45,669 nt of DNA from Bacteroidota bacterium (GCA_947507965.1 CANNQU010000021.1:1-45669), one strand, 5' to 3'. Shown: positions 1 to 45,669, numbered from the stretch's first letter. Program-made: numbers and translations. Notes: generated by a model from the sequence alone, not told the origin.

Positions 1-34
1 AAGGGTATCGAGGGTTCGAATCCCTCCCTCACCG
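1..34 (+). tRNA. tRNA-Ser, 3' end only (window edge)
   Basis: Only the end of the gene is present. A T-arm (5-bp GAGGG/CCCTC stem around TTCGAAT, positions 10-26) is followed by a 7-nt acceptor strand CCTCACC (27-33) and discriminator G34. The G discriminator and the apparent long variable arm before the T-arm fit a class II serine tRNA, but the anticodon lies outside the window. It is 32 bp upstream of tRNA-Pro, so the two may be co-transcribed. Confidence 0.65.
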
Positions 35-66
35 CACGAGGAGCTGAAGTAAAGAGGTGAATAAGA

Positions 67-143
67 CGGGGTGTAGCGTAGCCCGGTATCGCGTCTGCTT
101 TGGGAGCAGAAGGTCGTAGGTTCGAATCCTGCCACCCCGACCA
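67..143 (+). tRNA. tRNA-Pro (anticodon UGG)
   Basis: The cloverleaf can be folded by eye. The acceptor strand CGGGGTG (67-73) pairs with CACCCCG (133-139), followed by discriminator A140 and an encoded CCA (141-143). The anticodon stem is TCTGC/GCAGA with loop 99-105 and anticodon TGG at 101-103, which reads proline CCA codons. The T-loop is the usual TTCGAAT. The 3' part, from position 97 onward, is duplicated at 35307, so this gene is the integration target of the island that follows. The duplicate restores a full-length tRNA, which keeps the host gene functional. Confidence 0.97.
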
Positions 144-161
144 ATCCCACAAAGGGTTTCA
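97..161 (+). repeat. attL: 65-bp direct repeat, left end of the island
   Basis: This segment is identical base for base to 35307-35371. It starts in the anticodon stem of tRNA-Pro, runs through the anticodon loop, T-arm and CCA end, and stops inside the hairpin of the tRNA terminator. Tyrosine recombinases commonly recombine within tRNA anticodon or T-loop sequence and leave such a repeat. The intact tRNA lies at this end and the orphan 3' half at the other, so the element entered downstream of the tRNA. Confidence 0.95.
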
Positions 162-182
162 CGAAAGTGAGACCCTTTTTTA
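151..182 (+). terminator. Rho-independent terminator of tRNA-Pro
   Basis: A 12-bp stem (151-162 pairing with 167-178, one G-T wobble) closed by a GAAA tetraloop (163-166) overlaps and is followed by a T-run. The attL repeat ends at position 161, inside this stem, so integration splits the terminator, yet both junction products still form a hairpin. Confidence 0.85.
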
Positions 183-190
183 TTTAGCAA

Positions 191-228
191 AGTTGAAACA
201 TAGTTGAAACAATTTGAATGTTTCAACT
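191..228. promoter_or_regulatory. Putative integrase arm-type sites, left end
   Basis: Two direct copies of AGTTGAAACA begin at 191 and 202, exactly 11 bp apart, and one inverted copy (TGTTTCAACT) lies at 219-228. The same 10-mer occurs twice with the same 11-bp pitch at 35172 and 35183, next to attR and the integrase. Paired repeats at both ends of an element, about one helical turn apart, are what arm-type binding sites of a lambda-like integrase with an N-terminal arm-binding domain look like. The binding itself is inferred. Confidence 0.7.
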
Positions 229-335
229 ATATCTTCAATTAACTGCAATACAATATTGTTTAACCAATCCTAACCCTGAGGACCTAGGCTAAATTAAAAA
301 AAGTCTGATTTACTACTTTAAGTGAATTAAAAGTA

Positions 336-343
336 TATATTTG
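336..343 (+). promoter_or_regulatory. Possible Bacteroidota -7 element (TATATTTG)
   Basis: TATATTTG matches the TAnnTTTG consensus of the Bacteroidota primary sigma factor and lies about 43 bp ahead of the start of the four-gene exported operon. No convincing -33 TTTG is seen at the usual spacing, so this is tentative. Confidence 0.35.
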
Positions 344-386
344 ACGAAATTATTTTATAAAAAAATAATTAAAATAAGGTCGCCGA

Positions 387-1655
387 ATGAAAAAACGGGC
401 TTCAGATTTTAATAATTTAACGATAATAAATTTCATAACAAAATTGAAATTTGTTTCAATCTTCATTTCCTTTTCCTTTATAGGTATTTCTGGGTTTGCT
501 CAGAGCTATTGTGTTCAACACGGAGGTACTCCACCTGAACCAGGTGTTGTTCAAACTTGCCAAGATGGAGGTCCGTGTGGCAATTGTCCTTCATGTCAGG
601 CCATGCGTGATGAACGGCAAAAAAAAGTAAGCGAACAGCAAGCGCAAGAGGCACAAACTTTTGCAATCCAACAAGCAAAACAACTTCAAGCACAGGCTGA
701 AGCAAGTCGGCAAGCACAAAAGGATTTGGAATTCTTGAAACAGGCAGATGAGAACAAGGCACAATTGGAGCAATTAGTGGCTCAAAACGAAGCCAAAAGG
801 CTAGCCGCCTCTTTAGAATTTGAGAAACAAATTGAAGGTTCACGAAAGGAACGTGATGATTATATGGCAAATCTAAGCGAGACACAGCAGTCATTTGCAG
901 GAAAAGCAAAAACCATAGACGATGATATTTTTTGGGATGCAACAGTTGAAATGACAAATTATGAAACTGTATATGATAAGGACAAATATTTATATGCTTT
1001 TAAAAATAAAGCTGGTAGTTTGGTGACTGGTTATAATTATAAATATGCCCAACCTTATTATCAAGGTGTAGCCCCTGTTTTAAAAGTTGGTGACAAGTCA
1101 TGGTCTCTTATAAATTCAAAAGAAGAAGTACTAATACGATTTGATGATGCCTATCAAAAAAAATATGGTTTGGAATATTTTAGTATTGATCCTTTTTATA
1201 ATGGAGTAGCTGTAATTCACACAGCTAGCTATAACTTTGGCTGTATTGATACTCGAGGAAAACCTCTGATTAAAACAGAATTTTCCCAAATCGGAAATTT
1301 CCAAAATGAGGTTGCTATTGCGGAGAAGCAAATTCGTCATGAAGTGTTTAAATCGGAATGGCGCGATTTTAATAATATATACTTTAACTATTATCTTGTA
1401 GGTATTATTGATAAAAATGGGGAGTGGGTAAATCCACCGAAAACAAAGTTTAATATTGAATACCCCATGCCAATGATTGTTTTAACTACTGAGCTCCAAC
1501 AACCCGCTAATTTAACCTATGCAGAATGGAAAGCCCAACTTGCTGCACAAAAAATTTTGGATGAAATTGAATACGAAAAAGAAAGCAAGAGATTCGATAA
1601 TGAAAAAACCCGACGACTTAATGAAGCACGTTCTCAGGGAATGATAATAGAATAA
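387..1655 (+). CDS. Exported coiled-coil protein with WG-like repeats
   Basis: The 422-residue product has a long N-terminal region with a hydrophobic stretch around residues 22-38 that ends in a likely signal-peptidase site (GFAQ/S). A short cysteine cluster follows (six Cys at about residues 42-70), then a Gln/Ala/Glu-rich coiled coil (about 75-160). The C-terminal half carries degenerate WG/KWG-type units, in which motifs such as 'G.IDKNGEWV' and 'GCIDTRGKPLI' recur at intervals. WG-repeat proteins are beta-rich and usually extracytoplasmic in Bacteroidota; their roles are poorly defined. It is the first gene of a tight four-gene operon whose products all have export signals; the next start codon is 1 bp after its stop. 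No enzymatic motif is visible. The function is unknown. Confidence 0.8.
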   Translation: MKKRASDFNNLTIINFITKLKFVSIFISFSFIGISGFAQSYCVQHGGTPPEPGVVQTCQDGGPCGNCPSCQAMRDERQKKVSEQQAQEAQTFAIQQAKQLQAQAEASRQAQKDLEFLKQADENKAQLEQLVAQNEAKRLAASLEFEKQIEGSRKERDDYMANLSETQQSFAGKAKTIDDDIFWDATVEMTNYETVYDKDKYLYAFKNKAGSLVTGYNYKYAQPYYQGVAPVLKVGDKSWSLINSKEEVLIRFDDAYQKKYGLEYFSIDPFYNGVAVIHTASYNFGCIDTRGKPLIKTEFSQIGNFQNEVAIAEKQIRHEVFKSEWRDFNNIYFNYYLVGIIDKNGEWVNPPKTKFNIEYPMPMIVLTTELQQPANLTYAEWKAQLAAQKILDEIEYEKESKRFDNEKTRRLNEARSQGMIIE

Positions 1656-1656
1656 A

Positions 1657-3183
1657 ATGAAAGGTATAAAACTAATATTTATTTTCTGTTTATTATACGG
1701 GCAGCTTTTTTCACAAACTGCTAAGGAAAAATACCAACAAGCACAACTAGCATACGATGCAGGAAAATATGCTGATGCATTATATTACCTTGGTGAAACG
1801 GAAAATGCGCTCGGAGGTACCAATGCACGCATTCAATCTTTAAAAACTCTTGTATATTATGATCAGGGGGATAAGGAAAAAGCGGCAATAGAATTAGCCA
1901 AATATTTCAGAGTGGTATCTTCTTCGATGGAAGCGACTGAAGGCTATAAAAATATGCTTGACCTTCAGAAAGAATTGAAAACAACTATTGAAAATAATTT
2001 CAATGAAAAGAAGAAAAAAGCAGAGGTAGAGCATCAGAAGGAACTTAATGCAATTGCCGCTGATCTTGCTCATAGACAGGAAGAATATTATTACAATTTA
2101 ATTAAAAACTGTGAATACCCTCAAGCTATCCGTGATTTTATCAATAAATATCCCAAGAGTTCGTACAACCCTTCTCTTGAAAGTAAGATTTCGAGAATCA
2201 GTAAAGATATTGATAAACAGACCAACCCGGGATTGTACCTCGTGGAAGCTTTACAAACAGGTAATCAAACACTTGTCGATAAATTATTATCGTATGGCTG
2301 TAATGTAAACGTGAAAGGGAAATCCGGAAAATACGCGGTTCATGTTGCGGTAGCAAAATCAGATCTAGCTAATCTAAAAAAACTTTTTTACGCCGGGGCT
2401 AATATCAATTTGAAGGACGAAAATGGAAGAACACCATTGTCCTTGGCTGTAGAAAAAGAAAATTTAGAACTAGTTGACTTCCTAATTAATACCGGTGCTG
2501 ATTTAAATAAAAAAGACAATAAAAACGAAGGGCCTGTCTTTTATGCTATACGTGCCAATTCTCTAACTTTGATTCAGAAGTTAATTACGTATGGTGCTGT
2601 CCTTACCGAAAAGAATACAACAGGCTATACACCTCTAGTAGTTGCGATATTACAGGACCATATTATTATCGCAATTGTACAAAGCCTTTTGCATCAGGGT
2701 GTTTATGTGAATCGTTTAGTAAATGCCAACACTCCGATATACTACGCAACCTATAATAATAAAAACGAACTGGTGGAAATGCTTCTTAAATACAATGCTA
2801 ATCCAAACATAAAATCATCCGATGATTTTACAATGTTGAGCATAGCTACCACGAACAGCAATATAAAAATGATGAAAATTCTTTTGTACGGAAAAGCAAA
2901 TCCTAATCAGACCTCCGCAAATAATTTCTGCCCCCTGCATTACACCGTATTCCATAATCAGCTTGAAGCAACCAAACTTCTATTACTCAACGGGGCATCA
3001 GCAAATATAAAAGGACTTTATGGATGGACTCCGCTTCATTTTGCCTGCCGTGAACAAAATGTAGAAATGGTAAAACTTTTATTGGCAAACAATGCAGATA
3101 AAAACATTAAGGACGTTTGGGGTCGCAGGCCAAAAAAAATAGCCCGAGAACGCCATTTTAAAAATATAAAAAAACTCCTATGA
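1657..3183 (+). CDS. Exported TPR-like/ankyrin-repeat protein
   Basis: The 508-residue product begins with a clear signal peptide (hydrophobic residues 4-18, cleavage near LFSQ/T). Residues 22-90 form two helical pairs resembling a TPR ('A...Y..GKY.DAL..L'). A charged helical linker (about 100-150) follows, then from about residue 193 to the end there are eight or nine ankyrin repeats with the typical 'G.TPL..A......V..LL..GA..N' pattern. Ankyrin repeats mediate protein binding, and with a signal peptide this one would act in the periplasm or outside the cell. It starts 1 bp after the upstream gene and overlaps the next one by 4 bp (ATGA), so the genes are probably translationally coupled. 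The partner and role are unknown. Confidence 0.85.
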   Translation: MKGIKLIFIFCLLYGQLFSQTAKEKYQQAQLAYDAGKYADALYYLGETENALGGTNARIQSLKTLVYYDQGDKEKAAIELAKYFRVVSSSMEATEGYKNMLDLQKELKTTIENNFNEKKKKAEVEHQKELNAIAADLAHRQEEYYYNLIKNCEYPQAIRDFINKYPKSSYNPSLESKISRISKDIDKQTNPGLYLVEALQTGNQTLVDKLLSYGCNVNVKGKSGKYAVHVAVAKSDLANLKKLFYAGANINLKDENGRTPLSLAVEKENLELVDFLINTGADLNKKDNKNEGPVFYAIRANSLTLIQKLITYGAVLTEKNTTGYTPLVVAILQDHIIIAIVQSLLHQGVYVNRLVNANTPIYYATYNNKNELVEMLLKYNANPNIKSSDDFTMLSIATTNSNIKMMKILLYGKANPNQTSANNFCPLHYTVFHNQLEATKLLLLNGASANIKGLYGWTPLHFACREQNVEMVKLLLANNADKNIKDVWGRRPKKIARERHFKNIKKLL

Positions 3184-3689
3184 AAAAAAATATTTTGCTA
3201 TGTCTTTTTATAATATATTTATCATTTTCATGTAAAAAAGAAGATCATATAAATGAAGTACTTACCAGGACAGGTGGTGGTGCTGATATTACGATAATGA
3301 GCAGTGATCAACCATCGGCTACCGTGATATTTAAAGGTAGTTTTAAATCAATAAACATGGGTGCATACAAAACAGATGAGGATGCATACACTGTTATACT
3401 TGAAGACATTGTTGATGGTAGTTTAAAAAAACAATTATTGCTAAAGTTCGAAAAATATCAAGTTGGCTGGGTTAGCATAACAGGTGGACAATTTATATTA
3501 ACTTCCGGAGCGGTTTCTACTGTCTATAGCGTCGATTGGATTAGGGACCCAAGAATACTTAATTTACAGCTTGCAGATGTGAACAATATAATTTCAGGAA
3601 GCTTTAGTTATCCTACTCCGTATGCAAATGGAACCCGTCATATTGTGTCAGGAACATTTTATTCTTATCGTTTACCAGATAGAAACTAA
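3180..3689 (+). CDS. Small putative lipoprotein
   Basis: The 169-residue product has a lysine-rich start, a hydrophobic core and a lipobox (LSFSC, Cys18) directly followed by charged residues. This indicates lipidation by Lgt and cleavage by LspA. The mature part has many alternating hydrophobic/polar stretches and ends in a run that looks like beta strands ('ISGSFSYPTP...HIVSGTFYSYRL'), suggesting a small beta-sandwich or barrel. I do not recognise a family. The start codon overlaps the stop of the ankyrin gene (ATGA), and the next gene begins 2 bp after its stop, so it belongs to the same operon. Confidence 0.75.
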   Translation: MKKNILLCLFIIYLSFSCKKEDHINEVLTRTGGGADITIMSSDQPSATVIFKGSFKSINMGAYKTDEDAYTVILEDIVDGSLKKQLLLKFEKYQVGWVSITGGQFILTSGAVSTVYSVDWIRDPRILNLQLADVNNIISGSFSYPTPYANGTRHIVSGTFYSYRLPDRN

Positions 3690-3691
3690 AT

Positions 3692-4342
3692 ATGAAAAAA
3701 ATATTTATATCCCTTATATTGATGGGCTTTTCTATAAGTCTATTATCCCAACCTACAGATAAGAACTACTATAGTCCGTATAATTTTCCAAATAAGTATG
3801 AATCCGATAAGATGAATAAGAATTTTAACATGTCATTCGTATTTCCAGTATTTGGAGGACATTATTACAATTCATATAACTATGCGGATTTCGCACGAAT
3901 TAAGATTATCGAATATATGAATATAAATTTTGGAATTGGAGTTTCGGGCGGTTGGTATTCTAATAAAACTGTTCATTACACCATTGAAAGTCAAGAAGCG
4001 TATACGCTTAAAACAGCCAATTTCATCAAAGCATTATTGGGTGGCGGTCTTACCTTTAGACTTGCAGATCCAATAAATCTTTCTGCCCGTTGTGGTTATT
4101 TGGTTGGTAAGGAAAACTATATAACTTCAGAAATTCGTCCAGCATATTTATACAATTATTGGGACAAAGTTACTTATTCCCAATCTTCGAATTTTAAATT
4201 CAGATCAGGTTTCTTTTATAATTTTACTCTGCTTTATGCATTTAAAGCAGGAGGGCTTAGTGTTTCTCGGGGTGCGTTTTTTATGGCATCAGGAATTGAG
4301 TTTATGAACTCAATTGGGATTGTTTTCCCCATTGGGAACTAA
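3692..4342 (+). CDS. Exported outer-membrane-like protein
   Basis: The 216-residue product has a signal peptide (cleavage near LLSQ/P at about residue 20). The mature sequence is rich in Tyr, Phe, Asn and Gly in alternating patterns ('FGIGVSGGWYSNKTVHYTIE', 'GGLTFRLADPINLSARCGYLVG'), as in small outer-membrane beta-barrels or conserved 'porin family' proteins of Bacteroidota. The last residues form a hydrophobic strand but do not end in the canonical terminal Phe. It is the last gene of the four-gene operon. With the lipoprotein, ankyrin and WG proteins it could form an envelope complex; that is inference from co-localisation only. Confidence 0.7.
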   Translation: MKKIFISLILMGFSISLLSQPTDKNYYSPYNFPNKYESDKMNKNFNMSFVFPVFGGHYYNSYNYADFARIKIIEYMNINFGIGVSGGWYSNKTVHYTIESQEAYTLKTANFIKALLGGGLTFRLADPINLSARCGYLVGKENYITSEIRPAYLYNYWDKVTYSQSSNFKFRSGFFYNFTLLYAFKAGGLSVSRGAFFMASGIEFMNSIGIVFPIGN

Positions 4343-4587
4343 TTCAAATACTTGTATAAGCAATGGAGAAGTCTAGCAAACTAAAGCAATGTAACTTTGA
4401 GTAAAATGGACGAAAGTTTATCGTTTAGAAATAATCAAACTTAACTATCGAAGGCGATCATCCGAAAGCGAAAGCCAGTAGATGTGACCCGGAGCGTTAC
4501 ATGGAGTACTCAGCAAACTTATTGTAGGTTGATACATTTACTTACATTGAATCGGGAATGCCTCTTCAGTTTATGTATTTCATGGGC

Positions 4588-5940
4588 CTAAGGCTTAGAT
4601 TCATTCAATATCGAATTCAAAGTACTTCCTAAAGCCTCAATCAACTTTGACTCGAGTGCTGAGAAATCATTTAACGATGAAAACGGAATTTCAATCGCCG
4701 TAACCGTAATTTTATCTTTTCCTCCGAATCCTGAAACCAATTCAAATTTATCCGGTGGATTGATTTCTTCGGAATTGTTTGGATAAACGAGAATTACATC
4801 GGTACAACCACGCTTATATGCGTAACTCAACATCTGATATAAATCACTCTGGGCAATGCCTTTCTTGGGGTCAGACTTAAAATTACCGGGTCTTAGCTTG
4901 TACTTTGTGTCAACGATTATTGTTTTGTTGGAACCATCCTTTGAGGTAAGAAAAATATCATGTTGCATTTGAAACACCTTCGGGTTATTGGAAAGGTATT
5001 CATTGGATTTCTGATATTCGACTTTCCACTGCTTCGAAAATTTGACTTCTAAAAAACCAGCCAAGAAATCCTCGAAGATATATTCCATTGGAAATAACAA
5101 GCACCATTGTGAAAGATCATATGTATTACTCGAATAGAGTTTTTGGCCAAGTATTAACCGACAACTATCAAGAATTTTGATGTAATCTTCGAAAAAAGAA
5201 TTCAGTGATATGCTTTCAATATCGTGGATAGAATAAGCCTGCTCTTCAACTTCATCCAAAATAAATACCACCTCTTGCAGCGTTCGAAGATTCTCCGAAA
5301 ACTTGGTTTGATTAAGTAGCAACCGGGAACAGTACTTAATTACACGATTAACTTTATTATCAAACACAAAGGGTTCATAATCACATTCTATGTTCTGAAA
5401 ATTTGCATTCGATATGCCCCGGTTGATATAGCGTTTGAAATTTATAGCTCCTCTTGGGGTTTGCATTGTATCTTCTAATTCCTGATACTTAGTCAGAGGC
5501 TGCTTGGAAACACAATTTAAAAACTGATTGGCAATTAAGTTGATGATTAACTCCGGGAATTCGTTGACCGAAATTGTGTCGAGGGATGCCTGATCGAAAG
5601 GGAAATTCCATTTACGGCAATAGCTGAACCAGTAAAAGATATGCCGAAGCATTAACATCTTTTCCGCTTCAGATGGTTGAGGTAATTGAAGTTTGAAGAC
5701 CTTCGGATAAATTTCGATAACTTCATCTCCATTTTGTATAAAGCCGACGAAATTATTTGCCCGAATCTGATTGTTGTCAAACTGTAAAAAAGGTTGATAA
5801 TGCTTATCGTCTGACCCTTCAGACAATTCAATAGCCTCATCTAAGAAAAGTCGCTGTTGCCAGATGCCTTTCAAGATTTGTTGTAAAGCAATTTTGTTAT
5901 TAACGCTTACCCAATTACCATATTCATAAATTAAAGCCAT
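4588..5940 (-). CDS. mcrC: McrC-like nuclease subunit of McrBC restriction system
   Basis: McrC is the endonuclease partner of the McrB motor in modification-dependent (type IV) restriction. This 450-residue protein has the N-terminal beta-rich McrC region (about 1-85, with 'GFIQ.GDEVIEIYPK') and a C-terminal PD-(D/E)XK nuclease core: Glu near 290 (FPMEYIFEDF), HD at 327-328, then VDTKYK with Asp344 and Lys346. All expected catalytic residues appear present. Its ATG overlaps the mcrB stop codon (TAATG), which is typical translational coupling of the pair. The family assignment is secure; the recognised DNA modification cannot be read from this subunit. Confidence 0.92.
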   Translation of the reverse strand: MALIYEYGNWVSVNNKIALQQILKGIWQQRLFLDEAIELSEGSDDKHYQPFLQFDNNQIRANNFVGFIQNGDEVIEIYPKVFKLQLPQPSEAEKMLMLRHIFYWFSYCRKWNFPFDQASLDTISVNEFPELIINLIANQFLNCVSKQPLTKYQELEDTMQTPRGAINFKRYINRGISNANFQNIECDYEPFVFDNKVNRVIKYCSRLLLNQTKFSENLRTLQEVVFILDEVEEQAYSIHDIESISLNSFFEDYIKILDSCRLILGQKLYSSNTYDLSQWCLLFPMEYIFEDFLAGFLEVKFSKQWKVEYQKSNEYLSNNPKVFQMQHDIFLTSKDGSNKTIIVDTKYKLRPGNFKSDPKKGIAQSDLYQMLSYAYKRGCTDVILVYPNNSEEINPPDKFELVSGFGGKDKITVTAIEIPFSSLNDFSALESKLIEALGSTLNSILNESKP

Positions 5941-8870
5941 TATGCCTTATTTATATTCCAATTATAATTCGTTGAATCATAAGATACATTCCAACCAGTA
6001 TCAGTGAAAATTTTCGAAACAATATCAGTTTTATTTGAGAAATATTCCGTCAACAATGGGATAACCTTATTTCTTAAAATCGTTTCTATAGGTTGGGAAT
6101 TCATAAAATATGCATGCCCGATCAGATAATCGGCAGATTTTTTCTCATTAAAAATCGCTTCATTTATTTTCCGAAGTAAGCTGCTACCTTCAGCGCTGTA
6201 GCCCTCATATTTAGGATAATAGCCCAAAAACTCAAACCTCCTCCGTAAAGCAATATCAATTAACGCAATTGATTTATCAGCGGTATTCATCGTACCAATG
6301 AGGTAAAGATTTGGAGGGACACCAAATTCTTTCTCTCCATTCGGTAATGTAATTTTGAGTTCATTCTCTTCGCCAATACGCTTATCATCTTCCAACAGCG
6401 TGATCAATTCACCGAAAACTTTTGAAATGTTTGCCCGGTTTATTTCATCAATTATAAGAACAAATTTTTTGAGGCTTTCCACTTTTGCACCGGCAGTTGG
6501 CTTTCTCTTCTCCTGAATAAGATTCACCAATGGGTTGTAGTATGCAGCCAAGCCAGAGGTAACAACTTTAATTCCTTCAACTATATCTTCAAGTGTTTGA
6601 ATACTTAAAGTGTGTTGAGTGCCTCCGGAAGGCTTGGCAAAATGAATAGTTGTGTCACTTACATCGATAATTTTAAATTTAACTCCCGAAAGCATTGTGA
6701 TTTCTACTTCCTCATCTCCTTCAACGACAGGTTTCACTATCTCATTAAAAACCTCATCAAAAGTCCTACCCAAAGCGGCCTTCTCCTTGGATGCGTAATA
6801 ATTTTCCCTTGCTCTTTTTGCAATTTCATAGAATATGCCTTTATAGGCTTTAAATCTCAATAGCTCATTTTCAGCATCAGGTCTTATGCCCACCATAAAA
6901 TCTTCGTACGAATAATTTTGATGAAAAGTGAGAAACTCAATTTGTCCTGACTTTCTTAACTCATCAAAAATAATCTTGTTTGTTTTGTGATCGGTTGATG
7001 AGTAATTTTCCGGGGAGGTAATCTCGACTGCCTTATCGATGCTATTATATGTTTTACCGGTGCCCGGAGGCCCGTATAGGATTGTATTCAATGATAAATT
7101 CATTTTTCCGTTTTTTGGTTGTGTGTTATGCCCGAACACATAATTTTCAAATTCAATATTATTGTATTGTCTAAAACTTGATTTTGATGTCTTGTTTAAT
7201 TCTATTTCAATAGCTTTCAGAAAGGATTTCTTTTCTTCATGTTTTAAACTAAAAACATTGAAATAGCTGTAATACGGTAGTGGCTCTACACCTTGAAATC
7301 TACTACTATTTTCTAAAAGCTTATCCATTGAAATCACTCCGAACTTTCCCTTCGAATTTGATAAGTATAAATTCAAACAATAGCGCTGCCCAACAGTAAA
7401 GTTCAGGTTATCCCCACTTGTGCTGAAAACCAATCTTACATCATCTTTAGATAAAATAAATTCGGCAATTATTTCTTTAAGCAAACCAAAATAGTTATCG
7501 AGATCTTCTTTCTTAAATTTGGCAAGAAGTGCGGAAAAATCGCCAGAAGCGCTTTCCAATAATTGTAGAATAGCGGAATATTCTTCTTTGTTTGAAGCAA
7601 AATTTGTCCCCTGATTGCCCACTTTAAGATTTGAAAGCTCAATAATACTATTTACCCGTTCCTTTGTAATTGGATTAGCTGCAAGATTCTCGGCAATCTG
7701 AATTTTAACTTTGTCTGATGGAATTTTTTCGACTTCTGACCGATAATATTGTAATTCCTGCTCTTCATCTAATCCTTTATAAACATCAGAAATCACCTCT
7801 CCCAGGGCATAACAACCTGAATTCTTCCCAGTAAGCCATAAAATAAATTTGTCGCCCGTTTTAATTTTGTCCTTATGTGCCTTAACGCTCCAGGTGGAAA
7901 TGGCATTTGCATTTAATGCGGCAACTACATTATAGATTTCCGGGTTTCCTTGAAAAATCCAATAACTTGGACTCGCCTCTTTATCCAACATTTGGTAAAG
8001 AATATCTTGGGCCAAAAGTTTATGATTTACACCATCATAATACTCAGGTATCAATTCTTTTACTTTTGAAATTAAATCGTCGTTCGGCTTAATATAATCT
8101 TCGATTATCTGATCAATCAATTCTAAATAATGAGAGTACTTTTCATTGCTTTTTGCTTCCTCAATACCTAGTAAATTGCAATACTTCTTATAATATGAAG
8201 ATTTATAAAAAGTGTATTTTTCTGGATCATGATAGGTTAAATAGGCTGCGATCGTCCTTTCATCCTGATGATGAGGCATAGTATTATTAATGGTCCGATA
8301 AACTACCAAAGATTCAGAATTAAAATGCTTAATTCTCTCAGGTAAATCTGTGTTCTCGTTAAAAAGGTCTTTAAAAAGCAATCTAAGCTCCTCTGGCTTC
8401 TCTCTAGCTATATGATTAAGGACACCACCAGCCATTGCATAAATGAGATTATTAAATCTCACCTTCTTCACTTCGTTATGAAAGTCAGGTGCATTTACAT
8501 CCGGCCAACCCTTGAAATCGTGAATTAACTTCCATTTGTATAACTCATCTTTAAGTTGAGTTGTTTCAATTTGGTTCTTATATTTTTCAATTAACGATTT
8601 AATGGGATCAAGCTTTGGGATTATTTCAAAACCTTCTTTTTTCAATAAATTAAAAGCTTCAGTGTCCTTACCCCCTTCAAACTCATTAGGGCTAAGTTCA
8701 ACCCCATTAATAAATCGATTTGCTATCGATAAAACCAATTTAGGAGGATATTTTTTCCCATCATATAATAAATCATAGGTAGAGGATTGCCTTCCTTTTC
8801 GAATACCTTTAGCATCAATTTCTTGAATTGCTTTTTTGATATGTTCATCGGTAATGTTTTCTGGAATCAT
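5940..8870 (-). CDS. mcrB: McrB-like AAA+ GTPase with N-terminal head and EVE-like domains
   Basis: The 976-residue motor and recognition subunit is more than twice the size of classical McrB (about 460 residues). Residues 1-85 resemble the N-terminal head domain of ScoMcrA-type modified-DNA endonucleases. Residues 302-430 look like an EVE domain ('YWIFQGNPEIYN', 'W.V..HKDKIKTGDKFILW..G....GCYALGEV'), a PUA-like fold that reads modified cytosine or adenine. Residues 450-575 resemble the MrcB N-terminal (DUF3578) region. The AAA+ core has Walker A GPPGTGKT (600-607), Walker B LIIDEINRAN (805-814) and the McrB signature MNTADKS (861-867, Lys where Arg is usual) followed by an arginine-rich ALRRRFEF. 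It is transcribed ahead of mcrC. It probably restricts DNA with modified bases; the exact base is unknown. Confidence 0.9.
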   Translation of the reverse strand: MIPENITDEHIKKAIQEIDAKGIRKGRQSSTYDLLYDGKKYPPKLVLSIANRFINGVELSPNEFEGGKDTEAFNLLKKEGFEIIPKLDPIKSLIEKYKNQIETTQLKDELYKWKLIHDFKGWPDVNAPDFHNEVKKVRFNNLIYAMAGGVLNHIAREKPEELRLLFKDLFNENTDLPERIKHFNSESLVVYRTINNTMPHHQDERTIAAYLTYHDPEKYTFYKSSYYKKYCNLLGIEEAKSNEKYSHYLELIDQIIEDYIKPNDDLISKVKELIPEYYDGVNHKLLAQDILYQMLDKEASPSYWIFQGNPEIYNVVAALNANAISTWSVKAHKDKIKTGDKFILWLTGKNSGCYALGEVISDVYKGLDEEQELQYYRSEVEKIPSDKVKIQIAENLAANPITKERVNSIIELSNLKVGNQGTNFASNKEEYSAILQLLESASGDFSALLAKFKKEDLDNYFGLLKEIIAEFILSKDDVRLVFSTSGDNLNFTVGQRYCLNLYLSNSKGKFGVISMDKLLENSSRFQGVEPLPYYSYFNVFSLKHEEKKSFLKAIEIELNKTSKSSFRQYNNIEFENYVFGHNTQPKNGKMNLSLNTILYGPPGTGKTYNSIDKAVEITSPENYSSTDHKTNKIIFDELRKSGQIEFLTFHQNYSYEDFMVGIRPDAENELLRFKAYKGIFYEIAKRARENYYASKEKAALGRTFDEVFNEIVKPVVEGDEEVEITMLSGVKFKIIDVSDTTIHFAKPSGGTQHTLSIQTLEDIVEGIKVVTSGLAAYYNPLVNLIQEKRKPTAGAKVESLKKFVLIIDEINRANISKVFGELITLLEDDKRIGEENELKITLPNGEKEFGVPPNLYLIGTMNTADKSIALIDIALRRRFEFLGYYPKYEGYSAEGSSLLRKINEAIFNEKKSADYLIGHAYFMNSQPIETILRNKVIPLLTEYFSNKTDIVSKIFTDTGWNVSYDSTNYNWNINKA

Positions 8871-9219
8871 TTATTATCCTCGTTATTAATGCGAATTTTC
8901 AAGTAGTATTTATAACCGCATAAAATGCAATCTAAATCTTGGTAGATGCGAATATATAGCAAGTTATTAGTTTTTTAGAATTGCGTCAAACTAATTCCAT
9001 CAATTCCTGCTCACAAACAAAGATTATTCAGGATTCACGAACAATTACATTTATTGAGCACTTAACAAAAGGTGAAATGTTTAAAAGAACGGTGAGAAAT
9101 TAAAGCGAAAATGTGTATTTCCCAGATTAGATTTGACAAACTTAAGGCGAAAGCGAAGGTGTAGTTCGCCACTTCGCTATCCCGAAAAAACCGTGTTACT
9201 CACTCAATTCCTTCCGGGG

Positions 9220-9477
9220 TGTTAAAATGCGCATTTTTCAATACAAAAAACGCTCAAACACTTGTAAACATTGAAATATCAAAACGAATATAATGTGTTT
9301 TCGCTTTTATTTATGGCATTTTCGCGATGATTTTCCCATTGAATTAAAGCGAAAAGGAAAGCGAACACGGGGAGTTACACGGACTACAAAAGAATACAAA
9401 AACCCCTCAATTAATTGTGAATTAGAAATACGTATTCTCTTCAAATTCAAACTGCCCGATGAGTATTTTCTTGAATG
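9220..9477. repeat. Copy A of a ~258-bp noncoding block shared with 35820-36075
   Basis: Direct comparison shows long matching runs with 35820-36075, including a run from TTTATGGC to GATGATTTT of more than 20 identical bases around 9311-9336, and shared flanks such as GGAAAGCGAACACGG. An open frame starts at 9293 in this copy and at the matching ATG (35893) in the other, but substitutions do not favour third codon positions, so I do not call it a gene. The block lies just downstream of the fic position in both places. Confidence 0.85.
9422..9475 (-). pseudogene. Remnant of the 3' end of a fic gene
   Basis: On the minus strand this stretch reads FKKILIGQFEFEENTYF followed by a stop. It aligns with the last 17 residues of the Fic protein encoded at 36020-37069 (FKKIFIEQFEFAVNTYF). 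The homology stops abruptly at about 9477. The rest of the gene has been replaced by the lipoprotein gene at 9535-9966, so the island once carried fic here. Confidence 0.8.
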
Positions 9478-9534
9478 AACGTATATTATTTCAAAAACTT
9501 CAAGATAAAATTTATAGCAGAGAATCGGATTTTT

Positions 9535-9966
9535 TTATTTTTTGCTGTAAAACCCTTTACTCTTATACTCCTGGTCAACCATTTCAAATTCTGTTTCAGA
9601 AATAAATTTCAATTTGTTTTTTATTTCCTTAATATGAGTACCATGGTCTTGTTCAATTCTAAGTTTTAGGATAAAAGGATAACCATCGCTATCTGATTTT
9701 TCAAGTGTCCATTCGCCATTATGCGGATTTATCATAATACGCCCCCCGGATTCATATTCATAATTATAAACAAGCTTACCGTTTTCTTTAAATTCATAAT
9801 TGGAATTCTTGAAAATGCGTTGCTCCTCCTCCATAATAATTTCATTAAATGAAGTGATGGTTTTTGTACGAACCCATGTTCCAATAAGTCTTTTTGAATC
9901 ATTTTTACACCCATTCAGAGATAATAGAAATGGTGTTAGTAATACAATTAATAATAACTTTTTCAT
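9535..9966 (-). CDS. Lipocalin-like lipoprotein
   Basis: I choose the ATG at 9966 (143 residues) rather than an upstream in-frame start, because it gives a perfect lipoprotein signal: MKKLLLIVLL, a hydrophobic core and lipobox LNGC (Cys20). The mature part begins 'LIGTWVRTKTITSF', the usual start of lipocalin-like (DUF4488/lipocalin_5 type) domains of Bacteroidota, with later strands 'GEWTLEKSD' and 'KLKFISETEFEMV'. Such proteins are envelope lipoproteins of unknown ligand. It sits 38 bp downstream of the TOPRIM primase stop on the same strand. In the related element right of attR the corresponding place is occupied by fic, so this is an accessory slot. Its role is unknown. Confidence 0.8.
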   Translation of the reverse strand: MKKLLLIVLLTPFLLSLNGCKNDSKRLIGTWVRTKTITSFNEIIMEEEQRIFKNSNYEFKENGKLVYNYEYESGGRIMINPHNGEWTLEKSDSDGYPFILKLRIEQDHGTHIKEIKNKLKFISETEFEMVDQEYKSKGFYSKK

Positions 9967-10004
9967 TTGCTCAATAATTTCTTCGAAAATACAAAAAAAA
10001 TTAA

Positions 10005-10979
10005 CTACTCCACCACAAACTCCCTCCAATCATACTCCACCAGATAATCTGCCAAATCATATCCCTGCTCCCGGTCATCTTTGTTGGCATTGCGCTCGAG
10101 TAGACTTGAAACCGAAACCGAAAACTTCGATGAACCCGAAAACGAAATATCACTTGACAGTTCCATCGCCTTGGTTTTCCACTTGTCATATCCATTCAAA
10201 TCAGGGAAAAGTATAACCTTGCGACCCTTTAAAACAGCACATTTCTCCGCATTTAGGTTACTAATACTACCGGCAGCCAACCAGATATATTCCGGTAAAT
10301 ACACACTCGAAATTATCGCTGTTTTTTCGCTTTCGACGATGGCAACAGGCATGGTTTTTTCGCGCAGCAGATGCTCTCCAAAAAAACATTGTTTCAATTC
10401 ATAGTCCGGCAACTTTAATTCAGAATGTACCCATGTCACATGACTGAATGGCTCCCGAACTCTTTTACCTGTCTCAGAATTATACAACATAATCTTTCCG
10501 GTTCTGATTTTGCCTTCTATATCTATCTGCCAGAAAACCGTACCCCCCTCCCACTTTTTCGCGCTGCCGATATAATATTTCGCGATGAGTTTCTCGGTGT
10601 TCGCGCTACCGAACAGACGTCTAAAATAAGTCACCAAATGATTGCTATCATAGTGTTTCAACGTGCCTTTAAGTGTTTCTTTCAGGATAAATGAAGTGGG
10701 TTTCGGGATAGATTTCGGTTTCGGGTTGTTTCGAATTAAATAATAATCGTCATCGGGTGCATCGAATGCAATATCATGATCGTGAAAATATTGTTTCGGT
10801 GAATAATGGTAACCACATTTGATTTCGCGACTGCACCTGCCAACATCCTGATGAATAGGCTCTCCGGTTTCGTTGTCGATATAAAGCGTGAATGTTTTAT
10901 CCTTATCTCCACAGCTAGGACAACGATACCGGGAATTCATTCCAGTATAAGGGGCTAAACTGTATCTGTAATCGCTCAT
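10005..10979 (-). CDS. Zinc-finger/TOPRIM primase-like protein of the element
   Basis: The 324-residue product starts with a zinc-binding region of primase type (Cys20, Cys23, Cys49, Cys55; 'CPSCGDKDK' and 'CSREIKCGYH'). A central region follows ('GTVFWQIDIEGKIRTGKIMLYN', as in DUF6371-type proteins), then a TOPRIM-like fold with '[13 protein letters not shown]' and 'KVILFPDLNGYDKW'. The Asp-x-Asn replaces the usual Asp-x-Asp. Together with the D5-type helicase upstream it probably forms the replication-initiation unit of the element. It is on the same strand as the helicase, separated by 87 bp holding a strong hairpin (11003-11054). A broken copy lies at 37245-37637. It could work in plasmid-like replication after excision; that is inferred. 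Confidence 0.8.
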   Translation of the reverse strand: MSDYRYSLAPYTGMNSRYRCPSCGDKDKTFTLYIDNETGEPIHQDVGRCSREIKCGYHYSPKQYFHDHDIAFDAPDDDYYLIRNNPKPKSIPKPTSFILKETLKGTLKHYDSNHLVTYFRRLFGSANTEKLIAKYYIGSAKKWEGGTVFWQIDIEGKIRTGKIMLYNSETGKRVREPFSHVTWVHSELKLPDYELKQCFFGEHLLREKTMPVAIVESEKTAIISSVYLPEYIWLAAGSISNLNAEKCAVLKGRKVILFPDLNGYDKWKTKAMELSSDISFSGSSKFSVSVSSLLERNANKDDREQGYDLADYLVEYDWREFVVE

Positions 10980-11002
10980 TAAATTATTGTTGTTTATTTC
11001 GG

Positions 11003-11054
11003 TTCACTTCGTTCACGTGATGCACCATCGGGTGTATAACGTGTACGAAGTGAA
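11003..11054. promoter_or_regulatory. 24-bp hairpin between helicase and primase genes
   Basis: Positions 11003-11026 pair with 11031-11054 around a 4-nt loop (ATCG), with only two mismatches and one G-T pair (outer arm TTCACTTCGT / ACGAAGTGAA). There is no T-run on either strand, so it is not an ordinary terminator. It could be an RNA attenuator or processing site between the two genes, a replication-origin cruciform, or the trace of a small palindromic repeat. Confidence 0.75.
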
Positions 11055-11066
11055 CGGAGTGTATCA

Positions 11067-12593
11067 TTAAAACAAAACTTTTTTCACAAAGATAATCAAA
11101 CCGTAATTTCTTCTTTCGGTTACAAACCCAGCATTTCGTAGTCGTTCGGCAAAGGTTCGCTTGGAACAGGCATGGTATCCGCTATCGGAACAATAGGTGC
11201 GGTAATATCCAAACAACTCTTTAAATTCCATGTAATCATCCGTATGTTTGGCGTAGCCTTCATCGGTTAAAAACATTTGTACATTGTCCGTTTGCATCTT
11301 GTAGATTTCTATTTGCCTATCCACTGCATCGCTTTTAGTGAATCCTTTCTGCAATAAAAGACGTCTCAAGCCGTCTAAAACCCAATTGAAAACTCCCGAC
11401 AACTCGATATCAATAATCTTTTTGGATAGCTCTTTATCTTGCTCTGCTTCCGGGATCGTAACATCGAAAGCGATTATGAGAAACCTACGGAAATACGCTA
11501 GTGATTGCTCCACTTCTTTGGGTAATTCGTTACAATTGAAAATCAGTTTGGCGTAATCATGCAAGGTGAAAGGTTCTCCATAAGGCAAACGGGCATCTAC
11601 CGGTTCACCGGAAACCAATTGCTTGAAAATGGAAGTTTCCAGTTTTCCGTTGATCTCACTGGCATAGTTTACGAGCTTGTTTCCGAGCATGGCACGGTAA
11701 TATCCGTTTTCGTTGGTAAGGTTTTGCAGGGAATAACTGCTCACATTTTTATCGCCACCGAGTAACGCATTCACAATTTCGAAGAATACCGATTTCCCAT
11801 TTGCCCCGGTACCGTAAAGCAATAATGTTTTCTCTAATTTCAAACGGCTGGGCTTCACAAACAAATAACCAAGGTATTCGGCTAAGATCATTTGCCTTGA
11901 TAAATCGGGCTGCACCATCGATAAATATTTCTCAAACAAGGGGGCTTTCGCTTTCGGGTTGTAGCCGAAAGGTAATTGGTAGGTGATGAAATCTTTTCGC
12001 TCTGGTGGTCTTAAAAACTGTTTTTCGTGATCAAACTCAAAGGTGCCATTGAGTAAGTTAATTAACACTACTTGGCTCGACTGGGGCGGCTTTGGAAGAT
12101 TGGCAACCGCCATAAATTGTTTGAAAAACTGTTCCCGAAACGTGTATAACCTGGCATCAAATTTATCAATGCCCATTTTTTCAGCGGCTTCGCCCAGGAA
12201 TGATTCAAATTCGGCATTATCAATCATGTTCCAGTAGGCACCGTTATAGAGGTACACACAATTTTGATTTTTGCAGATTCCCCAATTGTTTTCCTGTGCA
12301 ATTTTCAGAATCTGTTCGATGCCACTCACCAAATAATGCTTCTTACCCAGCTTTTCACTTTGTTGCTTTAGCGCAGCTTGCTTTCTGAAATCTACTTTAT
12401 CAATTTGCTCGAGTAGAAGAATAAGTATTTCATTATGATTCACGGCATCAAATACCTTGGTTAGTTTCTGAACTTCTTGCATTAGTTCCTGCTTGAAGGT
12501 GGCAGCATCAAAGGAAGGATTCAAGCTTCGCTTAAACTCCTCGGTTTCCAAAACCGAAGAATCGAATGTTCGGTTGAGCTGACTATCTTTCAT
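11067..12593 (-). CDS. D5/P4-type phage-plasmid replicative helicase
   Basis: I use the ATG at 12593 (508 residues); the longer frame would begin with TTG at 12623. The protein has an N-terminal D5_N-like region with 'GICKNQNCVYLYNGAYW' and 'FITYQLPFGYNPKAKAPLFEKYL', then an SF3/D5 helicase core with Walker A GTGANGKS (about 260), 'SLAYFRRFLIIAFDV' and a C-terminal winged-helix segment ('YYRTYCSDSGYHACSKRTFAERLRNAGF'). This family unwinds the origin of phages, plasmids and satellites such as P4. The start overlaps the end of the HTH gene by 11 bp, so the two are probably translationally coupled. It marks the element as self-replicating or formerly so. Confidence 0.92.
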   Translation of the reverse strand: MKDSQLNRTFDSSVLETEEFKRSLNPSFDAATFKQELMQEVQKLTKVFDAVNHNEILILLLEQIDKVDFRKQAALKQQSEKLGKKHYLVSGIEQILKIAQENNWGICKNQNCVYLYNGAYWNMIDNAEFESFLGEAAEKMGIDKFDARLYTFREQFFKQFMAVANLPKPPQSSQVVLINLLNGTFEFDHEKQFLRPPERKDFITYQLPFGYNPKAKAPLFEKYLSMVQPDLSRQMILAEYLGYLFVKPSRLKLEKTLLLYGTGANGKSVFFEIVNALLGGDKNVSSYSLQNLTNENGYYRAMLGNKLVNYASEINGKLETSIFKQLVSGEPVDARLPYGEPFTLHDYAKLIFNCNELPKEVEQSLAYFRRFLIIAFDVTIPEAEQDKELSKKIIDIELSGVFNWVLDGLRRLLLQKGFTKSDAVDRQIEIYKMQTDNVQMFLTDEGYAKHTDDYMEFKELFGYYRTYCSDSGYHACSKRTFAERLRNAGFVTERRNYGLIIFVKKVLF

Positions 12594-12903
12594 TTTTATA
12601 CAGCTCTTTATTGATTTCAGCAATGGTGGATTTCCTGCCTTCGTCTAACCAACTTTGCAAATCGGCTCTCTTAAACAAAACCGTTTTCGCTCCACGTTTG
12701 ATAAAGGGAATGAGGCGGCGGGAAGTGTAACCATAAAGTGTTTGTTTGGCGATACCTACAAATTTGGCGGCATCGGTGGCATTCATCAGCTCGCTGACTT
12801 CCGACGATGTGTTAACTGGTTTTTGTTCGCATAGTGCTTCACGAACAGAATCTTTAATGATGAACTTTAGTTGTTCGGTAGTGATCAGGATTACATTTGA
12901 CAT
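12583..12903 (-). CDS. Excisionase-like helix-turn-helix protein
   Basis: The 106-residue product has an N-terminal helix and, from about residue 40, a MerR/excisionase-type winged helix: 'ATDAAKFVGIAKQTLYGYTSRRLIPFIKRGAKTVLFKRADLQSWLDEGR'. This is the standard HTH_17 pattern found before replication genes in Bacteroidota integrative elements. It may control the downstream helicase/primase genes, help excision, or both. A 9-bp perfect inverted repeat lies 51-69 bp upstream of its start and is a candidate operator. Confidence 0.9.
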   Translation of the reverse strand: MSNVILITTEQLKFIIKDSVREALCEQKPVNTSSEVSELMNATDAAKFVGIAKQTLYGYTSRRLIPFIKRGAKTVLFKRADLQSWLDEGRKSTIAEINKELYKNER

Positions 12904-12941
12904 TTTAATATTGGGGTTAATTAAATGTCAAAAAGAGTTGG

Positions 12942-12972
12942 TGACTTTTCGTCTGACTTTCAGTGAAAGTCA
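12942..12972. promoter_or_regulatory. Inverted-repeat operator upstream of the HTH gene
   Basis: TGACTTTCA-G-TGAAAGTCA (12954-12972) is a perfect 9-bp inverted repeat with a 1-nt centre. A related half-site TGACTTTTC lies 12 bp earlier, at 12942. It sits between the unknown gene at 12986 and the HTH gene and has no T-run. It therefore looks like a dimer-binding operator, probably for the HTH protein. Confidence 0.65.
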
Positions 12973-12985
12973 TTTTCTTTATCCC

Positions 12986-13906
12986 TCAATGTCTGTCGCT
13001 ATTGCGTTTCTCGGTTATCAGGCTATTTATCTTATCTGTGGCTACCTCTGAATTAAATTTTGCAATTTTAATTTTCGCTGCTTCCAATGATGCCAATCTT
13101 ACCGTATCTATTTTATCATGCATTTTATAAACGGTACGAATAAAACTGTTCAATTGTATTTTCTTGTATTGTGCAAAAGGGATTTGAGTGTTGACTTTTT
13201 GCAAGTAGGTTTCCATCATTCGATCATCCCATGTGAAATCTTTATGATTCGACCTACTCATCACAAAATATACCACGGCATAGGTAGTAGGGGCGTGTAA
13301 CACCTTGGTAATTTTCGCATCATCTTCGCTTTCGGATTGAGCTGATGACTCTGTGCTTTGGAATTGAACGATTGAAGCTATTCCGGATTTAATTAGGATT
13401 AGTTGTGTGTTCTCTTTTTTTAATTCAAACTTATTAAGGAAGTCAGCCATAGATTCGTCTTCATGCCATCTAATGTCAACCATAATGCGGTATATATCAT
13501 TAAATGCTTCAAATTTGGCCAGATATTCCACCAATTCAAATTCAGGCATCTTATAAATTTCAGGAATAATATGATTTATTCTACTTGCTTGCCTTCTCAA
13601 TTGCTTGTATTCATTCTGCATGAAGTGAGTAATGGGATTTGCTGAATAAACTTGCGTGGCTTTTTTTATATCATCACACAACCATTCAAAAAACTGGTCG
13701 TATACTTCAATATGGTTCGTTTCAATAATCCCTTTTAAGTTAACAACCAATCGCCTTAGGGAATCTTGAAATACATTTTTCAGAAATCGGTGACTTCTAT
13801 CTCTGTTTTTTTCAATATGATCTTGAATTCCATCAAGGTAAGTAAGTCGACTTGCTTCATATTCGTTTGAATAAATCAGGTCGTAGTCGGGCGTGGTAGT
13901 TGTCAT
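12986..13906 (-). CDS. Hypothetical protein of the replication module
   Basis: The 306-residue product is predicted mostly alpha-helical, with no signal peptide or membrane segment. A helical N-terminal half ('FLKNVFQDSLRRLVVNLKGIIE', 'FFEWLCDDIKKATQVY') is followed by a low-complexity Ser/Glu/Asp stretch near 190-210 and a C-terminal helical part. I do not recognise a family. I looked for RteC features because of the setting and did not find its usual C-terminal motif. It lies upstream of the excisionase-like HTH gene on the same strand, so it may be the first gene of the replication or control operon. Confidence 0.7.
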   Translation of the reverse strand: MTTTTPDYDLIYSNEYEASRLTYLDGIQDHIEKNRDRSHRFLKNVFQDSLRRLVVNLKGIIETNHIEVYDQFFEWLCDDIKKATQVYSANPITHFMQNEYKQLRRQASRINHIIPEIYKMPEFELVEYLAKFEAFNDIYRIMVDIRWHEDESMADFLNKFELKKENTQLILIKSGIASIVQFQSTESSAQSESEDDAKITKVLHAPTTYAVVYFVMSRSNHKDFTWDDRMMETYLQKVNTQIPFAQYKKIQLNSFIRTVYKMHDKIDTVRLASLEAAKIKIAKFNSEVATDKINSLITEKRNSDRH

Positions 13907-14139
13907 GTTTTTTTCAAAATCTATAAACCAAATAACGTTTTAGATTTTGCAAAAGAAAGCAATATTGTCGGTTATATTACATTCTTATTTTAAAGGTTGT
14001 AATACCTTAATTTGTTTAAGACTGCGGCTTATTGATGTTTCTGAACGCACCTTTTAATATTTCAACGAAATAATTTCCATATTCCATGGTTTATCTGGAT
14101 TAAACACTTTTGCCGTTATTGCGGCCCTAAAAATATCAA

Positions 14140-14901
14140 ATGCTTAAAGATTTAATTATAAAACACGGTAAGGAAAAAATAAATACACTTACCAAATATC
14201 CTTCCATCCTTACACTTCATAAGTTAGGAGAGAAAGGAAAGCTACAAAATGAACTTACCACCTCCATAGAAGGCGAAAAGATGTATGCGTCGGAAAAAAT
14301 AGATGGTACGAATGCTAGAATTATATGTTATGGCAATGAATTCCTCATTGGTGCTCGCGAATTCATTTTGCACTATTCGAAAGATTTGTATTTCGATAAT
14401 TCACAAGGAATTGTGGAAGGATTGAAGTACATGAATTTGAATATACCACAAACAGATTCGTTAACTGTTATTTTCGGGGAATTTTATGGCGGAAAAACAT
14501 CGGCAAACTCAAAATGGTACGGGCAGGATAAAAACGGATTCCGTGTATTCGATGTTGCGGTTTATAATGACCTTTCGATTTTGGAATTGCCATTGCCGGA
14601 TATTTCCCGTTGGCGAGAGAGGGAAACAGAAAGTGGAATAATCTATGGACAAAACTTTCTCCACTTGAATAACATGCACAGTCAATTTCCCAATTTTGAA
14701 TTTGTGCCAACCGTCGAATTTGAATTAGGTGATCTATCACATAAAACAATTTTGGAAAACCTCAAGAAATTTATTCCAACAACTAAGGCAGTTTTATCCG
14801 CAAATGCATCCGGAAAAGCGGAAGGTGTGGTATTGCGGAATGAAAATCGTTCTAAAATTGTGAAAGTGCGATTTGAGGATTATGAAAGGGCACTTCGTTA
14901 A
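14140..14901 (+). CDS. RNA ligase family protein
   Basis: The 253-residue product belongs to the nucleotidyltransferase superfamily of RNA ligases. Motif I is KIDGTNAR with adenylated Lys53. 'FGEFYGGK' (112-119) and 'GFRVFDVAVYN' (132-142) fit motifs III and IIIa, and near the C-terminus 'AEGVVLRNE' and 'KIVKVRF' fit motifs IV and V. All catalytic elements appear present, and there is no added OB-fold or kinase domain, so it resembles compact Rnl2-like ligases. It is the only plus-strand gene between 4343 and the right end of the island and converges on a GIY-YIG gene. It could repair RNA nicked by host or phage nucleases; that role is inferred. Confidence 0.88.
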   Translation: MLKDLIIKHGKEKINTLTKYPSILTLHKLGEKGKLQNELTTSIEGEKMYASEKIDGTNARIICYGNEFLIGAREFILHYSKDLYFDNSQGIVEGLKYMNLNIPQTDSLTVIFGEFYGGKTSANSKWYGQDKNGFRVFDVAVYNDLSILELPLPDISRWRERETESGIIYGQNFLHLNNMHSQFPNFEFVPTVEFELGDLSHKTILENLKKFIPTTKAVLSANASGKAEGVVLRNENRSKIVKVRFEDYERALR

Positions 14902-15061
14902 ACAGTAAACATATTCACTTTGGTTGAATTGATCTTTACCCGTTATTTTTGACAGGATTCCTATTAAAGGAATTTGACTTTTTCTTACTTCTTCAGCAAA
15001 TCATATTTCCAAATTCAAAATTGTCTTCGTGCTTAAAATGGTAACTATTCTGATTCGAAAA

Positions 15062-15466
15062 TTATTTGCTTCCATTTAATGGAGGAACTTCACCAAATTT
15101 CTGTCTGTATTTTTCAATACGAATTTCTTCATCAATTCTTGGGCTTGAACTTGGATGAAGGGAAACATATAATGAGGAAATAGGGAAGCGCTTTCTTAAT
15201 TGTTTTATATGTTTGTAATTTAACCCTCCACTATGTGCTGTGGTATTATTTTCATGATTCATAACTCTTCTAAGCATTTCAATTCTAACTTTAAAATTCT
15301 GTTTGGTTGTTTGACCTATGTATAAAATACCATTCTTATCGATTGCCAAAATTCTGTTTATTGACTGTGGCACTAAATCCGAATTAAGAGCATAAACTAC
15401 ATAAACTCCCTTTTCTTTTGAAATTTCAATCGGCAAAATTGGTTTATGATTTAAAGAGTAATACAT
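15062..15466 (-). CDS. GIY-YIG-type nuclease, small
   Basis: The 134-residue product has the GIY-YIG pattern with spacing typical of short stand-alone members: 'GVYVVYAL' for the first strand, 'GILYIGQTT' for the second, Arg in 'FKVRIEMLRR', 'HSGGLNYKHI', and a late Glu/Asn pair in 'EEIRIEKY...PPLNGS'. The family hydrolyses phosphodiester bonds with a Tyr/Arg/Glu active site, and those residues can be found. It is 50 bp downstream of the HEPN-like gene on the same strand, which suggests an operon. Its target (DNA or RNA) is not evident. Confidence 0.8.
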   Translation of the reverse strand: MYYSLNHKPILPIEISKEKGVYVVYALNSDLVPQSINRILAIDKNGILYIGQTTKQNFKVRIEMLRRVMNHENNTTAHSGGLNYKHIKQLRKRFPISSLYVSLHPSSSPRIDEEIRIEKYRQKFGEVPPLNGSK

Positions 15467-15516
15467 TTTAAATTAATTTTAAGTTGATCAAAAAGAAGCT
15501 GATTATGATACATTAT

Positions 15517-16170
15517 TTATATGACAATAGAAAATGCCCCTTGCTTTTTTTCGGGACTCAAAAGGTCGGCACTATATGCTTTAAGTGGTTGGTACTTGAC
15601 ATGTCCTTCAACTTTATCTTTATCTAATCCATCTTCAAATAACATTATAAAATCGTTAACCAAATGAAGTTGTTCAAATATTTGGCTAATAGCGATATCT
15701 GTTAATATTATCGAATGATGCCACCCCACCCACTGCTTTTGTGAACTTTCTTTGGGGTCGAGAACCTTGTATTTCGTTTTCCTCTTAAAAAATCCTAGCC
15801 CCTCAGTAATATCCAAGTCAATCATAAAATGGGCTAAATACGTTCTAAGCTCATTAAGTTTTCTTAAAAGATTAAAATGGGTTTCAAACTTATCAGCATC
15901 AGAAATATCCAAGTAAGCGATTTGTTGTATAATTTGTATTTTTACTGAAAGTGACATACTCCTATCTCCCATAAGGTAAAATAGGAATCGTTCGGTTTTG
16001 ATGTTTTTCTTAGCTCCTAAAAAAGTGGAGATACATAATTCAATAACATTTTCGATTTGGATAATTCCCTCGATAAAATCACCTCTAAATCTTACTCCTT
16101 TTAAATAGGTTGCTTTTTGTTCATTTGTAAGGTCTTCATTTCTATAAAACCTTTCTGGTGGGTAAGCCAT
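15517..16170 (-). CDS. Helical protein with a HEPN-like motif
   Basis: The 217-residue product is mostly helical. Around residues 105-120 it has 'LLRKLNELRTYLAHF', matching the R-x4-H motif that HEPN ribonucleases place on their catalytic helix. The upstream helices ('IEGIIQIENVIELCISTFLG', 'MSLSVKIQIIQQIAYL') fit a HEPN-type bundle, but I cannot assign a named family. HEPN proteins frequently cleave RNA in toxin or antiphage systems, while others are inactive. It precedes the GIY-YIG gene by 50 bp on the same strand and lies near an RNA ligase gene. A nuclease function is a hypothesis. Confidence 0.6.
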   Translation of the reverse strand: MAYPPERFYRNEDLTNEQKATYLKGVRFRGDFIEGIIQIENVIELCISTFLGAKKNIKTERFLFYLMGDRSMSLSVKIQIIQQIAYLDISDADKFETHFNLLRKLNELRTYLAHFMIDLDITEGLGFFKRKTKYKVLDPKESSQKQWVGWHHSIILTDIAISQIFEQLHLVNDFIMLFEDGLDKDKVEGHVKYQPLKAYSADLLSPEKKQGAFSIVI

Positions 16171-16401
16171 AATTTTAACTTTTGGCGAAAGTTAGCAACA
16201 ATATCCACATAACAAAAAATTATTTTACCTTTTGTATTGTATGGCTGAAAAAGGAAGGTATATTACCATACGATGGGAGTATGGGAAACCTTTGAATATT
16301 TATTGATGCATTGGAATGTTGTATTTAAAGGCCAAGTTCGACTCATAATAATTTGCGGCTATCCAACCCCTGTTATAACAGTTATTGTCATCTATGCAAA
16401 T

Positions 16402-17514
16402 TCACTCCAGCTCTCCCTTAAACGCCCTCTGGCTCAAACTTCCATACAAATTCTCCAACTCCTGCAAACTTTTTTCGTATTGGATTTTGATGGCTTCTGT
16501 TTTTTCAACGATTTGAACAAAACGGGTTTGGAGTGTAATTGTTGGCATAGGCAATTTCATTTTTTTTAGCTTTTCTCCTGTTAAATGCGAAATTGTTGCA
16601 GCACTCTTATATTTGTTTAATCCCCCGTTAAATGTATAAATCCTAAACATGTAAACGAAGTATTCAGGTAACGCAAACTTTTTGTTTAATCTTATTCTGT
16701 GAATTGCCTTTTGAAAATAACATTCCTGCAATTGATTTTTCCAAATTGCACATCTTCCTATTTCTCCACCTTCACACATCAATATATCGCCATGCATCAA
16801 ACTGAATTCTATTTTATCCTTTTCATCAAAATCCATTTCTAGCAAATCGTCAAGTTTAAACTCAAACCAATTTACATTTGAATTCCCTAAGTAGGGCTTA
16901 AGGTTGTTACCAATAATTTTACTGCCATCAAGCATTTTCCCTAATCGGGATTCACCGTAGTCAGAAACTTTCAATAATTCCCATCCCTTCTCATTCTTCA
17001 AAGGGTCTCCAAACATCTCCAAAAAAGTACTTCTCAAATATTCCTCCAACATTCGAATGCTTTCTTTGCGCTGGCTTATCAGTTCTTCGGCTATGCATAA
17101 TAATTTGGCGATGTGGATTTGATCCTCCTTCCTTTCAGGAATATTTAAAACAATTTTGCTTAATCCTTCTCTCGTAATTTGCGGTTGTGCAGCACCTGTG
17201 ATTACATCTTTAAATCCTCTTTTATTCAATGCATAATACAAAAACATTTGGTCAACATCATCACTTAAATTATCTAATGACATTGCATTTGAAGTGATAT
17301 AAGCTTTTGGCTGAGTAATATTAATTGTGCCACATGTTGCACCTCTACATGTGAGCGCTAAAGTGGGCAATTCATGGTTGAATTCTTTATACCTACCTAT
17401 AATTCCATTAGCTCCATAAACGGGAAATCCTTCTTTCGTTAACTCGGAAATTGGTAGATTCTTCCATTGCTTGGGATTGGAAATCTCCGTAAGCTTAACT
17501 TTTCTCCATTTCAT
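16402..17514 (-). CDS. hsdS: Type I restriction specificity subunit HsdS
   Basis: The 370-residue product has two target-recognition domains, each followed by a long conserved helix. TRD1 covers about 1-130, ending 'PQITREGLSKIVLNIP'; its helix is 'LLCIAEELISQRKESIRMLEEYLRSTF'. TRD2 covers about 180-320, ending 'ISHLTGEKLKKMKLPMP'; its helix is 'IVEKTEAIKIQYEKSLQELENLYGSLSQRAF'. It would set the bipartite DNA target of the HsdMRS complex. It overlaps hsdM by 4 bp (ATGA). The subunit seems complete, so the system is probably functional; the target cannot be read from sequence. Confidence 0.93.
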   Translation of the reverse strand: MKWRKVKLTEISNPKQWKNLPISELTKEGFPVYGANGIIGRYKEFNHELPTLALTCRGATCGTINITQPKAYITSNAMSLDNLSDDVDQMFLYYALNKRGFKDVITGAAQPQITREGLSKIVLNIPERKEDQIHIAKLLCIAEELISQRKESIRMLEEYLRSTFLEMFGDPLKNEKGWELLKVSDYGESRLGKMLDGSKIIGNNLKPYLGNSNVNWFEFKLDDLLEMDFDEKDKIEFSLMHGDILMCEGGEIGRCAIWKNQLQECYFQKAIHRIRLNKKFALPEYFVYMFRIYTFNGGLNKYKSAATISHLTGEKLKKMKLPMPTITLQTRFVQIVEKTEAIKIQYEKSLQELENLYGSLSQRAFKGELE

Positions 17515-19088
17515 GAAATTTGAGCTTTTAATTCTGATAATCCCTTTAGAATATTAATTTCCATGGCTTCCAATCTTCCGAAAATCACTTCCGGATTCTC
17601 ATATACCACCTTTTCATAAACCTCCACTTTATAAGTACTCAAATTCAAATCGTAATCATTCCCAACGATTTCCTTTTTCGGAACCATAAAATATTTCTGT
17701 TTCCGGTCGATGTCTTTTTTTGAATCTCTGGTTTTGTATCGTTGCACAATATCCTGCAAATCACTCTCGGCAATTTTATTCCGCTTATCGTCCAAAGTGT
17801 ATCCATCGGCCTTCATATCGTAAAACCAAACATGATTCGTTTCTCCACCTTTGGTAAAAATTAAAATGGCAGTACTTACTCCAGCATACGGTTTAAAGGC
17901 GCCACTGGGAACTGCAATCACTGCTTTCAGTTCAGCTTTGTCAATTATTAATTTTCGCAAAGCTTCAAACGCCTTCCCGGAATTTTGAATCACCCCACTG
18001 GGCACAATCACCGCTGCCGTCCCTCCCATTTTCAACATATTAAAAATACGTTCCACAAAAAGCAATTCGGTTTTGGTTGTGGGAAGTTTCAGCCCTTCGT
18101 TAATATCTCCCTTATCGATATTACCCGTGAATGGCGGGTTGGCCATAATTATATCAAACTGACTGTCTTCGTTATAGGTTTTGCTTAGGGTATCTTTATA
18201 ATCAATCTTTGGCTCGTCAATACCGTGCATCATGAGATTCATCAAGCCCAAACGCACCATGGTGGTATCAATATCATAACCCACAAAACTCTGATCGAGA
18301 ATGTTCTTTACTTTCTGTGTCAACACAGCACTAATGGCAGCCCGTTCGAAACCATCTTCATCCTTACTTAGCTTCGCAGGATCTTTCTTGCGTACAAAAT
18401 CTGTGAGAATATATTGATACGATCCTAAAAGGAAACCGCCTGTACCGCAAGCCGGGTCTGCAATTCGTTGTCCTAATTGTGGAGCCACTAATTCGGCCAT
18501 CAGTTTAATAATATGCCTTGGCGTTCTAAATTGACCATTTTTCCCTGCCGTGGCAATTTCACTCAAGAGCATCTCATATACATCACCTTGTATGTCCTGG
18601 AATGCATGTCCGCCTTCGGTGGCATCTTTTTCAATTTCTTTAAAAATATCTTCTACAATATTAATAGCCGAAACCAGCAAACTGGCTTTGGGCATTATAA
18701 ACACGGCATTCGCCATGTGTTTGGTGAACAGGCCTTCGCCGGATGCACCATCCTGTATGGTTTTAAGAAATGGAAACACTTTTAGCTGAACATGCATCAG
18801 CATTTCATCAGCAGGCTTGTGTTTGAACACACTCCATCTCAATTCGGTTTTATCAATCGTTTGGTCGCTTCCCGGAATGGTGAACTTGCCTTTGAAACGG
18901 GACGTATATTTTTCTCCGGTGAAATCGGCATCGCGTTCGCGTTTGGCTTCGAGGTCGTCCAAACGTTTCATGAAGATAAGATAGGTAATTTGCTCAATGG
19001 CGGTCAATGGATTGGCGATGCCGCCTTCCCAGAAGTTCTGCCAAAGTTTATCGATTAGCGATTTTAATGTTGCGTTGTTTTGAAGCAT
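17511..19088 (-). CDS. hsdM: Type I restriction-modification methyltransferase HsdM
   Basis: The 525-residue N6-adenine methyltransferase has an N-terminal HsdM helical domain ('LWQNFWEGGIANPLTAIEQ', about 13-32), the AdoMet motif DPACGTGGF (211-219) and the catalytic motif NPPF (317-320). It methylates host DNA at the HsdS-defined site and is also required for cleavage by HsdR. It sits 8 bp after the DUF4062-ATPase gene and overlaps hsdS. All core motifs are intact. Confidence 0.95.
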   Translation of the reverse strand: MLQNNATLKSLIDKLWQNFWEGGIANPLTAIEQITYLIFMKRLDDLEAKRERDADFTGEKYTSRFKGKFTIPGSDQTIDKTELRWSVFKHKPADEMLMHVQLKVFPFLKTIQDGASGEGLFTKHMANAVFIMPKASLLVSAINIVEDIFKEIEKDATEGGHAFQDIQGDVYEMLLSEIATAGKNGQFRTPRHIIKLMAELVAPQLGQRIADPACGTGGFLLGSYQYILTDFVRKKDPAKLSKDEDGFERAAISAVLTQKVKNILDQSFVGYDIDTTMVRLGLMNLMMHGIDEPKIDYKDTLSKTYNEDSQFDIIMANPPFTGNIDKGDINEGLKLPTTKTELLFVERIFNMLKMGGTAAVIVPSGVIQNSGKAFEALRKLIIDKAELKAVIAVPSGAFKPYAGVSTAILIFTKGGETNHVWFYDMKADGYTLDDKRNKIAESDLQDIVQRYKTRDSKKDIDRKQKYFMVPKKEIVGNDYDLNLSTYKVEVYEKVVYENPEVIFGRLEAMEINILKGLSELKAQIS

Positions 19089-19096
19089 TCGTCTGT

Positions 19097-20890
19097 TTAT
19101 TTCTTTAATTTCTTTTGTAACTCCTTGCCTTTTGCAGTGAGTCGGTATTGTTGGTTTTTACTTTTGGGCGTATCAGGCAGGGTCATTTCTAAATAACCTT
19201 CCCTTATAGCCGGGTCGATATAGTTCTGTTTAAATGACTTCCTGCTCCGCAACCCCATTATTTCCAGTAATTCATCCCTGTTAAGCGTTTTTGAGATTGC
19301 TAAAATCAGTTTTTGTATATATAAATCATGGGTGTTATCATGGGTGCTATCATGGGTGTTATCATGGGTGCTATCATGTGTGGTAGTTATTTTCTGTTTC
19401 AATAAATTCCCGCTTTCAGTAAGCCTGTATCTCTGATTCGGGTGGTTGGGTGTCCGCTTATCTGTCATTTCAATGAAACCCATATTCAGCGCGGGTAAAA
19501 GGTAATTATCCCGGAAATTACCTTCATGTTTTAACTCTAATGTAGTTTGAATTTCCTTTCTGTTCATCTCTCCAGTCAGTACCAAAATTAAGTTTCGAAC
19601 TTCTACGGAGGTACTACGGTACTCCTGCGGTACTACTACGGTATCATGGGGGGTACGGTACTTGTTCTGCACTTCTTCAATGGTTGGACGGTAAAGAACG
19701 GCTCTAAAATCATAGTCCTGAAAATACTCCGGTTCACGCAGACCTGCTTCCTTGGCAATTCGAATAATATCAGAAGTACCCGTACCCAACCTTTCAATAT
19801 ACCCTGCCAAATACATAGGATGCGCCAACAACGGATTTGCAGGAACAGAGGTGTGTAAATGTTTTAGTTTTTCAGTAGTCCATCCTAATGGTAGTGAACC
19901 GGGATTCCAGATTTCAAGTCGATCTGTAAACAACATCACCTGAACGCTTGCATTGCTCGTATAATCGCGATGTGCAACGGCATTTACAATAGCCTCCGTA
20001 ACAATATCTTTTGGTATTTCATAGCCACCCGGAATTTGAACTTGAGTTGCACGGGTCCCAATCGAATAACTCAATTTAGATAGTACAAAATCAACGGCCT
20101 GATCTACTAATTCAAAAACAGAACCTCTGAATACTTTGTAATCAGGAATCGGCTTCGAAACAATCGTACCATGAAAGGATGCACAGCGAACTTCTGAATT
20201 GATGAAGTAGCGTTGCGGAACTTTGCCAAAAAGTAAAACGGCAGCATTAGTTATTCTGTTTTCGTGAATGAGGTTTAAATGCGTAAGAACATTCGTCACC
20301 GAAGATTTTTCGGTAAGTGGAAATCCTCTTTCGAGCCTTGCCAAACGAACAAAATCTTTCACTTTTCCGAAATCCAAATCACTAAGCTTAGCCCGTTCAT
20401 TGAAACTTGCATCAAAAGGCCCGGAACGAATAATTTCCTTTTCCTCCAAATACCGAATAAGACTGGCGTATAATGCTGTTTTCAATTCGTCAATGGTAGA
20501 AAATCGTTTTCGTAAAAGAACCTCCTGAACTTTCACTATAAAAAGGTTTTCTTTTTTATTACGTTCAGCTGATGGATGATTGGTTAAAAACAAGAGCCTT
20601 GTTTTATGGTGCTTGGTAGCATGGTTATACTCTTTTTCTGTTGGCGACACTCCGGATTTATCTTCAAAACCGTATTCCTTTCCTAACAGGCCTAAATAAA
20701 TATCACACTGCTCCACCTCATGCAAATAAACTTTATTGGCTTTTTGATCCATGGCAGGTAATCGTTCAAACAAGAAAGGTTCAAAAAACTTTCCAAGCAA
20801 AAGGTCGGTATGAATATAATCGTACAAAGCTTTTCGCTCCTTCACAAATTCGGCTTGAACACTGCTTATAAATATCTTTTTCTTTGCCAT
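19097..20890 (-). CDS. DUF4062 and GHKL-type ATPase protein with tandem winged helices
   Basis: The 597-residue product begins with a DUF4062 domain (about 1-105: 'KKIFISSVQAEFVKERKAL', 'CDIYLGLLGKEYG'). A central region of the AlbA_2/RecG-like ATP-binding type follows. At about 295-400 there is a GHKL-like ATPase region ('DIVTEAIVNAVAHRDYTSNASVQVMLF', 'DRLEIWNPG', 'ERLGTGTSDIIR'). Two similar winged-helix repeats lie at about 430-500 and 525-597, joined by a His/Asp-rich linker made of five THDS/THDN units. Proteins of this type often sit inside type I restriction loci; their role is not settled, with regulation or added defence suggested. It lies between hsdR (1-bp gap) and hsdM (8-bp gap), clearly one transcript. 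Confidence 0.85.
   Translation of the reverse strand: MAKKKIFISSVQAEFVKERKALYDYIHTDLLLGKFFEPFLFERLPAMDQKANKVYLHEVEQCDIYLGLLGKEYGFEDKSGVSPTEKEYNHATKHHKTRLLFLTNHPSAERNKKENLFIVKVQEVLLRKRFSTIDELKTALYASLIRYLEEKEIIRSGPFDASFNERAKLSDLDFGKVKDFVRLARLERGFPLTEKSSVTNVLTHLNLIHENRITNAAVLLFGKVPQRYFINSEVRCASFHGTIVSKPIPDYKVFRGSVFELVDQAVDFVLSKLSYSIGTRATQVQIPGGYEIPKDIVTEAIVNAVAHRDYTSNASVQVMLFTDRLEIWNPGSLPLGWTTEKLKHLHTSVPANPLLAHPMYLAGYIERLGTGTSDIIRIAKEAGLREPEYFQDYDFRAVLYRPTIEEVQNKYRTPHDTVVVPQEYRSTSVEVRNLILVLTGEMNRKEIQTTLELKHEGNFRDNYLLPALNMGFIEMTDKRTPNHPNQRYRLTESGNLLKQKITTTHDSTHDNTHDSTHDNTHDLYIQKLILAISKTLNRDELLEIMGLRSRKSFKQNYIDPAIREGYLEMTLPDTPKSKNQQYRLTAKGKELQKKLKK
19325..19384. repeat. 12-bp tandem repeats coding a THD[S/N] linker
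   Basis: Five consecutive 12-bp units occur here. The first four alternate ATCATGGGTGTT and ATCATGGGTGCT; the fifth is diverged. Read on the minus strand they encode THDS/THDN. They join the two C-terminal winged helices of the DUF4062-ATPase. The perfect unit length keeps the frame, so copy number can change by slippage without breaking the protein. Confidence 0.9.
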
Positions 20891-20891
20891 G

Positions 20892-23687
20892 CTACGCTGC
20901 TAATACTTGTTCAGTTAAATTTAATATCTCGTCAATTTCCTTTTGATTGAAAATGCCGCGTATGCCCTCCGGGTGAATCATGGTAAATGGTGATTCAATC
21001 AGATTGCGTTTGCTTACATCGCCTTTTTCCAAAACAAAATTTTTAAGCAACTCCAAAAATTGCAATTGTCGGCTACTAAGGTAAGAATGTTTATTAATGA
21101 ATTCAACGAAGGCTTTAGATACAGTTTCCGTGAAGGACTCCAATGGCTCAATGCCCAGAATATGTTTGATAAATTGCACCAGTGCCGCTTTACGATGGTT
21201 ATAAACCTTACGAAGCAAGTCGATGGTGATATGCGGGTGTTCGTTATGCAGTTCTTCGGCTAACTGTTCGGTTTCGCTTTCGGTAAGGGTCAATCCTTGT
21301 TTCAACTTTTGCAAAATGGCACTATTGGAAACCAGTTCGTTTATTTTCTGCTCTACCAATTCCCGGTATTTGGCAACACTCAATGCTTCATGTTGTGGTC
21401 CGAATTCAATAAATTCCTTTTCCACCACAATATCCTTCAAATTGAATTTAGCGGGGCCTAATGGAATTACGGTATCCCGGAATTTCATCAATGGCGAAAG
21501 TTTAAGAATCAATTCATCAAACTTTTCTTCGGTAATGGCTCCCCAATAATGGTTGCTTTGTGCCTGACGAATCAATTCTTCCACTTTGGCTACAATATTT
21601 ACGCTTAAAGGCAATTCGCCTATTTCTTCGATGATGCTTTCTTTCAATGTTTCGAACTTGTCTTTCTCATTGCATAAATGCGCCAAGGAAACTTCCACAA
21701 TATCCTTCTCAAAACGCATCGCTTTAAAATCCATCTCCGAAACGGTGCGCAGCAATGGTTTCACCACCGCGTTCAGAAATTCCATTTTATCGGAAGTCAG
21801 GTTCGTCCAGAAGTTTTCGTCTTCGAGTCTCTGCAATTCGTGCTTCGCTTCCATGATGACCACCGAGTTTTCCGGAAGTTCGTTCACCTGGGCTTTTATT
21901 TTTTGTGTTTCGTTTTCAATGATGTCTTTTCTGCCTTGTGTTTGTGCCTCCTCAATTTTCTCCAACCGAATGCCGAATAAGCGTACAGGCAAGGGAATCT
22001 GCGGTTTCAGTTCTTTGCCTTTTGGATTTATTTTGAAATATTCGAAGTTGTCCCAGCAATCGAGAATAAGGAAACTATCCTTCGCGGTACACCACGGTTT
22101 TATTTTTTCGGGTTCGAGTAAGCGTGTCCCTCGGCCTATCATTTGCCAGAACTTTGTGTAACTATACACCGGTTTCGCGAACACAAGGTTCACGAGTTCG
22201 CGAACATCAATACCCGTGTCGAGCATATCTACACTGATGGCAATGCGCGGCATATCGTTATGTACAAACTGATCTAGCAGTCCGCCTTTGCCATATACAC
22301 GCGGGTCTTCGCTCACCAATACCTTCGCCAACTCGCCGTGATATTCGGGATACAATGAATCAAATATTTCTTCCACCCTTCGCGCATGAGCCTTGCTGAT
22401 ACAAAAGAAAATAGATTTTCCGGGTAATACACCATTCGCATCTTTAATGCATTCTTCCATGAATTCGCGAACAATCAGTGCATTTGTTCCACGATTAATA
22501 ACAGTTTTTTCAATGTCGGTTCCTTCATAATTGATTTCTTCGATTTCCTTTCCTTCAAGAATCAAGTGCTGTTGGTCTTCCAGTGAAATGGTACGTTTGT
22601 TTATTCCTTCGTCCTGAAATTTCGTTTTAATTTTCATTACCTGAAAATTGCACAGGTAAGGCGGAATATGGTTCACGGCTTCTTCATAAGAGTATGCAAA
22701 CGTAGGAATGCCATCTTCGCATTCGAATAAACGAAATGTGTTATGGTCAATAATATCGGTTGGTGTAGCAGTTAAGCCAAGGGTAATCGTGTTAAAATAA
22801 TCGAGAATCTCACCATAGGTATTGTAAATACTACGATGACTTTCGTCCACCACGATCAAATCGAAAAAATGAGGGCTTAATGACTTTTCTTCGTGCCGAA
22901 TGATATTCAGCATAGTTGGATAAGTGGAAACATAAACCCTTCGGTCGGTAGCAATCTCCTTTTCGCCTTGTTTCGGCCAACGAGGTTCGTTGGGAAGATA
23001 TTCTTTGAAAGCTTCCAGTGTTTGATTCTGCAAAGCAATCCGATCCACGAGAAACAGCACCCTTTCGGCCCATCCTGCGCGCATAAGTGCATCCACAAAA
23101 GCAATGCAAACACGAGTTTTACCCGTGCCCGTTGCCATCACAAGAAGGAATTTTCGCTTTCGCTTTTCCACGGCCTCCATCACCGCCCGAATGGCGCCTA
23201 CTTGGTAATCCCTGCCTGCAATCTTCGTGTTAATGAGTTCACCGGCCAATAGCTTTCGCGCACGACGTATGTAGGCATAACGTTCCAAGTCATCGCGGGT
23301 AGGAAACCCATAAACCTTTTTGGGCGGATAATTCTCCAAATCCCAGAAATAAATATCGTGTCCGTTGGTATAAAAGCAAAAAGGCAATTCTCCTCCATGC
23401 GTTTTTAAAATGTTGCTGCAATATTGTTTAGCCTGTTCCCGGCCAATGGCGGCATCCACCGCTGTTTTCTTCGCTTCCACCACTGCCATTGTTTTCCCGT
23501 CCTTACCCAATAAAACATAATCGCTGTATTGATGTCCGGAATAAGAGGTGGTGGCTTCTCTCACCAAATCTGCATCCACAATAATATCAAATTCCTCAAT
23601 CACCTGCGTCCGGTCAGTAACATTCCACCCGGCTGCTTTGTTTCGGTTGTCAATGATTTCTTTGCGGGTATGGGCTTCGGTTTTCAA
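20892..23687 (-). CDS. hsdR: Type I restriction endonuclease subunit HsdR
   Basis: The 931-residue translocase-nuclease has an N-terminal PD-(D/E)XK-type nuclease domain ('YSDYVLLGKDGKTMAVVEAKK', Asp57, Glu71, Lys73), then SF2 helicase motifs: Walker A ATGTGKT (185-191), DESH box (281-284), 'LGLTATP' and 'QMIGRGTRL'. A C-terminal EcoEI_R_C-like region follows, which binds the methylase. It translocates DNA and cuts unmodified DNA at a distance. It is preceded, 16 bp away, by the GmrSD-like gene and followed 1 bp later by the DUF4062-ATPase gene. The motifs are intact. Confidence 0.95.
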   Translation of the reverse strand: MKTEAHTRKEIIDNRNKAAGWNVTDRTQVIEEFDIIVDADLVREATTSYSGHQYSDYVLLGKDGKTMAVVEAKKTAVDAAIGREQAKQYCSNILKTHGGELPFCFYTNGHDIYFWDLENYPPKKVYGFPTRDDLERYAYIRRARKLLAGELINTKIAGRDYQVGAIRAVMEAVEKRKRKFLLVMATGTGKTRVCIAFVDALMRAGWAERVLFLVDRIALQNQTLEAFKEYLPNEPRWPKQGEKEIATDRRVYVSTYPTMLNIIRHEEKSLSPHFFDLIVVDESHRSIYNTYGEILDYFNTITLGLTATPTDIIDHNTFRLFECEDGIPTFAYSYEEAVNHIPPYLCNFQVMKIKTKFQDEGINKRTISLEDQQHLILEGKEIEEINYEGTDIEKTVINRGTNALIVREFMEECIKDANGVLPGKSIFFCISKAHARRVEEIFDSLYPEYHGELAKVLVSEDPRVYGKGGLLDQFVHNDMPRIAISVDMLDTGIDVRELVNLVFAKPVYSYTKFWQMIGRGTRLLEPEKIKPWCTAKDSFLILDCWDNFEYFKINPKGKELKPQIPLPVRLFGIRLEKIEEAQTQGRKDIIENETQKIKAQVNELPENSVVIMEAKHELQRLEDENFWTNLTSDKMEFLNAVVKPLLRTVSEMDFKAMRFEKDIVEVSLAHLCNEKDKFETLKESIIEEIGELPLSVNIVAKVEELIRQAQSNHYWGAITEEKFDELILKLSPLMKFRDTVIPLGPAKFNLKDIVVEKEFIEFGPQHEALSVAKYRELVEQKINELVSNSAILQKLKQGLTLTESETEQLAEELHNEHPHITIDLLRKVYNHRKAALVQFIKHILGIEPLESFTETVSKAFVEFINKHSYLSSRQLQFLELLKNFVLEKGDVSKRNLIESPFTMIHPEGIRGIFNQKEIDEILNLTEQVLAA

Positions 23688-23703
23688 TTACTTTAATAAC
23701 ATT

Positions 23704-26379
23704 TTAATTCGACTTCACCTTAATAATTATTTCATTTTTGTACTTATTTTTAATGCTATTACTAAATTTATTTATTGCTAAATTTTTAATTTTCTTATCC
23801 GGAAATTTATTTAACCAAGCATTAAATTCCTTAAAAAGTGTAACCATCGAAAATTCCGAATATGACATTAATGTAAAAAAAGAGCAAATGTCGTTCTCGT
23901 CAAAATAACAATCACTATAAACTGCTTTTAAATTTTTTACCTTGCCAAGTAAATCATTATTGTTTTCATCGTATATCCCAAAAAAAACAGTACCCTTCTC
24001 AAAAGTATTTTTTTCTTTGTTAAATGTAAAGTATAAGTTTAAATTATTCTCCCCAAGCGGTAATTTATAAGAATCTTTATCTGCATCTTCTTCATCCTTA
24101 GGAGACCATTTTTTATTATCAATTACACTTTTGAAAAGCATCTTTATACCTAGCTTTTTCGGACTTTCTGGAATTAATTCACTAATTTCAAGTTGTAGAT
24201 ACCATTCCTTACAAATACTAATATTTCTATTTAAGATATTATATATTACTTGCTTTGCAGTTCTATCGTCTTTGATATTATGTTCTGTATTACGATCTAA
24301 AAGCAACCATTCTTTATCGCAAGCTGACATCCTTAATAGATCGTCTCTTAATTGTATTTCAGTTCCATATACAGTTCGATTGTTCAACCGTTCTGACCAC
24401 CACAATAATTCAGTTTTTGGTGGATTTAACTTGAGTGAAGGCGGATTTGTTTGGTCGCCTCTATTTAATGAATATGGCCAAGCCCTAAAATTCCCATTTG
24501 AAGAATACCAATTTTTTAATGCTGGACGTATTTGTTGCTTGCCAGAAACATAATTATTCGGACAAATATGATCCCAATCAAATGCCCTGTTTGTGTCTTC
24601 AAGATCACATTCCGCTATTTCATGAAACCATCTAAATAGGGCATCTCTTTGTGCGTAAAGGATTAGTTCTTTATTTTTAAACATTTTATCAATAAAGTTT
24701 CCATAATAAGTATTAATGATTTTCCCCTTTGTCAACTCGGTAATGCGTTGTCCTTTTGGAATGATATTTTTCAAATTTCTCAAATTAGGAAATTCCGTTA
24801 ATATTTCAAATTCTCTATCCTTTAACATTGCACGTTGCACGGTTTCCTTTGACCAAAATGTTTTTGTGTCAAAATTCTTAATACATGGCCAAATATTTTC
24901 AAGTAATTTAGCATGGTCTCTTTGCTTCTGCCCCTTTCCTAACCACATAAATAAAGTAATCATACCAAGTACTTTGGGCTTTAATTCTTCAGTGATTATA
25001 TCGTCCTTAATATAAATCCGATAAAGCAACATAAACATAATTTCAGGTGACTTATCCGAAATCGAATACGCTATAAATGATGGCAGCCCGATTTTGTTTG
25101 TCTCACTATAAAGCAACATTCTTTTAATTTTCTCAATAGTATTATTAGACAAAAAGCATTCAAGGTATTTTATGAAATCATCCTTTTTACTCTTATCAAA
25201 CTTATTATCCGTCATAATACGTTGAAATTGCTTCGGCTTAATTTTCATACTTATTGATTCATTTTCCGAAATTCTATTTTGTTCTTGATTACTAAATAGA
25301 CGAAAAATAATTGTAATAAACCTTGCGGGATAAAAAAGTCCTATACATTTATTCTCAATATTATCAAGCATTTTGGGGCTTTTAATATGGGATTTCAAAA
25401 TAGAATAATTTAGTTCTTCACCTCGTAAAGGAGTTCCGCCTGAATTCAATCTTATAAATAAATTTTCAATCTCATCTATATTTCTGTCTTCAATTTTATC
25501 TTGTTCTATGTCGCTTTTTTCTTGGTCTTTAACATCAAGACCTTCATCAGATTCTTCAGAATTATAAGTTTCTTTATTTGAGATAGGAAATTGGTAATCT
25601 ATTTTTTCATCATCACGATATAATTCAGATAGATTAAGTTGTAATAATGGGATTTTTTGAATTTCCATCATTTTTCTTACATCTTGATAAATCTCTTCAA
25701 TTGAATAAAACTTTATATTTTCTTCTTTTCTTCTCTTAAGAACATCCAAATTTTCATTGGCATTTTCAATCAGTTTACTTTTCCATTCAACGATTAGTTT
25801 TTTTAAATCTGCAATGCTTGTGGCATTTATAAATAAACCTAAAGGTATCGGTTCATAAGAGTCGTAAGGCCAAAATTCTTTTAAAGGTTTTTTCAAATAA
25901 TCATAATTTTCAATTTGGTATGAAGACATCGCATTACTAATATCTTTGGATTCTAAAACTTTCTGATTTTCATTTTTTCTATAGCCCCAGGGATGAGATG
26001 TTGTTATCACCCTAAACAAGTATTTGCGATTATCACTTTCGGTACTCGGCTTTGCAAGATCAATAAATATCATAATCTTTTCATTTGATGTTTTGAATAT
26101 TTTGTCGCTTGAATTATAATTTTCGTTAAGAGGATTATAAAACCCTAAACAAATTGCAGTCGCTCTTTGCTGTCCATCAAGCAAATCATATTGTTTTATT
26201 TTAGAATCCATCTTTTTCGACAATACAAACGAACCAATTGGATAACCTCTTAAAAGAGAATCCCAAAGATTTTCTATTTGATATGGCTTCCAAACAAAAC
26301 CCCTTTGTACGGTTGGCAATGAAATTGTTTCATTGGTAGCCTTGTCTTTAATTTCATTAAGAGTTAGAAAATCATTCAT
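23704..26379 (-). CDS. GmrSD-like type IV restriction protein (DUF262 with HNH)
   Basis: I choose the ATG at 26379 (891 residues); the longer frame opens with TTG at 26409. The N-terminal domain is DUF262 ('LPTVQRGFVWKPYQIENLWDSLLRGYP' and the hallmark DGQQRA near residue 63), a ParB-fold NTP-using module. A long helical middle with an acidic Glu/Asp-rich insert follows, then an HNH/DUF1524-like nuclease near 600-650 ('FDWDHICPNNYV', 'NGNFRAWPYSLNRGDQTNPPS'). A separate C-terminal region of about 200 residues ends the protein. Single-chain GmrSD enzymes of this order restrict DNA with modified, often glucosylated, cytosines. It leads the hsd operon and is noticeably AT-rich compared with hsdR, suggesting a separate origin. 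Confidence 0.85.
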   Translation of the reverse strand: MNDFLTLNEIKDKATNETISLPTVQRGFVWKPYQIENLWDSLLRGYPIGSFVLSKKMDSKIKQYDLLDGQQRATAICLGFYNPLNENYNSSDKIFKTSNEKIMIFIDLAKPSTESDNRKYLFRVITTSHPWGYRKNENQKVLESKDISNAMSSYQIENYDYLKKPLKEFWPYDSYEPIPLGLFINATSIADLKKLIVEWKSKLIENANENLDVLKRRKEENIKFYSIEEIYQDVRKMMEIQKIPLLQLNLSELYRDDEKIDYQFPISNKETYNSEESDEGLDVKDQEKSDIEQDKIEDRNIDEIENLFIRLNSGGTPLRGEELNYSILKSHIKSPKMLDNIENKCIGLFYPARFITIIFRLFSNQEQNRISENESISMKIKPKQFQRIMTDNKFDKSKKDDFIKYLECFLSNNTIEKIKRMLLYSETNKIGLPSFIAYSISDKSPEIMFMLLYRIYIKDDIITEELKPKVLGMITLFMWLGKGQKQRDHAKLLENIWPCIKNFDTKTFWSKETVQRAMLKDREFEILTEFPNLRNLKNIIPKGQRITELTKGKIINTYYGNFIDKMFKNKELILYAQRDALFRWFHEIAECDLEDTNRAFDWDHICPNNYVSGKQQIRPALKNWYSSNGNFRAWPYSLNRGDQTNPPSLKLNPPKTELLWWSERLNNRTVYGTEIQLRDDLLRMSACDKEWLLLDRNTEHNIKDDRTAKQVIYNILNRNISICKEWYLQLEISELIPESPKKLGIKMLFKSVIDNKKWSPKDEEDADKDSYKLPLGENNLNLYFTFNKEKNTFEKGTVFFGIYDENNNDLLGKVKNLKAVYSDCYFDENDICSFFTLMSYSEFSMVTLFKEFNAWLNKFPDKKIKNLAINKFSNSIKNKYKNEIIIKVKSN

Positions 26380-26439
26380 AAAAGTAATTCTTACAATGTG
26401 GCTTCTCAATCAATTTTTGAAGAGGCATTAATGTTCTTT

Positions 26440-29283
26440 TTAGTTAGCCTCCTTCTTTATTAACATCTCATTCAAAATCAGATCATCTGACTTATCATAA
26501 ATCCGAATAAAGTAAATACCATTTGTTAATCCAATTAGAGATAACTCATTAACGTTGCTGGCTTCAATTACTTTTTGGCCAAGTAAATCATATAAATACA
26601 TTTTCAAATTACGAGACCCTTCAATTATTATTTTATCGGAAGCAGGGTTGGGATAGACCTTAATCTTATTAATAAATGCCGTTGAACTAATACCAATAGG
26701 ATTTACCATAACAACATTTGAAGTGACCATAGAAATACCATTGGTTTTCATAGTTGGATTACAACTATTTGGAAGGTCAACTTCTATCCGGTATTTTTTT
26801 AATCCTATTGGTGGAGTTAAATCTGTATAAGAATTCGAAGCTGAGGACAATTGTCCGATCTCTATAAATGCAGCTCCATTTATGCTTCTCATGATGTAAT
26901 GAGTATTATATGTAGCACCTTCATAAAAGTTCCATGATAAATTAACCTCATTATTTACTCCAATATTTGAAGACAGATGAATTGTTTTATGAAAGCTGCT
27001 TAGATCAGATTCTTGACCACAAGAATCAACGACAGATATTTTATATCTATCACTTTTTTGAAGAGGAACCGATAATGTATCGATGAATGTGCTAAAAAGA
27101 TTAGAGGCTTTTATACCAATTAGATTGAATTGATTTAATGTACTTGTTTCTTTATAAATTTTATATTGAGTTGCCCTTATTACTCCGGTTTTTTCCCAAA
27201 TCACAAGATTCTTTCCTGATGCAGAATCCACAGTAACGGCGCAGACACCATTATTTATAGTTTGTGGAGGTTGATTAATAAAAATGGAGTCATTAAAATT
27301 ACAACCAATTGAATCTGAAACTGAAACATAATACATTCTGCGCTTTAAATTAATTGCACTATCCTTATTTGATATAACCCCTCCAGAGTGATTCGCAGTG
27401 TTATACCAATTGTAAATAAATGGTGGAATACCTCCAGAAACTATTGCCCTTACATTACTACTATCACCATAACATTGAATGTTTTTTTGAGAAAACACAA
27501 TGTGCATATTAGAAGACAGAACACTTGACGTTGCACTGTCTTTCCCACAGCTTCCGTTATCAACAATATAGCAGAATTTTGTAGCGCCGTATGGGTTCAC
27601 ATTTAGGGGATTTATAGTAAAAGGAGTAATCGGTTTGGCAGTATCAGCAGAATAAACTACCGAACCTGCATTTGGATAATCAGATGTTATCTTATAAAGA
27701 GTAGTTCCCGGTTTAACTTTGTCATTGTTTAAAATCAGTTTTGTCGACAAACTAGAATTACAAATTTTATCATTGAAACTTGATAATGAAACAATCGGCG
27801 TTGCTAACCCAGAATTCCGAAAAACGGATACCGAATCTCCATCACGAAAAAGCATATCCGGTTTACCATCTCCATCAACATCACCTAATTGATCAAAACC
27901 ATTTAAGTCATAAACACCTGTATAGACAAATAAATTTGTAATAATTGAAATATTACCAATTGTAGAAGTGTTCCTTGAAATCTTTAAACCAGCATAATTA
28001 CCTCCTGCAATGATAATATCAAGTTTTCCATCTCCATCCATATCGCATAAGTGAATTACACCCATCAAACCTGCTGGAAAATTAATAACTGCTGGAAAAC
28101 TATTGATGGAAAATGTGCTGGGAGTTGATACATTTCTATATACATTTATTCCACTTTGTTCAGAGACGATAATATCCAATTTCCCGTCACCGTCAATATC
28201 TCCTAACTTAATATCACCTACCAAATAATAATTAAATACGAATTTTATTGTAGCTGAAAAATTACTCAAGGATATATTACCCGGGGTTGAGTTAAACCTT
28301 AAAACGGCAATCGATTTCGATGTCCTCCTTATTATAATATCAACTTTCATATCACCATCAATATCCCCTAAGAATAACTTGGGATACCCGTATAGGCTAT
28401 CGACTAGACTTGATAAATCAACCTTTGCAGCAAAACTACCACTAGATATTGTTCCACTAGTTGATGTATTTCTAAACACATATAATTGAGATGATGAAAT
28501 TACGACTAAATCCAATTTGCCATCCAGATCAATATCACCTAATTCAAAATCAAATGCATGATAATTCACACCCATAGGAAACATTATAGCTGATGCAAAA
28601 GAATTATTCGAAATAACTCCATTGGTTGATGTATTTCTGAAAATAACAATTGTATCATCCCCAGAAGGGCTATTCGATATTGCCACATCTAATTTCCCAT
28701 CTCCATCAATATCGCCTAATTTACATATCTTTCCCCATTTAGGAATTGCAAACTTAACAGGGGCTGCAAAGCTATTCTTTGTAATACTGCCACTCGATGA
28801 AATATTTCTACATACTGACATTGTATCATAAGCGCTACTGACTAAATCAGATTTGCCATCACCATCAATATCACCCAAAACAAAGTTTATACCAGATGAA
28901 TTTAAACCAGTTGAAAAATTCATTTTGAGGTCTATCGATGTACTACTGATATAACCACAATTAAAAGTAACATTAAATGGTATTGGGCTTGATGCCATTA
29001 AATGTGTCGAAGTATTCAAAACGGTTATTGGCTTATTTGTAGCACCGGTCGGAACGATGACCATAATTGAAGTGGTTGAGGAGCTAGTTACTAACGCTTT
29101 TGTTGCTCCAAAATAGACAATATTATTTGATGCCGTGGCATTAAAGTTAGTGCCACTAATGTTGACGGATATACCAACTGGGCCAGATGATGGTGTAAAA
29201 TTGGTAATCGTCGGAATCTGTGCAATTGATTGAATTATGCAAATGCAAGAAAGAACTAATGCTAAGAATTTGAAGTTTTTCAT
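26440..29283 (-). CDS. T9SS-secreted IPT/FG-GAP repeat protein
   Basis: I choose the ATG at 29283 (947 residues), which gives a clean signal peptide (cleavage near SIAQ/I). An IPT/TIG domain follows ('PTITNFTPSSGPVGISVNISGTNF'), then eight or so FG-GAP/VCBS-type units, each with a calcium-binding 'LGDIDGDGKLD' motif. Next come SprB-like repeat sequence ('VSGGIPPFIYNWYN') and fibronectin-like strands, and last a type A T9SS sorting domain of about 75 residues ('IKVYPNPASDKIIIEG', 'LYDLLGQKV', 'GIYFIRI'). This predicts a large cell-surface or secreted protein, probably adhesive. It is 60 bp upstream of the GmrSD-like ATG and 134 bp after the helicase gene, an unexpected surface protein among intracellular defence genes. 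Confidence 0.9.
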   Translation of the reverse strand: MKNFKFLALVLSCICIIQSIAQIPTITNFTPSSGPVGISVNISGTNFNATASNNIVYFGATKALVTSSSTTSIMVIVPTGATNKPITVLNTSTHLMASSPIPFNVTFNCGYISSTSIDLKMNFSTGLNSSGINFVLGDIDGDGKSDLVSSAYDTMSVCRNISSSGSITKNSFAAPVKFAIPKWGKICKLGDIDGDGKLDVAISNSPSGDDTIVIFRNTSTNGVISNNSFASAIMFPMGVNYHAFDFELGDIDLDGKLDLVVISSSQLYVFRNTSTSGTISSGSFAAKVDLSSLVDSLYGYPKLFLGDIDGDMKVDIIIRRTSKSIAVLRFNSTPGNISLSNFSATIKFVFNYYLVGDIKLGDIDGDGKLDIIVSEQSGINVYRNVSTPSTFSINSFPAVINFPAGLMGVIHLCDMDGDGKLDIIIAGGNYAGLKISRNTSTIGNISIITNLFVYTGVYDLNGFDQLGDVDGDGKPDMLFRDGDSVSVFRNSGLATPIVSLSSFNDKICNSSLSTKLILNNDKVKPGTTLYKITSDYPNAGSVVYSADTAKPITPFTINPLNVNPYGATKFCYIVDNGSCGKDSATSSVLSSNMHIVFSQKNIQCYGDSSNVRAIVSGGIPPFIYNWYNTANHSGGVISNKDSAINLKRRMYYVSVSDSIGCNFNDSIFINQPPQTINNGVCAVTVDSASGKNLVIWEKTGVIRATQYKIYKETSTLNQFNLIGIKASNLFSTFIDTLSVPLQKSDRYKISVVDSCGQESDLSSFHKTIHLSSNIGVNNEVNLSWNFYEGATYNTHYIMRSINGAAFIEIGQLSSASNSYTDLTPPIGLKKYRIEVDLPNSCNPTMKTNGISMVTSNVVMVNPIGISSTAFINKIKVYPNPASDKIIIEGSRNLKMYLYDLLGQKVIEASNVNELSLIGLTNGIYFIRIYDKSDDLILNEMLIKKEAN

Positions 29284-29417
29284 TTTGAAATTTTTTACTA
29301 CTTGTTTTACGAAATAAAAATAAATTTTAAAAAAGATGGATACCCTTATCACTTCTAAATTAATGCAATAAAACACCTGGACTTAAAAGTTAAATCTCAT
29401 TTCGATTCGAGTGTAAT

Positions 29418-32400
29418 TTACTCTATTTTAATTATTTCATAATAGTGCTCTAAAAGTCCTTGTGAACATGTTTCTCCTTCAGCTCTTCCGATGATTGTCA
29501 AAGCTAACGGAGATTTTTCAAATATTGTTAAAAGGCCATCATTATCAGGTATTATTTTTTGCTGCGACTTAGACTTGCAGAATTTCACCTTCAAAATTTC
29601 GCCTTCCGGATTTCGAACTATTACTGTGGAATTAAGACTGACCTTTTTCTTCATCTCTGGTCGCAAGGTAATTGGAATAATTTCATCTACAATTAGAAAC
29701 TCATCAATATTTTGAATTTCCTCTAGCTTCTCTTCCTGATCAATTTTTAAAATAAAACTAACAAGTTTTTTTAATTCCTTTTCCGATGAGTACCACCAAT
29801 TGGTGGACCAAATCCGATAAAAAACAAACCCTTGCTCTTCAAGCCTTGATTGCCGAAAAGCATCCCAAGCATACGCTTCATTACTACTATGATATTTTGC
29901 ACCATCACACTCAATTGCAATAATAGGCTTACCGGTAATTCTAGATTTAACAATCAAATCGATTCTAAAACCACCGATCCTATATTGCTGTTGTAATCTA
30001 TCTTGTCCAACCTTCTTGGCTAATTGGTAGTACACTTCCTCTTCAAAAGGAGATTCTGAGCCAAAAACATCATGATCAATTTCAAATGCCCTTGACTCAC
30101 AATTCTCATAGAGTTGTTTCAATAATGATTCCCTAACTTCAATGTTATTTTCACTAATGGCCCTTGCATAAGCTAAATAAGAATAAAAAATGGCCCGGCC
30201 ATTATTCTTCATCTGATTTAATAGTGTGGGGTAAGAATTATAATGTTCCGGTGGTATTGATGTACAAACATAAACTTTATATTTTGCCCTTGTAACAATT
30301 ACATTTAAGAGTTTGTAACCATTTCGCTGCAAAATAGGGCCAAACGACTGACGAAAAGAACCGTCAGCCTTTGTTCCAAAAGTTGTTGAAATTATAATTA
30401 TATCCCTTTCATCACCTTGAATGTTCTCTAAGTTTTTCACAAACAAATCAGAGCCTAAGTCCGAAATCTTTTTATCGTATTCGGGTTTCTGTTGTCTTGC
30501 CTTGGTTATTTCTTCGAGTATTAAATTACGTTGGTATAAATTGAAAGTTGCAACACCAACCGACGGATACTTGCCACTTTTGATAGGTTTAATGTGATTT
30601 AATAAAATGTCAACTACCTGCCTCGCTTCATCTTTGTTTACCTGGTCTTCGTAGAGTCCGTTAACTTCAATAAACTGAATAGGCTTGTATTCCTGTTTCG
30701 CTGGCATTGGTATTAACCGCTTACCATAAAAGGCATGATTAGAAAAATCGATCAATTGTGGATGTTGTGACCGATAGTGAACTTTCAAATAGGACTGTTT
30801 GTAATTGCAATTCTCAGCATAGACAAGAAGTGACTCACTATCTGCGAGATCAAGTGAATTATTAATACTATGGTTTGTATGTAATGTATCACTGGATGAT
30901 TGTTCCTCGTCATAATCTTCCTCTGTCGGACTCAATAAAGCAGCTCCTCCCTGGAAGAAGTTGGAAGGCGGCATTTGTTGGCTGTCACCGGAAACCACTT
31001 TAATTTTGCCTCTAATCAATGCCGGAAAAGTATCTTCTAACCTTAACTGACTAGCTTCGTCAAAAATCACAATATCAAATATCCCTTCTTCTAATGGAAG
31101 TAAAGAACTACATACTGTGGGGCTTACCATAACAACAGGAAAAAAATCGGTAAATAATTGAAAATCTGAATTGATAATTTTTCGCAAAGAGTTTCTTCTT
31201 TCACCTCGACTACCGCGTTTGTTGTAAAGGCTAATTGGATTTACTCCGAGTGAAGATGCTCTTTTTGCCGAATTTACTTGTTTGATGGACCAATTATTTA
31301 TTATGCTTTTAATTTGAAACTTTTTTAATTGCTCTTTTGACTCAATAAACTCTTCAATCTTGTCATTATTTTTGGGTAGTCCTTTAAGTTTACTCTCAGC
31401 AATTGCAAGTAGCCAGTAATAATACCAACTTTCAAAAGTTGCTTCCCAATTATCGCAGTTTATCTCAATTAATGAGGTTACAACTAGCCTTTGTAATGGG
31501 GTAATTTGAATATAAAATTTTCTCCAATCAAAATATTCTCTGAAATCAATAAGGTTTTCAGATATTACTTTCAATTCTAGGAGCAAATTTTCCAGTTCTA
31601 ATATTTTGCCAATATGACATGAACGGTTTGAAGATGTTCGATGTAATATTCTTTTTTTATTTAGACTTGAAATGGTTTGGGAATATTCATTTTCCGCTTT
31701 TTGCAAACTAGTGAAATTGTCAAAAAGCGGATGTAGATTGGTTGTTGAAAAGTTTTGAAGATAATCTTCCTTCACTCTTTCATTATTTCTAAACCAATCG
31801 TCTGAATTCTTGCTTAAAATGTCAATATTTTCAACAAACAACTTTAAACTAGGTGAATGACTCTCTTCGATGTAACTATGTTCAAAATATGATAATGTTT
31901 GATGTAACAGTTTAATCTCATCAACCCGACTGACTAAATTAATTCTGTTTTCCAACAGGGTTTGATATTTTTTAAATACAATACCCAATAATCGAATCCT
32001 GAATTTTGTAATACCACTATTTTTAAAAAATAATTCGCCGAATGAATTTTGATTTTCAAATACAAACTCATTGTATTTACTGATTTGGTTCTTAATTGCA
32101 TTGTAATACTCGAAATAATGACGATCAAGCCAATTTTTATACTCCGTAAGTTGCATTTGCAACTCTGCCTTTAGAACTACAATATGCTTTGTTGTTTCCT
32201 TTGTGAATTCCTCCAACTTTAACTGTAAAGCCCTTGGATTGTCGTCGTTGAATACATTATCGTCTAAAATCTCAAGGGGATGATTAAGCCGTCTCACATC
32301 AGAGAAAAGCTTTTCTGCTAATTTGATTTTACTCACAATTTCAGCTAACTCTTTTTCATCATCTTGAAACTTAAATAATTTATAATTAAGCTTAGGTTTC

Positions 32401-33794
32401 AGCACTTCAAAAGTTGAGATATTTTGTCGCTTTAAAAACGCTCCTACCAATTCAGTCCATGATTTTCCATGGTAGATTTTCTTATCAAGCAGTTTGTGCT
32501 GAAAATTAAGTTCTTCTGCTTTAGCCTCTATTGTTTCTCGGGCTATCGAATAGTTTGTTTGATTAAAACTTGCGAATTGCGAAAGATTACCCAACCGATC
32601 ACGGACTATACTTACTATTCCGTCTCTATCTTTGTTGATATCCTCTATCACAGCTGCAAATGCCCCTAACTGATCGCTCTCTTTGTGTAGATTGTTTTTA
32701 ATAACATCAAGTGCGGTTTTCTTCTCGCAAACTACAAGGCATTTTAAGTTGTTCGCTAAAGCATTTGTTATAAGTGCCGTAAGGGATTGACTTTTTCCAG
32801 TTCCAGGTGGGCCCTGAATAATTTTATGCGGTTCAATTCCTAGTGTTGTTAAAATTTCTTGTTGGCTTGGGTCAGTTTCCACTGCACTGTGTGAAGTTCC
32901 TGAAAAATTTTCGACTGATAAATTCTCAAAATCAAAACTATCAAATTGGTCAATTATTTTATCAATGTCTGTAATGATGCTTTCTTTTTGTGTTCTGAAA
33001 AGCCCGAACACTCCACCAAAATGAATCCACGGATTATTCCCTGAAACTGAGTCCAAATTACTTGCTTCAGGAATGTTTTTAAGCGGCTCTTTAAAACTTG
33101 CTAACAAGCTTGCTCTGGTACTAGAGTTCGTGTTTACATTAAGAGCTTTTAATACTTTGAAACATTCATCAATCAATTCCTTCTGATCAATAATTGCATC
33201 TTCCAATAGCTCCTCATTAATTTGAGGCACTATAATATTTTCATCCGTTTTCAGATACGAGAGGAGTACTTCATTCAACCCTACTGAGTGTATTTCCTCA
33301 TCAACTATCCTTCCGTTTTCATTTCTTGTTTTATTTCGAAGTATTGACCAGGTATTGACTTTGTTTGTCGCTTTAATTATTTCCAATTGCCAAATAAATA
33401 AAGGAGCTTTAATAATTTTCTTTGGATCTTGCTTTGAAGGTTTTATTAAAATCGGAAAACCAAAACTGAAAGTTTTTATTCCATGTTCCTTGTAATTATC
33501 TTCATTTTCAATGTTTATAGAGTTCAACCTTTTTGATAAAAGTCCAAGTCGTTTTTGTTCATCAGATTGAATAGAACTCAAATCAATATTGTCAAAAGAT
33601 ATTTTGAATTCAAAACAAGCGCTATTAAAAAGCAGATCAAGAAACTTTTCAGAAAAGTCGGGTTTGATAAAATTGAGGTTCGCTAAGTCAAGTCGTGTTG
33701 CAAACCTTCCCGGTAACACATTCAAATGAATAGATCGTGTATTGCCACCTTTAAGCTTATCTCTTAACGCTTTTAAAAAGACTAAATCGGTCAT
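29418..33794 (-). CDS. Large SF1 helicase with C-terminal Vsr-like nuclease (DUF4011-like)
   Basis: The 1458-residue product has an N-terminal region (about 1-320) resembling DUF4011 ('IKAPLFIWQLEI', 'LDLANLNF'). An SF1 helicase follows with Walker A GPPGTGKS (328-335), a long coiled insertion (about 420-850), motif II DEAS near 908, 'VVSGDSQQMPPS', 'VHYRSQHPQLIDFSNHAFY', 'NLENIQGDERDIIIIS' and 'VIVTRAKYKVYV'. A C-terminal MTES_1575/Vsr-like nuclease domain is at about 1250-1360 ('GGFRIDLIVK', 'IAIECDGAKYHSS', 'RIWSTNWWYSS'), retaining the D...ECDG core. A short extra domain ends the protein. The DUF4011-helicase-Vsr arrangement has been reported in computational surveys of defence genes. It appears to be a one-gene system here. 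Its substrate is unknown. Confidence 0.85.
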   Translation of the reverse strand: MTDLVFLKALRDKLKGGNTRSIHLNVLPGRFATRLDLANLNFIKPDFSEKFLDLLFNSACFEFKISFDNIDLSSIQSDEQKRLGLLSKRLNSINIENEDNYKEHGIKTFSFGFPILIKPSKQDPKKIIKAPLFIWQLEIIKATNKVNTWSILRNKTRNENGRIVDEEIHSVGLNEVLLSYLKTDENIIVPQINEELLEDAIIDQKELIDECFKVLKALNVNTNSSTRASLLASFKEPLKNIPEASNLDSVSGNNPWIHFGGVFGLFRTQKESIITDIDKIIDQFDSFDFENLSVENFSGTSHSAVETDPSQQEILTTLGIEPHKIIQGPPGTGKSQSLTALITNALANNLKCLVVCEKKTALDVIKNNLHKESDQLGAFAAVIEDINKDRDGIVSIVRDRLGNLSQFASFNQTNYSIARETIEAKAEELNFQHKLLDKKIYHGKSWTELVGAFLKRQNISTFEVLKPKLNYKLFKFQDDEKELAEIVSKIKLAEKLFSDVRRLNHPLEILDDNVFNDDNPRALQLKLEEFTKETTKHIVVLKAELQMQLTEYKNWLDRHYFEYYNAIKNQISKYNEFVFENQNSFGELFFKNSGITKFRIRLLGIVFKKYQTLLENRINLVSRVDEIKLLHQTLSYFEHSYIEESHSPSLKLFVENIDILSKNSDDWFRNNERVKEDYLQNFSTTNLHPLFDNFTSLQKAENEYSQTISSLNKKRILHRTSSNRSCHIGKILELENLLLELKVISENLIDFREYFDWRKFYIQITPLQRLVVTSLIEINCDNWEATFESWYYYWLLAIAESKLKGLPKNNDKIEEFIESKEQLKKFQIKSIINNWSIKQVNSAKRASSLGVNPISLYNKRGSRGERRNSLRKIINSDFQLFTDFFPVVMVSPTVCSSLLPLEEGIFDIVIFDEASQLRLEDTFPALIRGKIKVVSGDSQQMPPSNFFQGGAALLSPTEEDYDEEQSSSDTLHTNHSINNSLDLADSESLLVYAENCNYKQSYLKVHYRSQHPQLIDFSNHAFYGKRLIPMPAKQEYKPIQFIEVNGLYEDQVNKDEARQVVDILLNHIKPIKSGKYPSVGVATFNLYQRNLILEEITKARQQKPEYDKKISDLGSDLFVKNLENIQGDERDIIIISTTFGTKADGSFRQSFGPILQRNGYKLLNVIVTRAKYKVYVCTSIPPEHYNSYPTLLNQMKNNGRAIFYSYLAYARAISENNIEVRESLLKQLYENCESRAFEIDHDVFGSESPFEEEVYYQLAKKVGQDRLQQQYRIGGFRIDLIVKSRITGKPIIAIECDGAKYHSSNEAYAWDAFRQSRLEEQGFVFYRIWSTNWWYSSEKELKKLVSFILKIDQEEKLEEIQNIDEFLIVDEIIPITLRPEMKKKVSLNSTVIVRNPEGEILKVKFCKSKSQQKIIPDNDGLLTIFEKSPLALTIIGRAEGETCSQGLLEHYYEIIKIE

Positions 33795-33922
33795 TTTATT
33801 TTGAATGATAAGGAAAAAGGTTATTGGTCGTAATTATTATCTATCGCTTTCAAATATATAAATAAATTACCCATCCGGATTTGGACCTATATTCCAAAAA
33901 AGATCAACATAATAAAATCAAA

Positions 33923-35140
33923 TTAAAGCAACGACAAATGCGCCTCATCCATCAAAGGATTCTCAAACTCCTCCAAATAAATCTTGGTAACTGCTACACT
34001 GCTATGCCCCATACTTTCGCTTATAAGTTCTTCACTATGCCCGCTTCGTTTCATAATAGTAGCATAGGAATGCCGCGCAACATACGTAGTTAGTTCGGAT
34101 TCAATTTTACATTTCTCCCCAATCGTTTTTAATTGCCTATTAATAAGTGTTGTCATTTTAGTATGCCTGTTGTGAATTGCAATTTTCGTTTTGTGGCCTT
34201 CGTTAAGCAAGGGAAATATATAACTGTTTTTGTCTGAAAAAGTAAGCGGACGGTAATATTTAAGCATCTCAATCACAGGAGGAAGTAATTTCATGGTAAA
34301 GAAACCGCCAGTCTTTTGACGAGTATAGGTCAAAACATTGTCGCTAATGTCTGAATATTTCAACTGGCATATATCAATGAAATTAATACCCCGACAGTAA
34401 TAACTAAAAAGGAAAGCGTTTTTAGCATCAATCAATTCCGGACATTCGGTGGTATCGAAATCACGGATTTTATTGATGTCGGCTTTACTAATCGCCCTCT
34501 TTTTAGTTTTGATACGCTTGTATTCAGACATGGAAAAATTTTTGAAGGGATAATATTCCGGTGGGCATATTCCTTCTTTTATCGCACGGTTTAGTAATGC
34601 CCGGAAGGTTCGCAGGTAAATAGCAATGGTGTTTAATCCTTTCCCAGTACTTTTTAAATATTCTTCGAACTTTTTGAGGAAGGTATAATTGGCTTCCGAA
34701 AAATGTACCGTGGAGTTATCGAATTTTTGAAGTTGGTTTTTGGTATCCCGGTACACCTTGGCATTACGTATTTCACCTGCGCCTTTCAATCGCTCTTCTA
34801 CCTCAATGAAATATGCATACAAGGTGACACTGCTTCGTTTCTTTTTCTTCATCAGTTTCACATATTCCTGAGCAGATAAACTCTGGTTTTCGCTTTCGGT
34901 TTTAAAAATGAGCTTCATGGCTTGGGCCACCTTTCGCTTTATTTCTTCCGAAAATTCAAAAAAGAAAGGGTGTTTTTTTTTCGGAACACCGGCATCGGAA
35001 TCCCATAATTTAGGATCGCATCTTAAACCCAGCGGAATATACCTTGGTTTTCTATCTTTGGTGATCCGTAAACGAACCGGAAGCTCGCCGTTAGGGTAAG
35101 GTTTTTGATTGTTTAATACGACTTTTAGCGATGCATCCAT
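33923..35140 (-). CDS. Tyrosine site-specific recombinase (island integrase)
   Basis: The 405-residue product has an N-terminal arm-DNA-binding domain (about 1-90), a SAM-like core-binding domain (about 100-205) and a catalytic domain. Active-site residues are Arg250 (YYCRGINF), Lys276, Arg356 and neighbouring His357 (VARHSYAT), His379 (MGHSS) and nucleophile Tyr388 (KIYLEEF). Position 353, often His, is Tyr, as is common in Bacteroidota integrases. It lies 166 bp from attR and reads away from it, the normal place for an integrase of a tRNA-targeted element. Two arm-type repeats lie 32-52 bp upstream of its start and overlap a possible promoter (TTGTTT / 16 bp / TATAAT on the minus strand, 35155-35182). 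Integrase binding could therefore repress its own gene. Confidence 0.96.
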   Translation of the reverse strand: MDASLKVVLNNQKPYPNGELPVRLRITKDRKPRYIPLGLRCDPKLWDSDAGVPKKKHPFFFEFSEEIKRKVAQAMKLIFKTESENQSLSAQEYVKLMKKKKRSSVTLYAYFIEVEERLKGAGEIRNAKVYRDTKNQLQKFDNSTVHFSEANYTFLKKFEEYLKSTGKGLNTIAIYLRTFRALLNRAIKEGICPPEYYPFKNFSMSEYKRIKTKKRAISKADINKIRDFDTTECPELIDAKNAFLFSYYCRGINFIDICQLKYSDISDNVLTYTRQKTGGFFTMKLLPPVIEMLKYYRPLTFSDKNSYIFPLLNEGHKTKIAIHNRHTKMTTLINRQLKTIGEKCKIESELTTYVARHSYATIMKRSGHSEELISESMGHSSVAVTKIYLEEFENPLMDEAHLSLL

Positions 35141-35171
35141 GCGAGCGAAGATACATTATAGCAGTTTAAAA

Positions 35172-35192
35172 AGTTGAAACAAAGTTGAAACA
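35172..35192. promoter_or_regulatory. Putative integrase arm-type sites, right end
   Basis: AGTTGAAACA occurs at 35172-35181 and 35183-35192, with the same 11-bp pitch as the pair at 191 and 202. The sites lie between the integrase start and attR. Confidence 0.7.
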
Positions 35193-35306
35193 TTTGGGGT
35201 AAAACAGGGTATTTTGGGGTATGGAGGGTACTTGCTCATTTTGCTAAATCATTGATTTCATTGGCTTTCAAAGCATTGGATAAAATAGGATATGATTAAT
35301 CTCGAG

Positions 35307-35371
35307 GCTTTGGGAGCAGAAGGTCGTAGGTTCGAATCCTGCCACCCCGACCAATCCCACAAAGGGTTTCA
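35307..35371 (+). repeat. attR: 65-bp direct repeat with orphan tRNA-Pro 3' half
   Basis: Identical to 97-161. Only the 3' half of tRNA-Pro (anticodon loop to CCA at 35353) is present and the sequence 5' of it is unrelated, so it cannot make a tRNA. It is the original downstream part of the target gene displaced by integration, or the shared junction of two tandem elements. Confidence 0.95.
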
Positions 35372-35392
35372 GGAAACTGGAACCCTTTTTTT
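35361..35392 (+). terminator. Second copy of the tRNA-Pro terminator hairpin
   Basis: A stem of 35361-35372 with 35377-35388 around a GAAA loop, with a T-run. Compared with 151-182 the closing pair has swapped from C-G to G-C, a compensatory change that preserves the structure outside the identical 65 bp. Confidence 0.8.
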
Positions 35393-36019
35393 TGCACTGG
35401 GGTACAACATAGGTAAAACATTTTGGGGCTTATTGGAATCCCGTTAAATGTTTGCTTTCTCAACAGCATCGGAGGTTCCATCCATTTCAACTTTGTATTT
35501 GCCAGCATTTTCAAGGAATCTTGGAAACACCATTTCTGATTTTTAGTCAACTATTTCAAATTTGGAATCGGTTTAACATTCGCAACATGGCAATAGGAAA
35601 GATTATTTCGGGCATAAAAAAACAAGGGGTACAACATTTTGGGTATAACATTTTGATTGTATTTCGCCAATTAGAAAGTAGGAATGACTATCGGAAGAAA
35701 GTAAATTTATTTTCAATTACACTTATATCTTCTTTAAATTTAGTACAGTTAAACTCCTTTGATTTATCAGGGACACGAATCAATCGGTTCATAAAAGCAC
35801 TCTTGAGTATTTCATGGTGTGTTAAAATGCATGTTATTCTACATAATAAACACTCAAACACCTATAAACATTGAAATATGAAAACGAAAATAATGTATTT
35901 TCGCTTTCATTTATGGCATTTTCGCGATGATTTTCTCGTACAATTAAAACGAAAAGGAAAGCGAACACGGGGTGTAACACGGGTTGAAAAAGGAAAAATA
36001 TCCCTTAATTAATGGCGTC
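35372..36019. other. Gene-free interval right of attR
   Basis: About 650 bp with no gene I can support. It holds the GGGGTAnAACA motifs and, from 35820, the second copy of the ~258-bp noncoding block. A 39-codon open frame (35893-36012, basic, Arg/Lys-rich) has a counterpart at 9293, but substitutions between the copies fall evenly over codon positions, so coding is not supported. Confidence 0.6.
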
Positions 36020-36075
36020 TTAGAAATACGTATTCACAGCAAATTCAAACTGCTCGATGAATATTTTCTTGAATG
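35820..36075. repeat. Copy B of the ~258-bp block shared with 9220-9477
   Basis: Diverged direct copy of 9220-9477. The match begins at TGTTAAAATGC and continues through the 3' end of fic. In this copy the adjoining fic gene is full length. Confidence 0.85.
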
Positions 36076-37069
36076 CACTGATATTATTTTGCTCGTAAAA
36101 AATCAGCATGGCCTTTTTGTAATCAATAGAATCTACCGTTCTGAAAGAGATCGGACAATATTGATGATTCATTAAAATAGCATTGCTGATAATACGTGCG
36201 GTGCGTTTGTTTCCGTCGGCAAAGGGTTGTATGTATGAAATTAAAACCAATACCAACAATGCCTTTTCAAAAATATCTGATTTAGAATTTACAAGCGTAC
36301 AGGTATCCATTAAAGCTTCTTTTATTTGATGCTCATTATCCAATGGTTTGTAGTTGGTTCCGGAAATACCCACTCTCCGGTGACGGATATTACGGGTAAC
36401 ATTCAGATCTTTGATAAGCAAACTGTGAATATCTTCGATAGCTGAAATCGTTAAGGGTTGAACATAGCTGCTATGGTCGGAAATGAAATCCAAAGCGGCT
36501 TTATGGTTTAACAACATGGTGGCTTCGTCCTTCGTTTTGCCTGATGCCGTTTCCTGATCTTTTAATAATCGCTCGGTTTCAAGTAAGGAGTAGGTATTAC
36601 CTTCGATTTGCGAAGACTTCCAACTTAAATCAATGGCCAGTCGCTCAAATTCTTTTTTGAATTCCTGCGGACTCAGGTTTGCAAGGTTATTTTTAAAGGT
36701 TGTTTGTAACTGTGTTAAGTGTTGATGTTCATTATCGGTAAATAAGGAAGTAGCTTTCAATTGAGAAGTAATCAATTCGTGATTAAAACCGGACTTAATT
36801 TCCCGTTCATCGATTTCCTTTTGAAAATAATCCTCTGGGTTTATCGGAATCAATACTTCGTAAGATGGACTTATATGGTATTTTGTTCCTTTGCCCTTAC
36901 CCTGAACATGAATTAGATTGGATTGGACTAGAGACTGAATTACGCGCTTAATGGTGGCATAGCTCCCTGCATTTCCAACTCCTTCATGGATTTCCTTGGA
37001 TGAAGTTTGAGGATGACTTTTGATAAAGTCAATGATAATCCGTTCGAGATTGTTGTTCTTTGGTGCCAT
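36020..37069 (-). CDS. Fic-domain protein with N-terminal winged helix; catalytic His replaced by Gln
   Basis: I choose the ATG at 37069 (349 residues); the longer frame starts with TTG. Residues 1-65 are a winged helix ('QTSSKEIHEGVGNAGSYATIKRVIQSLVQS'). Residues 152-158 match the Fic inhibitory motif (S/T)xxxE(G/N) (SSQIEGN). The Fic core motif at 281-292 reads QPFADGNKRTAR, where active enzymes have HPFx(D/E)GNGRxxR: the catalytic His is Gln281 and the second Gly is Lys. Fic enzymes usually AMPylate proteins, so this one may be inactive, have altered chemistry, or serve as a regulator. Repeated TTGAGCTA sites upstream suggest it binds its own promoter. It belongs to the decayed element right of attR; its terminal codons survive at 9422-9475. 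Confidence 0.88.
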   Translation of the reverse strand: MAPKNNNLERIIIDFIKSHPQTSSKEIHEGVGNAGSYATIKRVIQSLVQSNLIHVQGKGKGTKYHISPSYEVLIPINPEDYFQKEIDEREIKSGFNHELITSQLKATSLFTDNEHQHLTQLQTTFKNNLANLSPQEFKKEFERLAIDLSWKSSQIEGNTYSLLETERLLKDQETASGKTKDEATMLLNHKAALDFISDHSSYVQPLTISAIEDIHSLLIKDLNVTRNIRHRRVGISGTNYKPLDNEHQIKEALMDTCTLVNSKSDIFEKALLVLVLISYIQPFADGNKRTARIISNAILMNHQYCPISFRTVDSIDYKKAMLIFYEQNNISAFKKIFIEQFEFAVNTYF

Positions 37070-37081
37070 TAAAACTATTTG

Positions 37082-37153
37082 TAGCTCACAAAAATAGCAA
37101 ATACGGCTCAATAAAGTAGTGTTTTGAGCTATATTTTAATAATTATTGAGCTA
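37082..37153. promoter_or_regulatory. Candidate operators upstream of the Fic gene
   Basis: TTGAGCTA occurs directly at 37124-37131 and 37146-37153. Inverted partial copies are TAGCTCA at 37082-37088 and GCTCAA at 37107-37112. All lie within 90 bp upstream of the Fic ATG (37069). They are good candidates for binding by the protein's own winged-helix domain. Confidence 0.6.
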
Positions 37154-37244
37154 TAATTGAACATTTACTGATTTGTATTTTATTTTTTATGTCGTTGAAA
37201 TCCATTAATAGTTAGTGCAATGGGTGGTCAAGTAGTCATTTTAT

Positions 37245-37637
37245 CTACTCCACCACAAACTCCCTCCAATCATACTCCACCAGATAATCCGCCAAATCGT
37301 ACCCCTGCTCCCGGTCTTCTTTGTTGGCATTGCGCTCGAGTAGACTGGAAACAGAAACCGGAAATTTCGATGAAAACGAAATATCTCTGGAAAGCTCCAT
37401 CGCCTTACTTTTCCACTTATCATAACCATTCAAATCAGGGAAAAGTATAACCTTGCTACTCTTTAGAATAGCGCATTTCTCCGCATTTAGGTTACTAATA
37501 CTACCTGCAGCCAACCAGATATATTCACGGTAAATACACACTCGAAATTATCGCTGTTTTTTCGCTTTCGACTATGGCAACAGGCATGGTTTTTTCGCGC
37601 AGCAGATGCTCTCCGAAAAAACATTGTTTTAATTCAT
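37245..37637 (-). pseudogene. Broken second copy of the TOPRIM primase gene
   Basis: It matches the 3' 390 bp of 10005-10979 closely, up to and including the terminal 'YDWREFVVE'. An extra A near 37527 shifts the frame between 'SSVYLP' and 'EYIWLAAGS', there is a small in-frame deletion, and the 5' two thirds are missing, cut at about 37637 by an IS21-like end. It cannot make a working primase. Confidence 0.9.
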
Positions 37638-37640
37638 TGA

Positions 37641-37933
37641 TGTCCAATTCAATTTGGCGACATGAGAAAATAAACTCTAAAAAAGGCACCTCTCCTTGAG
37701 TTGGATATTTCGGAACCAACTGAACCACCATTTCGGTTTCAACTGAACCACTATTCCGGTTTCAACTGAACCACCATTCCGGTTTCAACTGAACCACCCC
37801 TATTTGGGAAATGATGCAATAGCTCTAATCTTGGATTATGGCAAACAACCCCAAAAACATGCATCAGATTAAAGAAATTTTTCGCAGAAAACATCAAGGA
37901 GAAAGCAATCGGAGTATATCCCGAAACACAGGC
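37641..37933 (+). mobile_element. Truncated IS21-like insertion sequence, left end only
   Basis: It begins with TGTCCAATT, as IS21-family ends typically start with TGT. It contains four copies of a roughly 20-bp repeat (GGTTTCAACTGAACCAC core) with an exact 23-bp period from 37711 to about 37800, the multiple terminal repeats typical of IS21 relatives. The first 32 codons of an IstA-like transposase follow. The remainder and the right end are missing. Confidence 0.75.
37838..37933 (+). pseudogene. istA transposase fragment
   Basis: From ATG 37838 the frame reads MANNPKNMHQIKEIFRRKHQ and then GESNRSISRNTG, the N-terminal helix-turn-helix of IS21-family IstA transposases. Homology ends there; the frame runs on into the neighbouring terminator and stops at 38005. 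The gene is truncated and non-functional. Confidence 0.7.
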
Positions 37934-37950
37934 TCAATTTGTTTATCACA

Positions 37951-37987
37951 AAAAAAAGCTCTCCCAAACCATGGAAGAGCATTTTTT
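37951..37987 (-). terminator. Terminator of the small exported protein gene
   Basis: On the minus strand GCTCTTCC pairs with GGGAGAGC around an 8-nt loop, followed by a T-run (A-run at 37949-37957 on the plus strand). A T-run on the other side (37982-37987) could make it work in both directions. Confidence 0.75.
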
Positions 37988-38007
37988 ATGCGATGTATAG
38001 ATTAAAA

Positions 38008-38391
38008 CTAACAGTAGTAATATACATAATAACAGTTGCCATAACTGTTGCAATACAGATAATAGCAAACAGCTCCACGCTGCTTTGAATCTACATCTTT
38101 CAATCCTTTAGCATAGGTCGTTGCTTTTTCGTTCAACAGGTCGGCTTCGGCTTGAGTAAGCACATGGCCTGCTGCAAATTTAGATGCGCCCACCGTTACG
38201 TCGGCAGCTACCGCTCCACGGCTTTTTTCAGGACCATTAGCAACGACGGCCAAAAATCCTACATCGGCTTTCGATAATGCTTCACCAGCCTCAAACTTAG
38301 CGATAGCAGTAGCATCTTTCATCGTTCCTTGGGCAAAAGAGTAGGAAACAGCCAGCATTACAAATGCAAATAATACAAATACTTTTTTCAT
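38008..38391 (-). CDS. Small exported protein with Tyr/Cys-rich C-terminal tail
   Basis: The 127-residue product has a strong signal peptide (residues 1-20, cleavage SFA/QG). The mature part contains two related helical units, 32-47 and 71-86 (KFxAGxxL pattern, e.g. KFAAGHVLTQAEADLL). Each is followed at some distance by RGAV (58-61 and 105-108). The last 19 residues (109-127) contain nine Tyr and four Cys. The tail could form disulfides, bind metal, or be modified or released as a peptide after the RGAV site; none of this is shown. It has its own terminator and a 386-bp upstream region, so it is probably monocistronic. I do not recognise a family. Confidence 0.75.
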   Translation of the reverse strand: MKKVFVLFAFVMLAVSYSFAQGTMKDATAIAKFEAGEALSKADVGFLAVVANGPEKSRGAVAADVTVGASKFAAGHVLTQAEADLLNEKATTYAKGLKDVDSKQRGAVCYYLYCNSYGNCYYVYYYC

Positions 38392-38777
38392 GATTAGAAT
38401 GGTTTAAAGGGTTTAGATTAATATATTTTAATAATACAAGTTTATAACATTTTGAACAAACTAGTAAATTATTTTTAAAATTTTATTTGAAATTACCGTA
38501 ACCAAGGCATAGGCCCTACCTTAAAACACGTAAACAAAAAAAAACAATTGGCAACCCATACCCTCTCACGCGTCTTAACACATTGGTTTTTTATCGCACA
38601 ATAGCCTTAATGAACAATGAAAATAAAGTAACGAAACAGGGTAACATGAATTCCTAAATTTACAATCCATGGTTTTACGGCTTCCATGTTATGCAGCTAA
38701 CTATTATTCTAAAGTATGATGCAAATCATATTTTCAAGGCTCATTTAAAAATACATTTGCTTAAAATGAATTAAATT
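38392..38777. other. Divergent intergenic region
   Basis: 386 bp between two divergent genes, AT-rich, with A-runs. It holds the probable promoter of the plus-strand cluster (38752-38759) and must hold that of the minus-strand gene, which I could not identify. Confidence 0.5.
38752..38759 (+). promoter_or_regulatory. Probable -7 promoter element (TACATTTG)
   Basis: A perfect TAnnTTTG match lies 18 bp ahead of the ATG of the dehydrogenase/hydratase gene, with a weak upstream element (TATTTTC near 38729). It implies a short leader of about 10 nt. Confidence 0.5.
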
Positions 38778-40796
38778 ATGGCGTATAATTTTAAAGATAT
38801 TGCAATCACAAAAATTGCTGTTATCGGGGCAGGACAAATAGGTCCTGACATTGCATTGCATTTTGCAAAATCTCTTTCACCCTTTAATGTAAGTGTTATC
38901 ATTGTTGACATTTCACCAGAGGCCCTTGCCAAAGCAGAAGCTAAGGTGAATAAAAAAATTCAGAAAGGACTCGAGTCCGGAGCGTTCAAACCGGAACAAG
39001 CAGAAAGGATAAAAAATGCCATGATCTTTTCGTCCGATTACGAGTACATTCGAGGATCACAAATTGTGGTGGAAGCGGCTACCGAAGATGAGAATATCAA
39101 AGATAAAATTTTTCGGCAGGTAGAATCCATGACCGATGATCAATGTATATATCTCTCGAACTCTTCACACATGCAGCCGGAAGTGATTTTCCGGAATATA
39201 AAAAACAAGTCACGTTGCCTAGTGGCACATTATTTTTTCCCGGCCGAAATAAACCCTGTCGTTGAGCTGGTTCCAGGCAACGAAACAAAGCCTAATCTCG
39301 TTCAATATTTGCTTGCCTTTTATGAGTCGATAGGCAAAGTTCCAATCAAAGTAAAAAGTTCCTATGGCTATGCTATCGACCCCATTTTTGAAGGGATATG
39401 CCAAACCGCAATCCTATGTTTCGAGAGAGGTTGGGGTAACGAGAAGGAAATTGATGCTGCGGCCGTCAAGGCACTAGGATTGGGTGTAGGCCCGTTCACG
39501 GCATTGAATTTAACCGGTGGAAACCCCATTACAGCCCATGGCTTGGATGAGATGGGGAAACTGCTTATGCCATGGTTTAAAACACCCCCATCACTACATA
39601 CGAAAACACGGCAAAAAGAAGCTTGGAACACAGCGCAGCGTGGTGAAAATATTGAATTGTCGGTTGAAAAAGGAGCGAAACTGATAGCCGAGTTTCAAGG
39701 AGCCTATTTTGCACTGTCGTCGTATATCCTTGACCTTGGAATTGTTGATATCAACGACCTGAACATGGCCTGTGAAATATCGCTTTCTATAAAGCCACCT
39801 TTTGCTTTCATGAATGCGCTTGGTATAAATCAATCGATGGAGTTGGTGAAAACATTTTGCACTTCTCATCCAAGCTTTCCTTTTCCAAAAATTTTAGAAA
39901 AAACGAGTGCTGCCGGAGGGTGGAAACTAAAGGACCTTGTTACCACCGTTATGGAAGAGACCCTTGTGATAACGATTCGTCGACCAAAGGTATTAAATGC
40001 ATTAAATTTAAATGTCATTGGACAGATAAAAAATGAATTGGAACTGGTAGCTAATGACCCCTCCATAAAAGCAGTGGTGATTACCGGCTTTGGCACCAAA
40101 GCATTTGTGTCGGGTGCTGATATCAATATGCTTGCTGCGTTAAAAACATCGGAAGATGGATATAATAACTCCCGTACCTTTCAATCGGTATTGGATTATA
40201 TAGAGAACTACTCGAAACCTATCGTATGCGCTATGAATGGCTTTGCGTTCGGTGGAGGAAATGAGCTGGCCATGGCATGCTCAACACGCATCTGTAAAAA
40301 GGGCACGCCTCTTTTGGTTTGTCAGCCGGAGGTGAACCTCGGCTTTATTGCCGGTGCTGGCGGCACGCAAAGACTACCTCGGCTGGTAGGTGTTGAAAAA
40401 GCCGCTGAAATATTACGTACCGCCAGAAATGTTTCCGGTAAAGAAGCCGCTGAAATTGGCTTGGTTCACCAAGAGGTAGAAAGTGATTTAATAGCAGCAG
40501 CAATACAACTAGCAAAAGAAATGGCTTCCGGAATGGTGACGGTGAAAAGAGTTTCAACGGAACCAATGGCTTTGATTGGCGCTCCGGCTCAGCTTGAAAT
40601 TGGTCATTTAAGTAAAACGATAGATGAGATTTTAGTGCGTGCCATTTATGAAGGTGCAACGCTAAATTTAAAAGATGGACTCGATCTGGAGTCGAGCATG
40701 TTTGGAGTGTGTTTAACCACTGAGGATATGAAAATAGGATTAGAAAATTTTAAAACCAATGGCCCAAAAGTAAAAGCAAATTTTATTCATCGCTAA
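38778..40796 (+). CDS. 3-hydroxyacyl-CoA dehydrogenase/enoyl-CoA hydratase fusion
   Basis: The 672-residue bifunctional enzyme has the dehydrogenase first and the hydratase last, the reverse of FadB/FadJ. Residues 1-330 are 3-hydroxyacyl-CoA dehydrogenase: NAD site GAGQIG (17-22), 'LSNSSHMQPE', and catalytic His in 'VAHYFFPAEINPVVEL' near 148. Residues about 395-620 are a crotonase domain with oxyanion-hole 'SGADINML', catalytic Glu in 'FGGGNELAMAC' near 497 and a second Glu in 'CQPEVNLGFIAGAGGTQRL' near 517. The same order is known from archaeal crotonyl-CoA hydratase/3-hydroxybutyryl-CoA dehydrogenases. It would interconvert enoyl-CoA and 3-oxoacyl-CoA in a degradative route. It leads the plus-strand cluster with a TrpB2-like enzyme and HyuAB. 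Confidence 0.92.
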   Translation: MAYNFKDIAITKIAVIGAGQIGPDIALHFAKSLSPFNVSVIIVDISPEALAKAEAKVNKKIQKGLESGAFKPEQAERIKNAMIFSSDYEYIRGSQIVVEAATEDENIKDKIFRQVESMTDDQCIYLSNSSHMQPEVIFRNIKNKSRCLVAHYFFPAEINPVVELVPGNETKPNLVQYLLAFYESIGKVPIKVKSSYGYAIDPIFEGICQTAILCFERGWGNEKEIDAAAVKALGLGVGPFTALNLTGGNPITAHGLDEMGKLLMPWFKTPPSLHTKTRQKEAWNTAQRGENIELSVEKGAKLIAEFQGAYFALSSYILDLGIVDINDLNMACEISLSIKPPFAFMNALGINQSMELVKTFCTSHPSFPFPKILEKTSAAGGWKLKDLVTTVMEETLVITIRRPKVLNALNLNVIGQIKNELELVANDPSIKAVVITGFGTKAFVSGADINMLAALKTSEDGYNNSRTFQSVLDYIENYSKPIVCAMNGFAFGGGNELAMACSTRICKKGTPLLVCQPEVNLGFIAGAGGTQRLPRLVGVEKAAEILRTARNVSGKEAAEIGLVHQEVESDLIAAAIQLAKEMASGMVTVKRVSTEPMALIGAPAQLEIGHLSKTIDEILVRAIYEGATLNLKDGLDLESSMFGVCLTTEDMKIGLENFKTNGPKVKANFIHR

Positions 40797-40868
40797 GCTT
40801 TAATACGGCCATAAAAACAAAAAGACTTCTTCTTAATTAATATTTAAACCCGAAAACATCGCAACCAC

Positions 40869-42242
40869 ATGGAAAAAATCAAAAAAATCTACCTGACGGA
40901 AAAAGACATTCCGCATCAATGGTACAACATTCAGGCCGATATGCCGAATCCCATGCTCCCACCCCTTCACCCGGGAACATTACAGCCTATTGGACCCGAA
41001 GACCTTGCTCCATTATTCCCCATGGAACTTATTAAACAGGAAGTTTCAAAGGAACGTTGGATCGACATTCCAGACGAGGTAAGAGAGGTTTACAAAATTT
41101 GGAGGCCTTCGCCATTGTACCGTGCCTACGGACTTGAAAAAATGCTCGACTCGCCTTCAAAAATATATTATAAATACGAAGGCAACAGTCCATCGGGCTC
41201 TCACAAACCCAATACTGCCGTGCCTCAGGCATATTATAATAAAATGGAAGGAGTGAAAAAGATTAGCACCGAGACGGGTGCCGGTCAATGGGGCAGTGCC
41301 TTAAGTTTTGCTTGTCAGCATTTTGGAATAGCGTGCGAAGTTTATATGGTAAAAATAAGCTATAATCAAAAGCCTTATCGAAAACTGTTGATGAATACCT
41401 GGGGAGCAACGGTCATTGCATCGCCAAGTGATAAAACACAGGCTGGACGACAAATACTAGCTGCCAATCCGAACTCCAATGGAAGTCTAGGAATCGCTAT
41501 TTCGGAAGCTGTAGAAGTAGCGGCAACCAGCGGCGACAGCACGAAATATGCCTTAGGGAGTGTTCTTAATCATGTGTTAATGCACCAAACCATTATTGGG
41601 TTAGAAGCGGAAAAGCAATTCGAGATGGCTGGCGATTATCCTGATATTGTAATCGCCCCTTTTGGAGGTGGTTCTAATTTTGCCGGTATCTCATTCCCTT
41701 TTCTCCGGCATAATTTTACATCCGGAAAGAAAACCAGATTCATCGCTAGTGAACCCGCCTCATGCCCTAAGTTGACCAAAGGCCAATTCCGTTATGACTT
41801 CGGCGACACCATCGGGATGACGCCTTTATTACCGATGTTTACCTTAGGACATAATTTTATGCCCGCACCCATACATGCCGGTGGATTACGTTATCATGGG
41901 GCAGGTGCCATTGTAAGTCAATTGCTAAAAGATAAATTCATCGAAGCCCAGGCCCTCCAGCAAATAGAATGTTTCGAAGCAGGCGTTCTCTTTGCAAAGG
42001 CTGAAGGTATTTTACCAGCTCCGGAAGCAACTCACGGGATTGCAAATGTTATTCGTGAAGTGAATCGCGCGAAGGCGGAAGGCAAATCGGATACTATTCT
42101 TTTTAATTTATGTGGTCATGGCTATTTCGATATGAGCTCTTACCAGGATTTTTTCGATGGTAAACTAGTAGATCACCATTTTACCGATGATGAACTATAC
42201 GCCAATCTAAGAGAATTAAACACACCGACTATTCCTGCTTAA
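40869..42242 (+). CDS. TrpB2-like PLP-dependent enzyme
   Basis: The 457-residue product belongs to the TrpB2 branch of tryptophan-synthase beta chains, longer than TrpB1 (about 400). The PLP lysine is Lys113 in 'GNSPSGSHKPNTA', the catalytic Glu lies in 'ETGAGQWGSAL', and the phosphate loop is 'FGGGSNFAG'. In the C-terminal motif 'FNLCGHGYFDM' a Cys stands where relatives usually have Ser contacting the PLP ring nitrogen. TrpB2 proteins condense indole with serine or phosphoserine, but several occur in unrelated pathways. There is no trpA or other trp gene here; instead it sits between a beta-oxidation-type fusion and hyuAB, so a catabolic or amino-acid role is more likely than tryptophan synthesis. 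Confidence 0.88.
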   Translation: MEKIKKIYLTEKDIPHQWYNIQADMPNPMLPPLHPGTLQPIGPEDLAPLFPMELIKQEVSKERWIDIPDEVREVYKIWRPSPLYRAYGLEKMLDSPSKIYYKYEGNSPSGSHKPNTAVPQAYYNKMEGVKKISTETGAGQWGSALSFACQHFGIACEVYMVKISYNQKPYRKLLMNTWGATVIASPSDKTQAGRQILAANPNSNGSLGIAISEAVEVAATSGDSTKYALGSVLNHVLMHQTIIGLEAEKQFEMAGDYPDIVIAPFGGGSNFAGISFPFLRHNFTSGKKTRFIASEPASCPKLTKGQFRYDFGDTIGMTPLLPMFTLGHNFMPAPIHAGGLRYHGAGAIVSQLLKDKFIEAQALQQIECFEAGVLFAKAEGILPAPEATHGIANVIREVNRAKAEGKSDTILFNLCGHGYFDMSSYQDFFDGKLVDHHFTDDELYANLRELNTPTIPA

Positions 42243-42253
42243 ACACCATCATA

Positions 42254-42294
42254 CAGCTCTCACCTAGAGTACACGAAAGTGAGAGCTGTTTTTT
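42254..42294 (+). terminator. Rho-independent terminator between the TrpB2-like gene and hyuA
   Basis: CAGCTCTCAC (42254-42263) pairs perfectly with GTGAGAGCTG (42279-42288), followed by six T. It lies just after the TrpB2-like stop and only 24 bp before the GTG of hyuA, so it either ends the first transcript or attenuates read-through into hyuAB. Confidence 0.88.
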
Positions 42295-42318
42295 AACTCA
42301 ACAAACCATACCCAAAAA

Positions 42319-44451
42319 GTGACACGATTCAAACTAGGGATTGATATTGGCGGAACCTTTACGGATTTAATTTGCGTCTCTTCCGAAGGAAAAACCAGTG
42401 TACATAAAACACTCTCCACACCGCATGATGCTTCAATAGGCTTCATTACCGGCATTCGTGATATTGCTGAAATGACTGGGATACCTTTTGAAAAATTTGT
42501 TTCATGCATCGATACCATTGTTCATGGCACTACCGTTGCTACCAATGCACTACTTACGCTGAAAGGAGCTAAGACCGCATTGATAACAACCAAAGGCTTT
42601 CGCGACGCCTTAGAGATGAGAAGAGGAATTCGTGAAGAACAGTTCAACAACCATTACAAAAATGTGAGCCCGTTAGCTCCTCGCTACCTGCGATTCACCG
42701 TCGATGAGAGAATTGATTCGGAAGGAAAAGTATTGAAGAAGCTTGACACGAAAGAACTTTTATCCATCATCAAAAAAATAAAAGAGGAAAATGTAGAATC
42801 CGTTGCCGTTTGCTTCATGAATTCTTACAAGAACCCGTCGCACGAAAAACAAGCCATTAATTACCTTCGAAAAAATTTGAAAGATCGGTTTATCACCGCA
42901 TCCTTTGAAGTGCTTCCTTCGATTCGCTTTTATGAGAGAGTGAGTACCACTACTGTGAGTGCTTTCGTAGGCCCTATCGTTGCCCGATACCTTGATAACC
43001 TAACGCAGAAGCTAACCCATATTCATTATAAAGGAACGTTGCTCATTATGCAATCCAATGGAGGCGTAGTAGTACCTGAGCAGGTTAAGAAAAATCCTGC
43101 CGTCACCGTGCTATCGGGCCCGGCAGCGGCTCCTACAGCTGGGGCTTTTTACGCGAATATGCTGGGATACAAAAATTGCATTACCGTAGATATGGGCGGA
43201 ACAAGTTTTGATGCTGCCCTGGTTATCGAAAATCAATGCGTGACGAGTACCGAAGGCAAGATCAATCGATATCGTATCGCACTCCCTTCGCTCGATATTA
43301 TCACCATTGGAGCAGGGGGCGGGAGTATTGGCTGGATCAATGATGGCGGACTCTTGCAAATGGGCCCTCAAAGTGCTGGTGCTATGCCCGGACCGGTATG
43401 TTATGAGCGGGGAGGGATATTGCCTACCTGCACAGATGCCGATATCATGTTGGGGTACCTCAATCCCGATTTTTTTGCCGGAGGAAAATTAAAGCTAAAC
43501 AAAGCAAAATCTGAAAAAGCGATAAAAACAGAACTAGCCGTGAAGCTTGGCTTATCGGCACTTGAAACCGCCGCCGGCATGTATCGAATTATCAATAGCA
43601 ATATGGCGCAGGGCGTTCGTGAAATATCTGTTGAACGGGGTTACGACCCCAGAGAGTTTTTATTTATCGTTGCCGGTGGGGCTGGCTCCATACACGCATC
43701 AGAAATTTGCAAAGAATTAGAAATTCCAATGTTCCTGGTTCCTAATGTTTCGTCCATCTTTTGTGCTGCAGGGATGTTACTCGGCGACCTAAAACATGAT
43801 TATATACGCTCCTACTATACCTCTTTTATAAACCTCGATAGAAATAAATTCCTTACGCTTTTTAATGAAATGAAAGCGGAAGGAACCCATGCATTGGTTG
43901 TGGATGAAGGGGTGTCCAGCGAAAAGATTTCCTATTACCCGATACTTGACATTCGATATATTGGACAATACCATGAGGTTCAAATGGAAGTAACCTGGGA
44001 GGATGTGATGACCTTTAACCTTAAAAATATTTTCGAATTATTCCACAAAGAACATAACCGACAATTTGGCTATTCGTTGAAAGAGGAAGATACCGAGATG
44101 GAATTAATTAATGTGCGATTGCGGGTGGTGGGGAAAACAGAGCGTCCAAAATTCCTCTCGTTAGAAACAAAAACAATGCCTGTGGAGGCCGCTCTCAAAG
44201 AACCTCGAAAGGTATATATTCCAGAGTTAAAACGAATGAAGTTAGTGCCTATTTACGATGGTGATAAACCCATTTTTGGAGCCAGAATAAAAGGGCCCTG
44301 TGTAATTGAAAAAATAACTACTTCCATTTTTTTAAGTGAAAATTATGATGGGGTAGTAGATGATTTCGGATCGATAATGGTTTATGAGAAGAAAATTTTT
44401 CCCGATGGATTTAGCTTAAACATTAAACAAAATAGAATACATGAAAATTGA
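42319..44451 (+). CDS. hyuA: Hydantoinase/oxoprolinase-family subunit A
   Basis: The 710-residue product starts at GTG 42319, giving the canonical opening 'RFKLGIDIGGTFTDLICV'. Further hallmarks are 'HGTTVATNALL', 'ERVSTTTVSAFVGPIVARYL', 'QSNGG', 'SGPAAAPTAGAF', 'TVDMGGTSFDAALV' and 'GAGGGSIGWI'. This actin-like ATPase fold phosphorylates or activates the substrate in N-methylhydantoinase, 5-oxoprolinase and acetone/acetophenone carboxylases. Which substrate applies cannot be read. Its stop overlaps the start of hyuB by 11 bp, so the two subunits are co-translated. The terminator just upstream implies separate control from the TrpB2-like gene. Confidence 0.92.
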   Translation: MTRFKLGIDIGGTFTDLICVSSEGKTSVHKTLSTPHDASIGFITGIRDIAEMTGIPFEKFVSCIDTIVHGTTVATNALLTLKGAKTALITTKGFRDALEMRRGIREEQFNNHYKNVSPLAPRYLRFTVDERIDSEGKVLKKLDTKELLSIIKKIKEENVESVAVCFMNSYKNPSHEKQAINYLRKNLKDRFITASFEVLPSIRFYERVSTTTVSAFVGPIVARYLDNLTQKLTHIHYKGTLLIMQSNGGVVVPEQVKKNPAVTVLSGPAAAPTAGAFYANMLGYKNCITVDMGGTSFDAALVIENQCVTSTEGKINRYRIALPSLDIITIGAGGGSIGWINDGGLLQMGPQSAGAMPGPVCYERGGILPTCTDADIMLGYLNPDFFAGGKLKLNKAKSEKAIKTELAVKLGLSALETAAGMYRIINSNMAQGVREISVERGYDPREFLFIVAGGAGSIHASEICKELEIPMFLVPNVSSIFCAAGMLLGDLKHDYIRSYYTSFINLDRNKFLTLFNEMKAEGTHALVVDEGVSSEKISYYPILDIRYIGQYHEVQMEVTWEDVMTFNLKNIFELFHKEHNRQFGYSLKEEDTEMELINVRLRVVGKTERPKFLSLETKTMPVEAALKEPRKVYIPELKRMKLVPIYDGDKPIFGARIKGPCVIEKITTSIFLSENYDGVVDDFGSIMVYEKKIFPDGFSLNIKQNRIHEN

Positions 44452-45669
44452 TAAAATACTCGTTTCTATTTTTCAGAGATCCTTCCGATCGATAACCGAT
44501 GAGATGAGCATCTCCTTGACCAAAACAACCCGATCTCCGATTCTATGTGAAGCAAAAGATTTTGTTACCGGCCTATATGATGCCCAAGGTCGTATGTTGG
44601 AACAAACAGAAAACCTACCGATACTTTCTTTTTCGCTTGGGCCCGTATGCAAAGTAATCATCGAACAATATGGAGATGATATACACGAAGGGGATGTAAT
44701 TATTCATAACGATGTTTTCTCGATGGGAAATCAAAACAATGATGTAGCGATTTTTAAACCCATCTTTAACGAAAAGAAACTGGTTGGATGGTGTGCTGCC
44801 AAAGGGCATCAGGCCGATATTGGCGGTGCCGTACAGGGTGGTTACAACCCCAACGCTACAGAAGTATGGCAGGAAGCCATCAGAATTCCTGCGGTTAAAA
44901 TAGTAGAGAAAGGCAAGTTACGGAAAGATGTTTGGAATTTAATTTTTGCCAACATACGCTTGCAAATGGTACAAGAGGATATTAAAGCACAGATTGGTGC
45001 TTGCACACTCGGTGAAAGGCGACTACAGGCATTGGTTGCAAAATACGGCCTGTCGGTTTTTGAGTCGCATAAGCTGGCTTTATTCGACGCTACGGAGAAA
45101 ATGATGCGTGCTGAAATAAAAAACATCCCTAATGGCTTATACAAAGGGGGAAGCATGGTTTATTATGATGGCAAACACAAGGGGAGTAAATTTCCAATTC
45201 GAACAGAAATTACGGTAAAAAATGACGAAATCATTTTCGATTTTTCTACGTCGTCTCCACAAACAAAAGGATTTGTAAATGGAACCTATACCTCTACCTG
45301 TTCGGCAATTACACTTACCTTCCTTCAGATGGTGAATCCGAACATTCCACATAATGAGGGAATGATAAAACCACTGAAATATATTGTACCGGAAGGCACC
45401 ATTTTAAATGCTTCCTATCCTGCCGCAACAACCTTCGGCAATCATTTATGTCCGCAGGTAGCCGATGCTATATTTAAGGCCTTAGGACCGGCCGTACCGG
45501 AACGAATTACCGCAGGATGGAATCATTTGTTATGTGCACTTTTTACAGGAAATCACCCACGAACGCATAAAAAATATGTCGATATTTGTTTTCTTGGAAT
45601 GAAAGGTGGCAGTGGCGCCATGAAAGGAGATGACGGATACGATCATATTGGAATGATTGATGCCTCGGG
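44441..45669 (+). CDS. hyuB: Hydantoinase/oxoprolinase-family subunit B (partial, runs off the window)
   Basis: An open frame from ATG 44441 continues to the window end (409 codons, no stop). The reading 'FQRSFRSITDEMSISLTKTTRSPIL', 'DFVTGLYDAQGRMLEQTENLP', 'IIHNDVFSMGNQNNDVAIFKPI', 'WCAAKGHQADIGG' and 'TYTSTCSAITLTFLQM' is diagnostic of HyuB. It partners HyuA and carries the metal-dependent second half-reaction (ring opening or carboxylation). Family members usually have 520-600 residues, so roughly two thirds is present. It overlaps the end of hyuA by 11 bp. Confidence 0.93.
   Translation, partial: MKIDKILVSIFQRSFRSITDEMSISLTKTTRSPILCEAKDFVTGLYDAQGRMLEQTENLPILSFSLGPVCKVIIEQYGDDIHEGDVIIHNDVFSMGNQNNDVAIFKPIFNEKKLVGWCAAKGHQADIGGAVQGGYNPNATEVWQEAIRIPAVKIVEKGKLRKDVWNLIFANIRLQMVQEDIKAQIGACTLGERRLQALVAKYGLSVFESHKLALFDATEKMMRAEIKNIPNGLYKGGSMVYYDGKHKGSKFPIRTEITVKNDEIIFDFSTSSPQTKGFVNGTYTSTCSAITLTFLQMVNPNIPHNEGMIKPLKYIVPEGTILNASYPAATTFGNHLCPQVADAIFKALGPAVPERITAGWNHLLCALFTGNHPRTHKKYVDICFLGMKGGSGAMKGDDGYDHIGMIDAS

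Follow-up and report, generated by a model that had tools for sequence, protein, structure and literature searches.

An orphan operon of four exported proteins on a mobile, defence-carrying element at tRNA-Pro in a Bacteroidota bacterium

In Bacteroidota, phage resistance can be conferred from the cell exterior, as by BT1927, a phase-variable S-layer lipoprotein of Bacteroides thetaiotaomicron (PMC12548429). Lipoproteins also mediate superinfection exclusion in enterobacterial phages, mEpimmI Lpp being one example (PMC11893012). The operon described here lies in a 45,669-nucleotide stretch of Bacteroidota DNA (GCA_947507965.1, CANNQU010000021.1:1-45669; hereafter the window) and encodes four exported proteins, P1 to P4. 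Its likeness to BT1927 is one of concept, and no sequence relationship is claimed. BT1927 is a single S-layer protein with an invertible promoter and has no ankyrin or WG partners, whereas no invertible promoter was seen at the operon. P3 and mEpimmI Lpp are both small lipoproteins on a mobile element, and P3 could act at an outer-membrane receptor. Nevertheless, the superinfection-exclusion lipoproteins are single genes working alone in enterobacterial prophages (PMC11893012), whereas P3 sits in an operon and carries a Bacteroidota surface signal.

The DNA around the operon resembles the tRNA-targeted DUF6371/D5-primase elements, which combine an att repeat in a tRNA gene, a tyrosine integrase, a DUF6371 protein, a primase, HTH_17 and restriction or Abi cargo. 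The same components are present here; compared with the other elements of this kind, the four-gene envelope operon occurs in the present copy only. Homologues of the DUF6371 core protein were detected in a minority of the genomes of the family (7 of 62). The borders were mapped to the following features.

67-143, + strand: tRNA-Pro (TGG) gene, called with ARAGORN; the integration target, its 3' half rebuilt by attL
97-161, + strand: attL, a perfect 65-bp direct repeat that copies the 3' half of tRNA-Pro and the bases following it (95% over 85 bp, 97-181)
189-214, no strand: 26-bp repeat of the AAAGTTGAAACA type, just inside attL; a related partner lies at 35170-35195, inside the other end
33923-35140, - strand: tyrosine integrase, just inside attR (Phage_integrase, E 1e-13)
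35307-35371, + strand: attR, where the 65-bp tRNA-Pro repeat recurs

From the 65-bp tRNA repeats at both borders, the integrase inside attR and the inner 26-bp repeats, we infer an element of about 35.2 kb integrated at tRNA-Pro. The AAAGTTGAAACA-type repeats at its two ends are probable integrase arm sites. The operon begins 244 bp past the tRNA-Pro gene as the first cargo after attL, ahead of McrBC, and its position inside the mapped att sites makes it almost certainly cargo of the element. In the initial annotation it had been placed at the left end of a defence island. That placement holds but leaves out two points: contig 21 itself ends where the window begins, and mapped att sites enclose the operon within an integrative element. 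When an empty site was looked for in genome G002, the right flank was found (77%), but the contig had no tRNA near that flank and contained a DUF6371 fragment. The contig of the present genome starts inside the 3' end of an apparent other tRNA (1-37; GGTTCGAATCCCTCCCTCACCGCA), which suggests a tRNA cluster upstream of tRNA-Pro.

Inside the element, the operon is followed by further cargo and the core, and a second, decayed element lies beyond attR.

4588-5940, - strand: McrC, convergent to the operon and in the same cargo slot
5940-8870, - strand: EVE-domain McrB-like AAA protein, likewise convergent to the operon and in its cargo slot
9535-10029, - strand: lipoprotein resembling Lipocalin_4, also in this cargo slot; the match is just under the Pfam cut-off
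10005-12903, - strand: element core, comprising a Zn-ribbon/DUF6371 protein, a D5-type primase-helicase and HTH_17
16402-33794, - strand: more cargo, comprising a type I restriction set, DUF4062/ATPase, a GmrSD-like gene, an FG-GAP protein and a helicase-nuclease
35392-37900, no strand: a second member of the element family, decayed, standing in tandem at tRNA-Pro, with copies of 9216-9491 (83%) and 10001-10402 (92%)

Several genes of the long cargo region deserve description. The helicase-nuclease resembles PADLOC PDC-S37, and between it and the GmrSD-like gene lies a T9SS-secreted FG-GAP/TIG protein (26440-29376), a second envelope or secreted cargo. A protein with DUF4062, HATPase_c_4 and a Fic-like C-terminal domain is encoded at 19097-20890, between the type I genes for HsdM and an HsdR-like protein, and a 12-bp tandem repeat occurs with this gene at 19325-19384. 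In the interval from the core to the type I restriction set, an RNA-ligase-family protein (14140-14901) is encoded on the + strand amid - strand genes; it had no PADLOC match.

In related elements, the region from the tRNA/att end to the core holds other genes. In the decayed element, a Fic gene (36020-37111) lies in the cargo slot between the copies of 9216-9491 and 10001-10402, and the broken DUF6371 gene matches the intact copy at 82-97% identity, depending on the piece. A 23-bp repeat of the ATTTCGGTTTCAACTGAACCAC type, in about four copies, separates this remnant from the chromosome (37706-37797). In a genome of the same genus (G003, L078:6486-9875), a related core stands beside tRNA-Val with a two-gene cassette between them, one gene of which encodes a PIN protein. 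In G437 (L080:2-12024), AbiTii and AbiP/putAbiC adjoin the core, and nearby are a type I restriction system and an AAA_21 ATPase that carries a fused methyltransferase-like domain. In G418, an exported TPR protein holds the position corresponding to the operon; on comparison, it showed no kinship with P2. Because related cores or the decayed element hold AbiTii/AbiP, Fic, a PIN cassette or an exported TPR protein there, the stretch from the tRNA/att end to the DUF6371 core is a variable cargo slot that often, but not always, takes defence genes. In the present element, the operon and McrBC fill this slot.

The operon itself consists of the following features.

336-343, + strand: candidate promoter TATATTTG, a Bacteroidota -7 box (TAnnTTTG) 43 bp upstream of the first ATG
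387-1655, + strand: P1, 422 aa; signal peptide, Cys-rich stretch, coiled coil (68-166), two WG repeats and C-terminal helix
1657-3183, + strand: P2, 508 aa; a signal peptide leads into a helical N-terminal region, followed by about six ankyrin repeats at about residues 195-505
3180-3689, + strand: P3, 169 aa; lipoprotein with the mature N-terminus C-K-K-E-D-H
3692-4342, + strand: P4, 216 aa; exported protein, possibly a small outer-membrane beta-barrel on weak evidence

The four + strand ORFs follow one another in the order P1-P2-P3-P4 with intergenic spacings of +1, -4 and +2 bp. For each gene, the best coding score of six frames was that of the forward frame, with the window's own genes as reference. 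All four products have an N-terminal basic n-region and hydrophobic core. No enzyme family was found in any of them with Pfam, NCBIfam or PADLOC. On spacing, on export signals and on the lack of a recognisable enzyme domain, the initial annotation is thus upheld. The signal peptides of P1, P2 and P4 look ordinary. The C-terminal T9SS sorting domain (Por_Secre_tail) was matched in none of P1-P4, while the same library detects it in the FG-GAP protein of the element. As TAnnTTTG boxes occur at chance frequency across the window, the assignment of TATATTTG at 336-343 as the -7 promoter box is suggestive only. The tight spacing suggests that the four products are used jointly. It bears on the possibility that the genes are not one system, being instead lineage-specific exported proteins of types common in Bacteroidota that are co-transcribed on the element by chance and have weak or independent functions. 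A 4-bp overlap and gaps of 1-2 bp favour joint expression, and none of the four genes has lost its coding signal, both of which speak against such a chance assembly.

The WG repeats of P1 were matched in two stretches above the Pfam cut-off (PF14903, E 5.9e-11, 42.6 bits). AlphaFold2, run on the single sequence, predicted helix 68-166 to be a coiled coil with fair confidence, while the rest of the P1 model was unusable; the earlier description of P1 as a coiled-coil/WG protein therefore stands. Exported WG-repeat proteins (PF14903) are found in Bacteroidota, and P1 resembles them in having two WG repeats behind a signal peptide. P1 differs in its additional Cys-rich stretch (C42, C58, C64, C67, C70) and two helical coiled-coil parts, and its similarity to other WG proteins is limited to the repeat region, at about 26-36% identity. 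Since WG repeats are present in 56 of the 58 genomes of the relatives sample, they say nothing specific; they are common in the class and carry no defence signal.

In P2, the ankyrin repeats were matched in six stretches above the Pfam cut-off (PF00023, E 3e-46). The N-terminal region is TPR-like below threshold (TPR_16, E 0.16; YfiO/BamD, E 0.02 and 0.0014, far below the cut-offs), so that of the TPR-ankyrin architecture first proposed the ankyrin part was borne out and the TPR part, with TPR_16 at E 0.16 and the BamD-like match at E 0.0014, was not. Exported bacterial proteins with a signal peptide followed by ankyrin repeats occur in several genomes of the class, as in P2. Nevertheless, the N-terminal 195 residues of P2, the non-ankyrin part, have no relative in 64 family genomes. 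Searches with full-length P2 returned ankyrin repeats only, and the neighbours at those loci were unrelated (roughly 1.5 kb of flank read). P2 also gave the sole PADLOC match among P1-P4, over its ankyrin repeats, and no defence family beyond generic repeats was found. PDC-M72A was rejected as the identity of P2 because the match spans the ankyrin region only.

The optimal lipoprotein export signal of Bacteroidota, C-X-K-(D/E)2-X, was established in Capnocytophaga canimorsus, in which export signals of two other Bacteroidetes also work (PMC5080379). The N-terminus of P3 reads MKKNILLCLFIIYLSFS/CKKEDHIN, with the lipobox SFS/C18; SFSC is a relaxed form of the lipobox, and CKKEDH fits the export signal. 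Among 12 lipobox ORFs from the fetched loci, P3 alone had this form. As C-K-K-E-D-H corresponds to the published signal, P3 probably faces outward from the cell. Its earlier assignment as a lipoprotein is supported by both lipobox and export motif. No Pfam family was found for the mature part even at E 10, and Pfam, NCBIfam, PADLOC and PHROGs gave no match above cut-off. A P3 match in G412 (E 2e-4; residues 5-117, 23%), beside a SusD-like gene, was judged to be signal-peptide and low-level similarity.

P4 gave no Pfam family at E<=10 for the mature part, its single-sequence AlphaFold2 model had a pLDDT of 31, and its count of amphipathic strands was marginally above that of shuffles (P 0.054). 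A small outer-membrane beta-barrel is possible on this evidence, and the label barrel-like in the initial annotation was not confirmed. Its view that the last two products look like envelope proteins holds for P3, through the lipobox and surface-export motif; P4 is exported, and its barrel was not substantiated. A P4 match in G044 (E 8e-4) was set aside, being part of a 649-aa frame whose surroundings are unrelated.

Relatives of the operon were sought in genomes, contigs, viruses and plasmids. No orthologue of P1 was found in 58 relatives, 395 genomes of the class or 64 genomes of the order; orthology from the WG matches was rejected, as every match covered the repeats or the coiled coil only and the neighbours were unrelated. 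P3 and P4 had no credible relative in the 395 class genomes. P1 and P2 were not found in contigs of 84,980 species, nor P1-P4 in IMG/VR viral contigs, by scans that reach close relatives only; the genome searches reach further but include one genome per species. Plasmids searched with P1, P3, P4 and the P2 N-terminus yielded no relative, the one P1 match, at 25% identity, falling in the WG region, and phages searched with P1 yielded none. NCBIfam, PADLOC, PHROGs and PDB sequence searches returned nothing beyond generic ankyrin and coiled-coil matches, and for P1, P3 and P4 the PDB gave no credible match. Since no orthologue was found in any set searched, the operon is an orphan in these sets, and the term "conserved four-gene system" is unsupported. 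The co-occurrence of the four families in other genomes, proposed earlier as a check, was negative in all sets searched; the accompanying statement that no system of such composition has been described agrees with the libraries searched. As no relative of any kind emerged, the outcome counts neither for nor against the envelope-located barrier, adhesion or contact system raised in the initial annotation. The operon is real, intact and an orphan, on a mobile element that carries defence genes.

These results also bear on the chance-assembly explanation. It gains from the absence of any relative of the set, with P1, P3 and P4 having none beyond repeat or signal-peptide similarity, from WG repeats in 56 of 58 genomes and from ankyrin matches in other genomes that adjoin unrelated genes. 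Together with the spacing and intact coding signal, which oppose it, we consider it rather unlikely.

The operon is read as passenger DNA in the accessory slot of the tRNA-Pro integrative element, and a tentative mechanism can be outlined. The four products, acting together, would form an assembly linked to the outer membrane, with P3 lipid-anchored and probably displayed on the cell surface and P4 presumably in the outer membrane. P1 and P2, with their coiled coil, WG and ankyrin modules and no T9SS tail, may lie in the periplasm, serving as scaffold or sensor. The likeliest single benefit one can name would be an altered cell surface that lowers the entry of phages or competing elements. Such exclusion would complement the restriction systems, which act after DNA entry.

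Entry exclusion is consistent with the location of the operon within mapped att sites with an integrase, its tight same-strand spacing including the 4-bp overlap, export signals on all four products and the fit of P3 CKKEDH to the optimal surface signal, seen in 1 of 12 lipobox ORFs. Moreover, cargo of the slot is often defence, as with McrBC here, AbiTii and AbiP/putAbiC in G437 and Fic in the remnant element, and there are precedents in the BT1927 S-layer (PMC12548429) and in superinfection exclusion (PMC11893012), to which no sequence link was found. Nevertheless, the searches returned no relatives and hence no conserved association with defence. The slot also takes genes without an obvious defence role, such as the lipocalin-like lipoprotein here or G418's exported TPR protein, and with a T9SS FG-GAP protein on the element, envelope cargo need not be defence. 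In addition, the PADLOC matches of P2 are to ankyrin repeats only, and the P4 barrel is unproven. It is the neighbourhood alone that argues for defence, and it does so somewhat more strongly than in the initial annotation because a related element fills the equivalent slot with abortive-infection genes. The whole mechanism, an outer-membrane assembly giving entry exclusion, is accordingly put forward as doubtful rather than expected. That the operon is a dedicated four-protein outer-envelope system which stops phages or rival elements before their DNA enters, and which is unrelated in sequence to the families in the libraries searched, is unlikely; the operon is not a demonstrated new system.

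Alternatively, the four proteins may build an envelope complex with an ordinary ecological role, such as adhesion, particle or ligand capture or the handling of envelope stress, the operon then serving as a fitness gene of the element and not as defence. Binding repeats and a surface lipoprotein suit adhesion or uptake equally well, the element also bears the T9SS-secreted FG-GAP/TIG protein, and the class has many WG proteins with no link to defence. Against this, no TonB-dependent transporter, SusD-like or enzyme gene lies nearby, and most slot neighbours of assignable function in the element family are defence genes. An ecological role of this kind is a fair-sized possibility short of an even chance, and entry exclusion and the broad alternative of some other envelope trait are about as likely as each other.

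A further explanation is periplasmic immunity, with repeat proteins that bind and neutralise toxins delivered by rivals or specified by related elements. Exported proteins that are rich in repeats and diverge rapidly fit immunity proteins, and all four products enter the envelope. Nevertheless, no toxin, T6SS or polymorphic-toxin gene was recognised in the neighbourhood, four co-transcribed immunity genes of differing architecture would be unusual, and surface export of P3 fits poorly. We regard periplasmic immunity as quite improbable.

Interest in the operon depends solely on recovering the same set in another place or on a phage phenotype. If it acts before DNA entry, as entry exclusion would have it, mobile defence islands would be seen to combine restriction systems with a barrier at the envelope, and this envelope layer would be missed by gene-family searches because surface proteins diverge fast. 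If the operon is not defence, it still shows clearly that envelope cargo is exchanged at a defined slot within a family of tRNA-targeted elements. The mapped att sites and slot borders point to where the equivalent cargo of relatives lies.
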